DNA of 64,000 nucleotides from assembly GCF_018320785.1 (NCBI RefSeq), contig NC_054866.1, forward strand, positions 35,131,000-35,194,999, read 5' to 3'. A model generated the notes under the pieces. It searched no databases. It was not told the origin of the DNA and saw nothing but the letters and a program-made list of their open reading frames with translations. Every line of letters starts with the position of its first letter. Positions within the stretch are counted from its first letter, which is position 1. The position numbers were made by a program, and so were the translations under genes. This DNA is from Cheilinus undulatus (Eukaryota > Chordata > Actinopteri > Labriformes > Labridae). Below, piece by piece: positions 1-64,000 of the stretch.

Positions 1-3000
1 ATTTCCACGGGATCCAGAGAGGTAAGGCACCATAACCTTGAATTCATCTACAAGTAAACTAACAGACGTTTACATTCGATAGAATTATGATCACGGGTAA
101 CCAAAAACACAAGTTGTAAGTTTATCACTCGTCTTATAATTATATGAATATATTAGAAATCACATAGTTACCCCCCTCCTCAAAGTGACCTGATTTCAGT
201 TTGTATTTAAATGCCGTTTGTAACCTTGACAGGTTAACTTTGTGCCTCAAAGCATGGAAACTGCCTCTATGTTGAATAAATTTGAATTAATTACTTGAAT
301 GCAGTATTTTGACCCATGTAGCTGCAGCAATGTAACATTTAGTCAGTTTTGAATGCATGTTTGGAATGCAAGTTTGTTCATTTTCTGTAACTTGTGAGTA
401 ATGTTGGCACGTTTTTGATGCATAGCTCCATTTCTGATCATGTTTTGATTAGGAGTGCATGATATTGGAATTTTGCCAATGTGCCGATTTTAACTAATTA
501 ATTTTAGCTAATATTGATATAGATATGAAATTTCAATGTAATTCAGACCCAATAAGTCATTACATAAAACACTTTAAAGTGTGAGGAATGATGATGAATA
601 AAGAAAAAGAATTAAGCTGATGTAGGTCTGTTGGTCCAGCCTAAACCTCCACTAATTTTTCTGTATGGTCAGTTTGAATAGCTGATATATAGGAAGATTT
701 TTGTAGTGATATAGGTTGTAAATATCACCTGATTTTTTTTATCCCTAGATACAGATATCATGCCAATAATACTGTGCAACCCTTGTTTTAATAAGAAATA
801 ATCCATGCTATTGTAATGACTGATAACAATCCAAAAGACCCAACGTAGCAACTACCTCAGTTAAGTGAAGCACATTTAAGGGGGAGGGATGAACCTATTA
901 AAAGTTTTAGACTCAAGTATACTGTTGGATAAATGCACTGGCAAAGTCATCTTCTTTGTACACTTTAGACTAGAGGTGGGAGAAAAAATCAATTCTAAGA
1001 TGCATCGTGATGTAGAGGTGAAAGATGCTGAATGGATTTATAAATGTCCAATAATCGAAAGCAATCAGTTATCTTATGGCTGGACAATTAGTCAAAATTT
1101 AGATTAAATCCCAATATCTGTTTGGTAATTTTCAAATTACAAGGAGCAATATTTCTTTAACCTAAAATATTTAAAAATTCCAGTTTCCTACATTGTTTGA
1201 AGCAAAAAATTATACTCTACACGTTATGCAAAGTGCCATTTTTTTAGAACAGTTTTTAAAAAAATCCTACTTTCAATATGTTTGTATATGCTATCTTTAT
1301 TAAAATGAGAATGACATTAAATGAATACACAAGACGAGGAGCTTCAAAACAATTGCATATTAAATCACAATCCCAGTGTTGAAAGAAAATCATATTGGAT
1401 TCATTTATCAAATCGATCAGCCCTACTTATGATTGAAAAAAAATGGGTCATAGGTTCTGATCTGTCATTTAGCAGGTGGTGGTTCATGACACTAGACCAG
1501 TCAAAACTTTTTTTTTAGTCATCCCATACAGCTTATCTTTTTTTTTATTTTGTTGCAGTGTTTAATGAATCAGGTATTGATGTTCTTTGATTGTGACAAC
1601 ATAACTTACTAATTGTTATTTTCATAAAGTGAGCTATTGTAAAAGCTGTTTCTCCCTAGTTTCAAAACTTTTAGAAAGAACAGGTAGTACAATGTTATTC
1701 ACAACTAAAAGTTTTAGTATATGTTATGACACCTTTGGTCAAGGAATATATTTTCTTTCAATTTCTGTTTTTGTTTCAGATGTCGGATCTGGGTAGAGAA
1801 CTGCCGCAGGGCAGACCTAGAGGCCAAAACAGCAGACCAGTTGAACAAGCACTACAGATTATGTGCTAAACACTTTGACCCCGCTATGGTGTGCAAAACT
1901 GTAAGTATCCCACACCTTTGTCACCAATAGTCTTGCAATAAGTTCCCAGTGATTTAAAAAAAAAAAGTCTTCCATAGATGCTCATTGAAATCAATCTCTT
2001 CTCAGAGTCCCTATAGGACTGTGTTAAAAGATACAGCAATTCCAACTATATTTGATCTGACCAGCCACCTCAGAAACCCTCACACCAGACATCGTAAACG
2101 GATTAAAGAACTTGTAAGGAACTGTCTTCGTTGTCTTGAATACACCTCATAAGCGTAATAGTCCGGCTACATACTGTCTGATTTTTGTTCATTTACATGT
2201 GATTTCAATTTCAGACTGAAGAAGATATAAGGAGGATTAAAGAAAGAAGATGTAAGTTAATATAGGGAATTAGTTTGTGCTTGTAAATGTAAAATAATTA
2301 AGTGCTTTTCAGTATTGCATGTGACATGATCATTGTATGTCCTTTGTCTATCTCTTTCTCAGTGGCATCATCTATTGAACAGCTTGCTTCTAAAAAAGAC
2401 ATAGCTGCTGAGGATGGTGCAGGGACAAACGAGGATGAACCTCAGCTGTCCACAGAGGAAAAGGAGTTCCGTGAATACCTGAGGTCCTTGTTTGAGGTTG
2501 TAGTCATGCTGGGAAAGCAGAGTATCCCTTTAGCGGTGGACAAAGCTTCTGCAGCTGGACGTGTGTCCAACAACTTCCAGGCCCTCTTGGATTACCGCAT
2601 GAATGCTGGAGATGAAGCTTTGAGAAAGCGGTTTGAGGGGACGGCTGTGAACACAGAATACCTTTCGGCAACACAGCAAAGCCAGCTCCTGGACGTCTGT
2701 GAGAATACAGTGAGGGAGGAGATGCTGATGGAGGTGCGAGAGAGTCGCTTCTTCTCCCTGGTGACGGGTGATCTTGTTGAATTTTCTCATGAGAGGTACC
2801 TTCCTTTATTTTTGCGCTTTGTGAATCAGCAGAACGTACTTCGAGAGGAGTTTTTGGATTTCCTAGCCTTCGATGGCGATGAAGCTTTTCTGGTCGAGAA
2901 ACTGGAGAGCCAGCTGACTGACCGTTGGGGGCTTAGCATGGAGGACTGCCGTGGTCAGGCCCATAAGGCAACTGGTACATCCACTATCAAAATGAAAGCT

Positions 3001-4266
3001 GTTGCAGTGCTACTGATGGAGAAGTATCCTCTGGCAGTGCACATGCCCTGCTCTCATATGGCTCTGAACATCCATCTTGCAAACAACCTGCCTTTTCCCA
3101 ATGTCCAGATCATCATGGAGACTCTAAGGAGGATTGGTACTTTCTTTAGCGTCCCTTTTACCCAGGATGAGCTACAAAAAGCCATCTCTACTCACTACCA
3201 GAAAAACGAAGAGAAGGCAGTGGCACTTAAACAAGCGTGTGTCTCAGGATGGACCGAGCAGCACAGCGTCTTTGACGTCCTCTTGGATACGTTGCCACCC
3301 CTGCTTCTGTGCGTGGACACCATTCGGAAAAACGATGAAGGAAAGTTTAGTAGTACCACCACTGCAGATGCCTATTTAATCTCAGAAACTCTTGCTGACT
3401 TTGAGATCATTGTCACAATTGTTATTCTCAAAAATGTCCTCACATTCACCAGAGCCTTTGGGAGAAATCTCCAAGGTGAGACACTTGATGTATTCTTTGC
3501 TGCTAACAGTCTGACTGCAGTGCTGCATTCTCTGAACGAGGTCAATGATAACATTGATGTGTACCATGAGTTCTGGTTTGAGGAGGCTGTGAGCATTGCG
3601 AATGTGATGGAGATTCCTGTGACCGTGCCAAGGCTGTTTCTTCGAAAGCAGCGTGCAGCTGATGTGGGTGAAATCCAAGCAGAGGCGTATTTCAAAGAGT
3701 ATGTGACAGTCCCCGTCATCCACGGCATCATGCAGGAGGTGGAGGACATGTTCTCTGACACCAACCTCAAAGCTCTCAAGTGCCTCTCCCTGGTCCCTGC
3801 AGTCATGGGCCAAATGAAGTTCAACACCACCGAAGAGAACTACGCAGATGTCTACCGCAATGACCTTCCCAACCCTGACACGCTGCCCGCAGAGCTTCAC
3901 TGCTGGAGAATCAAGTGGAAGCACAGGGGCAAAGAGGTGCGCCTGCCCACCACTATCCATGAGACACTTCAGCTGCCAGACGTCAAGTTTTTCCCCAACG
4001 TGAACTCCTTCCTCAAAGTGCTGTCCACTCTGCCTGTGCTGAAATTAGAGGACAACAAGAGCAACACAGCCAGCCAGCGGCTGCAGACTTATCTCAGCAG
4101 CAAGCCCCAAAAGCAGTGGAACAAAAGCCTTGCAATGCTAAACATTAACACTCACGTCAAACACGACCTGGATGTCATGGTGGACAAATACTGCAGACTG
4201 TATCCAGAGGATGATCCTGAAGCAGAGAGTGAAGAAGTGGCTGAGGAAGATGTGGAGATGAAATGA
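1..4266 (+). CDS. thap12: THAP domain-containing protein 12 (PRKRIR/DAP4), 5'-partial
   Basis: Coding exons in phase: 1-21 (partial), 1780-1900, 2006-2113, 2215-2251, 2363-4266, stop TGA 4264-4266. The window opens in exon 1 (FPRDPE); the split codon joins to exon 2, which carries the second half of a THAP zinc finger (WVENCRRADLE, then RLCAKHF with the zinc-binding Cys and His). Exon 3 gives SPYRTVLKDTAIPTIFDLTS, typical of THAP12. The last exon encodes the large hAT-transposase-derived body, ending with the hAT dimerisation-like stretch (NPDTLPAELHCWRIKWKHRG) and an acidic tail. About 729 residues lie in the window; roughly 23 at the N terminus, with the first zinc-binding cysteines, are outside. 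Human THAP12 is about 760 residues. The family is a domesticated transposase, described in mammals as a regulator of the PKR inhibitor P58IPK; that role is not shown here. An ATG at 2302 lies in the intron before exon 5 and is not the start. Confidence 0.95.
451..784. mobile_element. Possible non-autonomous DNA element in thap12 intron 1
   Basis: The left end (AGGAGTGCATGATATTGG) and the reverse complement of the right end (AGGGTTGCACAGTATTATTGG, trimmed here) share an inverted AGGRNTGCA..ATTGG pattern typical of short fish hAT-like elements. Similar ends occur near 17521 and 49040. No clean target duplication is visible. The rest of the intron (22-1779) is AT-rich with no exon seen. Confidence 0.35.
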
Positions 4267-4651
4267 TACGACAGGGACACTGAGCACATACTGCCAGCCA
4301 GTATAAGTTATTTTGAGCCTTGGCATTTTGCACCAAAACATAAGGACCAACAGTTTAAAAACACCTGTAATGAGTTCATCGAAGCTGATTTTATCCTGCC
4401 TGTAAAGTTTAGAGAGACAAAAAAAATAACCCTTGTTCTTAGTGTACGCTGGGAAAGTAGTATTGTAAATAAGTAGGCATGTTTGGAAGAAAGAGAAGTT
4501 GAATGAATATCATCATGGATGTAGTGCCACCAAAACATCCTCTTACTGAGATGATACCAAGGGCTCATTGTGTAAATAATCAAAGTTCAGAGCTGTCACT
4601 TTGTTTTCTTGTTAGTTTGAACTGCTATGTAAGAATTGTTTAATATTACAG

Positions 4652-4657
4652 AATAAA
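4652..4657 (+). promoter_or_regulatory. Probable thap12 polyadenylation signal
   Basis: AATAAA lies 386 bases after the thap12 stop codon, in AT-rich sequence without an open frame. It is the first canonical signal downstream, so the 3' UTR probably ends near 4675. Inference only. Confidence 0.5.
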
Positions 4658-5449
4658 ATGTAGCCTAATTTTATTTAGTCATTTATTTGAGATATGCTTT
4701 ACATAAAAGCAGGGCCGGTTCTGGGCATAGGCAATATTGGCTGCTGAGGGGGGCACCAACATGAGCCCTGATTGTTTTGAATGAAGCAACAGTAACAGCT
4801 GTGCTCCTGTGGTTCTCTCCTACTGGGCCCTTCAGCCCAGCATCAGTTCAAGGCTCTCTCTCTCTCACAATCCCCACCCCACCCTGTGACATAAAGAGCA
4901 GAGCGGGGTGTCGTAGGGATCATATATCCTGATAGAAAAGCAACTTGGTGTAACCCGATTGCTTCAGAACAGCAATGAGTAATTTGGAGAATGTTCCATT
5001 AATGACAGTATGTTCCTGTTTTTACCCTGGCATCTGTCATTGCTTATAAATGCAGCGTGACTTCCATGATCCTGTGTATTCATACAAACACACCTCTGCC
5101 ATCACACGATAACAGGAGAAAACAGAGATAAAGAGATGAAGAACTGATGATACTATGAGGCAGAGGTTGCAGACATTAATGATAAAATTGTTGCCCTTCT
5201 AAAAATGTGTCAGAAAATATTTTTGTAAGAGGTAACCTAATAACACTGATTTAAAAAAAAAATACCTGTAACTTTTTCTGAAACTCATATCATTAGCCGA
5301 TGTTTGATAGCAGATGTGCATTAACAGTGCTCCAATGTAGGTTAGTTTTTTGGATGTAAATAAGGGGCCTACAGAGGATTGTTGTCCTATATCTCAACCC
5401 TTAAAAATCCACTTTATGTCTCCACATTCCAGCATGTTGTAGGCTAATG

Positions 5450-6330
5450 CAGTGGTTCTCAACTTGGGGGTCAGGACCCTCTTCAGGGGTGCCGCATGCA
5501 TCCCAACAAACAATATTTTCAAATGATTTCAAATTATACAGTGCTTAACAAATTTATTAGACCACCCTAACCCTAATCAAAGTAAGGTTTATGCCACAGC
5601 TGCCCTAAATTAACAGCATTGGTAATTACTAAAATCATTTTTTATGTTTCTGCAATGGTTAATACGCCGATATGTAGAAACTCTTTAACTGCAATGATAT
5701 TTTTATACTAAAATATAATTATTATTGTTATCCATGAATTTTCAAATTTACTGATTTACAAAAAACTAAAAAAATAGTGAAGCACATTAATACTTCTTGA
5801 TTAATATGTCAAATTATAGTTAATTACTTGCATTCCTGAAGAGAAAAATGAGTTTTAGTGGTTGAATGTTATGCTTGATTCATTTCTGACTTCTCAGAGA
5901 AGCCCAGTGTGCAGGCTCAAATTTGGGTGAATTCAGTTTGAAATCCCTCATTCCTGTTCAAAATTATAAAACGTGGAGAGCTCACTGAAAATGAAAGAGT
6001 CTGCATTAAAGCACTTCATGATACTGGATGGTCTCTTTGACAAATATGACAAGTGGTCTAATAAATTTGTTAAGCACTGTATATTTAACCAATTTTTATA
6101 AAAATATGTGCATAAAATTAGTTAAATGTAAAATTGAAGCTGGTCAGTTGGTGAGATTTATGATGAAATCAAAGTAGTATTTTAAAAAAAATCCTTAAAA
6201 TGTACTTGACTACTCTTGAATTTGCACAACTGTGTTCAACTATTATTTAACCACTCTCAGGCACAGTGGTCTCCAGTGTCCCGGTCTCTGGTACCTTTAT
6301 TTTGGGGGCTGAAAAGTTTGAGAACCCCAG
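5450..6330. mobile_element. hAT-type non-autonomous element A, interrupted by a Tc1 derivative
   Basis: The left end is CAGTGGTTCTCAACTTGGGG; the right end in reverse complement is CTGGGGTTCTCAAACTTTTC. The 8 bases before the left end (5442-5449) are GGCTAATG, matching exactly the 8 bases after the neighbouring element B (6646-6653). The 8 bases after element A (6331-6338) are GGCTATTG, one mismatch away. hAT elements make 8-bp target duplications. There is no coding capacity. A Tc1 deletion derivative sits at 5539-6079. Confidence 0.7.
5539..6079 (+). mobile_element. Tc1/mariner deletion derivative (MITE-like)
   Basis: It starts CAGTGCTTAACAAATTTATT and ends with the inverted copy, flanked by TA on both sides (5537-5538 and 6080-6081). 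The first roughly 500 bases match the left part of the longer Tc1 copy at 25173-26666, up to the codons for the transposase N terminus (near 5990-6035). The sequence then jumps to the right terminal repeat, so about 950 bases of transposase are deleted. It inserted into hAT element A. Confidence 0.85.
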
Positions 6331-6338
6331 GGCTATTG

Positions 6339-6645
6339 CAGGGGTTCCCAAACTTTTCACCCCAAAATAACGACATCAGAGCTTGGGGACCCCCACCTTC
6401 CCTTGAGGGGGATAAAGTGCATGATGTTGAACAAAGCATCATGTATAGAACTTGCATTTTAGGTTGTTTTTATAACGTTTCAAACACAAAAATCACTTGA
6501 TAACTAGAATTTATTTTAAATTGAACAGTATTTTTTACAATGATATATAAAATGTATGTTTTTAAGTGATATGAAATTTCTCTTTCTTTTGGAAAGCATC
6601 CTGCGACCGCCCTGGGGGTCCCAACACCCACTTTGGGAACCACTG
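6339..6645. mobile_element. hAT-type non-autonomous element B
   Basis: It begins CAGGGGTTCCCAAACTTTTC and ends, in reverse complement, CAGTGGTTCCCAAAGTGGGT. It abuts element A with only an 8-base spacer (GGCTATTG) and is followed by GGCTAATG (6646-6653). About 307 bases, non-coding. Confidence 0.65.
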
Positions 6646-7215
6646 GGCTAATGAACTAGATCCAACAGTATGTTGAAATACTACATCAATGACTTGCGAC
6701 AGTGGATTACTATGGGCAATAAAGTAAAACTGAGTTTTATTGTAGAGAAACAAACTACAAAAAGTGTCAGTCAGTATAGGCTAAACAGTGTGACATAATA
6801 CAGCATAAACTGACTTTAAATTAGTTTTGTCAATGCCTGTGAATAATATGGATAGAAGGAAATAATAATAATATATTACACTAAACGAATGGTAAAAATT
6901 TCACTGACTGTAAAGGAAATTCTGAGGTACACATCAGATTTTCGGTGCCTGATTTTAGCTCTTACAAAAAAAATAGACCCCCTAGTGAGGTCTAAATAGG
7001 CCCATTCATATCCACAGGCCTTTCTAGTTATCTCAAACCTTAATATAATATTTCTGTTGAAATCTGGTTTGCATTTCACAGTGCATCATGCGAAAAATGT
7101 TTGTTATTAGAGGCAATACAATCAAAATGAAAAATGACATGCACATAGTGAGTTAACTTTAACTTTCTCTGAGGGGGTGATATTGTGGGTGGCACCAAAA
7201 TGGCTAGAGTCAGCC

Positions 7216-8449
7216 CTGCACAAATGAGGTACTCCACACAAATCAGCAACTCGGAACAACTTATTTAGAATGATCTTTTCTTGATTCTGAGCTTTTAATT
7301 CAAACCACATGACCAAGGCCAGTTTCTCTGCAATCACTGGCCTACTGTTCAATAATTCCCTTCCACTGTCTGTGAGGCTGGAGGAGCACAAGAGGGAGCA
7401 GTTACACCAACATCAGCTCATTGCCTGAGCTCTTGCTCAATGGGAAGCCATCTTTTGGTATAAACTCAAAATGTTTGGGGGAGTTAAAAGGTTACAGTAC
7501 AGATACTTTGTGACACTTACGATAGAAACACCTACGACAAAAAAAATCTGGAGTGTAGAAGCAGGACATTAGCAATCTGGTGAGGATGATGGGGCGCTAG
7601 CTTGGTAAAAAGAGGGCAAACTCTGGGAGTAGCATGTTTTTGGCCTAAAGGTTTTCTTTCTTATGGGCCATGGAATATTCATAAACAACTTATGTTAAAA
7701 ACTTGCATAAAGTATTTTCAGCTTTGGGAAACCCCTTCTTTATTATTGAAAATGGAGGAATTATGTTGCAAATTTTTAAAATTAAGTTGTGTTCACGCGT
7801 TTTAGCGTTAGTATTCATCACCTTACAATAAAAATAAAACTGATACGGTGTGCTAGATCTTAAGGATAGATTTTTGCAGTAGCTTGTGTTTATTTTTCCC
7901 AGCCTCACTCGGCCATTTTCTGCAAATGCAACAACAAAAAGCAGCACATCCATTGTTTGAAGGTGGCATGCTCTGACATGGCAGCTCGTGGGTTAAACGT
8001 GTCTCCTCCCTCTCTGCTGGCCAGACTGTGACGAGCTCAGGTGATAGTTCACCGTGCATACTCACGGTGCAGACCCCGGGCATCACACAAATGTGGGTGG
8101 GGTCGCTTTGATGCGCAAACCAGACGCCAATGTGCACTCCACGGTAACCCCCCCCCCCCCCTTAAAGTCCATTTCAAACTTCCCCCAAGAACAAACAGCC
8201 TGCAGGAGGAGGGAGACAGCAGAGGGAGGCGTGGGGGCTCCACTTTTCCTTAGTGCGAGTGAGAGATACTCAGCAGAGAATTACATAAAGCTTAAGGAAA
8301 CCCTGACTGGACAAAAAGTGTGGGTACGGGGTGAGGGAGCGAGCACTTGCAGGTCTACGAGTCGTGAGTAGGACCTTCTTTGACACGTATATCCTCCGAT
8401 TTCTTGTGTGCATCTTCTTCCTGTCATCCTCCTAGTATTCATTCTCATC
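7216..8449. other. Intergenic region and map6 5' flank
   Basis: No gene is recognised. From about 7980 the sequence becomes richer in G+C and CpG toward the map6 start, as expected for a promoter and 5' UTR. A 14-base poly-C run lies at 8148-8161. Overlapping short frames on both strands here are by-products of the higher GC content. The transcription start cannot be placed. Confidence 0.5.
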
Positions 8450-11400
8450 ATGGCATGGCCGTGCATCACGCGTGCATGCTGCATCAACCGCTTCTGGACC
8501 GAGCTGGACAAAGCGGACATAGCTGTGCCTTTGGTTTTCACCAAATACTCGGATGTGGCCGATGTGCAGCATCTTCCCCATCACCCACAGCCGAGGCAGA
8601 AGAGGGCCGGCGCCATTGCCATAGAAACCGAGCCCCATCCTGGCGGTGGCGAGCAGCAGGAGGCAGGGAAGGCACCGCCCGCGACGGGTGCCGCAGCGGG
8701 CAAAGATGGCTCTACTGCGTCCGTCATGCGCCAAGACTTCAAGGCGTGGAGAGTGCGCCCCGAGCCCAGCTGCAAACCCAGGAACGAGTACCAGCGTTCA
8801 GCGGCGCCGTTCAATAACGAAACGCAATATCAGAAGGACTACAAGCCCTGGCCTATACCGAAGAAGCACGACCACCCCTGGATCCCCAAACCTAGCCCCA
8901 CCGCCACCTCCTCTGGGGTCCCAGAGCGGAGCAGTAAGATGGAGCACACCGAGGCCGAGAGCGGAGTGGAGAAGAGCGAGATAGAGGAGAAAATTCAAGA
9001 GAAGGAAGCAAAGGAGGTGCCGAAGAAGAGCGTGGAGAGAGAAAGGTCAGCAGAGAGGCAAAGTGGAGAGAAGACGGAGGGACAAGTTTCTGCAGATGCA
9101 ATACGCGCCGAGCAGAGGAAAGGTAGAGCAGCTGCAGACGCGTTAAACAGGCAGATCAAAGAGGTGATGTCAACTTCCAGCAGCTACAGGTAAGAGTTTA
9201 TGGGAGTGACTCGACGAAACTATCAGAAAAAGCTTTACTGTGACTTTACAGCTTGTTCCAGGGTGCTGCAGTCAGGAGCTCCTGTTACAAAACAACCATA
9301 CAACTTTGCATTTGCCATACTAGCCTACTATGTCCACTGATAAATCATTTAGGCATTTTCAAGGGGGATTTGGTATTGCATGTTCTCTTGTTACAATCTC
9401 CACTGATTTCTAAAGCAAACTGATCCAGCCACTGTTAAAGGTTGCACTATTGATTTTTTTCCGCTTTATCCTCCCTAAGAGTACTATCAAATCAATGCTG
9501 CAGCCCATCAATGAGCCAGTAAAAGGGCCTGAATGTAATCATGTGTCTTAACATGGTTTTTCTGCACAGGCTTTCTCCAAATTAAACTGGAGATGCATAA
9601 TAAATGCACACTAACTAGATTCACTAGCTTCAGTCTGCCCTACTGAAATATTCAGGTTAACATAAACTGTACTAGTGACCTATATTATTATAAAAGCATA
9701 AACTAAATGAACTCACCCAACCACAATCGCAGACCAATAGTATTCATTTTAAGCAATAAAATAAGATTAAATATTATTTCACAGTCCAATAAGTGCCATA
9801 TCAAAAGTAGTGCAGAGGAGAAATAAAGATGTGAACTACTTGAACAATAATGAAAAGGTGCATTTTTATGCCCTCTCATTAGTTATTTTACTATTAGGGA
9901 TGTACAGTGCTGGATTTTTTGTTGATCTCCATTCACCTTCATTTACAATTAATTTCAGCTGAATATTAAAGGTGCAGTGTTTGATATTTAGCCTGGTTGC
10001 ATTTAGCAGAACACACTGTTAAAATATGGTAATAATTTTAAATAGGTCTTTCTAAATTAGTGTTGAATCACCCAAATAAATTACAAGGCTCCCCTCCTTG
10101 GACACCACCTCTGTTACTGATATTCCCAGTTTTACACACTGCACCTTTAATAACATATAAATGTGTTTCAGACCTACTGGATACTTTTGTGATACAGAAT
10201 AATGAATTGATTGAATTAGTTAAATTTGACGTTAGTTTTCTCATTACAACAAAAACAGTAATACAAGTCCTCTAAATGCAGTTGTTCTCAGGTGGTGGGT
10301 TGGGACCCAAAAGTGGGTCAAAGAGCTGTTTTTAGTGGGCCACAAATGTGTGCCTGAAAGAAAATCTGGTAAAAGTCTATGATGTATGGAATCACCAAGC
10401 AGATATGCATCCATTTAATTTCTTTTCAAAAATTTAGCTGTGATGATGAATACATTTTTGTTGTTTTCCCAAGATCTTGACTTATTCATATTATCTTGGG
10501 ATAACAGAGCTGATTTTCCTATGATTATATGTGAACTTCTCTAATTCTCTTTAAAACAACCAAAAGGTACATGTTAGCCAGTGGTGGATTTAGCAATTTT
10601 GCAGTCCTAGGCTTTCACAGAGATGGGGCCCTCCACATCCATTTCTCTGCCCCTTTTAAATTTACATATGTTAAAGAAAGTCCTACTTGTAATTTGATGT
10701 GAAAACAAATGATTTTTTTAGCAATGCATTTTGAACAGAAATGTCAAGGCAGATTGAAACACTGTCCATTTGGAGACTCTATATGGACAGCTGGTAACAA
10801 AATTACATCTGAGCTACGTAATACTAAATTTGCATGCCTATTACCACAACTTTACAATGTAGTCAAAGAAAAAAAAGGCTCCATTGTGGGTTTTTTTCTT
10901 AGTTTTTGGTCATGTTTTTTTTTCAACCAAAACCTGTCAAAAAGTGGCCAAATATATTTTATATGTTTATATATCTGTACAATATCTACTATAAAGTATT
11001 TGGTAAAATAACAGTTTCGCCAAATGACTTTCCTTTAGTGTTCTTTAAATGAAAAACTAAAAAAAGATAAAATTCACAGAAATATTTACATTTTATTATG
11101 TAAAGCTTTATGCCGCCATTCTATGACCAAGTTTACTTAAAATGTAGTGCTTTTATTGAGTATGTTAACCCTTTAAAATTGTAAACAGCCAGAATACAGG
11201 CCAGCAGGAAAAACGGTTGAGTTAGTTATGTGTTCAGGGTGGGCCTAGTAGTCCAGGGCCCTACGCATAGTCAACTTTGCTTAACGGTAAAGCCTGCCTC
11301 TTATGTTATCTCAGGAAATGGAGTAAAATAAAATCTATGCATGCATGTCCTCCCATGGCTTCTGTCATGTCGTGTTTATGAAACATGTTTGTTTATGTCC

Positions 11401-14400
11401 TGTCTCTTTGTTCAGTCATATGTTTTGTTCCATCAAAGGTCCAAACTGCAACATTTTTCATTAGTTACTGGTTGAAAGTTTTCAGACACTTGGGTATGGA
11501 TTTGTCATTGAGGAGGTGAGAGAGCCACTGCTCTAATGTATTACTGAATCACATTACCTCAGCTGTGTTGTTCATATCAAGTGTTGAATTGTTTTAATTC
11601 ATATTTTAATATCTGCTTGCCTGGACATGTGTGTTGGTGTTCAGTACTTGACAAACCCAGAGCATGGGCCCTCAGCAGATGTGATTGATTGATAGTATCA
11701 ATGCATGTATGTTGGATCAGTAGCATTGCTGATGGCATCCTGGCTAACAGTCACCTCATTGTGGAGCCGAAAAGTGTGTCAAGCTAATTTTCAGCTCTGA
11801 TGTTGAAATTATTTATTTGGGCTACTTTTTAACCCTTGCAAACCACATTTTCCACCCTTTTCCCACTTTTATTTGCCATATTTCATCAGTTTTGTTTTGT
11901 GCACTTTTTTTTACCCTCTTTCCCGTTTTCCCTAATTTTTGACCCCTTGTAGTATTTTTTTTCTTCTGTCCATTTTATGCCACTTATAACCCATTTTTTT
12001 TCCTAGAATTCCATTTCAACAAATTTTCTTCCAATTTTAGCCCCTTTTAACCCCTTTTCACCACTTCTTTCCTCAGACAAATTTTCCACTTTCATCACAT
12101 TTTTGACAGTTTCTGCCCATTTACCTCAGTCAACCCATTTTGCCTACCTGACCCAATTTTATTTTTATTTTACCACATTTCTTCCTGTTTTGTCACTTTT
12201 AAAGCCATCGTGCCTCTTTTTAACCCCCTTTCTTTCCCTCCCAGTTTGTCTCTTTAAACATGTTTTTTTCCACTTTCCATCTGTTGTTGTCTATGTTAAG
12301 CATTTTTGCCACTTTTATGCCCATTTTCTGCCAATTTTAAACACATTTAACGATTTGTCCTTTTTGCCAGTTGTTTTCCATTTTCACCACTGTTTTTGCT
12401 ACTTTTAACCCATTTTTGCAACTTTCCGCTATTTTCTTGTTTGTTTGTTTTTTGCCTTTGTTAACCAATATTGCCTCTTTTAACCCATTTTAATTCAATT
12501 TTAAGAAAAGGGGTTTACATTTCGAAGTAAGCTATATACTACCCCATGAATTTAAAAATATTGCTGCTTTGATAAGAGTGGTTATTATTCAGGTAATAAA
12601 AATTGAAATACTGTTATCAAAGATTAACATCATAATAGACCATGATTTTCCTGACCTCAGTGGGACACCCATTTGGCTGGTCCCCAGAAAGCTCTCCTCT
12701 TTGTCCCCCCTTATGGGTGACCTTGCTAGTGAGTATGAAAACCTTTATCAATGCCCAGAGAAACTACTGCTGCATCATACTGTAAGTTAAATTATGATAA
12801 CCACTCTTGTTGAATGTTTGCTAGTGTTAGCATTAGCTGGTAACCTCAAGCATAAAGTTTAATGTAATATGATATGCCACAAAATGCATTTATTGACTTC
12901 TTAAAATTGAATTATATCCAAATGAAATGATTAGTTTGACAAAAAGCTACACTTTTTATATTCAGTTGATCCTGCTGTCATTTCCAAGCCAAAGTGATTG
13001 TAAATTTATTGTTATGGATTTGTTTGAATTTCCTTCAGGATCAATAAAGTATCTATCTAATCTAATCTAATCTAATCTAAACTTATCTAATGAATATTAA
13101 ACATGCAGCTGTAAAATCCTATTCTGGCATGTTTTGCTGTTACTATTCTCAGGACCGAGTTTAAAGCGTATAAGGATGTGAAACCAGTGAAGCCCATTAA
13201 AGCTCCATCCCAATATAAACCACCGGCAGAGGAGACCAGCCTGGAGACCAGCTATAGTGCCACATATAAAGGGGAGCAGGTGAAGGCTCAGCCCGCTGAC
13301 AACAAGATGATGGAGCGCAGGAGGATACGCAGTCTGTACAGTGAGCCCGGCAAGGAGCCCATCAAGGTGAGCGGGTTTACACACAGATCCCCTAGATCTG
13401 TAAAATACTGGTATCACAGTTTAATGTTATATACTTGATTTTCCTTTGAGTACACTGAGTTATCATTATGTATAAAACTAAACTTCTGATGGTATGAGTC
13501 ACCATCAAAAGTCCTAGATATAGCCCTACTTCATCTCCTAGTTGGCTGGTATCAGCAATATTGATAGAAAACATTAATAATTGCGAAAAGCACTGTATAC
13601 AGTTAAAGGCGTAAAGTCCCTCTCAGACAAGACTGTCTACCTGCTGCCTGTTAATTTCTGATGATCACGTTCCCAACCGCTCGTCTGAGATGCAGTTTAT
13701 CTCAGAATGAAAATACATGCTAAAACTTACGAAATTGATCAGACTAAACTTCAGGTGAGGGTTAAGGTAATAGTTAGGATACCAAGAGTTAAAAGTAAAA
13801 AAAATGTGACCTGCAAAATCTAATTACAAAATGTTTAATAAAGCTGAGTAAACAGTCTGCCTACAGGGAAAAAAGCTTGTCCTCTATGAAGACATCCTAA
13901 TGCAGCTAGCTCTGTAAGCTGTGTAAGCTACATAGATAACAGAGCTACGTAGTGGATGGAGCTAAGATCGCAAAGCATCCATTTAAACTATTTTGGTGTG
14001 TTTTCTACGAAGCCAAGGTAGCTTTAGCTACGTTTGCGAAAGTTCACATTGCTAAAACTAACTTCGCTCATTTGGTTTATGTAGTAATGTTGATTACATA
14101 GCTAGAATAGCTTGTTAGCTTTAGCTAACACAGCTAAAGTGAGCCAATGTTTGCGTAACTACTTGTATAACGGGTCTATTCATAGCTTAATCTTGGATTA
14201 GACCTCTGAACTTTTTCTCTGTTTTATTTATTAAAATTGTTTTAAATTTTGTTTGCTATGTGGTTATTTCATAGATATAAGTGCCAGACTTTGTTGATGA
14301 ATTAAGTATGATTTTAGAAAATATCTAAAACTGGAAATACAGATACACTGTGTCTCAGATGAACGGTCTGTGAGAGTGACCATCCAACACATACGGTCTG

Positions 14401-17400
14401 CAGCCAGACCCCTCTCCTTTCAGGAAGTAATTGAGGCAGATAAATTTGTCAAATAATCCCAAAAATTTCATACTGGAGACTGAGGTTAATAGTTTATGTG
14501 TGAGCAAGATTCTTGATTTGTAACTTTCTATTTACACATAATAAAAGGGTGTTAATGTTTTAAAGTTTAAGCTTGAAGATCATGGTCTCGCAACATTACA
14601 ACATCTTAACCTAAGTACTAAGCTATGAATGTGTTGAAGATAATGCTTATTTAACATCATGCCTACTGGTAGGCACAGTTGGCCCAATGTAGTATTGAAA
14701 TATTCTTATGGTATCGGTAACAGCTCATTGGGGACTATTCAGCCATCTAATGACATAGAAAACAGCTGCAAACAAATAATAAGAAAGGAGGTATTCAGAC
14801 AAGTAGAGCAATCTTATTGTTGTTACGTTATAACTTTCGGATATATGCAGTGTTTATTGCTTATTTTCCATCGTAAATGCCACGATTATATTCCAACTTC
14901 AGATCGTTAAATGACATCTACAGTAGATCTTTTCTAAATGTATGTGTAAGTACATAGTATTTTAGTAAAATACGTAAAGCATCGAGTGTTTGGCATGCTA
15001 TCCAGAGTAAGGACAAAAACTGGTTAACAATGTGTCTGCAGTCGTGTTTTCATATGGCCAATCCCTCTCTCGTTCTTGTAGGACTTCTCAGAGACTGAGA
15101 GCAGCTCTGTTCTAAATCTGCTGTAGTCAGGTGTGTTCTCTGTTTCTTATAGAAGGCATGGAGGCTGACCTCAAATTGATCGAACCTAAACCTGCATACT
15201 GTACACACACATGCACACACAGTATGCGCCTTGGCCAGTATGAGCCACCGTCACATGGATCACCCAGCTGCCAGATGCAATCGTACTAAAAATTCAAGTG
15301 TTAGTCACATCTTCATTTTTTACCCACTTCTCAGCCTGCATCACCCTCCACCCTTTGTGCAGCTTGGTAGTTTCAGAAACTGACTTTGCAGATTATGCAG
15401 GCTTATGCAAAAAAAGTGGATTCATCAACATAAAAAACATACAGTTAAGAAGACACCATGATAATTGATAAGAAAAGGAAGCATCAGGAAAAAAATAAAA
15501 GTGTCATTGATAAAATGTTTACAACTTCATATGTTAAAATTTCATGAATTATTTGCAGTTTCAACTATGTTTTATGATAGCACATCTACAAAATAACATC
15601 CAATTAAGTGCCACATTTTCAATGTCTGCACACGATTGGCTCACCATGAATTTGAGTGGTTAGAGGCCCACTTTGAAGTGAAAAGTAGCAGAAACATTGT
15701 TTGGTAACACTGTATGCAGATGATGTGATCTTTTTTCCTTATAATATCAAATTTGCCATCAAACATGACATCCAAGCATCTGAAGCATTCTTCACTGATC
15801 TACAGCATCAGCAGTGTTTTTGAAAATGGAATAGGTTTAACCTTCCTTGAATGTGGCATGGTGCAGAGTGCCTTTTTGGCTCATAAATTACAACTGTGAA
15901 ACACTAATGTTATTTTCATCTCGTCTCTCTGTCTGTATGTCTTAAGGCTTACTGTCTTAACATTACAACCCTTATATAAAAAGTGGAGTTCTTCATCTAA
16001 CCTATAAGAAACCATTTGTACCATAATTATCTCTTGCAATATAGATTTATTTATATGCAAAAGTTGGGCATGTTTGCAACTTTTTGCTGTGAATCATCTC
16101 ATTAACACAAACCAAACATCTTGGAGTTGTGTATGATTGTGGCAGCTCAGGCATAAGAGGACCGACCTTGCTTCAAGGCAAAATAATCTCTGCACCCTCA
16201 TTTTCCTGACAGTGTTGTAATTTTAACCAGAGATCCTCTAGTCACACACCAGTTTTTTTAAACCAAATTTGGTTTTCCAATTCTGTTCATGTTTGAACGT
16301 TTATGCTAACTAAAGAATTATTAGAGGCCTTAACAACTAACATCATAAACTAATATGAATCACGTACTTTGGTTGTTATGCTTCATTAAAAGTTGATTTT
16401 AATGACGAAATGCACGAACCACTGGTTTTAAGGTAATGGCACAAAAATTCACATTTTGTGCTGTGTCTTATTTTCTTTGATATTCATCACACTAACCACA
16501 TAATGCAAATATCACCCGTACCAAATGGTGTCATTTGCACTGTCATTATACAGTATAGAGTAAGAGGATTCAAAAGGTATGTATTGCATGCTAAAATATG
16601 ACTTTAATATGACTTGGAGTCTTGAGTTGAAACCTGTCTAATAGACTCACATTTGAAATGCACTTACTTGCTTTCTGGTCAAGAATTAGAAGAAGATCAA
16701 AACCTTTCTAATATCTGTTACCAAACATGAAGCTATAGCCAGCATTTGATTATCTCAGACTCTGCCCTTCTTTAAAGGTTTACAATGCGATTTTCAGATC
16801 AGATTTTCAGACTTAAAGAAATGCTCTCTTTTGCCACACCTTCTTCATCCCTCAGCTCCCCCCTCACTTCTTGCCTCCACATTTCTCCTGCCCCTTCCTT
16901 CCTATTTCACTATAAAGTGTCTGCGAGACAGAGAGCAGCAGACAAGTGCTGATAAATGTTTGAAAAAATATTCTGTGGTCAATTTCAGGTGACAATATGC
17001 GTCTTAAAATTGATTAGGTGGTTATCTCATTATTTGTTAGGTTTGGAAAGTGTTGGTTCTCATATGGTTGTACTCTTGTCTAGACAGATCTCCATCACTG
17101 TGTCCCAAGACACAGTGCCCCTGAGTGGGTGGGGATGTCTCTCTTCTCTCACGTGGTGGTAGGGCTAACAGTTGGAGAGAAAGGGGCAAGTGCAAAAAAG
17201 GAGTGTAAAATAAGCCAATCTGCCAATATTTACAACCAATATTTTGGCCATATAAATCTGCCTTTATCAGCTGTAGATATTGGCCATACAAACAAACAAA
17301 TAGGTGGAGTTTTAGGCTGAACCACCAGACATCTTTTTCTTTATTCATCATCATTCCTTACTTGGTTATTTATTCGTCCTCAGACTTAAAATTGTGTGTT

Positions 17401-19065
17401 TTATGGACTGATGTTTAAGCCTGAACTAAATTTGAATATTGGTATCGATATCAGTACTTGCTAAAATTAATTTGTAAATATTGGCAAATCACATATCAAC
17501 AAAAATACAATATCCTGCATCCCTAGTATAAAACATACTCAAAGCACATTGGGGTGCAGGTGGCCTAGTGGTTTAAGGCACGCCCCATGTACCATGTACC
17601 ATGTACGGCCCAGGTTTGAATCCGGCCTGAGGCCCTTTACCGCATGTTTCCAACCCTATCCACTGTCCTCTATCAAATAAAGGCACATAAATGCCCAAAA
17701 TTAATCTTAAAAAAAAAAAACTCAAAGCCCTGAGTAAAACAAATTCCAGCTCAAGAGAGCAAGACAGTCTGTCTGCAGCCTTTTCATTTCTGGTGGCCAC
17801 TCTCATCTGAGATGACGTATATCTCAGAAATAAAACTTTCAAAATAAAAACGGATTTAACTTCTGTCAAGGGATAGGGTATGTGTTAAGATACTGAAAGT
17901 CAAAAACCTGACCTGCAGAACCTGATTACAAAACATTTACGAAATCTGAGTTAACAGTCTGCTTACAACAAATTAAGCTTGTCCTCCATAAAAACAATTC
18001 AACGCAGCCAGCGTATCTTATTTAGCTTTTAGCTAAATAAGCTACTTAGACAACAGCACTAAAGGTGCTAAACCTGAGCTCACAAAGCAGCTAGGTTAGC
18101 TATGTATCTACATTCTCTGCGTAGCTAAATTTGCTTAATATCAGTTGCTAAAGCTCATATTGTTAAACCTTACTTAGCTACATTGGCTTATGTTGTAACA
18201 TTAACTACGGAGCTGGCTATAACTACTACATTATTGGATCTATGCATGATTTAATCCCGGATTAGACCTCTAAACTTTTTGTTTGTTTTATTATGAAATG
18301 TTTCTTAGGCTTTAATGTTTGCAATGTGGTTATTTTTTTGAATATTAGTGCCAGACTTTATTTATGAATAAAGTTGAATTTTTAAAAGTCTTAAACTGGA
18401 TGATGCTGCACTGGCAAATTACAGAACTTCCTTTCTCATATAAATGGTGTCTCAGATGAACAGTCCATGAGAGTGGCTGTCAGAAATGTACGGTCTGCAG
18501 CCAGACCCCTCTCAAAGAAAGTGCTATCTGTGAACACAGAGCTGAGAACAACAAACACTGGAAATTGGACTTCACCCTCTTTTTAGGAAGTCATTACCTT
18601 TCTTAATGCTTACTAAGGACTCGTATGTATACAGTATATTCCGAATGTCGCATATTAAGCCTTTAAACTTTGGTGAAACAGCTAAAATCAAGCTAAGCTA
18701 ACCTAGCACTGCCGTTAGCATGGATCTGATCTTCTCATCTACACTTTTCACAGGAAAGCAAACAACAAGTGCATACCCCAAATATAAAGCTATTGATTTT
18801 ACAGTTTAGAATTTATTTAAGTTTGTTAAATCTAATTTTTTTCTCTCTTCTCTTCCAGTTGGATAAACCCGTATCTCGCACCAAACCAAAAAAGACCCCA
18901 ACAACAGCAGGGAAGGTAGTGAAAAAATCAAAAGAGAAGATGCTTGCTAGTTCCCAGTCAGCCAAGAAGAAACCATCTTTGGGTGCTGCAGAAGCCAAAC
19001 CAGAGGGAGTGGTGACGAAGAAGAGCAAAGAAATCAGCAACAGACTGGCTGAGGCGAAGCATTAG
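8450..19065 (+). CDS. map6: Microtubule-associated protein 6 (STOP)
   Basis: Coding exons 8450-9189, 13153-13366 and 18859-19065 join in phase and give about 386 residues, stop TAG 19063-19065. ATG 8450 was chosen because it starts with MAWPCITRACCINRFW, the conserved MAP6/MAP6D1 N terminus whose three cysteines are palmitoylated in mammals; an in-frame ATG at 8408 lacks this. MAP6 stabilises microtubules in neurons. Exon 1 carries the DKADIAVPLVFTKYS motif, a module around MRQDFKAWRVRPEPSCKP with DYKPWPIPKKHDHPW, and a charged Glu/Lys/Arg-rich stretch. Exon 2 has SYRTEFKAYKDVKPVKPIK, ETSYSATYKGE and RRRIRSLYSEP, the calmodulin- and microtubule-binding type repeats. Exon 3 is Lys-rich and ends NRLAEAKH. 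Mammalian MAP6-N is about twice as long; the central Mc repeats and long C-terminal region are not present here. The paralogue MAP6D1 is excluded by exons 2-3. Confidence 0.95.
10580..11300. mobile_element. Decayed DNA transposon relic
   Basis: The left side carries GTGGTGGATTTAGCAATTTTG with a nearby GGGGCCCTC. The right side in reverse complement carries CTATGCGTAGGGCCCTGGAC and an AGGCCCACCC block, so the two ends are roughly inverted. No transposase frame or target duplication is visible. Low confidence in the boundaries. Confidence 0.3.
11824..12500. repeat. T/C-rich degenerate minisatellite
   Basis: Nearly 700 bases are built from variants of CCATTTTTGCCACTTTTAAC, with very little G on the + strand. 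Units are about 15-22 bases long and drift in sequence and spacing. Open frames read through it only because stops are rare in this composition. Confidence 0.8.
13015..13080 (+). repeat. LINE 3' tail with (TCTAA)5
   Basis: TGAATTTCCTTCAGGATCAATAAAG followed by a short pentanucleotide array (13056-13080) is the usual 3' end of fish L2-like non-LTR elements, with the tandem tail typical of target-primed insertion. It ends 72 bases before map6 exon 2 (quoted sequence is read in two parts: TGAATTTCCTTCAGG and ATCAATAAAG). Confidence 0.65.
13613..14418. mobile_element. Foldback element with AGCTAA-rich core, copy 1
   Basis: The termini are inverted: the right end in reverse complement reads GAGGGGTCTGGCTGCAGACC, and the left end has a diverged equivalent (CAGACAAGACTGTCTACC). 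The middle (about 13900-14160) is full of AGCTA/TAGCTTTAGCTAA units. Copy 2 at 17758-18513, in the same map6 intron, matches it segment by segment, including the shared TTAATC..GGATTAGACCTCT and GCCAGACTTT blocks. Confidence 0.7.
17551..17712 (+). mobile_element. tRNA-derived SINE, sense copy
   Basis: It starts GGGGTGCAGGTGGCCTAGTG, which contains an A-box-like TGGCCTAGTGGTT. A B-box-like GGTTTGAATCC lies at about 17613-17623. The body ends ATCCACTGTCCTCTATCAAATAAAGG, read in parts (ATCCACTGTCCTC, then ATCAAATAAAGG), followed by a poly-A tail. A small ACCATGT triplication lies between the two boxes. The same family sits in reverse at 34268-34420. Confidence 0.75.
17758..18513. mobile_element. 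Foldback element with AGCTAA-rich core, copy 2
   Basis: The left end AAGACAGTCTGTCTGCAGCC and the right end (GGTCTGCAGCCAGACCCCTC) form inverted repeats that continue inward through the CATTTCTG..CCACTCTCAT..CTGAGAT blocks on both sides. The core near 18000-18220 is rich in AGCTAA/TTAGCT. It starts shortly after the SINE at 17551 and lies in map6 intron 2. Confidence 0.7.
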
Positions 19066-20640
19066 AAGTACTTCACAGCACCACTTCAATGTGTGTGATC
19101 GAAGGCTGATGATGAATACGTCACATTACTTCCCTTTGGTTTGTTTCCTGACCTGTGGTTTTGCTGACTTGACATATAATGTTCACCTTTGAATGGGCAC
19201 TGATGTTAAGCTTTTAGAAAAATGCAAATAATTTCACTGTAAATGTTGTGAGTGAATGTGTGTGGGTGTGGATGTGTGATTCCTCGTATTTTGATGCACA
19301 GAATCGCTTTACATTATTGAGCACATAATTTGCACATTATTTTTATGAGTTGGCATCTACCTATAAAAAAGAGCCATCTGTACACATGTCGTGTGTTTGA
19401 GAGGGCATTTCTACCTTTGTCTGAATGGATGAGGATTCAGATTAACTTTAAAATGATTGTATCAAATGTCAAGGGGACGCTTCTTCCTCTCAGACTGTCA
19501 CATGAGAGGTTTTGTTAGAGTACAAAATCTGTTTTGCGTTTCCTAGTTACGGTGCCTCTGCTGTATGGTCCTGGTTTTCATTTCGTTGTTCTGGATGATA
19601 TCTGGTTTCATCAGTTTGGTTGCTAAGAAACCAAATGATCTGTAATATAATTGCTTGCATGCAGGACCCTGTTTTTGGTTGAGTAGCAACATTTAAGCCG
19701 ACTATTTGTCACAGTCACATTTAAGCTTGTAAATTGAGCCTATAAAGATAAATGTAGAGGGGCAAGACCCTTTCAAATATAATGCATGTGTAGTTCTAGA
19801 TCCTGGTCACACTTAAAAACTAAATACTGAGTAAAATCATAGTCTAGTGGCTGTTAAAGCTATAACACAATCACACCAGCAATATGGTTTCAACCACAAA
19901 AATATTTCTTGCAATCTAAGAGGAAATCATCTCCTTTGATTTAAAGAGAACACTGCAGATTTTCCAATGACTCAGTACTTTGTGACGTTGCACTCCATCT
20001 TTCCTCTGAGCTGTGATGATGTTATTGTGCTAAATGAGAACAGTGATGCATATTAGCCCATAATTGATTGTATTTACTCAGTAATATCCTCTCTGAATGG
20101 GCTGATCTCTCCAGGTGTTGAAGGACAAGGAATGGGCCAGGACTCGTCGTTCAGCTTTTTTAAAAATGCTGCTGTCTGAAAATGCGCAAACCACATCTGT
20201 TCACCGTGAGCGTGACATGAGGTGTTTTTACTAAAATGTCATCAAAGCCTTCCCTCTCTGATTGTCAACACACTCGTCTGTCGTGATGCCCGTAGCGGCC
20301 AGCGTGGCTGCAGTGTGTGAGAGCGTTACCCACTGTTAGTCTGCTTCCAGTTTTAGCCTCTGTGTGAGTGAGTGGGAGAATTTTTGTGTCTGACCTCTAC
20401 AGCCTGCTGCCTGCTAGCATCAAGTCTGACCCGACCACTAGACGTGCTGCTATGCACTCCAACACCCTGGTGCTATATCTCTCTTGTTGTATATGCTGTC
20501 TGGTTCAGACTGTGTGTGGTGTCAGGCCACAGTGGAGTGATTTTATGACGATGTCATACTGCTGCAGACATGTTGTGATATTGTGCTTGTACTCTCAGCT
20601 TGCTCTGAATGAACTCTGATTAAAATGATGATGCAGAATC
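19066..20640 (+). other. map6 3' UTR region
   Basis: Unique-looking, non-coding sequence follows the map6 stop. The closest variant polyadenylation signal in a plausible context is ATTAAA near 20619-20624. The extent of the UTR is inferred. Confidence 0.4.
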
Positions 20641-21386
20641 CTGTGTGGTGTTTCTTTATATTAATAGTTTGTAAATCTAGGAACAGCATTCTACCTTCAC
20701 ATCCTTGATTTTACAAAGTGTTCCTTTGGAATTGCAAAATTGTTTCAAAACGAAGCTTGGCATTAGTTCATGCAGGACACAGAAGTCATACACCCAGCCA
20801 TGATCAGCTGATGGCCAGCTGATGCTAATTATCGCCTCCTAGCTCCCATAGCCAATCACAGCTCTTTCTCTCAACACAGCGGTCCATAAATATGCTTCAC
20901 TAATCCTTGCTTGCATTAATGCTGATGCACCATGCTGCTGCTGCTGGCAAAGCTTCATCTCCTCCGCCCCAGCCTCTTCATTTACAGCATGAAGCTTGTT
21001 GCAGCCTCATATCCAAATTCATGCTACTTGCGTTTTAACTGATTTTATTGTATTCAATGCACATTGTCATAAATGTATTTCTCCATATGGAGGTTTCTAG
21101 CTATGCACTCCCTGGAAAGACAAAGCATGCTACTAGACTAACCCAGGGAGCATCTGTTGAGCAGAGTTTTCTCTGCCAAGTAAAACTGTATATCCATTTT
21201 TGCAATAAAATGGTTACATGTAAGCTGAGTGTTCAGTTTTATTTGGATTATTTTGTTATAAAGTAAAAGAAATGTAGTATTTTGCAGTTGTTGCAACATA
21301 TTTTTTTTAATGCTACCACAAATTTTCTCTGAAATGATTACATATTCCTTTTATTGTATATTTATCATGTCAAATCTTTAGTGATA

Positions 21387-22240
21387 CAGTACTGTGCAGA
21401 GCTTTTAGGCACACTTGGGGAAAAAATGAGGTTGAATTAAGGCCTAGAATTAGTATGTAAGCCTGAGGGCACCATTGGATGATAAATACAGCCCCTGTCA
21501 TGCTCTGGATGTCTTTGCATATTACCAGGGGCTTGGGAAAATAATTTGCTAAAAAAAAAAATTTCAGTCCAAACCTTTAAAGTGGAGTAAGGGGTGGTTG
21601 TGGTGAGTAAGAATGGCCTAGGGCAATGCTTCTGAATCTTTTTCTGTCAAGGCAGTATTTACATTTTTTTTTAAATCTCCAGTCATCCCCAAAAATTGGT
21701 ACTAATATCAAAACATTTTACATGCCAATGACTGCTGGGGGATTCATTCAGTAACATAATTAGGACGATATACCTCTTAAACACTCATAGATCTCAAAAA
21801 CACTTTTTGGCATATTTTGACCCACCTTCAGAGCTAAAGAAAAAAGAAAAACAAAGACAAGCATGATTCTTGCGCAGTGCTTACTGACATAAGCCAAAAG
21901 GCCACATGAGACCATGTAGATTATTACTATAATGATCTGCATATTCAAGGATAATATCAGAAGGCACCCCAGGGTGTCATGGCACCTTGGAAAGAATGGC
22001 CTAGGGTATCATACAGGCAGGTAGTAGGGTTACTATGATCCCCTGGTTGTGCCTTAGATGTCCAAAGGGCCCAAAAACTGCTGGTGATCTCTGGGCGTAT
22101 TACTAGGGGTGAAAAGGCCCGCACAAAAAAGTTGTTGTCGAGCTTGACCTTGGCTGCTGAGTGACATGTGTCTGAATGCGTCAAGCTCGACATCGGCCAC
22201 CTACCCTCCACGCTCCAGCCCGGGTTGTGGCGTATCAGGC
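21387..22240. repeat. Patch of decayed transposon fragments
   Basis: ACTGTGCAGAGCTTTTAGGCAC near 21391 (read as ACTGTGCAG plus AGCTTTTAGGCAC) resembles a Tc1-type terminus. GAATGGCCTAGGG occurs twice (about 21612 and 21995), as do related TTACCAGGGG/TTACTAGGGG blocks. No complete element can be bounded. A clean 12-base inverted repeat inside it is listed separately. Confidence 0.4.
22137..22191. repeat. Perfect 12-bp inverted repeat
   Basis: GTCGAGCTTGAC at 22137-22148 and its exact reverse complement GTCAAGCTCGAC at 22180-22191 are separated by 31 bases. The surrounding sequence is repeat debris. Confidence 0.7.
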
Positions 22241-22855
22241 CCTGTGATGAATCCTTAGTGCCATATTTGCCTAAAATGTATGCATATGACTGTACATCAA
22301 AACATGAATCAAATATTGGTTGATTGATGATAAAAAAAAAATTGATACAAACACTCGGTGTCATACTAAAAAGCAACACATAAAAAAAAATGATGATGGT
22401 ACTCCTTGAGTCATATGATGAATATTAATCATATTAAGAGGCATTAAAGTCATTCAAAATTAAAACAGCATTAAAAGTCAGATCACTAACTCCACAAATT
22501 CCAGTGGATGTGCAAACAGGCATAAAAAGACAGTGATAAGCAGAAGACGGGGCAATTCAATATGTAAAGACAATGAATGTCTAAATGTGCATTAGTCAGC
22601 AGCAGTGCTGTGTGCAAACGATAACAGTTTCAAGGCACTTCATGCAAAATAAGCATGAAGTAAGCTGGAACAAAGAAAAGAAGTCAAAAAGACAAAAAAT
22701 TCCATCTGCAAGCATCGGCGTATCAAATAGCTCAATCCAAGTGAGAAAGGTTTCAGAAGATGTTCTTTAATGAGACTAAATGTTTGGGTAGCAGTGTCAA
22801 TTGCATGATTTAATACAGTAATACCCACCCTTTTTCCATGGAGCCTTCACTTACA

Positions 22856-23260
22856 AGATAAGATATTCCTTTATTAGTCTCACAAGGGGAAATTCCAAAT
22901 TTACAGCAGCAAGAGTGAGTAAACAAAGCACGCAAGAGAGTGAAAAAAGCATTCAATTAGTACAATGAATAAATACTAAAATGGAATTATATGAATGTAA
23001 CTTACAAATCCAAAAAATCATGAATACTTTTTACAGCTGTTATGTACATGTTGAATATATTACGGATTGGATAGACATTTACACCCATATACACATATAT
23101 ACATACATAGTTATTTATGTATATGGACATGTGTATGGATTATACATATGAACATGGTTTAGTACACAGATTATTTGGAGCTGTTTCTGTTGTGGAGCCG
23201 AATAGCCACAGAAAGGAAATACCTGCGATACCTCTCGATAACATGAGTTAGTTGTCATTT
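22856..23260 (-). mobile_element. LINE-type 3' fragment, reverse orientation
   Basis: ATAAGATATTCCTTTATTAG followed by TCTCACAAGGGGAAATT is the reverse complement of the common fish L2-like 3' end (AATTTCCC..AATAAAG). The sequence continues through CTGTTGTGGAGCCGAATAGCC, read in parts, typical of the distal part of these elements. No reverse transcriptase frame remains. Confidence 0.5.
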
Positions 23261-25172
23261 ACCTTGAGGAAAATTAAAGGTAAAAGTTATGATTGCAAAA
23301 TTTCATCTAAAAAAAAAAAACATTTTGTTGTAGTTTCTAGACCATATTGCAAATAAATTTCATTTTTTGTAAAACATCTTTTTAATTTATGTATGTAAGC
23401 AACAGTAAAACCCCAAAATGCAAGCACACAATTTCACAACATTATGATGAAATAAGGAGACTGCACAAAAGGTTGCCTGAGGTGTTCATTGCCTTTATGA
23501 CAATAAAGTTGGTCATGTGTACAAAAGAAATAAAACAGTATAATAGAAAAATGCATTGTCATGTTCTCCATATAAATGATACCAAATATATATATGCCAT
23601 TCAAAATATAAGATGCATCCTTATTGAATTTGTTAACTACATTCAGTTAAAGCATTTTACAACTAGCTGACTTTAAATGTTTCAATTCCTGTATTTTCTA
23701 TAAATAATCTTGGGCACTATTTTCCAGACCCGAATTGTTCTCCAACAGCACCCCAAGAGGTTAGACTGAGCACAATGCTGAAGGTTTTAAAGCACAGTCA
23801 TGTTACGTCCTGAAAATATTTAACATCCTCCAAACTCACCAGACATTTACAACCATTACTGTTTTTCCTTTCTATGAGATGTCATTCTCACATTGTCCCC
23901 TCTATTCCCACACATCAGGGAAGTGTTTAAAGATCCAACATACTCTTCTTTTCAAACAAAAACTAACCTTGAATGAAAAGCTAAGAGCAGATACAAAATG
24001 AAAGCTTTATTTGATCTTTATTCACCAGACTCAGCTGGTAGCTTTAGATGCTGATTGTCATTTTCCTGTGAATCAGTCATCCTGACATAAAACTGCATGA
24101 ATAATTCAGTTGTTATGGGCCCTTATGTTTGCAGACCAGCATGAAATATTGAATAACAGATCAGCGATGGCACTGGAGCAGCCTAAGCTCAGTCTTCCCT
24201 TTAAAAGACTTGTCTGGCTGGTAACAGTCTCACCTACACAGCTAACTATATCATGTTGAAGAGTAGCTTTTAGACATACATGTTTCACTGTGTGGAAAAA
24301 TATCATCTGGAGTTAAAGTAATCAGAATGCTAAAAGCCTATTTTGGGCATAAAAACATTAAAACCTTATAAGCTGTTTTACTTTTTTTGCGGAAAAGGCC
24401 AGTAAAGAAAGTAGACGACATATTCAGCCAATAATCTGTAGCATGGGAGGGACCACAGATGGGAGTTGCCAGTGTCCATCCAATTCGCTGAAACTCAAAT
24501 GAATGAAATCCATTTTATTATAAAAATGTGTATCCACAACATAAACATCTATTTCTGATGATTACAGGGTTGATATCACTCTACAGTTCTGTGCAGCTTC
24601 ATTTGAGCTGTTTCGACTTAGCCATCAAAAAAACATGCACCTTCATGAAAACACTGTTTCTTGGACACGCAAGTCATTGCACAGTGTGCTGCAGATAGTC
24701 AGCAAATTATGACCTCTAGTGGTGAGGATCCATTACAAAATCTCAGAGCATCTAGTGGACCCAGATACTGTGTGAGGTGGCTAAAAGCCAAGGGAAGTAG
24801 CCTAGATTTCATGTTTCCCTATCACCGTTTCTCTGGATCATTCCACTGATTCCCTAGTTTGATGAGATACATCATTCCTACAGATATTAATTGCATCACT
24901 ACATCTAGATGCAGACCTTTAGAAACATACAATTTTAGCATGCAGTTCTATAACTAGGATCAGACCTTTTAAAACTACAGTTGCAATGGTCTTGTTGGCC
25001 TGGACAATGGGTGTGGATGCACATTCAAACTGGTCCAACAGAGTAGAGAATAGCCTCAGGGTGAAATTTTCCTCAAATAACATTTTAAAAAGTCAACATT
25101 TCTGTGTTGAAAACTCGATTTGGGTATCATTAGGGCTTTTTCCCCTTGATACCGGTGCTAAATCAGTATATA
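23261..25172. other. Intergenic, no gene seen
   Basis: AT-rich sequence between map6 and the Tc1 copy. Only short chance frames are present; I see no splice-bounded coding exon or RNA gene. Confidence 0.5.
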
Positions 25173-26663
25173 CAATGCTTAACAAATTTATTAGACCACC
25201 ACCCAAAGTACGGTTTATTCCACAGCTGTCCTAAATTAACAGCATTGGTAATTACCAAAATCATTTTTTATGTTTCTGCAATGGTTAATACACCAATATG
25301 TAGAAGCTCTTTAACCCAAATTTTATTTCTAATGCTAAAATATAATTATTATTGTTAACCATGAATTTTTCAAATTTACTGATTTACAAAAAAAAAATAA
25401 AAAAAATGGAATAAATAGTAAAGCACACTATTATTTCTTGATTAATATGTCAAATTATAGTTATTTACTTGCATTCCTGAACAGAAAAAATAGTTTTAGT
25501 GGTTGAATGTTATGCTTGATTAATTTCTGACTTCTCAGAGAAGCCCAGTGAGCCGGCTCAAATTTGGGTTTAAAAAGGTGAATTCAGTTTGAAATTCCTC
25601 ATTCCTGTTCAAAATGGTAAAATGTGGAGAGCTCACTGAAAATGAAAGAGTCTGCATTAAAGCACTTCATGATGCTGGATGGTCTCTGAGACAAATAGGG
25701 AAAGACATAAAGTGTTCTCACAGTGTGGTCAAGTATGCTGTGGAGTCAATTGCCGAGACGGGTACTTAGAAAACGCACCAAGGAAGAGGCAGGAAATCAA
25801 AGTTAAATGAAGCAGATGTCAGACACCTTGATATTTTAAGTACTAGAGACAGAAGGAAGACCACTGCTGATCTTCAGGCAGAGATGAATGCTTCTAGATC
25901 AGAGTCTGAGAAAGTCTCCAGAATGACCATAAGCAGACGACTGAAGAATAGCTGCTAAGAAGCCATTGAGGCCTGCAAACATCCAGAAACACCTCAGATT
26001 TGCCAGGGAGCACAAACACTGGACTGTTGATGACTGGAAGAAGGTACTCTGGACGAGTCCAAGTTTGAACTCTTCGGTCATCATCATCATGTTTATGCCT
26101 GCAAGATTCCATTATGGTATGGGGTTCCATTTGTGGATACGATGTGGGCAAATGAGTTAAAATCAACGGTATCATGAACAAGAACGTCTACCACAACATC
26201 TTAGTGCATCATGGAATCCCTTCTGGACTGAATCTGATTGGTCATGGGTTCATGTACCAACAAGACAATGACCCCAAGCATACTTCAAAGCTGTGCGGAG
26301 ACTATTTGAGCAAGAAAAAGGAATCTGGACTACTGGAACTGATGGACTGGCCAAGTCAAAGTTAAATCCTATGGAACAAATTTGGGATTTAGTAAATTCA
26401 AAGATTGATGGCACAAAAGTTTCATCTAAAGCAAGTCTGTGGGAACAGCTAGAAACTATTTGGAACTCAATAACAAAAGAGACTGTGGAAAAGTACATAA
26501 AACAATGCCAGCAAGAATGCAAGCTGTTATCAAGGCCAAAGGAGGCCATACAAAATATGAAGTTTTTATGAAGTTATTATGTGTGAAAAAGGACTATTTA
26601 GTTGTTTCAGTTTGTTATTTGCCAAATAAATAACAATAACATTTTTAGTAAATTTGTTAAGCA

Positions 26664-26666
<3 letters not shown>
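25173..26666 (+). mobile_element. Tc1/mariner transposon, decayed near-full-length copy
   Basis: Flanked by TA (25171-25172 and 26667-26668). The ends are CAATGCTTAACAAATTTATT and the inverted equivalent ending GCACTG. On the + strand, 25617-26570 encodes a transposase in broken frames: an N-terminal helix-turn-helix region (ALHDAGWSLRQIG), a KLNEADVRHL stretch, DESKFELFG around the first catalytic Asp, and a C-terminal KAKGGHTKYEV tail. Several frameshifts and stops make it inactive. It is the parent type of the short copy at 5539-6079. Confidence 0.88.

Positions 26667-26716
<50 letters not shown>
26667..26716. repeat. (TA)n microsatellite
   Basis: About 25 TA units directly adjoin the right TA target site of the Tc1 copy, so the array may have grown from, or been the target of, the insertion. 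Confidence 0.9.
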
Positions 26717-26719
<3 letters not shown>

Positions 26720-27491
26720 CATTTATTTATTATTATTCATTATAGGGAACCATGAACATAAATGAACATGGACATATGAATGTGCCAGATTGTAGTCATA
26801 GGCTCATTTCCATCTGCAGTTTGATGGTATACATATAAAAGTGTACATCAAGCATGCACATACTGAAAATTAAAAAATATATTTGTATCGTAATTACCAA
26901 TAACAGTTGCTAAAAATGTACTTAGATATGAATAAATAATAAATAAATATAAATATATATAGCACTTTGTCAAATGGACTCACCACTTACAGATAAGGAC
27001 ATCTGTGTACAGTTATTTTTTCGTATTTTGATGGACGATAATGGATTTGTGCTCCTGTCTTGCCCATGCAAGCCATGCTGATGGTGACTCACTACTGCCA
27101 CCTTCTGCTCTGGAGTAAGTGTAAGAATGATTTGCTATACTTGTTGACTCAACATAAATGAATGAATAAATTTTAAGTTTTTGTATTTTATGCTAAATCA
27201 ACATGATATTATTACATTCAACCTCAAAGCATGACTTAATCATGTAGAAACTACATCATCCTGTGAATGTATCAAACAGCTAGTTTGGTTTTTAGAGTGT
27301 ATACTTTAGATTGACCAGGAATGAAGTGGCCATTACAGTTAAAGTGTGTAAGCTATTAAAGTGCATAAGCAGGTGGTAAAGTGCTATGGTGTGGAAGTGC
27401 TGATGTATTGCACATGATAATGAATATGCTTGAGGAGATTTGATAAAAGCTCCCTCGGTATCAGAAATGATTTAGAAATAAGATGCCAATA

Positions 27492-27569
<78 letters not shown>
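27492..27569. repeat. Compound (AC)n(AT)n microsatellite
   Basis: About 18 AC units run directly into about 21 AT units. Confidence 0.95.
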
Positions 27570-27570
<1 letters not shown>

Positions 27571-28106
27571 CATTTACGACAACAATGATTTCATGGATTT
27601 TGAATGTAAAGATAAAATATGTCAACCTCTATATTTTGTTAGGAAAATTTCACTCCCACTGAGCCAAAATCTCCAACGCAACTCCTCGTTTTAAAATAGT
27701 CTTCTTGAACTAAAATAGCCTATTATTTTGAATCTCTTGAATAAAATCCCATCAAAAAAATCCAAGTTAACGGTTTCAATTTAGACAGAACTATTTTGTG
27801 TCTACGTCTGTCTTCTTAAAGTTATTTATGTAGCCTACTTTAACACTGTTGTGTAAATGTAATTAACTTTCCATCCCCGAAATTGTTCAGTAAACTTCAT
27901 ATCTTAAAATAAAACACATACTGCACTGCAATGCTAGTGCCCAAAAACCCCAAATTCACTCTGTTTTCACTTTCACTTTAAGTCAGAGGTTGGCGTTTTA
28001 CTAGTTTTATTGATATGAAATCTCTTTTTGTTCAAAACCAGACTCCTGTACTGTAGCGACTCTAACGAATGTTCTACAGTTTTTGTAACTTGGGCGAAGA
28101 AGAACA

Positions 28107-28208
28107 ACTTCCGGTATGAGGCTCCCGCTAACAGGAAATAAACAAAGGCGGACAAGCTTAGAGGAGGGAACAGACACAGAGTCGACCCTGTAACTTTCAT
28201 TAAAATCT
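28107..28208 (+). promoter_or_regulatory. Probable hinfp promoter and first non-coding exon
   Basis: An ETS-type site ACTTCCGG (28107-28114) precedes a short stretch ending in a good donor (GTAAGA at 28209). An acceptor TTTTTTCTTTTAG ends at 28713, so 28714-28769 would be the 5' UTR part of coding exon 1. ETS sites are common in TATA-less housekeeping promoters. Inferred from splice signals; the start site is not visible. Confidence 0.45.
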
Positions 28209-28769
28209 GTAAGAATTTTTTCGAAAATATCTTTCATTACCAATCTCTTAAACATTATTTGTGTTTTAAGTTTAAGTATTATGTTACGGTACGAAAGATT
28301 TCAATTATCTTACGGTTAAAAACGTTGTTAAACGTTAGGATAGCTGATGAGCAAAAGTCAAACCAAGAAGCAAACCTTTGAGGTTCACCGTTTTCTAATC
28401 TAAAGGACAGTTTACAGCCTTATTTTTATATATCATAAGAAGCTACGCATATCTAGCAGCTAGCTGGTTATTAGTCGTTACCAGTTTTGACATATATGAA
28501 TATTTTCAGATATCTTTAGCTAGAAAGATAGATAGTCTTATCTCAGTTGCCGTGAGCTCACTGACACTAGTTAAAACACTCGTGACAGCAAATTTGGCTT
28601 ACATTATGTTTTACATCGACAAAATAGTGTCCCAGCTACAAGCCGTGAAGCCTACATTTTTTTATCATTCGAAATGTTTATTATTGGGTCAAACTTAATG
28701 TTTTTTCTTTTAGGTGGGCAGGATTGGGCGTATGCACCAGCAGCAGCTGAGTAAACAGTTCTTACCATC

Positions 28770-31700
28770 ATGATGAAAACTAAGAGACAGGACAACTTCG
28801 AGGTGATGTGTGAGTGGGGTGGATGCGACTTCAAGGGACACACCATGGAGGAGCTGAGTGACCATATGTCTCTCCATTTAAAGGACTACCTTGGAGACAG
28901 TGATGCTTTAGAAGATCTGGGTGAGTGTCGGAGATTTCATTTAGTCAGGATATCTTTTAAGACCAAAATACCCCAATTCAGGGCAATTCAGTTAGTTTGG
29001 AAAAGGGGCTAGATCCTAAAAAGGATTTCATATGAAGGGTCTGAGAGATATCCCATAGCAGGCTATTTATAATATTTTGCTTTTAGTTTCTATCAATAGT
29101 CAAACTGTTTTGGATTTTCTTTTCTCCATAACAACCTCTACAGTTGATGCAAGCATACACTCCTTGATGGTCTTTGGAGCTGTAAATGGCTTTTTCTGTT
29201 TGCCTAATATCCATGTCACAAGTAGTGGTGCTCATTTAGCTATCTTTTATTCTATACAAGTGCAAGAAGAGTTTCATGTCTTTGCTCTTGACATAATGTT
29301 TGACCCAGAGTCTTTTTTACAGCAAAATCCAGAGCCAAATGGTGTAAAAGTTAGCAGGTGCCTCAGAAGGCCTTCTCAAGTTGAATCCCTTGCACAAACA
29401 GATATAAACAAATAGTTCTCCATCCACTTGCTGCTGAACCATCTGTTTTTTGCATTATTTGTTGTATTTTTTATGTAGAGTAGACATTTTGCCTGGCTTT
29501 CTGGCCTTTGTATTCTCAAGAACATCACCACAGGTGAAATGTGTGGGTTTAGATGCTGGAGCGGAGAGTTGACCAAACAAACTGGAAAATAGACGTTAAG
29601 GATGATCATACAGATATTAAACTTTCATCAATTTTATTAAAATCCCTTGTGTAGATCTTCTTACTTAAGTGGTCTACTTTAAGGACCAACCCAGCCCCAG
29701 GGTTTCCACTTTAATAGCACAGTCCTAATATGATAAAAAGAAGGAGACAGGGGAATCTTGGGTAATCACTGGCATCTTAAAAGTTTTTTTTAACATTTAG
29801 CCAATCCCTCACTTTGAGTTAATTCAGACAACTTTACTAGGTTTACTTTACATCAGTATCCTGTTAGAACAGTAATTTCTTCATCACAGTCATCACGCTC
29901 TCTTTCCTTGTCTAGATGAGTATGCTTGTCTCTGGACTGGTTGTGAGTTTCTATCCATGGGCAGCCCCACAGAGCTGGAAGTCCATGCTTACTTCCACAA
30001 CTACCATGGAAAGCTCAAGTTCATCGGATCTCAGCTCCTCAAATCCCGTCCTGATCTGCCAGTGTGCAACCAGGTTGTGCACAGCAACAACCAGGTCCCT
30101 GAAGGATCAGAGGGATACCTCTGCCAGTGGGAGAACTGTGATGTAGGTGTCTTTAATTTAAGCTATGCAATAATTGCCAAATGTTTCTGAGCATTATCTT
30201 TATACATGTGTGTTTTCATCTTCATACAGAGTATGTTCAACAACCCTGAGTGGTTCTACCGACATGTGGATAATCATGTTGAGAGTGCGGAGTCAGAGTC
30301 TCTCCCACAACAACAGCAGGCTCTTTTCTGCCACTGGACAGGTATGACTGAATTAGAAATGGGTTAAGGAGTTGTCCTGGTATGTATATGTCTCTTGCAA
30401 TGTATTATGTTTATGTCGTGTCTGCATTACAGGCTGTGATGCTTACTTCAAGATCAAATACCGTTTGAGGGAACACATGCGGAGTCACACTCAGGAGAGA
30501 CTCGTAGCTTGTCCTACATGTGGCAGCATGTTCTCCAGTAACACTAAGCTTTTTGACCACTTACACAGGCAGGCCGAGCCAGTAGGTGAGAGGGACATTT
30601 AACATGTTTTATGTTAATATACTGCATGCAATGTATCAGCATTGACTTCTGTGTCTCTCTTGTAAACAGAGTCGTTGGTATGTGAACATTGTGGCAAGGC
30701 TTTTTCCAGTGAGAGGCTTTTGAGAGATCATGTTCGTCAGCATGGTAATGATATTTTTTCTATTTTTGCCTTTAACTATGGTTAGATTGAACTTGATGAT
30801 TGTCAGTAGGAATGTTTAAGCTACGCACAAGTATGCAGCTATGACAACCTTGTATTTGTAGCTGTGATCTTTAATAATAACAACAATTAGTTAAAATCAT
30901 CAGACACTCAGGTTGTGTTTTTAAATATTATATTTAAGTTGCTGTTGGTAGTACAGTAGCTCTAAAAAGTCTATATGCCCCTGTAGAAATTGCACATCTT
31001 ATTGATGAAAATAATACCAAGATATAAACTTAGCACAAAATGTAAGAAAATTTGTGTTCAGTAGATTATTTCTTTATTGTAACAATGCTTCTTGGCAATA
31101 TATCTTATAACGCTGGGAAGCCTGTTTATTTCCCCTTTAATTGGTGCCACATTTGTAAGGAACATGTATTTGTGGGATGAGCAGCAGAGCTGAGTATGTG
31201 GGTTGCGCCTGTGAAAAATTTGCCAGATCTTCTCTGCCAATGCCAAACAGCTTATTTTGCTGTTGCTGTTGACTCTTGTTTTGTGCCTTTGGCACCTGTG
31301 AACATGGGTCCTGCTACAGTGGTCAGTAGGTGTCTGCTCCAAGAATTGGCATCCCACGTTTGACGGATCTGGATAGAGCAACTTCAAGCTGGTGTTCTGG
31401 AAAAAAAAAAACAAGTTGCGGCATTGTTTGAAGTGAGCCCTAGTACCATCTCCAAACTGATGGCCAAGTTGCATATAACGGGGAATGTCAGAGACAGGCC
31501 GCAAAGTGGGTGTCCCAAGAAGCCGCCACCCCCAAGAAGACCGTTTCCCCACCTTGTCAGTACTTAGGTACTGTAGGCTGTCTTCTACAGATTTGCAGTC
31601 CAGGTTTGCAGGACGATATGGCAGACGGCTCTCTGCCCAGACAATCCATAACAGACTGCACGCAGTCAATCTGGTGTCGGCAACACTGCACCGGAACCTG

Positions 31701-34700
31701 AACATGTGGAGGAACTTTAAGTTCAGTGATGAGTCTAAATTGTGCCTACGGCAGTTGGATCATAGGGTCAAAGTGTGGAGAAGACGAGAAGGCTATGCAG
31801 ATTGCTGCACCGATAGAGTAACTTCTTTTGGTGGAGGCAATGTGATGGTGCAGCATCTCCCTCACTGGAAAAACGAGGCTTGTCATCATTGGAGGCAATC
31901 TCAATGCAGAGAGATATCAAGATGAGATTCTGCAACCAGTGGCAAATCATCACAGTCTGAGACTGAACTCTATCCTCCAAGATGACAATGCGGGGTTTAT
32001 CAGAGACTACCTCCAGAATTTGGAGAGGATGGAATGGCCTGTCAGCAGTCCTGACCTTAACCCCATTGAACACTTGTGGGATCAGCTTGGGTGTGCTGTT
32101 CATGCCAGAGTGACCCACACAACCACGTTGGCTGACTTGTGAAAAATGCCGGTTGAGAATGGGATGCCATCCTACAGCAGTGTGTGACCAGGCTGGTGAC
32201 CAGCATGAGGAGGAGGAGGAGCCAGGCAGTTGTGGCTGTGTATGGTTCTTCCACACACTATTGAGGCTCCTATTTGTTAAATGAATAAATTGTTAAATTG
32301 CCAATGTGGCTTGTTTCTTCAAACTTCAATTATCCAGTCCACCAAACACCTAACATGAGTCAATGGTAGAATCAGCTGTTTGGCAGGGGCAGAGAAGATC
32401 TGGGAGATTTTTCACAGGCGCAACCCACATACTCAGCTCTGCTGCTCATCCCACAGATTCATGTTCCTTACAAATGTGGCACCATTTAAAACAGAAATGA
32501 ACAGGCTTTCCAATGGTATAAGATTTATTGCCAAGAAGCATTATTTCAGCATAGAAATAATCTACCAAACACAAATTACCTTACTTTTTGTGCTAAGTTT
32601 ATAATTTAAATCCTTTTTTTCCAATCTGACATGTGAATTATAACTCAGACAAATCTATTGAATAACAGAAGAAAAAATGATATACTGTAAGATGCATCCA
32701 GGCATTACTATTTCACATCACATAACATAAATGTTGAATTTCGACAGGGGTGTGTTGACATATCAGAGCAACTGTAGTTCATATGTTTTTTCTGTCTTAA
32801 ATTCTTACTGTGGCTGATTTGTAAAACTGACCTTTTGATTATTAAATATTGAAGATGTTAATTCATACATGAGTAAATCAGGTCCAACTTAAAGGCTCAT
32901 CAAAAGCAAATTGTCTTTAAAGACTGATATAAATCTTGATAAGATTGGGTGAAGTCAAAGCATTTTTTGATTTACAGACATCATTTGTGTAAGACTTGAG
33001 TTTGGATTTTTTTAAAATGTTTTTTATGTGACCAGAAACATTTTTTAAATCAGCTAAATAAATGCATTAAAAGGTGCAGAGGTGTTCAATGAAGACTTGA
33101 GCTGACCATCTATTTGACAGTTTTTAGTCTGCCATGTCATTGTTCTGATGTCAAGCTAGAGCCGTTTTTAAACAGAGATTCCGCAATAAAGGTGAAAAGG
33201 AATGCCCGTCTCTCTTCCACAACGAGCAATTCACACAAAGGTGTAACAGAGCCGTGCACGCATGAGACTACACACACACACCTCGGCGTCCTGTAATCAG
33301 ATGGCAGCCGCTGCCTGAGCTGCTGCTTTCAATGAAACTCGAAACTCTGGATTTCTTGGTTCAAAACTTTGTATTTCCTGAATGAAAATACTTTTTCATT
33401 TAGAAAATACAAAGAAAAGACTTTTTTCTGCCATATTTCTGAGTTGGAGGTCTGACTTTAAGCAGTGTCACAGCGCATGTATTTATCTTGGAGGTCGGAA
33501 ACTTCAGAGTACCGAGCTCACTTGAACACATCATGGGACTTTTCAGATGCTGCTGTGAGCAGAGATGTGTGTGCTCTCTCCTCTCCTGTACAGAGTGTGA
33601 TCAGCTCTCTAACCTCGCAGTCTCTCCAGTTAATCCGCATTATTCTTTGTTTTCTCCCGCTGTTGTTTTCTCTGAGGAAATGCCACTCGATTGAACTGCG
33701 CTGGTTTTTAACTCTCCCGTTTATGGAGACAGCAGCACACACTCGCCGTTGCGGGATACCATGACGTCCTTTCACACTCGTTGCGGGGAAAAGTCTGTTA
33801 TGGCTCTGATACTACCTCTTGATCCGGATCAGAGGTGGGGCGAGATCAACCCCCATTGCGGAACGTTCGCTTTCATACAGAACAGTGTTGAGGAATGAAG
33901 GCATAACAGACACAGAAAAGAGAGGCAGTGTGAAAGTAGCTTTACTCACATTACATGTGTTCTTGTTTCTTTCTCAGTGAACCAGGTGAAGTGTCCCTTT
34001 TGTGATATGACGTGCACCACTTTGGCAGCTCTAAAGATCCACATCCGTTTCCGTCACTGTGACGAGCGGCCCTATCCCTGTGACTTCTGTGACAAGAGGT
34101 AGTCTACAAATCAGCTGATATGTTGTTTGAACAGCTGTAGCATAACTACAGAGGTTTAAAAAAAAAAAAAAAAAAAAAAAACTTTTTACAGTTTGCACTG
34201 TGAGGGGTTTTCTCTTACAGTTGACATTTAAAGCAGTGATATAAAGGTTCCATTGTTTTGTTTTTGGGGGGGCTTTTCACACCTTTATTTTAAAGAGGAG
34301 GACAGTGGATAGAGACAGAAGCAGGGATGAGAGAGTGGGGGTGAGACATGCAAGAAAGAGGCCACAGACCGGACTTGTGTAAACCAAGTAAAACTTAACC
34401 ACTAGGCCATCTGCACCCCCAAAGTTTCCATGTTTAATTAAATGTTCTTGTTCAAAACTAGATCATAAAAGTTATAGTAACTATTCATAAGTATTAACAT
34501 TAAGATTTTTTAGAACTTCACAGGGTTCCTGCAAATCCTTGAAAAATCTTAAGTAGTCTGGAATTGCACTTTTGAAATTTAAGGCTTTAAAGATCCTGAT
34601 TTTCACCACTGAGTCGTCCTTAGCAGGCACTTGATAGGATATGTCCTTATCTAATTTTTGTTTTCTAGCCATCCATAAACAATGTTAAACATCTTCCCCC

Positions 34701-37249
34701 ACAAATGCAGGCGTTGGCTACCAGTTACGTGCTTTTGCATTGCAAAATAGTGACATAAACACAGAGGCTTTCTGGGTAAAAAAAACATGCTTCAGAAGAT
34801 TTCAATAGTGTGTACATTTGAGCCAACAGTGTTTTGTGGCCCATTTTTACCAAAAAACTTGCTAAATTCTCTGGAGAAACTGTACCCATCTATTTACACT
34901 GTATAGCCTCGCTTCCTGGCTGGTATAACCAGTCAATTTTTTTGAAAGCGGTGATGCTCATTGAAATCACTGGAGGCACATGCCACTTCTACTGCTATGT
35001 ACCTCATACGCATCAACTTTGGAAATACTAAAATATCCCTTTAACATGTTGTAATAATTGTAATATGATTATAAAGTTTATCTCCTTGCAATGTTTAAAG
35101 CTGATCTCTGCTCATAAAAATTGCATTTAGGATGTTTTTTATTCCCATGCTGGCAATCCTCTCTCCAACAAGTAAAGGCGAAACTTCACTTGCAGATAGC
35201 AACATTAAGCTACACCAGCTTTTCTGATTTCTATTTTTTAAACGATTGTTTCCTCTAAAATGCCACATATGAGCCCATTCCTGTTTGAATATTTGTGCTC
35301 TTTTAATATGTTTTCATTAAGCAGTTGAAAAGAACAAATCCTCAGCAGCTGACTGCATGCTTCTAGTAGTTTCTGACTTTGCAGCACATAAAAACAGCAT
35401 GTGAGCATGATTTTAGACCAGCTTGAGTTGCATAAAAAGATTTTATCTATTGCACATTAAAGAGCCGTAAAAACCAGTGAAGGTAACATTTCATTTTATG
35501 AAACTGATACATTAAAATTGTATTAAAAGTGTGAATTCGCCAATACAAATCTGCAGTCATAGCAGGTTTGTAGTATTCAAATGATGAAAATAATCATATC
35601 AAATTCTCATAAAATTTAGTTATGTTTTTGTCTTTTCATCAGATTTAAGAACCAGCGTGATCTCCAGAAGCACACAGAAGTTCACAATGAGGGCACCGTG
35701 TATCACTGCACAGTGGAGGGCTGTGATTATTCATGCCACACTTTCCCAACTATGAGCCATCACTTCAAGAGAGTGCACGAGGTTTGTTAGTTCTAAGTGT
35801 CTGAAACACCATCCTAATCATGTTCTAATCTTATAAAGAGTTACAGTATTGAGTTGTTACAGGCTTTAACCTGGATAATATTTACCAACAGGTTGGGGGA
35901 ATGTCCAAGTACAAGTGCCATATCTGTGATAAGGTGTTCTCCTGGTGTTACACTCTCACTCTTCATCTTCGCAAGAAGCATGAACTGAAATGGCCCTCAG
36001 GACATTCCCGCTTTAGGTAAGGTGCACTGACTTGTGTTATTGCAAAGATTGTGTTTATTCCTACTTGTTGAACCAAATGTTAGAAATTAAAGATGAGACT
36101 AAGTTGGTGCTCAGCATTTGTGACTGGTCCAGATGCACCTCATAGCAAGTGTGGTAAAATGTTTTAAAACCACTGGTTGCTGGATAAAAAGTGGGAAAAG
36201 TCACCAAAAGCGTTAAAGGAGAATTAAAGAGTATAACAGCACAAGGGAAACTAATGAGACCATAGGAACACTATGCTAAAAATATAATCTTTTCCCAGAT
36301 CTGCTAGTCAGTGTAGACAAGAAGTCCATCCATCCTTTTTCAATATTCCTTATCCCGTTGGGGGTCTCGGGGAGGCTGGAGCCTATCCCAGCGGTCATTG
36401 GGCGAGAGGCGGGGTACACCCTGGACTGGTCGCAGTCAATCGCAGGGCAGACATATAGAGACAGACAACCAGGCATGCTCACACATACCTGTTAATCTAA
36501 CAAGCATGGTTTTGGTGGTGGGAGGAGAGTACCCGGAGAGAACCCACACATGCACTGGGAGAACATGCAAACTCCACAGAAACTGGGAAGTGAGCCAGGG
36601 ACCTTCTTGCTGTGAGGCAACAGTGCCGCTGTGCAGCCCGTAGACAAGAAGTGCAGTGCAGAAATAACCTGGTTATAGAAAAGGAAGTTTACAGTTATTT
36701 TCCAAATCAAAATAGATTTTATATGAACCAGTGGGTACAGTAATGCAGCCAGGAGCATCAAATTTAACTTCATGTCAACCCCTTCTTTGTTGTATGTGTT
36801 TTCCTCAAAGGTACAGGAAGGACGTGGACGGCTTTCTAAAAGTAAACATGGTGCGCTTTGAGACTGTAGAAGTGACTAAGGAGATCATGAAGAACATGGG
36901 TAAAAAGCCACAGAGCCTTCGTAAAAGTCAGAGAACCAACAGCCAGAACAAGAGGATGGAGGTCCCGCCGGAGAGCGGTCTCAGCTCCCCTGCAGGATCG
37001 TCCTCGCCCTCCTCCTGCTCCTGCTCCTCCTCCTCATACTCCTCAGAGCTCTCTGGAGGGGAAGACATTTCATCTCAGCCCAGCCCAAGAGGCAGCGACT
37101 CCCCCGTCTACTGCATCATGAGCACCATCCCTCACATTGAGGAGGAGTCTAGAGGATTGTCTCAGGAGGACTGCGATGGTGGTGGGACGTCTGGTGCGGT
37201 GCAGGCGCTCACAGAGGTGGCGAGGGGCTTGGGGATGGATGTAGTGTAA
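28770..37249 (+). CDS. hinfp: Histone H4 transcription factor HINFP (MIZF)
   Basis: Nine coding exons join in phase: 28770-28920, 29916-30142, 30230-30341, 30433-30585, 30670-30744, 33978-34098, 35643-35781, 35892-36016, 36811-37249. Total 513 residues, close to human HINFP (517). It carries nine canonical C2H2 zinc fingers plus one atypical finger. The first four have the CXWXXC form (CEWGGC, CLWTGC, CQWENC, CHWTGC); the fifth, [21 protein letters not shown], lacks a normal last His, as in the family; five more follow, ending at [20 protein letters not shown], a HINFP hallmark. The C-terminal tail is Ser-rich (about 37001-37090) and less conserved. HINFP binds histone H4 promoters at the G1/S transition and interacts with NPAT and MBD2 in mammals. 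Two ATGs stand in tandem at 28770; the first is taken as the start. The largest intron (30745-33977) holds a Tc1 element and a foldback element. Confidence 0.96.
31023..32603 (+). mobile_element. Tc1-type transposon with about 230-bp inverted repeats
   Basis: Left repeat 31023-31252 and right repeat 32374-32603 are long, well-matched inverted copies (outer end TATAAACTTAGCACAAAA; inner end CTTCTCTGCC..CCAAACAGCT). Between them, + strand frames from about 31440 to 32250 encode a Tc1-like transposase: [20 protein letters not shown] around a catalytic Asp, then LQDDNAGF and [15 protein letters not shown], the usual D and E region. Stops and frameshifts break the frame. It lies in the sense direction in the hinfp intron 30745-33977. 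Long repeats of this kind resemble the IR/DR structure of fish Sleeping Beauty-type elements. Confidence 0.85.
33769..33936. mobile_element. Small foldback element next to a hinfp splice acceptor
   Basis: CTTTCACACT (33769-33778) is exactly inverted at 33927-33936, and GTCTGTTATG (33793-33802) is exactly inverted at 33902-33911, at nearly equal distances from the ends. The middle has a perfect palindrome TGATCCGGATCA (33820-33831). The right end is 41 bases before the acceptor of the exon starting at 33978. Confidence 0.65.
34268..34420 (-). mobile_element. tRNA-derived SINE, antisense copy
   Basis: In reverse complement it starts GGGGGTGCAGATGGCCTAGT, keeps CAAGTCCGGTCTGTGGCC in the B-box area, and ends with ATCCACTGTCCTCC..AAATAAAGGTG. 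It is the same family as 17551-17712 and lies in a hinfp intron. A 25-base poly-A run at about 34157-34181 precedes it but is separate. Confidence 0.75.
36325..36640. repeat. Abundant teleost interspersed repeat
   Basis: CATCCATCCTTTTTCAATATT, read in parts, then GGAGGCTGGAGCCTATCCCA, GGGCGAGAGGCGGGGTACAC and GGAGAACATGCAAACTCCAC form the well-known high-copy fish repeat found in both orientations throughout teleost genomes. It lies in the last hinfp intron. A decayed opposite-strand copy lies at 39090-39230. Class assignment (probably non-LTR derived) is from memory. Confidence 0.7.
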
Positions 37250-38000
37250 GCTGTGCTGCACTGAACTGATTTTCCTCTTGTTCATTATTGTTTATTTTGC
37301 TGTGAAGCTTAAGAGGAGGCTTTACTGGAATTTTAGTTTACAGCCAAAGCTCCTTTAGGATGTGTTGTTATTGAGATATTTGTCTCTGCACTGGTTTTAG
37401 AGACATATTTTGATGTCGGCTTCCATTCATGAAACATAACTGAATGTTTCTGTAAAGCTTGTGTGAATGATGTAAGGTATCAGCACTACAAAGCCAGTTC
37501 TGTAATGTTGTCTTAGTATGTAATTTACACATTAGGTACATTTCCAGAATGTTTCAATGATGCTACACATTTTATGTAGGATGAGTATGGATGGATTTTA
37601 TTGGTAAAAATTCAATACATTTTTTGATAGAAAAGCTTTGTCTCCTTCTTGATCGAATAGAAATATTGATGGGTCGATCTGTCCATCTCTTTACACCTAC
37701 ATTCCCCAATTAGCTCATCCTAAGGGCCTAATTGTGTCAAGAATATCTCCCTGAGGACTAACTCTGCAAGTTTTCCCCCGCTGGATATATAAGAGTTGTT
37801 GATGTTATCGTTGCTTTGCTCAACATTATTTTATAAGCATAGCTATCAAAACTCTCAAAACACTTAAATCCTGTAATAACGGCCTGAGATCTTGCATGTA
37901 CATAAGAGGACTTTTACATTTTGGCCTCTCTACAACTAGTGATAATTTTTACTATAAGAATTTTTGGGATAATTGTCAATAATGTCCTCTGAAGTAAAAG
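37250..38000 (+). other. hinfp 3' flank
   Basis: Non-coding sequence after the hinfp stop codon, presumably containing the 3' UTR. I do not see an unambiguous AATAAA, so the 3' end is unplaced. Confidence 0.35.
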
Positions 38001-38520
38001 GAATTTGCTTTAAATGTTGGAGGAAGTTGCTATGAAATTTTTCCTGAATTTGCATCAGAAATTTGATTGATTAGGGTGAATATAATAGAGAATTTGATTC
38101 GAAATTTTCAAGTATTTGCATGAAAATTTTGAAGATATGTTTATACAGTTTATGTGGGAGGGCTTCATTGGATGTTTTGGGGGAAATTTGCTTTGTTTTT
38201 TTGTTTGTTTGTTTGTTTTGTTTTGTTTTACATTTTCATGGGAATTTATCTGATTGTTTTGGGAAATTAAATTGGAAATTTTCAGGCGACTTCATGTAAA
38301 TGTAGGAAATGTTTCGCCGTTTTCTTGAATTTGATTTGAATTTTTTGAGAGAATTTGCTATGATTTTTTAATTTTCATTGAAAATGAGAAAATTAGAAAT
38401 TGGTGCTACTTTTTATGGGATATATTTAAAAATATGATTAAGAATATTTTGGGATTTTAAGGGAATTTGTGTAAACTTTGGAATGGCAAATGTGCAAGAA
38501 ATTCAGAACTTTTAGTGGAA
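38000..38520. repeat. Degenerate GGAAATTTG-type repeat block
   Basis: About 500 bases of loosely repeated GGGAAATTTG, GAATTTGATT and TGAAAATTTT units. Block 42160-42720 looks like the same material in inverse orientation. Confidence 0.6.
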
Positions 38521-39089
38521 ATTTTGTTCATGCTTGGACTTAAAAAGTCCTTGTAGTCCTTCTTCGGACATTTGTGCACATCATTTTTGGTTAAAAAAAC
38601 CAACTAATTCCTGTTCAAAGACAACAACTCTGAGTTTTAAGCATTAAAAACGATGCAGGTGTGGGGAGCTGTTAAAGGGGACATATTTTACCCCTTTAAG
38701 ACAAGTTTATATTGGTCTCAGAGGTCCTGAGACATGCCTGTGAAGTCTGTTGCTGAAAAACTCTCCAGTATTTGAATTTTGTATGTCTAAAAAGCCCTCT
38801 GTTTCAGCTTTGCTCAGAACGAACTGTTTCTGTGTCTGTGGCTTTAAATGTTAAAGAGAGTATAATTTTTTTTCTCTGTTCTTCAAGCCTCAAGCCTTAG
38901 TGTTTTTTTATACTGTATTTGTACCTAGAACAAGGGGCTCTGGTTCAGACTCCAGCATATTAGGTGGTAGTAATGCACCTTAACAATGGTTGCCACCCAC
39001 CATTAAACTTCAAGAAAAAGATCCTCTTAGCTGGCAGCTGTGTGGGTTTCATACAGCTGCTTCTATCTACACTGACCAATGACATGCTC

Positions 39090-39230
39090 ATTAATTGGTC
39101 ATCAGTTGGTGACTCTAAATTGCCCATATTCATGTATGTAAGCATTAGTCTCTTGATGTCAGCCTTGTGATTGACTGCCATCAGTCCATGGTGTTCCTGC
39201 CTCTCACTAACAACAGCTGGGATCAACTCC
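39090..39230 (+). repeat. Decayed copy of the 36.3-kb repeat family, other orientation
   Basis: TTGGTGACTCTAAATTGCCC and ACAGCTGGGATCAACTCCAG match the reverse complement of the standard family sequence represented at 36325-36640, with many substitutions. Confidence 0.55.
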
Positions 39231-39264
39231 AGCTTCCTGTGCTCAAAAATTGGCAAACTATATA

Positions 39265-40197
39265 CAGTGCATTAAGAAAGTATTCAGACCTACTTCACTT
39301 TTTTTCAATTTTCTTATGTTACAGTCCGACGCTATAATAAAAAAAAGTATTTTCCTTCTTATTAATCTACTCTCAGTACTCTATAGTGACAAAGTGAAAA
39401 CATGAATGAGAAACAGAATGAAAATATCAAAAATGATTGGAGGCTGGAGATTTCTTACATGCTATCACACTCTTGGATATGTCAAAGATTAGTAACAACA
39501 TTGACTTTGATGCATTATTAGTTTTTGCGCAGTATCAGATTTGAATTTTTACTCCCTTTGGTCCTGGAATGGCTGTTAACAGCCACTAACTTTAGCTGCT
39601 GTAAAAACATACCAGATAAATATTTTTTTCTGCTTTTTTTTTTGCTCAAATCTCTTAATCAAGCTCAGTCCTGATCAAAACTAGTGAATATATATATATT
39701 TTTAAATATGGATTTTAACCCTTTAAATGCCAATTTTATAGGTGATGTCACTGATCTGGGGAAAAAACACACAAAATGACCAATTTTCAATATAAAAAAT
39801 TATCAGAGCCTGGAGATTTTTTATGTGCTATCACACTCTTGGAATGTCAAAGATTAGTAACAACTAACAACTAATAAAAAAAATCAATATTTTTCGTAAA
39901 TTTTCCCACAGTGTATTTTTGACTTTTTAAAATTTTGAAATCACAATTAAAAAAAACAAACAAACAAACAAAAAAACTCTTACTGTCCACTTCTGTTAAT
40001 GTGCTATTTCAGGTTTTTATTTATTACCTGAATTACCTTTTATTATTTCATAAATTTGAAAACAATTCTAAAATTCTGTTCTCACTTTGTCATTATGTAT
40101 ATAGTACTGAGTGTAGATTAATGAGATTTTTTTTTTCAATTGTAGCATAAGACTGCAACATAAAACTGAGAAAGTGAAGGGGCTCTATACACTATGT
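39265..40197. mobile_element. Non-autonomous Tc1-like element with internal direct repeats
   Basis: The left end CAGTGCATTAAGAAAGTATT is a known fish Tc1-type terminus. The right end, reverse complemented, repeats CCTTCACTTTCTCAG and TTATGTTGCAGTC, then the ATCTACACTCAGTACT and GACAAAGTGA blocks. Inside, a roughly 85-base segment (GGAGATTT..GCTATCACACTCTTGGA..GTCAAAGATTAGTAACAAC) occurs at about 39440-39505 and again at about 39808-39865. No transposase remains. It ends about 450 bases from the stop codon of the AUTS2-like gene. Confidence 0.65.
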
Positions 40198-40645
40198 ATG
40201 ATAGTTTAGACTTCAAATATCATGACGACCTTTTAAAACTTCCACATTTATGAAACTGGATCAGCAGAAAGCTAAGCTTTTTGTCCAGAGGGAGCAGAAA
40301 AATCAGCACAAACAGAAAATTCCTCAAATGAGCTTTAATATAATGAATAAAGCAAAAACAATAAAACAAAGAAAGCACTAACGTGGTGTAAAGTTCCCAG
40401 AATCCAACCAAGGAATCAAAACTTCAAAGTTTCACCTTTGTTTTATGAGGATTTTTCATTGCTTCATTAAAGCTCTAACAGATATTTTTTTGTTAATATT
40501 TGAGACTTTGCTTAAAAATGCTTGTACTAACTCCATTTTCATGTCCAGGACAGTTTGGAGTTCCACTGACTTCATGCACAGACCAGAGTGACCAGAAAAC
40601 TTCTTGTCATGGATGCAGTGGTTCTCCTGTTTTGTCCTTGGAGAC

Positions 40646-43600
40646 TCAATGTTCGAAGTGGGATGTCTGTAGAAAGCCGGGGTGTGGGAGCTGAGATCTA
40701 CTGAGGTAGAAACTATACTTCTGTTGGTATGGGTGTAGAAACTCCCTCCCTCTGCTGTAAACTGTCTCCTGCTGCCTCACAGCTAGAGGGAAGTGAAGAG
40801 GTGTAGAGGAGTAACCACAAAAAGCATCTTTGTGCCTCTGCGATACTGAAGGTATCCTGATCACTCTGCAGGGATTAGAGGAGTGGTCTCTTAGCACATT
40901 TTGTCTCCAGTAGAGGTCTGCTTTTTTAGAGTCCCAAATTGTTTGGTAGGGATGTAATTCAGCTCCTGGATAAGAAATGTTCCCACTAGGAGTTCTTCTA
41001 ACACTAAATCTATTACTGTAAGGGTACAAGGCAGATAATTCCCTCATTTGATGCACTGATTTGACGTGTGAAGAGTCAAAGCTGTCCTCCACTGATTCCC
41101 TCTTCAGCCTCTTTACTTCTACAAAGCTGTCACTCTCCAGCTGCCGCTTCCTATCAGTCGAGCTGCCAAGCCAGCCGTCAAGTCCAGCAGCCAAAGTCTG
41201 ATCCCAAGATCTGTCTCTAAGAGGTAAATCCTTTGTTTTGTTAATTTGTTGGCTCCTGCTTCTCTCCTTGTCATCAGGTTTCTCCTTCTGGAGCTCGTGC
41301 GGATGTTCAAGCTCCTCCCTCTTCATTGTCCCGCTTTGGCAAGACGACTGTGAAGATGTGTGGAGGTCAGAGGGATTCCTTTTCTTTAAGTAGTTTATAT
41401 CTTCTGCTGTTTTTAACAAGTGCCCATGTGGAGAGTCTAAAGAGCAGAAGAAGGTCAGATATTTTTCTGTTAGTGAACATATTTCTAATACATTTAGGGT
41501 CTTTAACTCACCAAGATTGCAGTTTATGCACAAGGACCCCTCTGATTCCTTGTGTTCCATTTTATCAGAGAGACTGCAGGTTTGATCCTCACGCTGCATT
41601 TTCTGTGAAAATAGGCAGTAACACTGTTAATAAGCTCAAGAAGGGATTATGATGGTCTGAAAATTCTAATTTTCTTTAAATTTGAACAGTTTTCCTACAC
41701 AGGAAGCTTCTTAGAAACACAACTTGTGCATTTTTCTACAAACTGTGTTTCTGATACTAACAAAAAGACTAAAATACTATAGGCATTGTTTTCTTATTTG
41801 TATGAAAAAAACATAAAAAACATACAACTGAATTTAGGTAGGGATGATTCCAAACAGACAAATATATTTTTACCTGATTCCCAAACTTTAGTTTGGAATT
41901 ACTTTTTAATTTCTCAAATTTATTTGGGATATATAGGACCTGATAAGTTTAAAAGCTCAGATTTGTCTTCAAACATGAATTAGTTTTGACCAAAAATAAT
42001 GTCCACAAATCTCCGGTAAGTCTTATTTCTGCAAAATATACAGCACTGGATAGGTTTTAGAGCATAACATGAGAGCAGGTCAGAGGGACAGAAGAGTCAA
42101 AATGTAATGTAGGACTACAAAGACTTGACTCAGCAAAGACTCAGCAACTTTCACATTACGAGTTTTGAATTTATTGAAAATTTTCCTCTCAAAAATCCAA
42201 ATAATTCCATAAAATTTCAAAGAAATAACCTATAATTTCTCTGAAAATTATAAAACATATTTGTAAATTATCTCACAATAAGTTCTTGAAAAGTTCTTCA
42301 AATATTCCCCAAAATTTTAAGTGAAACTTTACCATAAAATCTAAAAATTACATTAAAAAAACACCCAAAATTCCATATAAATTTGTGAAAATTTCAAACA
42401 AATTTCCCCAAAACACCAAATCAAATTTCCTCTAAAATCTCTTATTGAATTCCCCAAAATTCCCAAATGTATTCCAAAAAATGATGGGAAAATTCTCCCC
42501 AAACATCCAAGCTAATTTACAGGAATTTCCATGTAATTTTTTGAACATTTCATGAAAAAACATCCACACAAATTCTTAAACAAATTCCCCAATTTTACTA
42601 ATAATTTTCCCAAATTTTCATAAAATACCTTAAAAACTGAAACCAACCCCCACCCACCAACTCCCAAAAATTACAAATAAACTTCAAAATATTAATGCTG
42701 GAAAAACCCAAGGCAAATTTACCCCTAAAACGCCCCTAACTTTTCATTCTTCTTCTTTCCAGAATAAAAACCCCTCATAATCAAACAAATTTGTTACTGT
42801 TTATCACCCCTGCAGTTATTTTTGTAGTGATGCACGGTGTATAAAAGGCTCAGAAATTTAGGGGTAGTTAGAAAGAAGACTGATGCATCTCTCCATGCCA
42901 GAACACCCAAGCTGGAGCATCCCAGCCCCACCAGCCCGAGAACAGCATCTCCTGTCTGTGATTCTTCCTCTGTCATCCATGAGCCCCTGTGTGCTGCACA
43001 GAAGCCTGATCTGGAGCCTGATATGGTGAGCTCAGACAAAGCAAGGGGAGGTAAAATGTTGGTCCATAAATGGTGCCCTGTGGAGTCCACTGACTGTGTA
43101 TGGGGGTCATTCTATCAGAGTATAATGCTACCACTATATCAGCTGCCATTAGGCCTAGCTACATCCAGCTACTACGCCTCTGACGCTCTCTTCTATTGGA
43201 GGTTGATGCCAGAGTGGTAGAAGCTGGCGCTGTGCATTGATAATTTTGGGGTTCAAATTCTAGTCAGACGACATATGAAAGAGAAAAATGCTTGCTTTGT
43301 TATTCTCACTATTAGGAAACTTGACTGATTATTATGTATTTTGAATTATACTGGATTTAACAAACCAGTTGGTTTGTGTTTTAAGGGGAGGGGTGTTACA
43401 GCCACAGCTGTACTCCCTCTCCTAAAAGGTGACTAACCCCACTCTGGAGTGTTCTGTGTGTGTTTGCATTTGTGTGTGTGTGGTATGTGTGATGGTGTCT
43501 CCTCAAGGCTGAATCCCCTTCTCCTGTGCAGCCAGCTGTCAAGCCTGTCAGTCAACCAATCAGAGAGGAGCACCTGAGAACCTGCAGCCATTAAAGCTTG

Positions 43601-46600
43601 GCCACCTTCAGTCTGGGCCCAGCTTCATTTGATTCGGCCTGCCTCTGTGCCTTTTTGTTAGTATTGGTTTATCTGATATTGTTCTAACAGAACTTCCAGT
43701 TTATTTAACTTAGTATTTATTGTTAGGAGGCACTCATGCTTATCTCATCTGGGCTAGGAATTTAATTACCTTTAGGAGCACACACACACATATTCATTTT
43801 GGTACTTTTGCTTTGTTACATTCAATAGGTTTAGGGGTGCTGTTTCACTTGTATTTTGTGGTTTGGTTAGAGAGAGTAGGTAGCTAGGTTTTCTTTCCAT
43901 TTTGTTTCACTAAGATAAGGTAGCACTTGAAACTCTAGCTAGGCTCTCTTTTGCTCTAGTTTGTAATTTATGTAATCAGCACCCACATGCCCTCTCTGTT
44001 GCAATTTGCCTCACCTTTAAATTTGTAAACATTTTTACTTTTACCTTTTTTTTTAACTTCAAAAGTTACTTATTAAAAATGACTTTTGCTAAACCACACA
44101 GTCTGTTTTTATACCTCCCTATAACCCTTACGAGCAGGGTTATAACAGGGTTAACTGTTCATGCGCAAAACGTCACAGGCAGGATGCACCACCAGCACAC
44201 GCATCGAGAGCACAGTTGTGTGCTACCAATAAAGCATTCCTTTTACTCCTTTTCCATAGTCAGCTGAAATTAAACAGTAGTATTTTGATGGGTCTAAGTT
44301 CACTTACCACAAGTTATATTAATATTGTTTGAGCTTAATAGATTCACGTGCTGTATACAAGTCCGTTTGCAGACACTCTGATGCAGTGTTGTTATTTCGC
44401 CAGCAGAGGGAGCTCTCACTATCTGGGTTCAGATGAACCCTTGAGAACCTTTGAGTGGCAGGTTCTGCCTTTTGGCACTACATGTAGCCCGTGTTGTGCT
44501 ACAAACTCTCTACAGTGCCATGTTGTCAACCACATGGCGCCTTGAGATTCTCAGTTGAGAAATGCTTCTATGTTGACAATTGCCTTCAGAGTGTGAGCAG
44601 TCCAGGTGATGCAAAGAGGCTAGTGGACCAGCTCAGAGACCTTCTAGCCTCGGCTGGGTTTGACTTACGGCAACAGGCTTGCAATGAGACTGATGTCCTA
44701 AGCCCCTTGCTTCAAGAAGCCAGGTCTGCAAGCTTGGAGCTATTAGCCCAAGATAAAGCCAACCCCCTTGAGTCAACACTAGGCCTCAGCTGGAACTGGG
44801 AAACAGACTCTCTGGGCTACAAACACAGGCCAATAGTCTATGAAGAGTCAACCCCAAGAAACATTTATAAAGTCTTAGCCTCCATATACGATCCTTTGGG
44901 CTATCTCCTGCTATTCACCACCCAGGTCAAGCTCATTGTTCAGCAGTTGTGGGACAAACAGTGGGGTTGGGATGGCTCTAACTTACCCTCTGAGCTGCTG
45001 CAGGCTTCATCAATCTGGGAGTCTGAGTTAGTATCCCCTCCCCTCCTGTATCTTTTCTCGGGCATACCTACCATCAAAAGTCAATCATGAGAGTGCAATC
45101 TACAAAGTACACATCTTTGCAGACGCCTCTGAGCAAGACTATGGAGCTGTTGTTTACCTGAGGACTGAAAATCATGAAGGCAAGGCACACCTCTCCTTCC
45201 TTCTGGCTCATTCACGTGTAGCTCCAAAACTTCTGCAGTCCATCCCTCGCTTAGAGATCTGTGCAGCTCTTGTGGCATCCTAGCTGGCTCAGCTCCTAGA
45301 AAAGGAGCTCACCCTGAAGGTTTGTCGCACAGTGTTGTGGTCAGATTCATCTACAGTGCTGACCTGGCTCCAATCCCAGTCCTACCAGGTGTCTGCTGGG
45401 GCTAGAATAGTGGAGATACAAGAACTGACAGAGAACTGCACCTGGCGCCACATAGACGCTGCTAATAATCCTGCAGGTGACCTCACTAGAGGAAAGACCC
45501 TAAAAGCCCTCATTGAACCTAACAGGTGGTCACAAGGACCCCCTTTCCTTCTTGAAACACCAGAAACCTGGCCAGAGAGGCCCAGCCATGAAACATCAGA
45601 GGACAGGACAGAGCTTTGCAAAACAATGTTCTCAGGGCTAGCTACAACTGCTCCTATCGCATTTAACCCGAACAATCAGGAGTATCACACCTAGCAGGAG
45701 CTTCTAGATGCTACTGCTGAACACCTCCATGGACAGTCACCTACAAGCTCTCCACCTACTGCTGAAGAGTATCATCAAGCAGAGTTGGTCATCCTACAGC
45801 AAGCCCAACAACTCTCCTTCCCTGAGGGCTACAAACTCCTTGCAGCAGGGAAACCTGTCATCTGGAAGTCACCTGCTTACCTTAGTTCCCGAATTCGATT
45901 AGGCCACAAACCTTATAAGGGTTGGTGGCCAGCTTCGACGTGTAGCTGGTCAAAATGACTCCATTGTACATCCTGTTGTCCTAGATGCCCCACACAAGGT
46001 CACACACCTACTGATCCAGAAGTATGATAAAGACTTACATCACCCAGGCCCTTAGAGGGTCTTTGCAGAGCTGCGACGGCCTTCTGGATACTCCGTGGTC
46101 GGGAGGCAGTATGGAGGTATTGACACTCCTGTGCTGAACGCCAGCGCTGGAGAGCCAGGCCCTCCATCCCCAAAATGGCAGATCTGCCAGCTGCCCGCCT
46201 CCGATTGCACAAACCTGCCTTCTATTCCACTGGCATGGATTGTTTCGGGCCAACGACATGAGAACTGGGGCATCATATTTAAGTGCTTAACAACTATGGC
46301 TGTGAACTTAGAGCTTCATTGCCAGAAGAGGAACACCAGCAGAGCTTGGTCTGACTAAGTGACCAATTTTAAAGGGGGAGAAAGGGAGCTGAAAGAGGCG
46401 TTTGAAACCATGGCTACGGCCCTGCAGAAACAACTAAGTTAAGTTCCATTACAATCATCCAGCAGCCCCACACTTTGGAGGAGTGTGGGAACGAAAAGTC
46501 CGTTCTGTCAAGTCTGCACTTTATGCCTGTGTGGGAGCCCAACCTGTCCATGAAGATGTCCTCCTCATCATGCTCCTGGAAGTTGAGGCTGTGTTGAATG

Positions 46601-49600
46601 CAAAACCTCTGGGTTATGTTTCAGCCAATGTCACCGATCTGGACCCTGCTCACCTAACAGTCTGCTCATAGGGCGGCCAGATGGGTCGCTCCCACAAGTA
46701 GTCTATCCAGAGGCAGAGGTTCTGAGCCGCATTTGTTGGAGGCATTCACAGACTCTTGCTGACCAGTTCTGGTCCAGATTCATAAAGGGATACCTTCCTG
46801 GCTTACAGACCAGACAGAAATGGCACTCCTCCCCTCCTGAACTCCAAGAAAAGGCACTGGTCATGTTAGTGGATCCACAGTTACCTCGAGCCCTGTGGCC
46901 TATCGGACACGTTGCCAAGATCCATCGCAGTGATGATGGATTCATCTGCTCAGCTGATGTGAACATTAAAGGGCATATACACCGGACCTGTTGCCCAGTT
47001 GGTGATGTTACCAGCTCTTCCTGTCAGAGAGGATGACGCTTAGGACTCCTTTAGATCTACAAAATAAGCCTTTTACATGAAGCAAATGTGCACTGCACAT
47101 TCCGGGGCGGCTGTATAAAAGGCTCAGATATTTAGGGGTAGGTAGGGTTAACAGCTCATGCGCAAAACGTCACAGGCATGATGTTTTCAGCACGTAAGTC
47201 GCTAAGAATTCACTGCGGAGCCCAATGTGCCACAATCTGGGGCTTAAAGTTGTGCACAGTACTGTAAATTTGTAGCAGATATCAGAGGGAAAGTTAATAT
47301 CTGGTGTGCAGTCAGGGGCGGCAGGGCTAGCCCTGCTAGCACTGTTTAAAATGAAACTGGTATATTTTTTTCATAATTAAAAAGTTTTGCTGAAATGTAT
47401 GTGGAATCAGTCACTAGTCTGGTATGCATCTCTATCCAGAAAATGAATTGTTATATTTTGTGGCGCTGAACAGAAATTTGTCCTAAACGCATCACAGCTC
47501 CTTTTCTCTGCTTGGGGACAGCCCACCATAAGCCTGATTTATGCTTCTGCGTCGCTTCGACGGCGTAGCTACGCGTAGCCCTCTGTGTTGACACGGACCC
47601 CTACTCCATAGCCTGACGTGCACCTCCAAAAAATCCTAACTATGCGTCATGGTCACGCGGACCGCAAGGGCTGTGATTGGTCTGCTCAAAACGTCATTAC
47701 CATAAAAATTCACCCATTCTCAGCCTCGACTCCTTTGGTGGCTGTACAGACCACCTCCACAAACGTCTTCCCTGTTGCCTGCGCTTCAACATTTGCAACA
47801 AAAGAATTTGTTTGTCGATATCGATGAGCTCCAACTCCAAACACACCTGCTCCACCTCGGTCGCCATTGTTTACTGTGAACGGGAGATAAACAAGGATTC
47901 AGATGTGACCCCTCTGAAACCACACACACACACAGCCACACCCCCCTAGCAGCATGGCGGTGAATTGCAGAGCAACGTGTTCCCAAGATGCAAAACTTTG
48001 AATGGTCAAAGATGGAGTTGCATCGACGGCGTAGACCCATTGCAGAAGCATAAATCAAGCTTTTGGGCCAGTGGAGTTTTTTGTGCTTGCCTGGGTTCAA
48101 ATGAGTGGAGGTGATTGGCCCATGGGCAGGTTCAACACGATGACTCATTGTTGACCTGATATTATGGTAATGGCACTGGATTTGACAGCAAGCATTGACA
48201 GAGTTACGGACCTGCTTGGGGTGCCTTTTTCAAGGCACTTGTTTGCTGAAAAGAAGGAGATCAGCTAAACTAAATCTTAGCTTAGCTTAGCAAGAGGAGG
48301 ACCAAAGCCAACAAATGCTTTGTGCACCATTTAACAGCGGCCAATTATGATTACTATGAGTGGTTGACAGTAAGCCCGGAGCAGAACAAGCTGTTTAGCT
48401 GGACCTGTCTGCTCTCTGGTACAAGCCCTGGCACACGGCATAGCAGTGGACATAGCCATGTCAGCAGGTTCACCAGGGCAGCTGTTAAACCTCAGGTATC
48501 GGACCATCACATTATAAATGTCATTTGTTTAAAATCAATGGTTGTGGTCAGAGCGGTTCATCGGGAAGGTTTACAGGATGGATTTCATCCAGAAGTGATG
48601 GATGAGTGCTGGTTTTTTCTCTGGATAAGATTGGCGTTGCTTAAATATGCTTTTGGCGTTATTTCTAGGTCAAAAGTTAAACTATGTCGTACACTCTCCC
48701 ACGCATGTGCATGCACGAGCACACACACACAAACATTAAGAGGTGATTAATTTGCTTTCCACAGGAAATACTGTGGTCATGTGTTTGGCATGTATATTTA
48801 AAATAGCTTATTTTGGCTATTTAAAGTAACCTTGAAATAGTTTGGGGATATTTTTGAGTCTATAAAGAAATTAATTTAATTTTAGGAGGGATTCAGAAGT
48901 TTCCTCCATGGGTGTTGGTTACTGCTGGCCCTGATTGAAACTCCACCGCACACTACTGGTATCTGGTGATACTGATAGTTAACTTTTTAAAGTATTATCT
49001 ACCACTACTGATATCATGCCAATAATAATGTGCATCCCTACTCTTTGGGGTATACAAGATGGTTTGTTGTATTTCTTTTATTGCTTCAAACTGGGTCGAC
49101 AGATTTTAGGCCTGGACAATCATCGGGGGCCCATATTCTGTATTATCTGTATCGGTGTTTAATCTCACTATAAGCCCATAAGCTAACAGATGAAAAAATG
49201 CATTACTTTGGCTCCATGGCAATGTGTATTTCCTTATTGTTCAGTATTTGATCACTATTGTAATTTGATTGCTCTAGACATACATCTAGACATACAAAAG
49301 TCTCAAAACTTTTGCTCTTTAGCAGCTGATCTGCTAAATTGATTTCATATTGGTTTCAAATACCATTTATCGGTCTCATGAACTACTAATAATGGGTATC
49401 AGATCGGCCCTAAATATCAACAGTGGTCAAATCCCTATTTTAAACTTAATTTGCATCGCTGTTACTCTGCCTTGCAGCAAATACGCTTGTGTCATGTTAA
49501 TGTAGAGTACCTTGATTTATAATGCTTACTTTACCTTTCCTTTGCTGTATATCATTGAGGGGTTTACAAAAAATGACCAGTTAGATTCGACTTTGTAAAT

Positions 49601-50365
49601 CAGGTAGTCAGGGACATCCCCTTTATTTAAGTTTTGAAAAACATATAATTTTAAAGCTTTTAATTATGATGGCTTTGTAGAATACATTTTAACTGACTTT
49701 ATCTTCACAAAAAAAGTGATGCAAAATTTGAAAAAAAGGGTAAAACTTTTAGTGTGTACAGTTTAATTCTTAATGCCTTTTTACTTCTTACCTTAAATCT
49801 CTCATGGTAGTAAATCTTCCATGCAATGCAGACATGCAGTGCACCCCACCTCCCTCGTTTCTGCAAGAAAAAATGAGAAAAAATGTGAGAGCTGAACTTA
49901 AAAATGTACTCATTATCAAATTACTTAGGTAAAATAGTTTAACTATCATACATTTTGGTTGCTGATTTGACACGTCATGTTTCGGCCAGTGTATTTCAGA
50001 CTCACTGGGCTGAAAGACGTCTGTGTTCTCTGGAAAGTGGCGATGGGAGCAAACAAGGGCCGGACTGTCCCTCTAGAAAAGTGTGTCTGAAACTGCAGCA
50101 CGAAACAAAAGGTAAATTCAAATTATTCTTGGTTACAAAGAAATAACATTCAAGAAGTGGCTTCAGGTGATAAAAGTGCAAAACAGGATCAAAACAAATA
50201 AACTGCTGATAAACTTGTGAAACATGAGCTTACATTATTGTCCTGAGTTTCCATTGGTGCAGAGGGAATGGTCACAGGTTGGTGCAGAAAGGGAGTGAAG
50301 GCGTGAAGGTGAGCGTGCTGAATCATCTGATGTTGATGAACCAGGAAGGGCAAATTAGAAGAGAA
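40646..50365 (-). CDS. Divergent AUTS2/fibrosin-family protein, 3' exons
   Basis: Exons on the - strand in transcript order: 50365-50234, 50092-50006, 49860-49792, 41602-41512 and 41436-40646 (stop at 40646-40648). All join in phase with good splice sites and give 389 residues. The first has a His-rich stretch ending HAHLHAFTPFLH, matching the AUTS2 HQH..HTFTPFPH region. The third, RGRWGALHVCIAWKIYYHE, matches the AUTS2/FBRS signature GKW-A-HV-IAW-IYHH, followed by ERFK-KMQ as in the family. The last exon is charged (KREELEHPHELQKEKPDDKE) and has YPGAELHPYQTIWDSKKADL, comparable to the family's YPSFHWDPIRDPLRD region. AUTS2 proteins join non-canonical PRC1 complexes and recruit CK2 and p300. 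The Gly/Pro-rich central part of AUTS2 is largely missing and overall divergence is high. The upstream exons are not found. Whether it is fbrs, an auts2 paralogue or a fish-specific branch is open. Confidence 0.75.
42160..42720. repeat. Degenerate CAAATTCCCC-type repeat block
   Basis: Repeated CAAATTTCCCC, AAAATTCCAT and AAATTCCCAAA units. The reverse complement of about 42395-42420 (GGTGTTTTGGGGAAATTTG) closely matches 38172-38190 (GATGTTTTGGGGGAAATTTG), so the two blocks are inverted relatives on either side of the 3' exons of the AUTS2-like gene. Confidence 0.6.
43394..44146 (+). mobile_element. Probable BEL/Pao long terminal repeat
   Basis: It starts TGTTACAGCCACAGCTGTAC after a purine-rich run (AAGGGGAGGGG) and ends GAGCAGGGTTATAACA, so it has TG..CA termini and is about 750 bases long. 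It stands about 200 bases upstream of BEL/Pao pol remnants in the same orientation. No second LTR was found downstream, and the flanking 5-mers do not match. Confidence 0.55.
44348..47035 (+). pseudogene. BEL/Pao retroelement pol remnant
   Basis: Broken + strand frames in order. Reverse transcriptase: FEWQVLPFGTTCSPCCATNS near 44448-44510, then the YVDN active-site variant near 44569. RNase H-like: about 45115-45500, with LWSDSSTVLTWLQS (45334-45375) and an H..DAANNPAGDLTRG motif. Integrase: a zinc-binding-like area at 45990-46120, a later VWERKVRSVKSALYA segment at 46483-46530, and a C-terminal domain ending near 47035 (ALWPIGHVAKIHRSDDGF at about 46891-46944). At least six frameshifts or stops break it, and gag and protease are not recognised. 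Related 30-60 base flanks occur at 42837-42866 with 44147-44185, and at 47112-47180. Confidence 0.8.
47531..48061. mobile_element. Non-autonomous DNA element with TGATTTATGCTTCTGC termini
   Basis: The left end AGCCTGATTTATGCTTCTGC and the right end, in reverse complement AGCTTGATTTATGCTTCTGC, are near-perfect inverted repeats. Both are followed by a CGACGGCGTAG block (GACGGCGTAGCTACGCGTAG on the left, CGACGGCGTAGACCC on the right). Length 531, richer in GC and CpG than its surroundings, with no transposase. The superfamily is uncertain, possibly PIF/Harbinger. Confidence 0.75.
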
Positions 50366-53300
50366 CTGCCAAGATACGTAAGAAGAAAATGCACTTTATG
50401 ATGGCAGAAAAATACAGACATTTTTTACACTGTATGTGCAAACTTTAAAGCACACCAAATCATTTATGACTAATGGAATTTATAACTCACTTCAGACGAA
50501 AATATTAAAATGCGATAACTATCAAGCAAGCTTTGCAATAGAGTGCCGTATAATGAGTCCTAAAACCAAGAAATGTTTCTTGAGTGTCCACTTAAAGCTA
50601 GCTGCAGAAGCACCAGAAGTCATACAAACCAATGCCAATTTTTACAGCAGAAATAAACATGTTTTGAGCCTGGTTAAAAAACAACACAGTTTTCATTGGA
50701 ATACTTAATGCCTTTTTGTGAACACACTGCTCAGGGGTGATTTTTTAAATAACTAATCCATTTTGGTTTAAACAAGGATATTGATTTCTGCATAGTAAGG
50801 GGCTTCAGGGTCTGATGTACAGTAGCTGGCATTGGATTACTGCTTTTCAGGAAGTTAGAGTACAACTTCAGCCCCACTTCTTTGTTTCTAAGAGGGGTCT
50901 GGCTGTAGTACACAGCTCTCAGATGCAGACCACTAAAGTGAAATGTCTTTCAAAAATACTCTTTCTCTGTCAGAGTAGAAGCGACAAAACTTGCAGGTAC
51001 AACATATTTCAAGTTTTAGATCTTTTTTCAATTCAGCTGTATTCATAAACAAAGCCTTGCATTTAGATTCATGAAATAACCACACTGCAAACAAGGTCAG
51101 AGGTTAAACCGGGATTATATTATGTATAGACTTGTTTTAAAAGGAGTTCTGCAAACAGTGGCTTGCTTTAGTCTCATTAACTTCAGCTAAAGCCAGTGTA
51201 GCTATGCTAGCTATAGAGTTGCCAACCTTTCTTTAAAATAATCAATTATTTCCCCATTTTGAAACTAAAGTGCATGTTCCTTACTGAATTGATGAGGAAC
51301 ACCTTTTGTTTCTTATTTTTGACCTATTTAAGGATTAATGTCTTTATAGTTTTCATACTAATGAAATCATCACAGCTGCTGCTCTGTCTCCGCTTGCAGT
51401 GTTGTTCATTGACCAAAGGGAAGCATCAAATTTCCACCATGCCTGTTCTCATTGACCAATAAAAAAACATTTTTAATGTTATTGCCCCATGGGTGCTATG
51501 ATACTGCAGAGGCGAGACTTTTGAAAAACATGTCTGACAGGAAGACCACTCCAGTGGTAGCCAAGAAGAGAAGGCTGCAAAAGTATCGCACTGATCGGGA
51601 GAAAAAAAGAGAGGCTAGCAAATGTGGGAGAGAATGTTTATAAAGACACCTGTGTTGTATGTTGCAAGATTTTCTTGATTTCTCATGTGAGAATTACCGG
51701 TGTTATGCAACATAAATCAGAGGAGCAACACAAAAAAGAGAAAGAAGCTTCAGAGGAGCAAGGGGGTTATTTCAAAGTTTTTCATCTGACAGACTTTTGT
51801 GGTGGCTGACATGGTATGTATGTGTGTTGCTAATAAACATGTTGAATTTATTAAACCCTGACCTTACTGAGACTTGCAGTGACGTGCAAAAAAGTTGGAT
51901 GCTTAATTGTGATGATGCTCAAGTCAGTCAACTGTGGTACAGTTCCTTTGCAGCTGAGCGTTAGCTTTTTACTGACACAAATTGCATTAAAGTCTAAAAG
52001 TAGCAAAAATTTGTGAAGATTATCCTGATGATGAACAAAGCATTTTTTCAGCACAGATCATACTCTCAGCAACAATCCAAAAAAAAAAAAAGGTTTTATT
52101 TTTTTATGCAATGCTACCTTCCATGTTAGCCTACAAAAACACATTATCCTCTGCATGCAGTCCTCTTGAGCATACATTGCTTTGCAAAAAATACTGAGGG
52201 CAATGACATCCACTGAAGGCGTTGGTCACGGTTCAAAAATACTATTTCTGATGAACAACTTTAAAGTTACAGTAAAACTGAAAATATTAGAATCATCTAA
52301 CAGTCACAGTTTGTACCGAATCACATGCTTCTGTACTAAATAATAATAATGTTGAGTACATTAGTGTAAATAGTGTTTAAACTGAGAAGTATGCTCATAT
52401 GCAGTGAACTACTGGCTCACTAAAAACCACCCAAAAATTGAATTAGGAACAATGGATGCAGTGCACCCTCAGTAAATGACGTAGTTGTGATGTAGCGGAT
52501 GTTGTGCTGTTAGTGAGCTAGTGTGCCAGCTGACATTAGCATCTGCTTGCTAGCTGACTCATTTCGCAACGGCAGCAGTTTTCAATCAAGAAAAGGGCAT
52601 TAGATGCTAAATAAGTTAATTTTTTAAAGGGAAAAGAAATAAAAGTTATGTGAATGTAATATCCAGCAAATTTCTGTTTAAAATTTGCTGTTTAAAAATC
52701 AGCTAGGCTACTTTCTGTTAGCAGAGGGAATAATGTTCAAATTCATTCAGGGGCAATGCTAACCCGCTGTGATCACTGTATTTAAGTATACCGTAATAAA
52801 GTATGCCAAAAAAAGTATGGAATTTGAGACACACTATGTGATTTATTGGTAAAGTAAAAACATGACAGTGTAAGAGACCCTCCTTATGCATGAATAAAAG
52901 GCTTAATCCAGGCCACTAAGAGTACAGTGATTTTATATTCAGGTGATTGACTAATTCAAAAATACTTATAAATATTATGTTTTGTTTTCACCAAGGTTGT
53001 TTTACAAAATGTTACTAAATATTACACACTGTACCTTTAAGAGAGACATGCTGCAACTAATAAAGTCGATGCTTATTCTTCTTCCAAATAAAGTCCACTT
53101 TTCCACACTAGCAGCTGTTTCTTTACACCTCCTGATTAACAGCTAACAACAATCTTTTGACAATCAATTTCTTTAACAAAAAAATTATAAAGGCGAAGTG
53201 TTTTTCAATGAGTTTAAATGTCTGTACGTATACATTTCAGGCAATTTGCCTGGCAAATCCTGAGCAAATTACAGCATCCTGTTAGAATGCATTACAGACT

Positions 53301-55529
53301 TTAAGCCAATTGAGGCATTCAGTGTGCCAATCCATTTGTTTAATTTTGGTTACAATCCAGGAACACATGATTAGTAATGCTGTTAGTGAATGAGAGCACA
53401 GCCATATGCAGCCTGTCTGTACTGGATTTAAACAGTTGAAAAAGAGGCAGAATAACTATTATGCTTTAGAGAATGTGTGATTGTGCAGGAGAAAGCATAA
53501 TTAAGGAATATTTTTCAAAAAAAACTGCAAAAATGTGTTTGTTGGATTTATAATTAAGCATATTACCAAACATTTTTCTATGCTAATGGCTGATTACAAC
53601 AGATATTTTTATTTTCAGCCATCAGAGGTAACTAATAAGTGAATCAGCTTATTATTTGGAACCATTTTTATTTAAAAACTTTATTTAAACCTCAAACTAA
53701 GTGAGCAGTTTCCCACTTCTTTTATCTTTGCTTGGACAAGCCGAAAGTAAGTATGTGCTACAAGAACTTTAATTGTAATGTTGGACAGTTCTTGACAACA
53801 TATTTGACTCTTTTTTAAAGGTTACTTTGATTGAAAATTATAGAAATAATAGCAAACATGATGCCTCTTGCTGCCATTGTGTTCTCCTTCTTGACACATG
53901 AAATGAATGCAATGAATTAAAACTGACCTATAATATGCCATTAACTTTTTATGAGATTATTGATTATATCTATTTCAAGCCTCTTGTTATTCTATAGACA
54001 CCCCATTATTTTAATCACTGAGAGACAAAGATGAATCCTCCTTCCCTGCATTAAGATTAAAATAACACAGTGCATTGGTTTCAATGACACAACACATTTT
54101 CCCCCAAAGATCTTCTTCCTGTGCCAGAGTTTCTCCTCCATCCTCCTGTTTGTGCCCTTAAACCGCTCTAGGCTTCAGCAATCCAATCACCTCATTCCTC
54201 CCTTCTCATAAATACAAGATTAGCTGGAGGTTACACATCCTACGTTCTTTCAATTTCGTCCATGTCAGCGTGCCATAGAAATCTCTTAATCTCATAGAGG
54301 AGCTGTTAGGAGCACAAACAGAGTAAATGAGGCATCAGAAGCAGCTCACTGTGTCACCTGAGGTCACGGAGACCCCTGCCTCTCACACCTAATACTGAAC
54401 ACTCGCCATCAATTATCAGCCTCAGTGCTTTATCACTTGAAGTCTGACTACTAACAGCTAAAAATGTTTACAATTTTGGAGAAAATTCTGATTTTCTTAG
54501 TTTGATGCAATTAAAATTGTACTGTATGTCTTTCAGTCTAGACTGTCTGACAAAAGGGACCTTCAAAGGCATCAGAGTAGCTGCTAGAAATTGAAAATAG
54601 AAGTTTTTCCACTGTTTTTTTTCTAATAGACCTGCAATTAGCCAGACCATCAGATGGTAGATTGATTTTTTGACACACAAAAGTAACCAGCTTTTAAATA
54701 GCCATGCATTAATGCATATTAAAACAAAATCAGTGAATGAATGGGAACAAAAAAAACAAATTATCTTCTTAGTTTAAATGCAAAAGAAGTGGAACACAAG
54801 ACACTGAAATGTTAATTGGCTTGGTAGCTTTTTTGTTTTTTAGACTAGACACTTTAAAATTGCACTTTTTCCTTATCCTAAAAACCCCAACACATTCTTA
54901 CCTGTGTGCTGCAGAGAAGTGAGTGCAAACTCCAGATTAGTCCAGCCTCTTAATCAGCCAACAAAGAGAAGATAAAGACTTTAAAAGTGTCCTCTCCTAC
55001 ATATACATACCAGACTCAATAGATGTCTTCATACAGTAGGCTGAATTTTCTCAAAAAGCTTTTAAAAACAAAAAATCAAATCAAATCCTTTCCCAGACTG
55101 TGTTGAGTGCAGCAGGAACGCCTGTCATAGCCAGTGTCAGCTGTCTGCTGCCCGTGTGGACAATTAGTCAGTGTTACTTACCAACACCAGAAAAGATCAT
55201 TAACTACTCCTAATGGCTTAACTTTATCCCATCAGCCCCCTAAACCCTTCTGATTCAGTTTAGAGAGACAGCTTATGTGAAAACAGGATGGCCTTTCTCG
55301 AAGAGGTGCTGCAGCAAAATCTATTCGTGCTTTGTTAATGTATTCAGACTGTAAACAGCTGTCTAATGCAATGATCATAGAGTCTATAGGGCTCACTGAT
55401 GTAGGAATAGACAATGTCTATGACCACAGAAAAAAGACTGAACATGAAACAAAGACAAGTATTTGACATTTACAGTTGTTAACATAAACATGAGTGTTCA
55501 TTGCCAGATTTTTTTCTCTTTCTAAAAAG
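50366..55529. other. Gene-poor region upstream of the visible AUTS2-like exons
   Basis: This should contain introns and perhaps 5' exons of the AUTS2-like gene. A weak - strand exon candidate lies at about 54911-54956 (NLEFALTSLQHT before a GTAAG donor), but I cannot tie it to the family. Stretches 53250-53480 and 54060-54420 have balanced, non-repetitive sequence and could be conserved non-coding elements; this is only an impression. Confidence 0.3.
50890..51215. mobile_element. Foldback element with AGCTAA-rich core, copy 3 (truncated)
   Basis: It begins AGAGGGGTCTGGCTGTAGTA, continues through the shared CAGCTGTATTCATAAACAAAG, CACTGCAAACA and GGTCAGAGGTTAAACCGGGA blocks seen in copy 4, and reaches AGCTAAAGCC/GCTAGCTATAG core units before the homology stops. 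The right arm is missing. (Quoted blocks are trimmed.). Confidence 0.6.
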
Positions 55530-57177
55530 TGCGAGGGGGTCTGGCTGCACTTCTCTGATGGACTCCAACAGACCCTTCATTTTCTATTTCACAAGGAAAC
55601 TGGTGTAATATGCCTTTTACGTGTAATAACAACTTTTAATGGATTTTTTTTTAAATTCAGCTTTATTCATAAAGAAAGTCTGGTAGTTACATTCTTAAAA
55701 TAAACACATTGCAAACATAGCAGACTAAGAAACATTTCATAAATAAAACCAAGAAAAAGGTCAGAGGTCTAATCTGGGATTAAATTATGTATACAATACA
55801 ATACAAGAACTTTATTTTTTATTTCAACTTTATTAATTTTAACTTTATTTATTTATTTTATATTTTTATTTTTTTAAAGGAACTTTTTGTACAGACCCAC
55901 TTTAGAATTAGTTACACAGAGGCTTCTTTAGCTTTGTTAGCTTTAGCTAAAGCTAACAAAGCTAAAGTAGCTACATTTATATTACTACATAAGCCAATGT
56001 AGCTACTTTAGCAATGTGAGCTTTAGCAAACATACTTTAAGATAACGTAGCTACGTAGAGAACTATTAGGGGTGGGAGAAAAAATCGATACATCATAGTA
56101 TCGCGATATTTTGTCTGGTGATACATCGTATCGTCTCGTCCACCAAGTATCGATTTTTTCAAGGTAATTGCTCATATGAAAAGAAACCTTTGATAATGGA
56201 AAACTAAAATCAATTGTTTGTCCAGTGAGGTCAGCAGAGGTGGCGGTCATAGAGCAGGAGAAAGTTAGTACAACAAACATGGCAGCACCAGAAGGACATT
56301 AGGAATGCAAGCAGGGCACGAATGAATGAATTGCAAGAAGTGCTACATGAAAATAAAATACTGCGAAAATATGACAAATATGAGGGCAAGAGTAATGCTA
56401 AATCAGCTGAACAGCTGAAAAAATGGTAAAGATCCCAGTTTATTGCAGTATACGATATCGCCATACCCACTGTATTGCAAAATGTTGAAAATCGCAATAT
56501 CAAATCGTGACCCAAGTATTGTGATAATATCGTATCGTGGGGCCACTAGTGATTCCCATCCCTATGAGGTACATAGCAAATGTAGTTATGTAGCTAAGCT
56601 CTCAAAGCGGCTACATAAATTATGTATCTATGTAATCTGGGCAGCTAAGTTGGCTTAAGATATGTTTGCTAAATTTCATGTTGCTAAGGCTAACTAAGTT
56701 ATAGATAACTGAGCTATGAGGCTAATGTAGCTAAAGTTGCTAAAGCTAAGCTCACAAAGGAGCAACATAAAAAATGATTGGTACATTATGTAAATAGCTA
56801 TATTAGCTTTTTTTCTAAAGCTTGTGTTGCTTTAGCCAACTCAGCCACATTGGTTTCTGTAGTAATGTTAACTATGTAGCTATGTAGCTATGTTAGCTTG
56901 GGCTAAAGCTAAGGAACCATTCATCTTTCATGTAGTTACTTCTAAATGAGTTTATACATAATTTAATCCCAGATTAGACATCTGATCTTTTCTCTGTTTA
57001 ATTTATATATTGCTTAGTCTTTAATGTTTGCAGTGTTGTTATTTCATGAATGTAACAGCCAGACTTTATGAATTAAATTTGACTTAAAAAAAAAAAATCT
57101 AAAACTGGAAATAAGTTGTAGTGGCAAATTTCGGCACCTCCATACCTCCTTTCTTAGATATAGCCAGACCCCACTCT
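55530..57177. mobile_element. Foldback element with AGCTAA-rich core, copy 4 (long)
   Basis: The left end GAGGGGGTCTGGCTGCAC and the right end TAGCCAGACCCCACTC are inverted. The arms extend at least 250 bases inward: the left AGTCTGGTAGTTACATTCTT..GGTCTAATCTGGGATTAAAT is mirrored by the right AATTTAATCCCAGATTAGAC..TGAATGTAACAGCCAGACTT. The core is dense in AGCTAA/TTAGCT and is split by another element at 56067-56564. Confidence 0.75.
56067..56564. mobile_element. hAT-like element nested in foldback copy 4
   Basis: The left end TAGGGGTGGGAGAAAAAATC and the right end, reverse complemented, TAGGGATGGGAATCACTAGT are inverted. Both sides then carry CGATACGAT/ATCGTATCG blocks near the termini. A left-end relative (GAGGTGGGAGAAAAAATCAA) occurs near 973. 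About 500 bases with no intact transposase; the target duplication is not clear. Confidence 0.6.
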
Positions 57178-58299
57178 TTAAATTCTTTTTTATTGCTCTT
57201 AAATTGTTAAAACCCACTGAAAAATGTAAAGGGTGACAAGTAGTGCTGATTTCTGACAAATAAAAACACAAACCCAGTGTACTACCCTTAAAAGTATGTG
57301 CATTTCTGTCTGTGGGTTTGCACTGTGGATTGGTCTAGAGGAACATATGAAAATGAGGAAAAATGTAAAACAACTTCGAAAAGTTAAATATATTTAAAAA
57401 AGCTATTTTTGAAAGGTATAGAATCACAGGAGGAGAGCCAGGTGTTGCTTAAGGGCTGTTCAATTAATCCTCATGAAGGAATTGTTATTCTATGTTAGTA
57501 TCATTATTATTATCACTTTTTTTCTGTTGGAACTGTTGGACTTGCAGACTTATGGACTCATCATGTATTGAGATACACATCTGGTATCATGTTTGTCTCT
57601 GTTGACTTTGCCACACTTCAGAATGAATGGGAGGATGAGTGAGTGAATGAATGAGGGGGTGGGTGGGTGAGGGGGATTTAGGGTAAAGAGTAATAGAAGC
57701 ACATGGTGGTTATTATAAAAGGAGAGTAAGTGGGGTAGGACTCAAAAAGCTTCTGCTTCTTCCTACTCCTTTTCGAACTTGTGAATTGCTGTATTTATTG
57801 GTTGTATGGCATTATAGAATTGAATACCATTAAATAGAAATATTTTTTGTTTTTTTTATTTTCAATTTTTGTTTTTCCAAAATAAATAACTTTAGAAATA
57901 TATAAATAAATAAATAAATGAATGAATAAAATCAGGAAAATTGGAGATATTAGGTTTTTGGCCCAACACCAGCAAAATGAGAATTTGAATCGATGAGCCC
58001 AAAACGATCTTCTTTTTTTTTTTAAACTTAAAGCTTTAATATTTTTATACTTTAAAGTTTGATGATATGTTTTGTACTAAATTGGGTCCTTTCTGTCATA
58101 TTGCCCTCTGAAGTCACAGAACTAAGTGGGCTTAGTGTTTGCTGTAAAGCTGTGTCAACTTTAAAACTCGTAACTTGTGGTTTGGATGGCCATGGGTCCA
58201 ATATGTAATGACATATTTAATCATTTTTCATATTTAATCAGGCCAAACATAAATATGTTCCCCATCATCTGAATACAGCTCTTATATATTTGAGTGTTA

Positions 58300-58640
58300 T
58301 CACAGAAGTCAACAGCTCTTTCAAAGGTGTAATCTGGCTCGAGCTGGTTGTCCTGAGCAGCCCCAGACAAATTAGGCTACCCTTCTATTGGATCCCATTA
58401 AGCAAAACATAAGACGATGATTGGATGAGGCTTTGGGAATACGTGTTCTCCTTGATTAGCTAATTCCATTCTCACTAACCATCCAAATCCTGTTAGTATG
58501 GGCAGGGTTAAAGCTGCTGCTCCGTCAAGGAAAAGGCCTCACCCTGCCTGAACCATTACCCTTTACAAGTCACAATGAAGCCAAGAGCCAAGATTGATCA
58601 TAACATTAATGGATGCTTCTTGATCAGCAGAAAACCTCAA
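58300..58640. other. Possible conserved non-coding stretch
   Basis: Non-repetitive, balanced-composition sequence with no coding frame, between the foldback copy and a Tc1 remnant. It stands out from the AT-rich surroundings. Conservation cannot be judged from one sequence. Confidence 0.2.
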
Positions 58641-58984
58641 GAAATCCAAAAAAAAGAACTAAGAAATGCTAACATAGACTATGCCAACATTTAGACAAGG
58701 GTGTTTTCAGCTAAGAAGAAGTCAGAATTTCTTCGGTTATTTGAAAAAATGACAACAGCTGAAACCAAACTCATTTCTTAAATAGTTTGTTGGGAAAAAA
58801 TTTAAGAAAAGAGACACAATATCAACCTGTGAAACAATGATCACAACTCCATTTCAAAAATAAGTGCTCGCGAACAGATCCTTAATCTGAACTATGCCCC
58901 TGTGTTACCGAACCATGGCCCATTGCTGTCACAGCGTGAGCCCTCCAACAGACCCAGGATCCATCCATGCAAGCTCTTGTTAGT

Positions 58985-59460
58985 GGCAATGTCAACGCTA
59001 CCTACTACCAAACAGGCCTCACCGGGCCAAACTGTTGCCACAAAGTTGGAAGCGTAGCATTGCCCAAAATGTCTTGGTATGCTGAAGCATTAAGAATGAC
59101 CTTTACTGGAGATAAGGGGCCTAGCCCAAACCCTGGAGAACTGCCCCATACCATTATCCCTCCTCCACTAAACTTCACAGATGGCACAATGCGGTCCACA
59201 CACGGTTTTTGTGCTAACATTCATGCCAGTGGAAGTTCAGACTCCTTCAGCCATAGAATCAGCAAAGCATTGGTGACTTTTACACACCAGCAGTCGTTGA
59301 CCCCATTCTGTGATTTTATATTGTCTTCCACTTTGTGGCTAAGCTGCTGTTGTTCCTAAACGCCTCCACTTTCTAATAATATCACTTACAGTTGAACGTG
59401 GAATATCCAGCAGGAATAATAGTTAGCAGGTGTGCCCAAATACTTTTGTCCATATGGTGT
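58985..59460 (-). mobile_element. Tc1-type transposon remnant
   Basis: The - strand 59220-59005 encodes [20 protein letters not shown] and [12 protein letters not shown], part of the catalytic core of a Tc1-like transposase. The right end reverse complements to ACACCATATGGACAAAAGTATTTGGGCACACC (quoted in parts: ACACCATATGGAC, AAAAGTATTTGGGCAC), a familiar fish Tc1 terminus. The rest is missing; it is a different subfamily from the copies at 25 kb and 31 kb. Confidence 0.75.
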
Positions 59461-61523
59461 ATTATTTTGCTTTACACAGGATCCATATGGGAGTTTTTGC
59501 CGTGGGGTTTTGCCTTGGAGGCACAGTTAAGCCACAATTAAGCCACTTGGCCAAAGCAGATCCCCTCAGTCCATCAACTCTCTGGTGATACTTACAAATT
59601 TGCCCATCACTAAACCTTTTTACAGACTTTTTGGTAAGTCTGTCCAATTAAAGAAAAATAAATATATATAAACATCTGATCTGCATTCCAGTGTATGCTT
59701 CCATTTCTGCTTTTAGCATTTTAAATCTTCGACTTCCTTTTTCATGAGGAAGAGTAGATTAAGACTAGATTAAAGTAGACCCCCGATGATAAAAACTGAT
59801 GAAAAGTGAATTTAGTTTTTTGTTAAGGAGATTAAAACAAGACTAAAATGTTTGTGCTGGACATTCAAAACCTATGATATTTCTCCATCGTGTGTATTCT
59901 CTGTCAAACCACAAGCGTATGTCAAGTGAAAGGGCATTTAAGGTCTGTCAGTATTTTCTTCTGTTTATTTTAGAATAATTAAAGCACTGATAGCTCATTT
60001 GATAAGTAACAGACTAAATGTAAGGGCTTTTTATTGACTAAAAAGTGGACTCAAATATTTTTGAGTTTACTACTACCAAACTTTAAAGAGTGAAAATGAC
60101 TAAAATGTGTCTAAAACCAATAAACATTCTAATCTAAAGGCATTTTTCTCTGAGTGTGTTTTTGTTGTCTGAAAAATTCACACGCTCAAAAACAAAAACA
60201 ATCTCAGAATGGATGGACCCAGTGTGTTTTTTCCAGAAATGAAAGAGGCACTGAATCAGCTTCAATCTTCTTTCTCTGAAACAATTTGTCACATTTCACA
60301 ATTTTAACAGTGACTGCTAATAAAGCTCATTGGACTCAGTGTTCAAGGTCTGAATGCGTGGCCTTTTTTCTTTAATTACAAAAAGAAGAAATCATCCTAA
60401 AATACAGACTTAGCCTTCAGAGAATTAAAACTAAAAAACATGATTTAAAATAGCTATAACATGTTTATAGATTGATTTTTAAATATGCAGAAATTGTAAA
60501 CATTTTGTAGTGTTCAGTAGTATTTTTAATACTTCAGTGTGTGTATAAAAGGAGTGATTCTTTCACTTTACAAGAATGAAATTTCGATCAATTTATTTAT
60601 TATCATCTATGTGTTTTTGCATTTATCCGTCACAACTCTCAGCAGAAAGCCTACATCTACAAACCTTACAGGGATTTAGCCTGTAGAGAATTAACTTAAC
60701 TTAAAAGTGAAAAAGCAGAGACAAGAATTAAAAGCAGCTCCAAACATGTTTATTTGGCCAGTAAATCCAATTAAATTTATATTGGAAACATTACAGAATT
60801 TGTCCACCAGAGAGCACCAACTCCTCCATTTTCTAGATCAAAGATATGTTTCATATTTATCTCAGTTGCAGCTCTTAGCTTATACTCATAATATGTATGT
60901 CTATTGACCAGCACTGGTCCACGCCCTTATTTAACTCCCTCATGATGATCCTGTGTGAAGGTTAGACAACTGTGGAGTAAAAAATAAATTATTCCCATTC
61001 TGCAGAAGTTGACGCCAACACAGAGCTGTTTAATGATCTCTGAGCCTCTTATGATTAACTGTTTACCTAAATATTGTTTTGACAAAGAATCACTGGTGAG
61101 CTGTTTTGCACTGGTTTGTCTTCTCTTAGATGAAAAACTTGTATTAAAGTGCAGTTCATACACCAGATTTGATGTTAACTTTTTGAGAATCTGTAGATAC
61201 CAACATTATTGTTCATTCCTACAATGTACATTGTCACTGGCAAACACAGGGAAATTAAATGTAAAGATGTTGGCCCAATCAGGGCTTTCATACATTTGAC
61301 TTGTCGGTCTTTTCTAAGTGCTTTTGAAGCTGTAAGATTAAATGTTTATTAAAGCATGCAGTGAAATGCCCTGATCCTGAACATTTATTAAATCTATCTA
61401 CTATAATGTCTTCCTATATGTTTAAGAGTGATACTTCAACTGCTGTCGAGCAGACTTTTGTCAAGGTAATGCTTTTCCACACTGAAGAAGGAGAAAGAAA
61501 CAAAGAGGTTAAGGTAGACGCAC
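59461..61523. other. Intergenic, no gene seen
   Basis: AT-rich sequence between the Tc1 remnant and the presumed MED13 3' UTR. Only short chance frames are present. Confidence 0.4.
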
Positions 61524-61529
61524 TTTATT
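61524..61529 (-). promoter_or_regulatory. Possible MED13 polyadenylation signal
   Basis: TTTATT on the + strand is AATAAA on the - strand, about 775 bases past the MED13 stop codon. A nearer candidate is at 62057-62062. Not decisive. Confidence 0.3.
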
Positions 61530-62302
61530 CCTAAAACAGAAGCTGCACCATCAGTAGCGGCACACAATTATATGTACACATATACACACACAATTACCTA
61601 AATCTGTTATATAAAATATATAATCTGACAATGTACCTTTTAATTCCTCTTCAGAGCTCATTGAGTTACTGTGCGAGAGACTCTGGAGCCGCAGCAGACA
61701 GAGAGGTAAGTCTCATCCACTCGTCGGGTGGGACACAAATGCCCGGGGCCAGCTTTTACTTCATTTTTACAGCGTGGCGATAAAAAGGTCTGTACCCTTT
61801 GAAAAAATAATATTCTAAAAGCAATCTACAGCAAATTCACTCGGACATGGTTTGTTCCGTGTTGTAATCGAGAAAATTACACTTTTTAAACCAATTCCTT
61901 TACAGTGAGATGTACACACCCTCTAGGATTTGTAATATATAAAAGATATTAAGCATTAAAAATTCCACATTTAAAAACTTACAATAAATAATATATGCAG
62001 GCATTTCATTAAGATAAAATTTCATAGATTGCAATCTACAGTCATTAAAAAGACATTTTATTCTCCTTTATGAAACGTCCCTTGATCTTCCAAAGTGGAT
62101 TCTTGGCATCTGGTTGATTGATTGGTTGATTGGAAACTTCCAGTCAGTCAGTGATGTGTGAGATACACCAGGGAGGAGGAGGGGGAGGGGGGTGCTTCCT
62201 CCATGTTTGCCCTGATGGAGTGTGAGGTCCTTTAATTGTCAGGGATCCAAGGAATCCTGCAATTCATCAGTTAAAATCCCCTCAGTTTGAGCCTGTCACA
62301 GT

Positions 62303-62626
<324 letters not shown>

Positions 62627-64000
62627 CTGGGAAAAGGGAAGAGGAAGATAAAATATTTAAAAAGATGAATGCAAGCAGCAAAGTGATGGTGAGATAAAGA
62701 GCTGAAACAGAGAACATCTAAATGAATACAGTGCAGATTTATCACCAACGCAACAAGGGAAGTGCAAATTCTACGTCTGATTTTAGAGTAGAATAAAGTT
62801 CTGGATAGTTAAACACTTTTCTATTCCATTAATTAAAAAAAATCATACAATCTCCATTATATTAATGGTTACAAGGATTAAAAAAGTACTGAATCTTTAA
62901 TAAGTAATTATAGATATTTCAGAGAAAACAAAAATATAAAATAATGAGACCTGTCTGATTACTCCAAGTGAGTATGCACATCTAGTGGTGAATAGAGGAG
63001 TAGGTCACAAAGTATGGGAGTTATTCAAATTATTGATTTTATGAATGTACATCTATTTAGGACAGGTGCTTAGGAAAGAAAGGAAATTTGTACAAGAACA
63101 GTCCAGCCCAGATATATTAATACAACTTTGACAATGTGTGCAGAGTATGCCTGCAACTTCTGGAACTATGACCAGCCTAAGCAAAAATGGCGGCGTTGAA
63201 AGATGGAGACATTCGGACCTCTAATGTTGAGACATTCATGCTGAAACTGATTTCTAAAGTACCCTCTAAAATCTAGTCATTGTACTGGGTGATACATCAA
63301 TCTCATCCATAAATCAGGTTTTTGGAAAATCAAGATTGTTTCTTGAACTTCACTGCAACAAAACCAAAAGTCAAAGCTACCAGCAGAAATGTTAATTTTG
63401 TCAGTTCTGGCAACCCTTAAAAAATAATGCATCTTTTATTTAAACACTGCTCATGTGTAATCAGTGTTGTCAAGCTAAAAGGGAATATATCCTGCTCACT
63501 TTCTGTGATCAATTATATCACTCACTCTGGATCTTTTTTGTAGGAATTAATTAATAATTCATTTTAATTAAATTCAGTTTTGGCACTAATAAAGTAGCAG
63601 AGATGATAAAAGTTAAATGAAAATAGAGATATAATCAATCATAAGTCACATAGGGACATCAGCATTTATTTCAGTCTTGATGTAAGTAAGCCCCAGTCTC
63701 CTAGAAGCATAGTTTTCACTAAAAGAGTTGACAGCTTACTCATTAACTCCTGAATTGAAATTCAGTTTACTTTTGGTAAATATCTCTGATGAAACAAAAG
63801 GAAACCTTATTTGGAATCATTGCTCCTTCATTTGTATTTTTTTCTTTTTTAGTGAAAAGAAAATCAATTTAAATATTAATTTGAGTTTGGTTTAGAAAAC
63901 ACAGATTCAAATATCGCCTAGCCGTAAACACACAGCAATAACACAACAGGATAAGTCGGATCAGCACTGCCCAGTTGCCCTGTTTACTTCTTGTTTTGAA
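62627..64000 (-). other. MED13 intron
   Basis: AT-rich sequence upstream of the penultimate MED13 exon. I see no further exon before the window edge. Confidence 0.5.

Follow-up and report, generated by a model that had tools for sequence, protein, structure and literature searches.

A reduced AUTS2-family gene with an intact open frame, probably a teleost auts2b that still codes for protein

Introduction

Whether the second auts2 copy of teleosts survives as a gene or as the wreckage of one is a question on which the published accounts disagree. The copies auts2a and auts2b are traced to the genome duplication of teleosts (Merdrignac et al., 2022, PMC9454499), and a review of the AUTS2 protein family describes a consensus on its conserved function as lacking (PMC9008325). 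According to Kondrychyn et al. (2017, PMC5555464), a coding gene is predicted at the auts2b position in the teleosts examined beyond zebrafish and cave fish, apart from fugu, for which none is reported. These reduced genes are portrayed as diverged almost beyond recognition, with one conserved exon and a highly diverse remainder; transcripts are reported from amazon molly, platyfish, and tilapia (PMC5555464). In the 2022 survey, by contrast, the auts2b loci of the eight acanthomorph species looked at, with exon 9 as bait, are called non-functional remnants of a gene lost about 150 million years (My) ago, and ongoing loss is suspected in pike from low auts2b expression (PMC9454499). Here, this question is taken up for a locus in a 64-kb stretch of DNA, referred to as the window, in which a compact and strongly diverged AUTS2-family gene had been predicted.

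Gene structure and open reading frame

The gene occupies positions 40646-50365 of the - strand, and its five exons were reproduced exactly at 50365-50234, 50092-50006, 49860-49792, 41602-41512, and 41436-40646. The coordinates, strand, exon number, phase compatibility, and 389-residue product of the original prediction were all recovered from the sequence; its "five junctions" are corrected to four, as five exons give. Joined, the exons form a single open frame of 389 codons, which is confined to frame 0, the other two frames containing many stops. All nine splice sites are canonical (AG at 5/5 acceptors, GT at 4/4 donors), and the exon phases are compatible. With 389 codons open and the splice sites intact, the stops, frameshifts, and lost splice sites that define a pseudogene were not found.

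Exon 1 (50234..50365, - strand) contributes 44 codons with phase 0 at both ends, two in-frame ATGs (50326 and 50254), and an HX-type (His-X) repeat with the HAFTPF motif, HQHQMIQHAHLHAFTPF (50288..50338). Exon 2 (50006..50092) adds 29 codons in phase 0, and exon 3 (49792..49860; 69 nt) carries the Auts2 core, KRGRWGALHVCIAWKIYYHERFK, in 23 codons. After intron 3 (41603..49791), which measures 8.2 kb, exon 4 (41512..41602; 91 nt) ends in phase 1 and leads into exon 5, which extends with the stop codon over 40646..41436 and comprises 262 whole codons and one split codon. The exon 5 product is basic (pI 9.2) and Ser-rich, with no recognised domain. A pattern scan of the same strand located basic clusters, RKR and KRLKR, at 41099..41152, a putative nuclear-localisation signal, and a candidate poly(A) signal, ATTAAA, at 40334..40339, which lies 307 nt past the stop and is a pattern match alone.

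Exon 5 lies within an open stretch of 326 codons. Dinucleotide shuffles of positions 40001-42000 produced open stretches of at most 219 codons and reached 326 in 0/1000 cases, and shuffles of the whole window, scored on both strands, gave a maximum of 204 codons and reached 326 in 0/60. Both sets rule out a chance open frame for exon 5, across which the other five frames contain 11 to 21 stops each.

The protein would have up to 389 residues, or 376 with translation from the first ATG of exon 1 (50326), the context of which is poor. Translation may begin at this codon, in which case the latter half of the HX repeat would be retained, or in a further 5' exon. Upstream exons were sought in the 13.6 kb at 50366-64000 through splice-site filters and inspection by eye, the N-terminal part of AUTS2 being covered by no profile; 3 strict and 24 loose candidates passed the filters, none of which resembled AUTS2, and three His/Pro-rich stretches in the same interval were not convincing as AUTS2 exons. 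The exons, their phases, the open frame, and the core match are read directly from the DNA, and from them we infer that the five exons are spliced together and translated.

Membership in the AUTS2 family

The profile search proposed along with the original prediction gave a match above the cut-off. The 389-residue product reaches 25.5 bits against the Pfam family Auts2 (PF15336; cut-off 23, E 1.6e-5), the sole family matched, and multiplying the E-value by the 250 open stretches of at least 60 codons in the window still leaves about 4e-3. Exon 3 scanned alone attains the same 25.5 bits, and the 23-residue core therefore supplies all of the profile evidence; neither exon 1 nor exon 5 had a Pfam match by itself, and nothing was added to the score by exons 2 and 4, which were scanned as parts of the product. 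The match spans positions 1-41 of the 218-position domain, and exon 3 alone spans 1-21 at equal score. Most of the domain is absent, which argues against a typical Auts2 protein and not against an origin within the family.

The exon structure points the same way. The core occupies an exon of its own, which begins and ends with whole codons (23 codons, phase 0/0). Published AUTS2 exon 14 corresponds to residues 645-668, exon 9 of zebrafish auts2b encodes 24 residues (PMC5555464), and exon 14 is reported to align with the element that AUTS2-related proteins conserve best (Sellers et al., 2020, PMC7732068). By its profile match and its size, exon 3 is the counterpart of these exons.

Upstream of the core, exon 1 has an HX repeat of the form HQHQ...HAHLHAFTPF. 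As a lead, five provisional AUTS2 segments were aligned with the product, of which the core segment was checked against Pfam (189.1 bits to Auts2). The segment containing the HX repeat and the residues downstream of it aligns across exons 1-2 with a score of 74, and the core segment aligns with the product at a score of 84; in both cases 0/500 shuffles of either side did as well. The His-rich HAFTPF segment of exon 1 is followed by the core of exon 3, in the order that had been claimed, and the Pfam match, exon structure, and open frame together bear out a compact, strongly diverged member of the family. Human AUTS2 and teleost auts2a (1259 to 1282 residues) share the order of HX repeat and core and likewise keep the core in its own exon, but a counterpart of their N-terminal part was not recognised in the window and their C-terminal domain cannot be significantly aligned here.

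As had been predicted, the C-terminal part is barely alignable. Scores against the other provisional AUTS2 segments were 48 for the RERE segment (23/500 shuffles of the window protein and 40/500 of the segment as good or better), 39 for the C-terminal-core segment (35/500 and 35/500), and 33 for the far C-terminal segment (262/500 and 250/500). No significant similarity to the AUTS2 C-terminal domain emerges from these segments, and a weak relation may exist. The tail of about 290 residues is basic and probably disordered, without significant AUTS2 alignment. Among solved structures there was one match, a p300/p63 entry over exon 5 (E 0.95), which was taken as chance.

Neighbouring genes and assignment to auts2b

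One plus-strand gene in the window starts with MAWPCITRACCINRFW and is taken by us to be map6; its map6-like exon (8384..9193, + strand) is an open frame with no Pfam match. A C2H2 zinc-finger gene (28755..37249, + strand), presumably hinfp, has Pfam zinc-finger matches on one piece, which fall below the cut-offs. The hinfp-like gene (ending at 37249) and the auts2b-like gene (ending at 40646) converge tail to tail, with about 3.4 kb between them. Among the published auts2 neighbours considered here, hinfp does not appear, and no report placing it together with auts2b was found in the open-licence literature searched.

The genes med13, vmp1, cltc, and map6 are reported near teleost auts2 genes (PMC9454499), and of this block a map6-like gene lies in the window. 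Given that auts2a is reported to resemble human AUTS2 closely, the reduced copy is interpreted as auts2b. The linkage to the map6-like gene and the reduced architecture thus suggest auts2b rather than another member of the family, and the "fast-evolving fish paralogue" of the original prediction can be named as the auts2b ohnolog, whose reduced form has been published for several euteleosts (PMC5555464).

The pattern fits the reduced auts2b of Kondrychyn et al., which makes the locus a further instance of a published kind (PMC5555464). In both, a single exon, some 24 residues long and part of the Auts2 domain, is conserved amid highly diverse surroundings (PMC5555464); here, that exon has 23 codons, exons 1-2 can also be aligned with the provisional HX segment, and placement near auts2b neighbours depends on the tentative naming of one gene, map6. 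Zebrafish auts2b (748 residues) likewise encodes an abbreviated Auts2, in which the HX repeat is shortened and exon 9 is conserved (PMC9454499). In comparison, the present protein is about half as long, and neither the Auts2 domain beyond the core nor the C-terminal part is recognisable. The acanthomorph remnants belong to the same family, are linked to map6 (a map6-like gene here), and were recognised by the same exon; they are called non-functional (PMC9454499), whereas the present copy has an intact 389-codon frame and canonical splice sites. Searches for relatives in viral and prokaryote contigs by means of exons 3-5 produced 14 and 37 pattern stretches, respectively, none of which was confirmed.

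Intron 3 and mobile elements

Intron 3 contains the remains of a BEL/Pao retrotransposon (44147..47183, + strand), antisense to the gene, which account for about 3 kb of the 8.2 kb. The element is broken, its frames are interrupted, and a 40-nt direct repeat (93%) is present at both ends. Among its four scanned open pieces, Peptidase_A17 (E 1e-9) and DUF5641 (E 1.7e-19) were found above the Pfam cut-offs on separate pieces, one piece had an RVT_1 match below the cut-off, and one had no match.

Traces of other elements occur elsewhere in the window. At 2302-4266 (+ strand), an uninterrupted open frame of 654 codons matches DUF4371 weakly, at 27.6 bits where the cut-off is 32.1, and is perhaps a transposase-derived gene. 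Tc1/mariner-like transposase remains lie among the hinfp-like exons at 31479-31925 (+ strand; a sub-threshold HTH_Tnp_Tc3_2 match, 19.2 bits against a cut-off of 31.5), and a fragment at 59005-59220 (- strand) appears Tc1-like by eye, with no Pfam match at E 0.1.

Alternative identities and the age of the open frame

Two other identities for the locus were weighed. The domain is common to AUTS2, FBRS, and FBRSL1 (PMC9454499), and one short core cannot separate the three, which leaves room for a divergent fish fibrosin (fbrs) or fbrsl1. The map6-like gene in the window speaks against this assignment, map6 being a published neighbour of teleost auts2 (PMC9454499), as does a reduced architecture that fits the published reduced auts2b (PMC5555464); the "little-annotated fish fibrosin" also entertained in the original prediction is disfavoured by this linkage, and a fibrosin identity is very improbable. 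The gene might also be two things, with exons 1-3 as leftovers of auts2b and exons 4-5 as parts of an unrelated gene, or joined to them in some transcripts only. Exon 3 by itself accounts for the Pfam score, exon 5 has no match, and a retrotransposon separates the two blocks within an intron of 8.2 kb. Both blocks nevertheless share a strand, the phase-0 end of exon 3 meets the one frame in which exon 4 is open, and the phase fits again from exon 4 to exon 5, which makes such a division improbable, if somewhat less so than a fibrosin.

A more serious challenge to auts2b as a coding gene is that of a decaying remnant which makes no useful protein, its frame open because constraint ended recently in the lineage. 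The finding of non-functional loci in eight acanthomorph species and the suspected ongoing loss in pike are in its favour (PMC9454499), as are a protein that is mostly unalignable and a 5' coding exon that was not recognised in the 13.6 kb upstream. On the other side stand the 389 codons, four donors, and five acceptors, all intact. How long they would stay so was estimated through a simulation of neutral decay that starts from the present CDS and includes substitutions, frameshifting indels at 7.5% of substitutions, and 16 splice bases, with 1500 trials per point and assumed rates of 1e-9, 3e-9, and 5e-9 per site per year. The frame survived unbroken in 4.6% of trials at 20 My (1e-9), 0.9% at 10 My (3e-9), and 1.8% at 5 My (5e-9), and in 0/1500 at both 50 My and 150 My for all three assumed rates. 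If the sequence is that of a spiny-rayed fish, it follows that the gene has not been unconstrained for 150 My under the assumed rates; under the same rates, a release from constraint within the last few million years may be compatible with the intact frame. Overall, a remnant is unlikely, although it is the likeliest of the three alternatives.

For a measure of codon usage, the map6-like and hinfp-like exons served as the training set. In frame, exon 5 reaches -0.087, higher than in any of its other five frames (-0.14 to -0.30); the value is -0.257 for exons 1-4 and -0.138 for the whole CDS, where background sequence gives -0.459 (sd 0.072, 262 codons). Since the off-frames of exon 5 also lie well above background, base composition explains much of the signal, and codon usage is only weakly coding-like.

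A proposed role beside Auts2a

Taken together, the locus is probably a reduced teleost auts2b ohnolog of the AUTS2 family that still codes, and its product would act as a small nuclear adaptor of the AUTS2 type. AUTS2 is known to join non-canonical PRC1 (ncPRC1) and to recruit p300, and mutations in the HX repeat disrupt the p300 interaction (PMC9008325). The original prediction also proposed that part of the PRC1/p300 interface may have been lost; the short HX-type repeat that is still present here is the part linked to p300 in human AUTS2 (PMC9008325). The short C-terminal isoform of AUTS2 has no HX repeat, and two groups are cited as reporting that it does not bind ncPRC1 (PMC9008325).

The predicted protein retains a short HX-type repeat together with the exon-14 core, is missing most of what lies between and beyond them, and ends in a basic tail. 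In the proposed mechanism, its basic clusters, found by pattern scan, could direct it to the nucleus. The HX-dependent contact with p300 and the contacts that depend on the core might then be kept while other Auts2 surfaces are lost. Such a small adaptor could modulate or compete with full-length Auts2a, and hence influence Auts2a-dependent transcription.

Significance

The locus matters beyond its annotation in that the copy is intact, though the 2022 survey calls the spiny-rayed copies non-functional remnants (PMC9454499). The intact 389-codon frame speaks for the view of reduced auts2b as a predicted gene (PMC5555464) over the remnant view. If its orthologues are intact too, they would amount to a natural minimal AUTS2, showing which pieces selection keeps, namely the HX repeat and the exon-14 core. 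It can be suggested, tentatively and as something short of the favoured expectation, that spiny-rayed fish have in their reduced auts2b a selected, repurposed mini-AUTS2, maintained as a small regulator beside Auts2a, in which the HX repeat and core were kept and the C-terminal half was replaced. If that were true, the published date of gene loss would instead mark a change of function.
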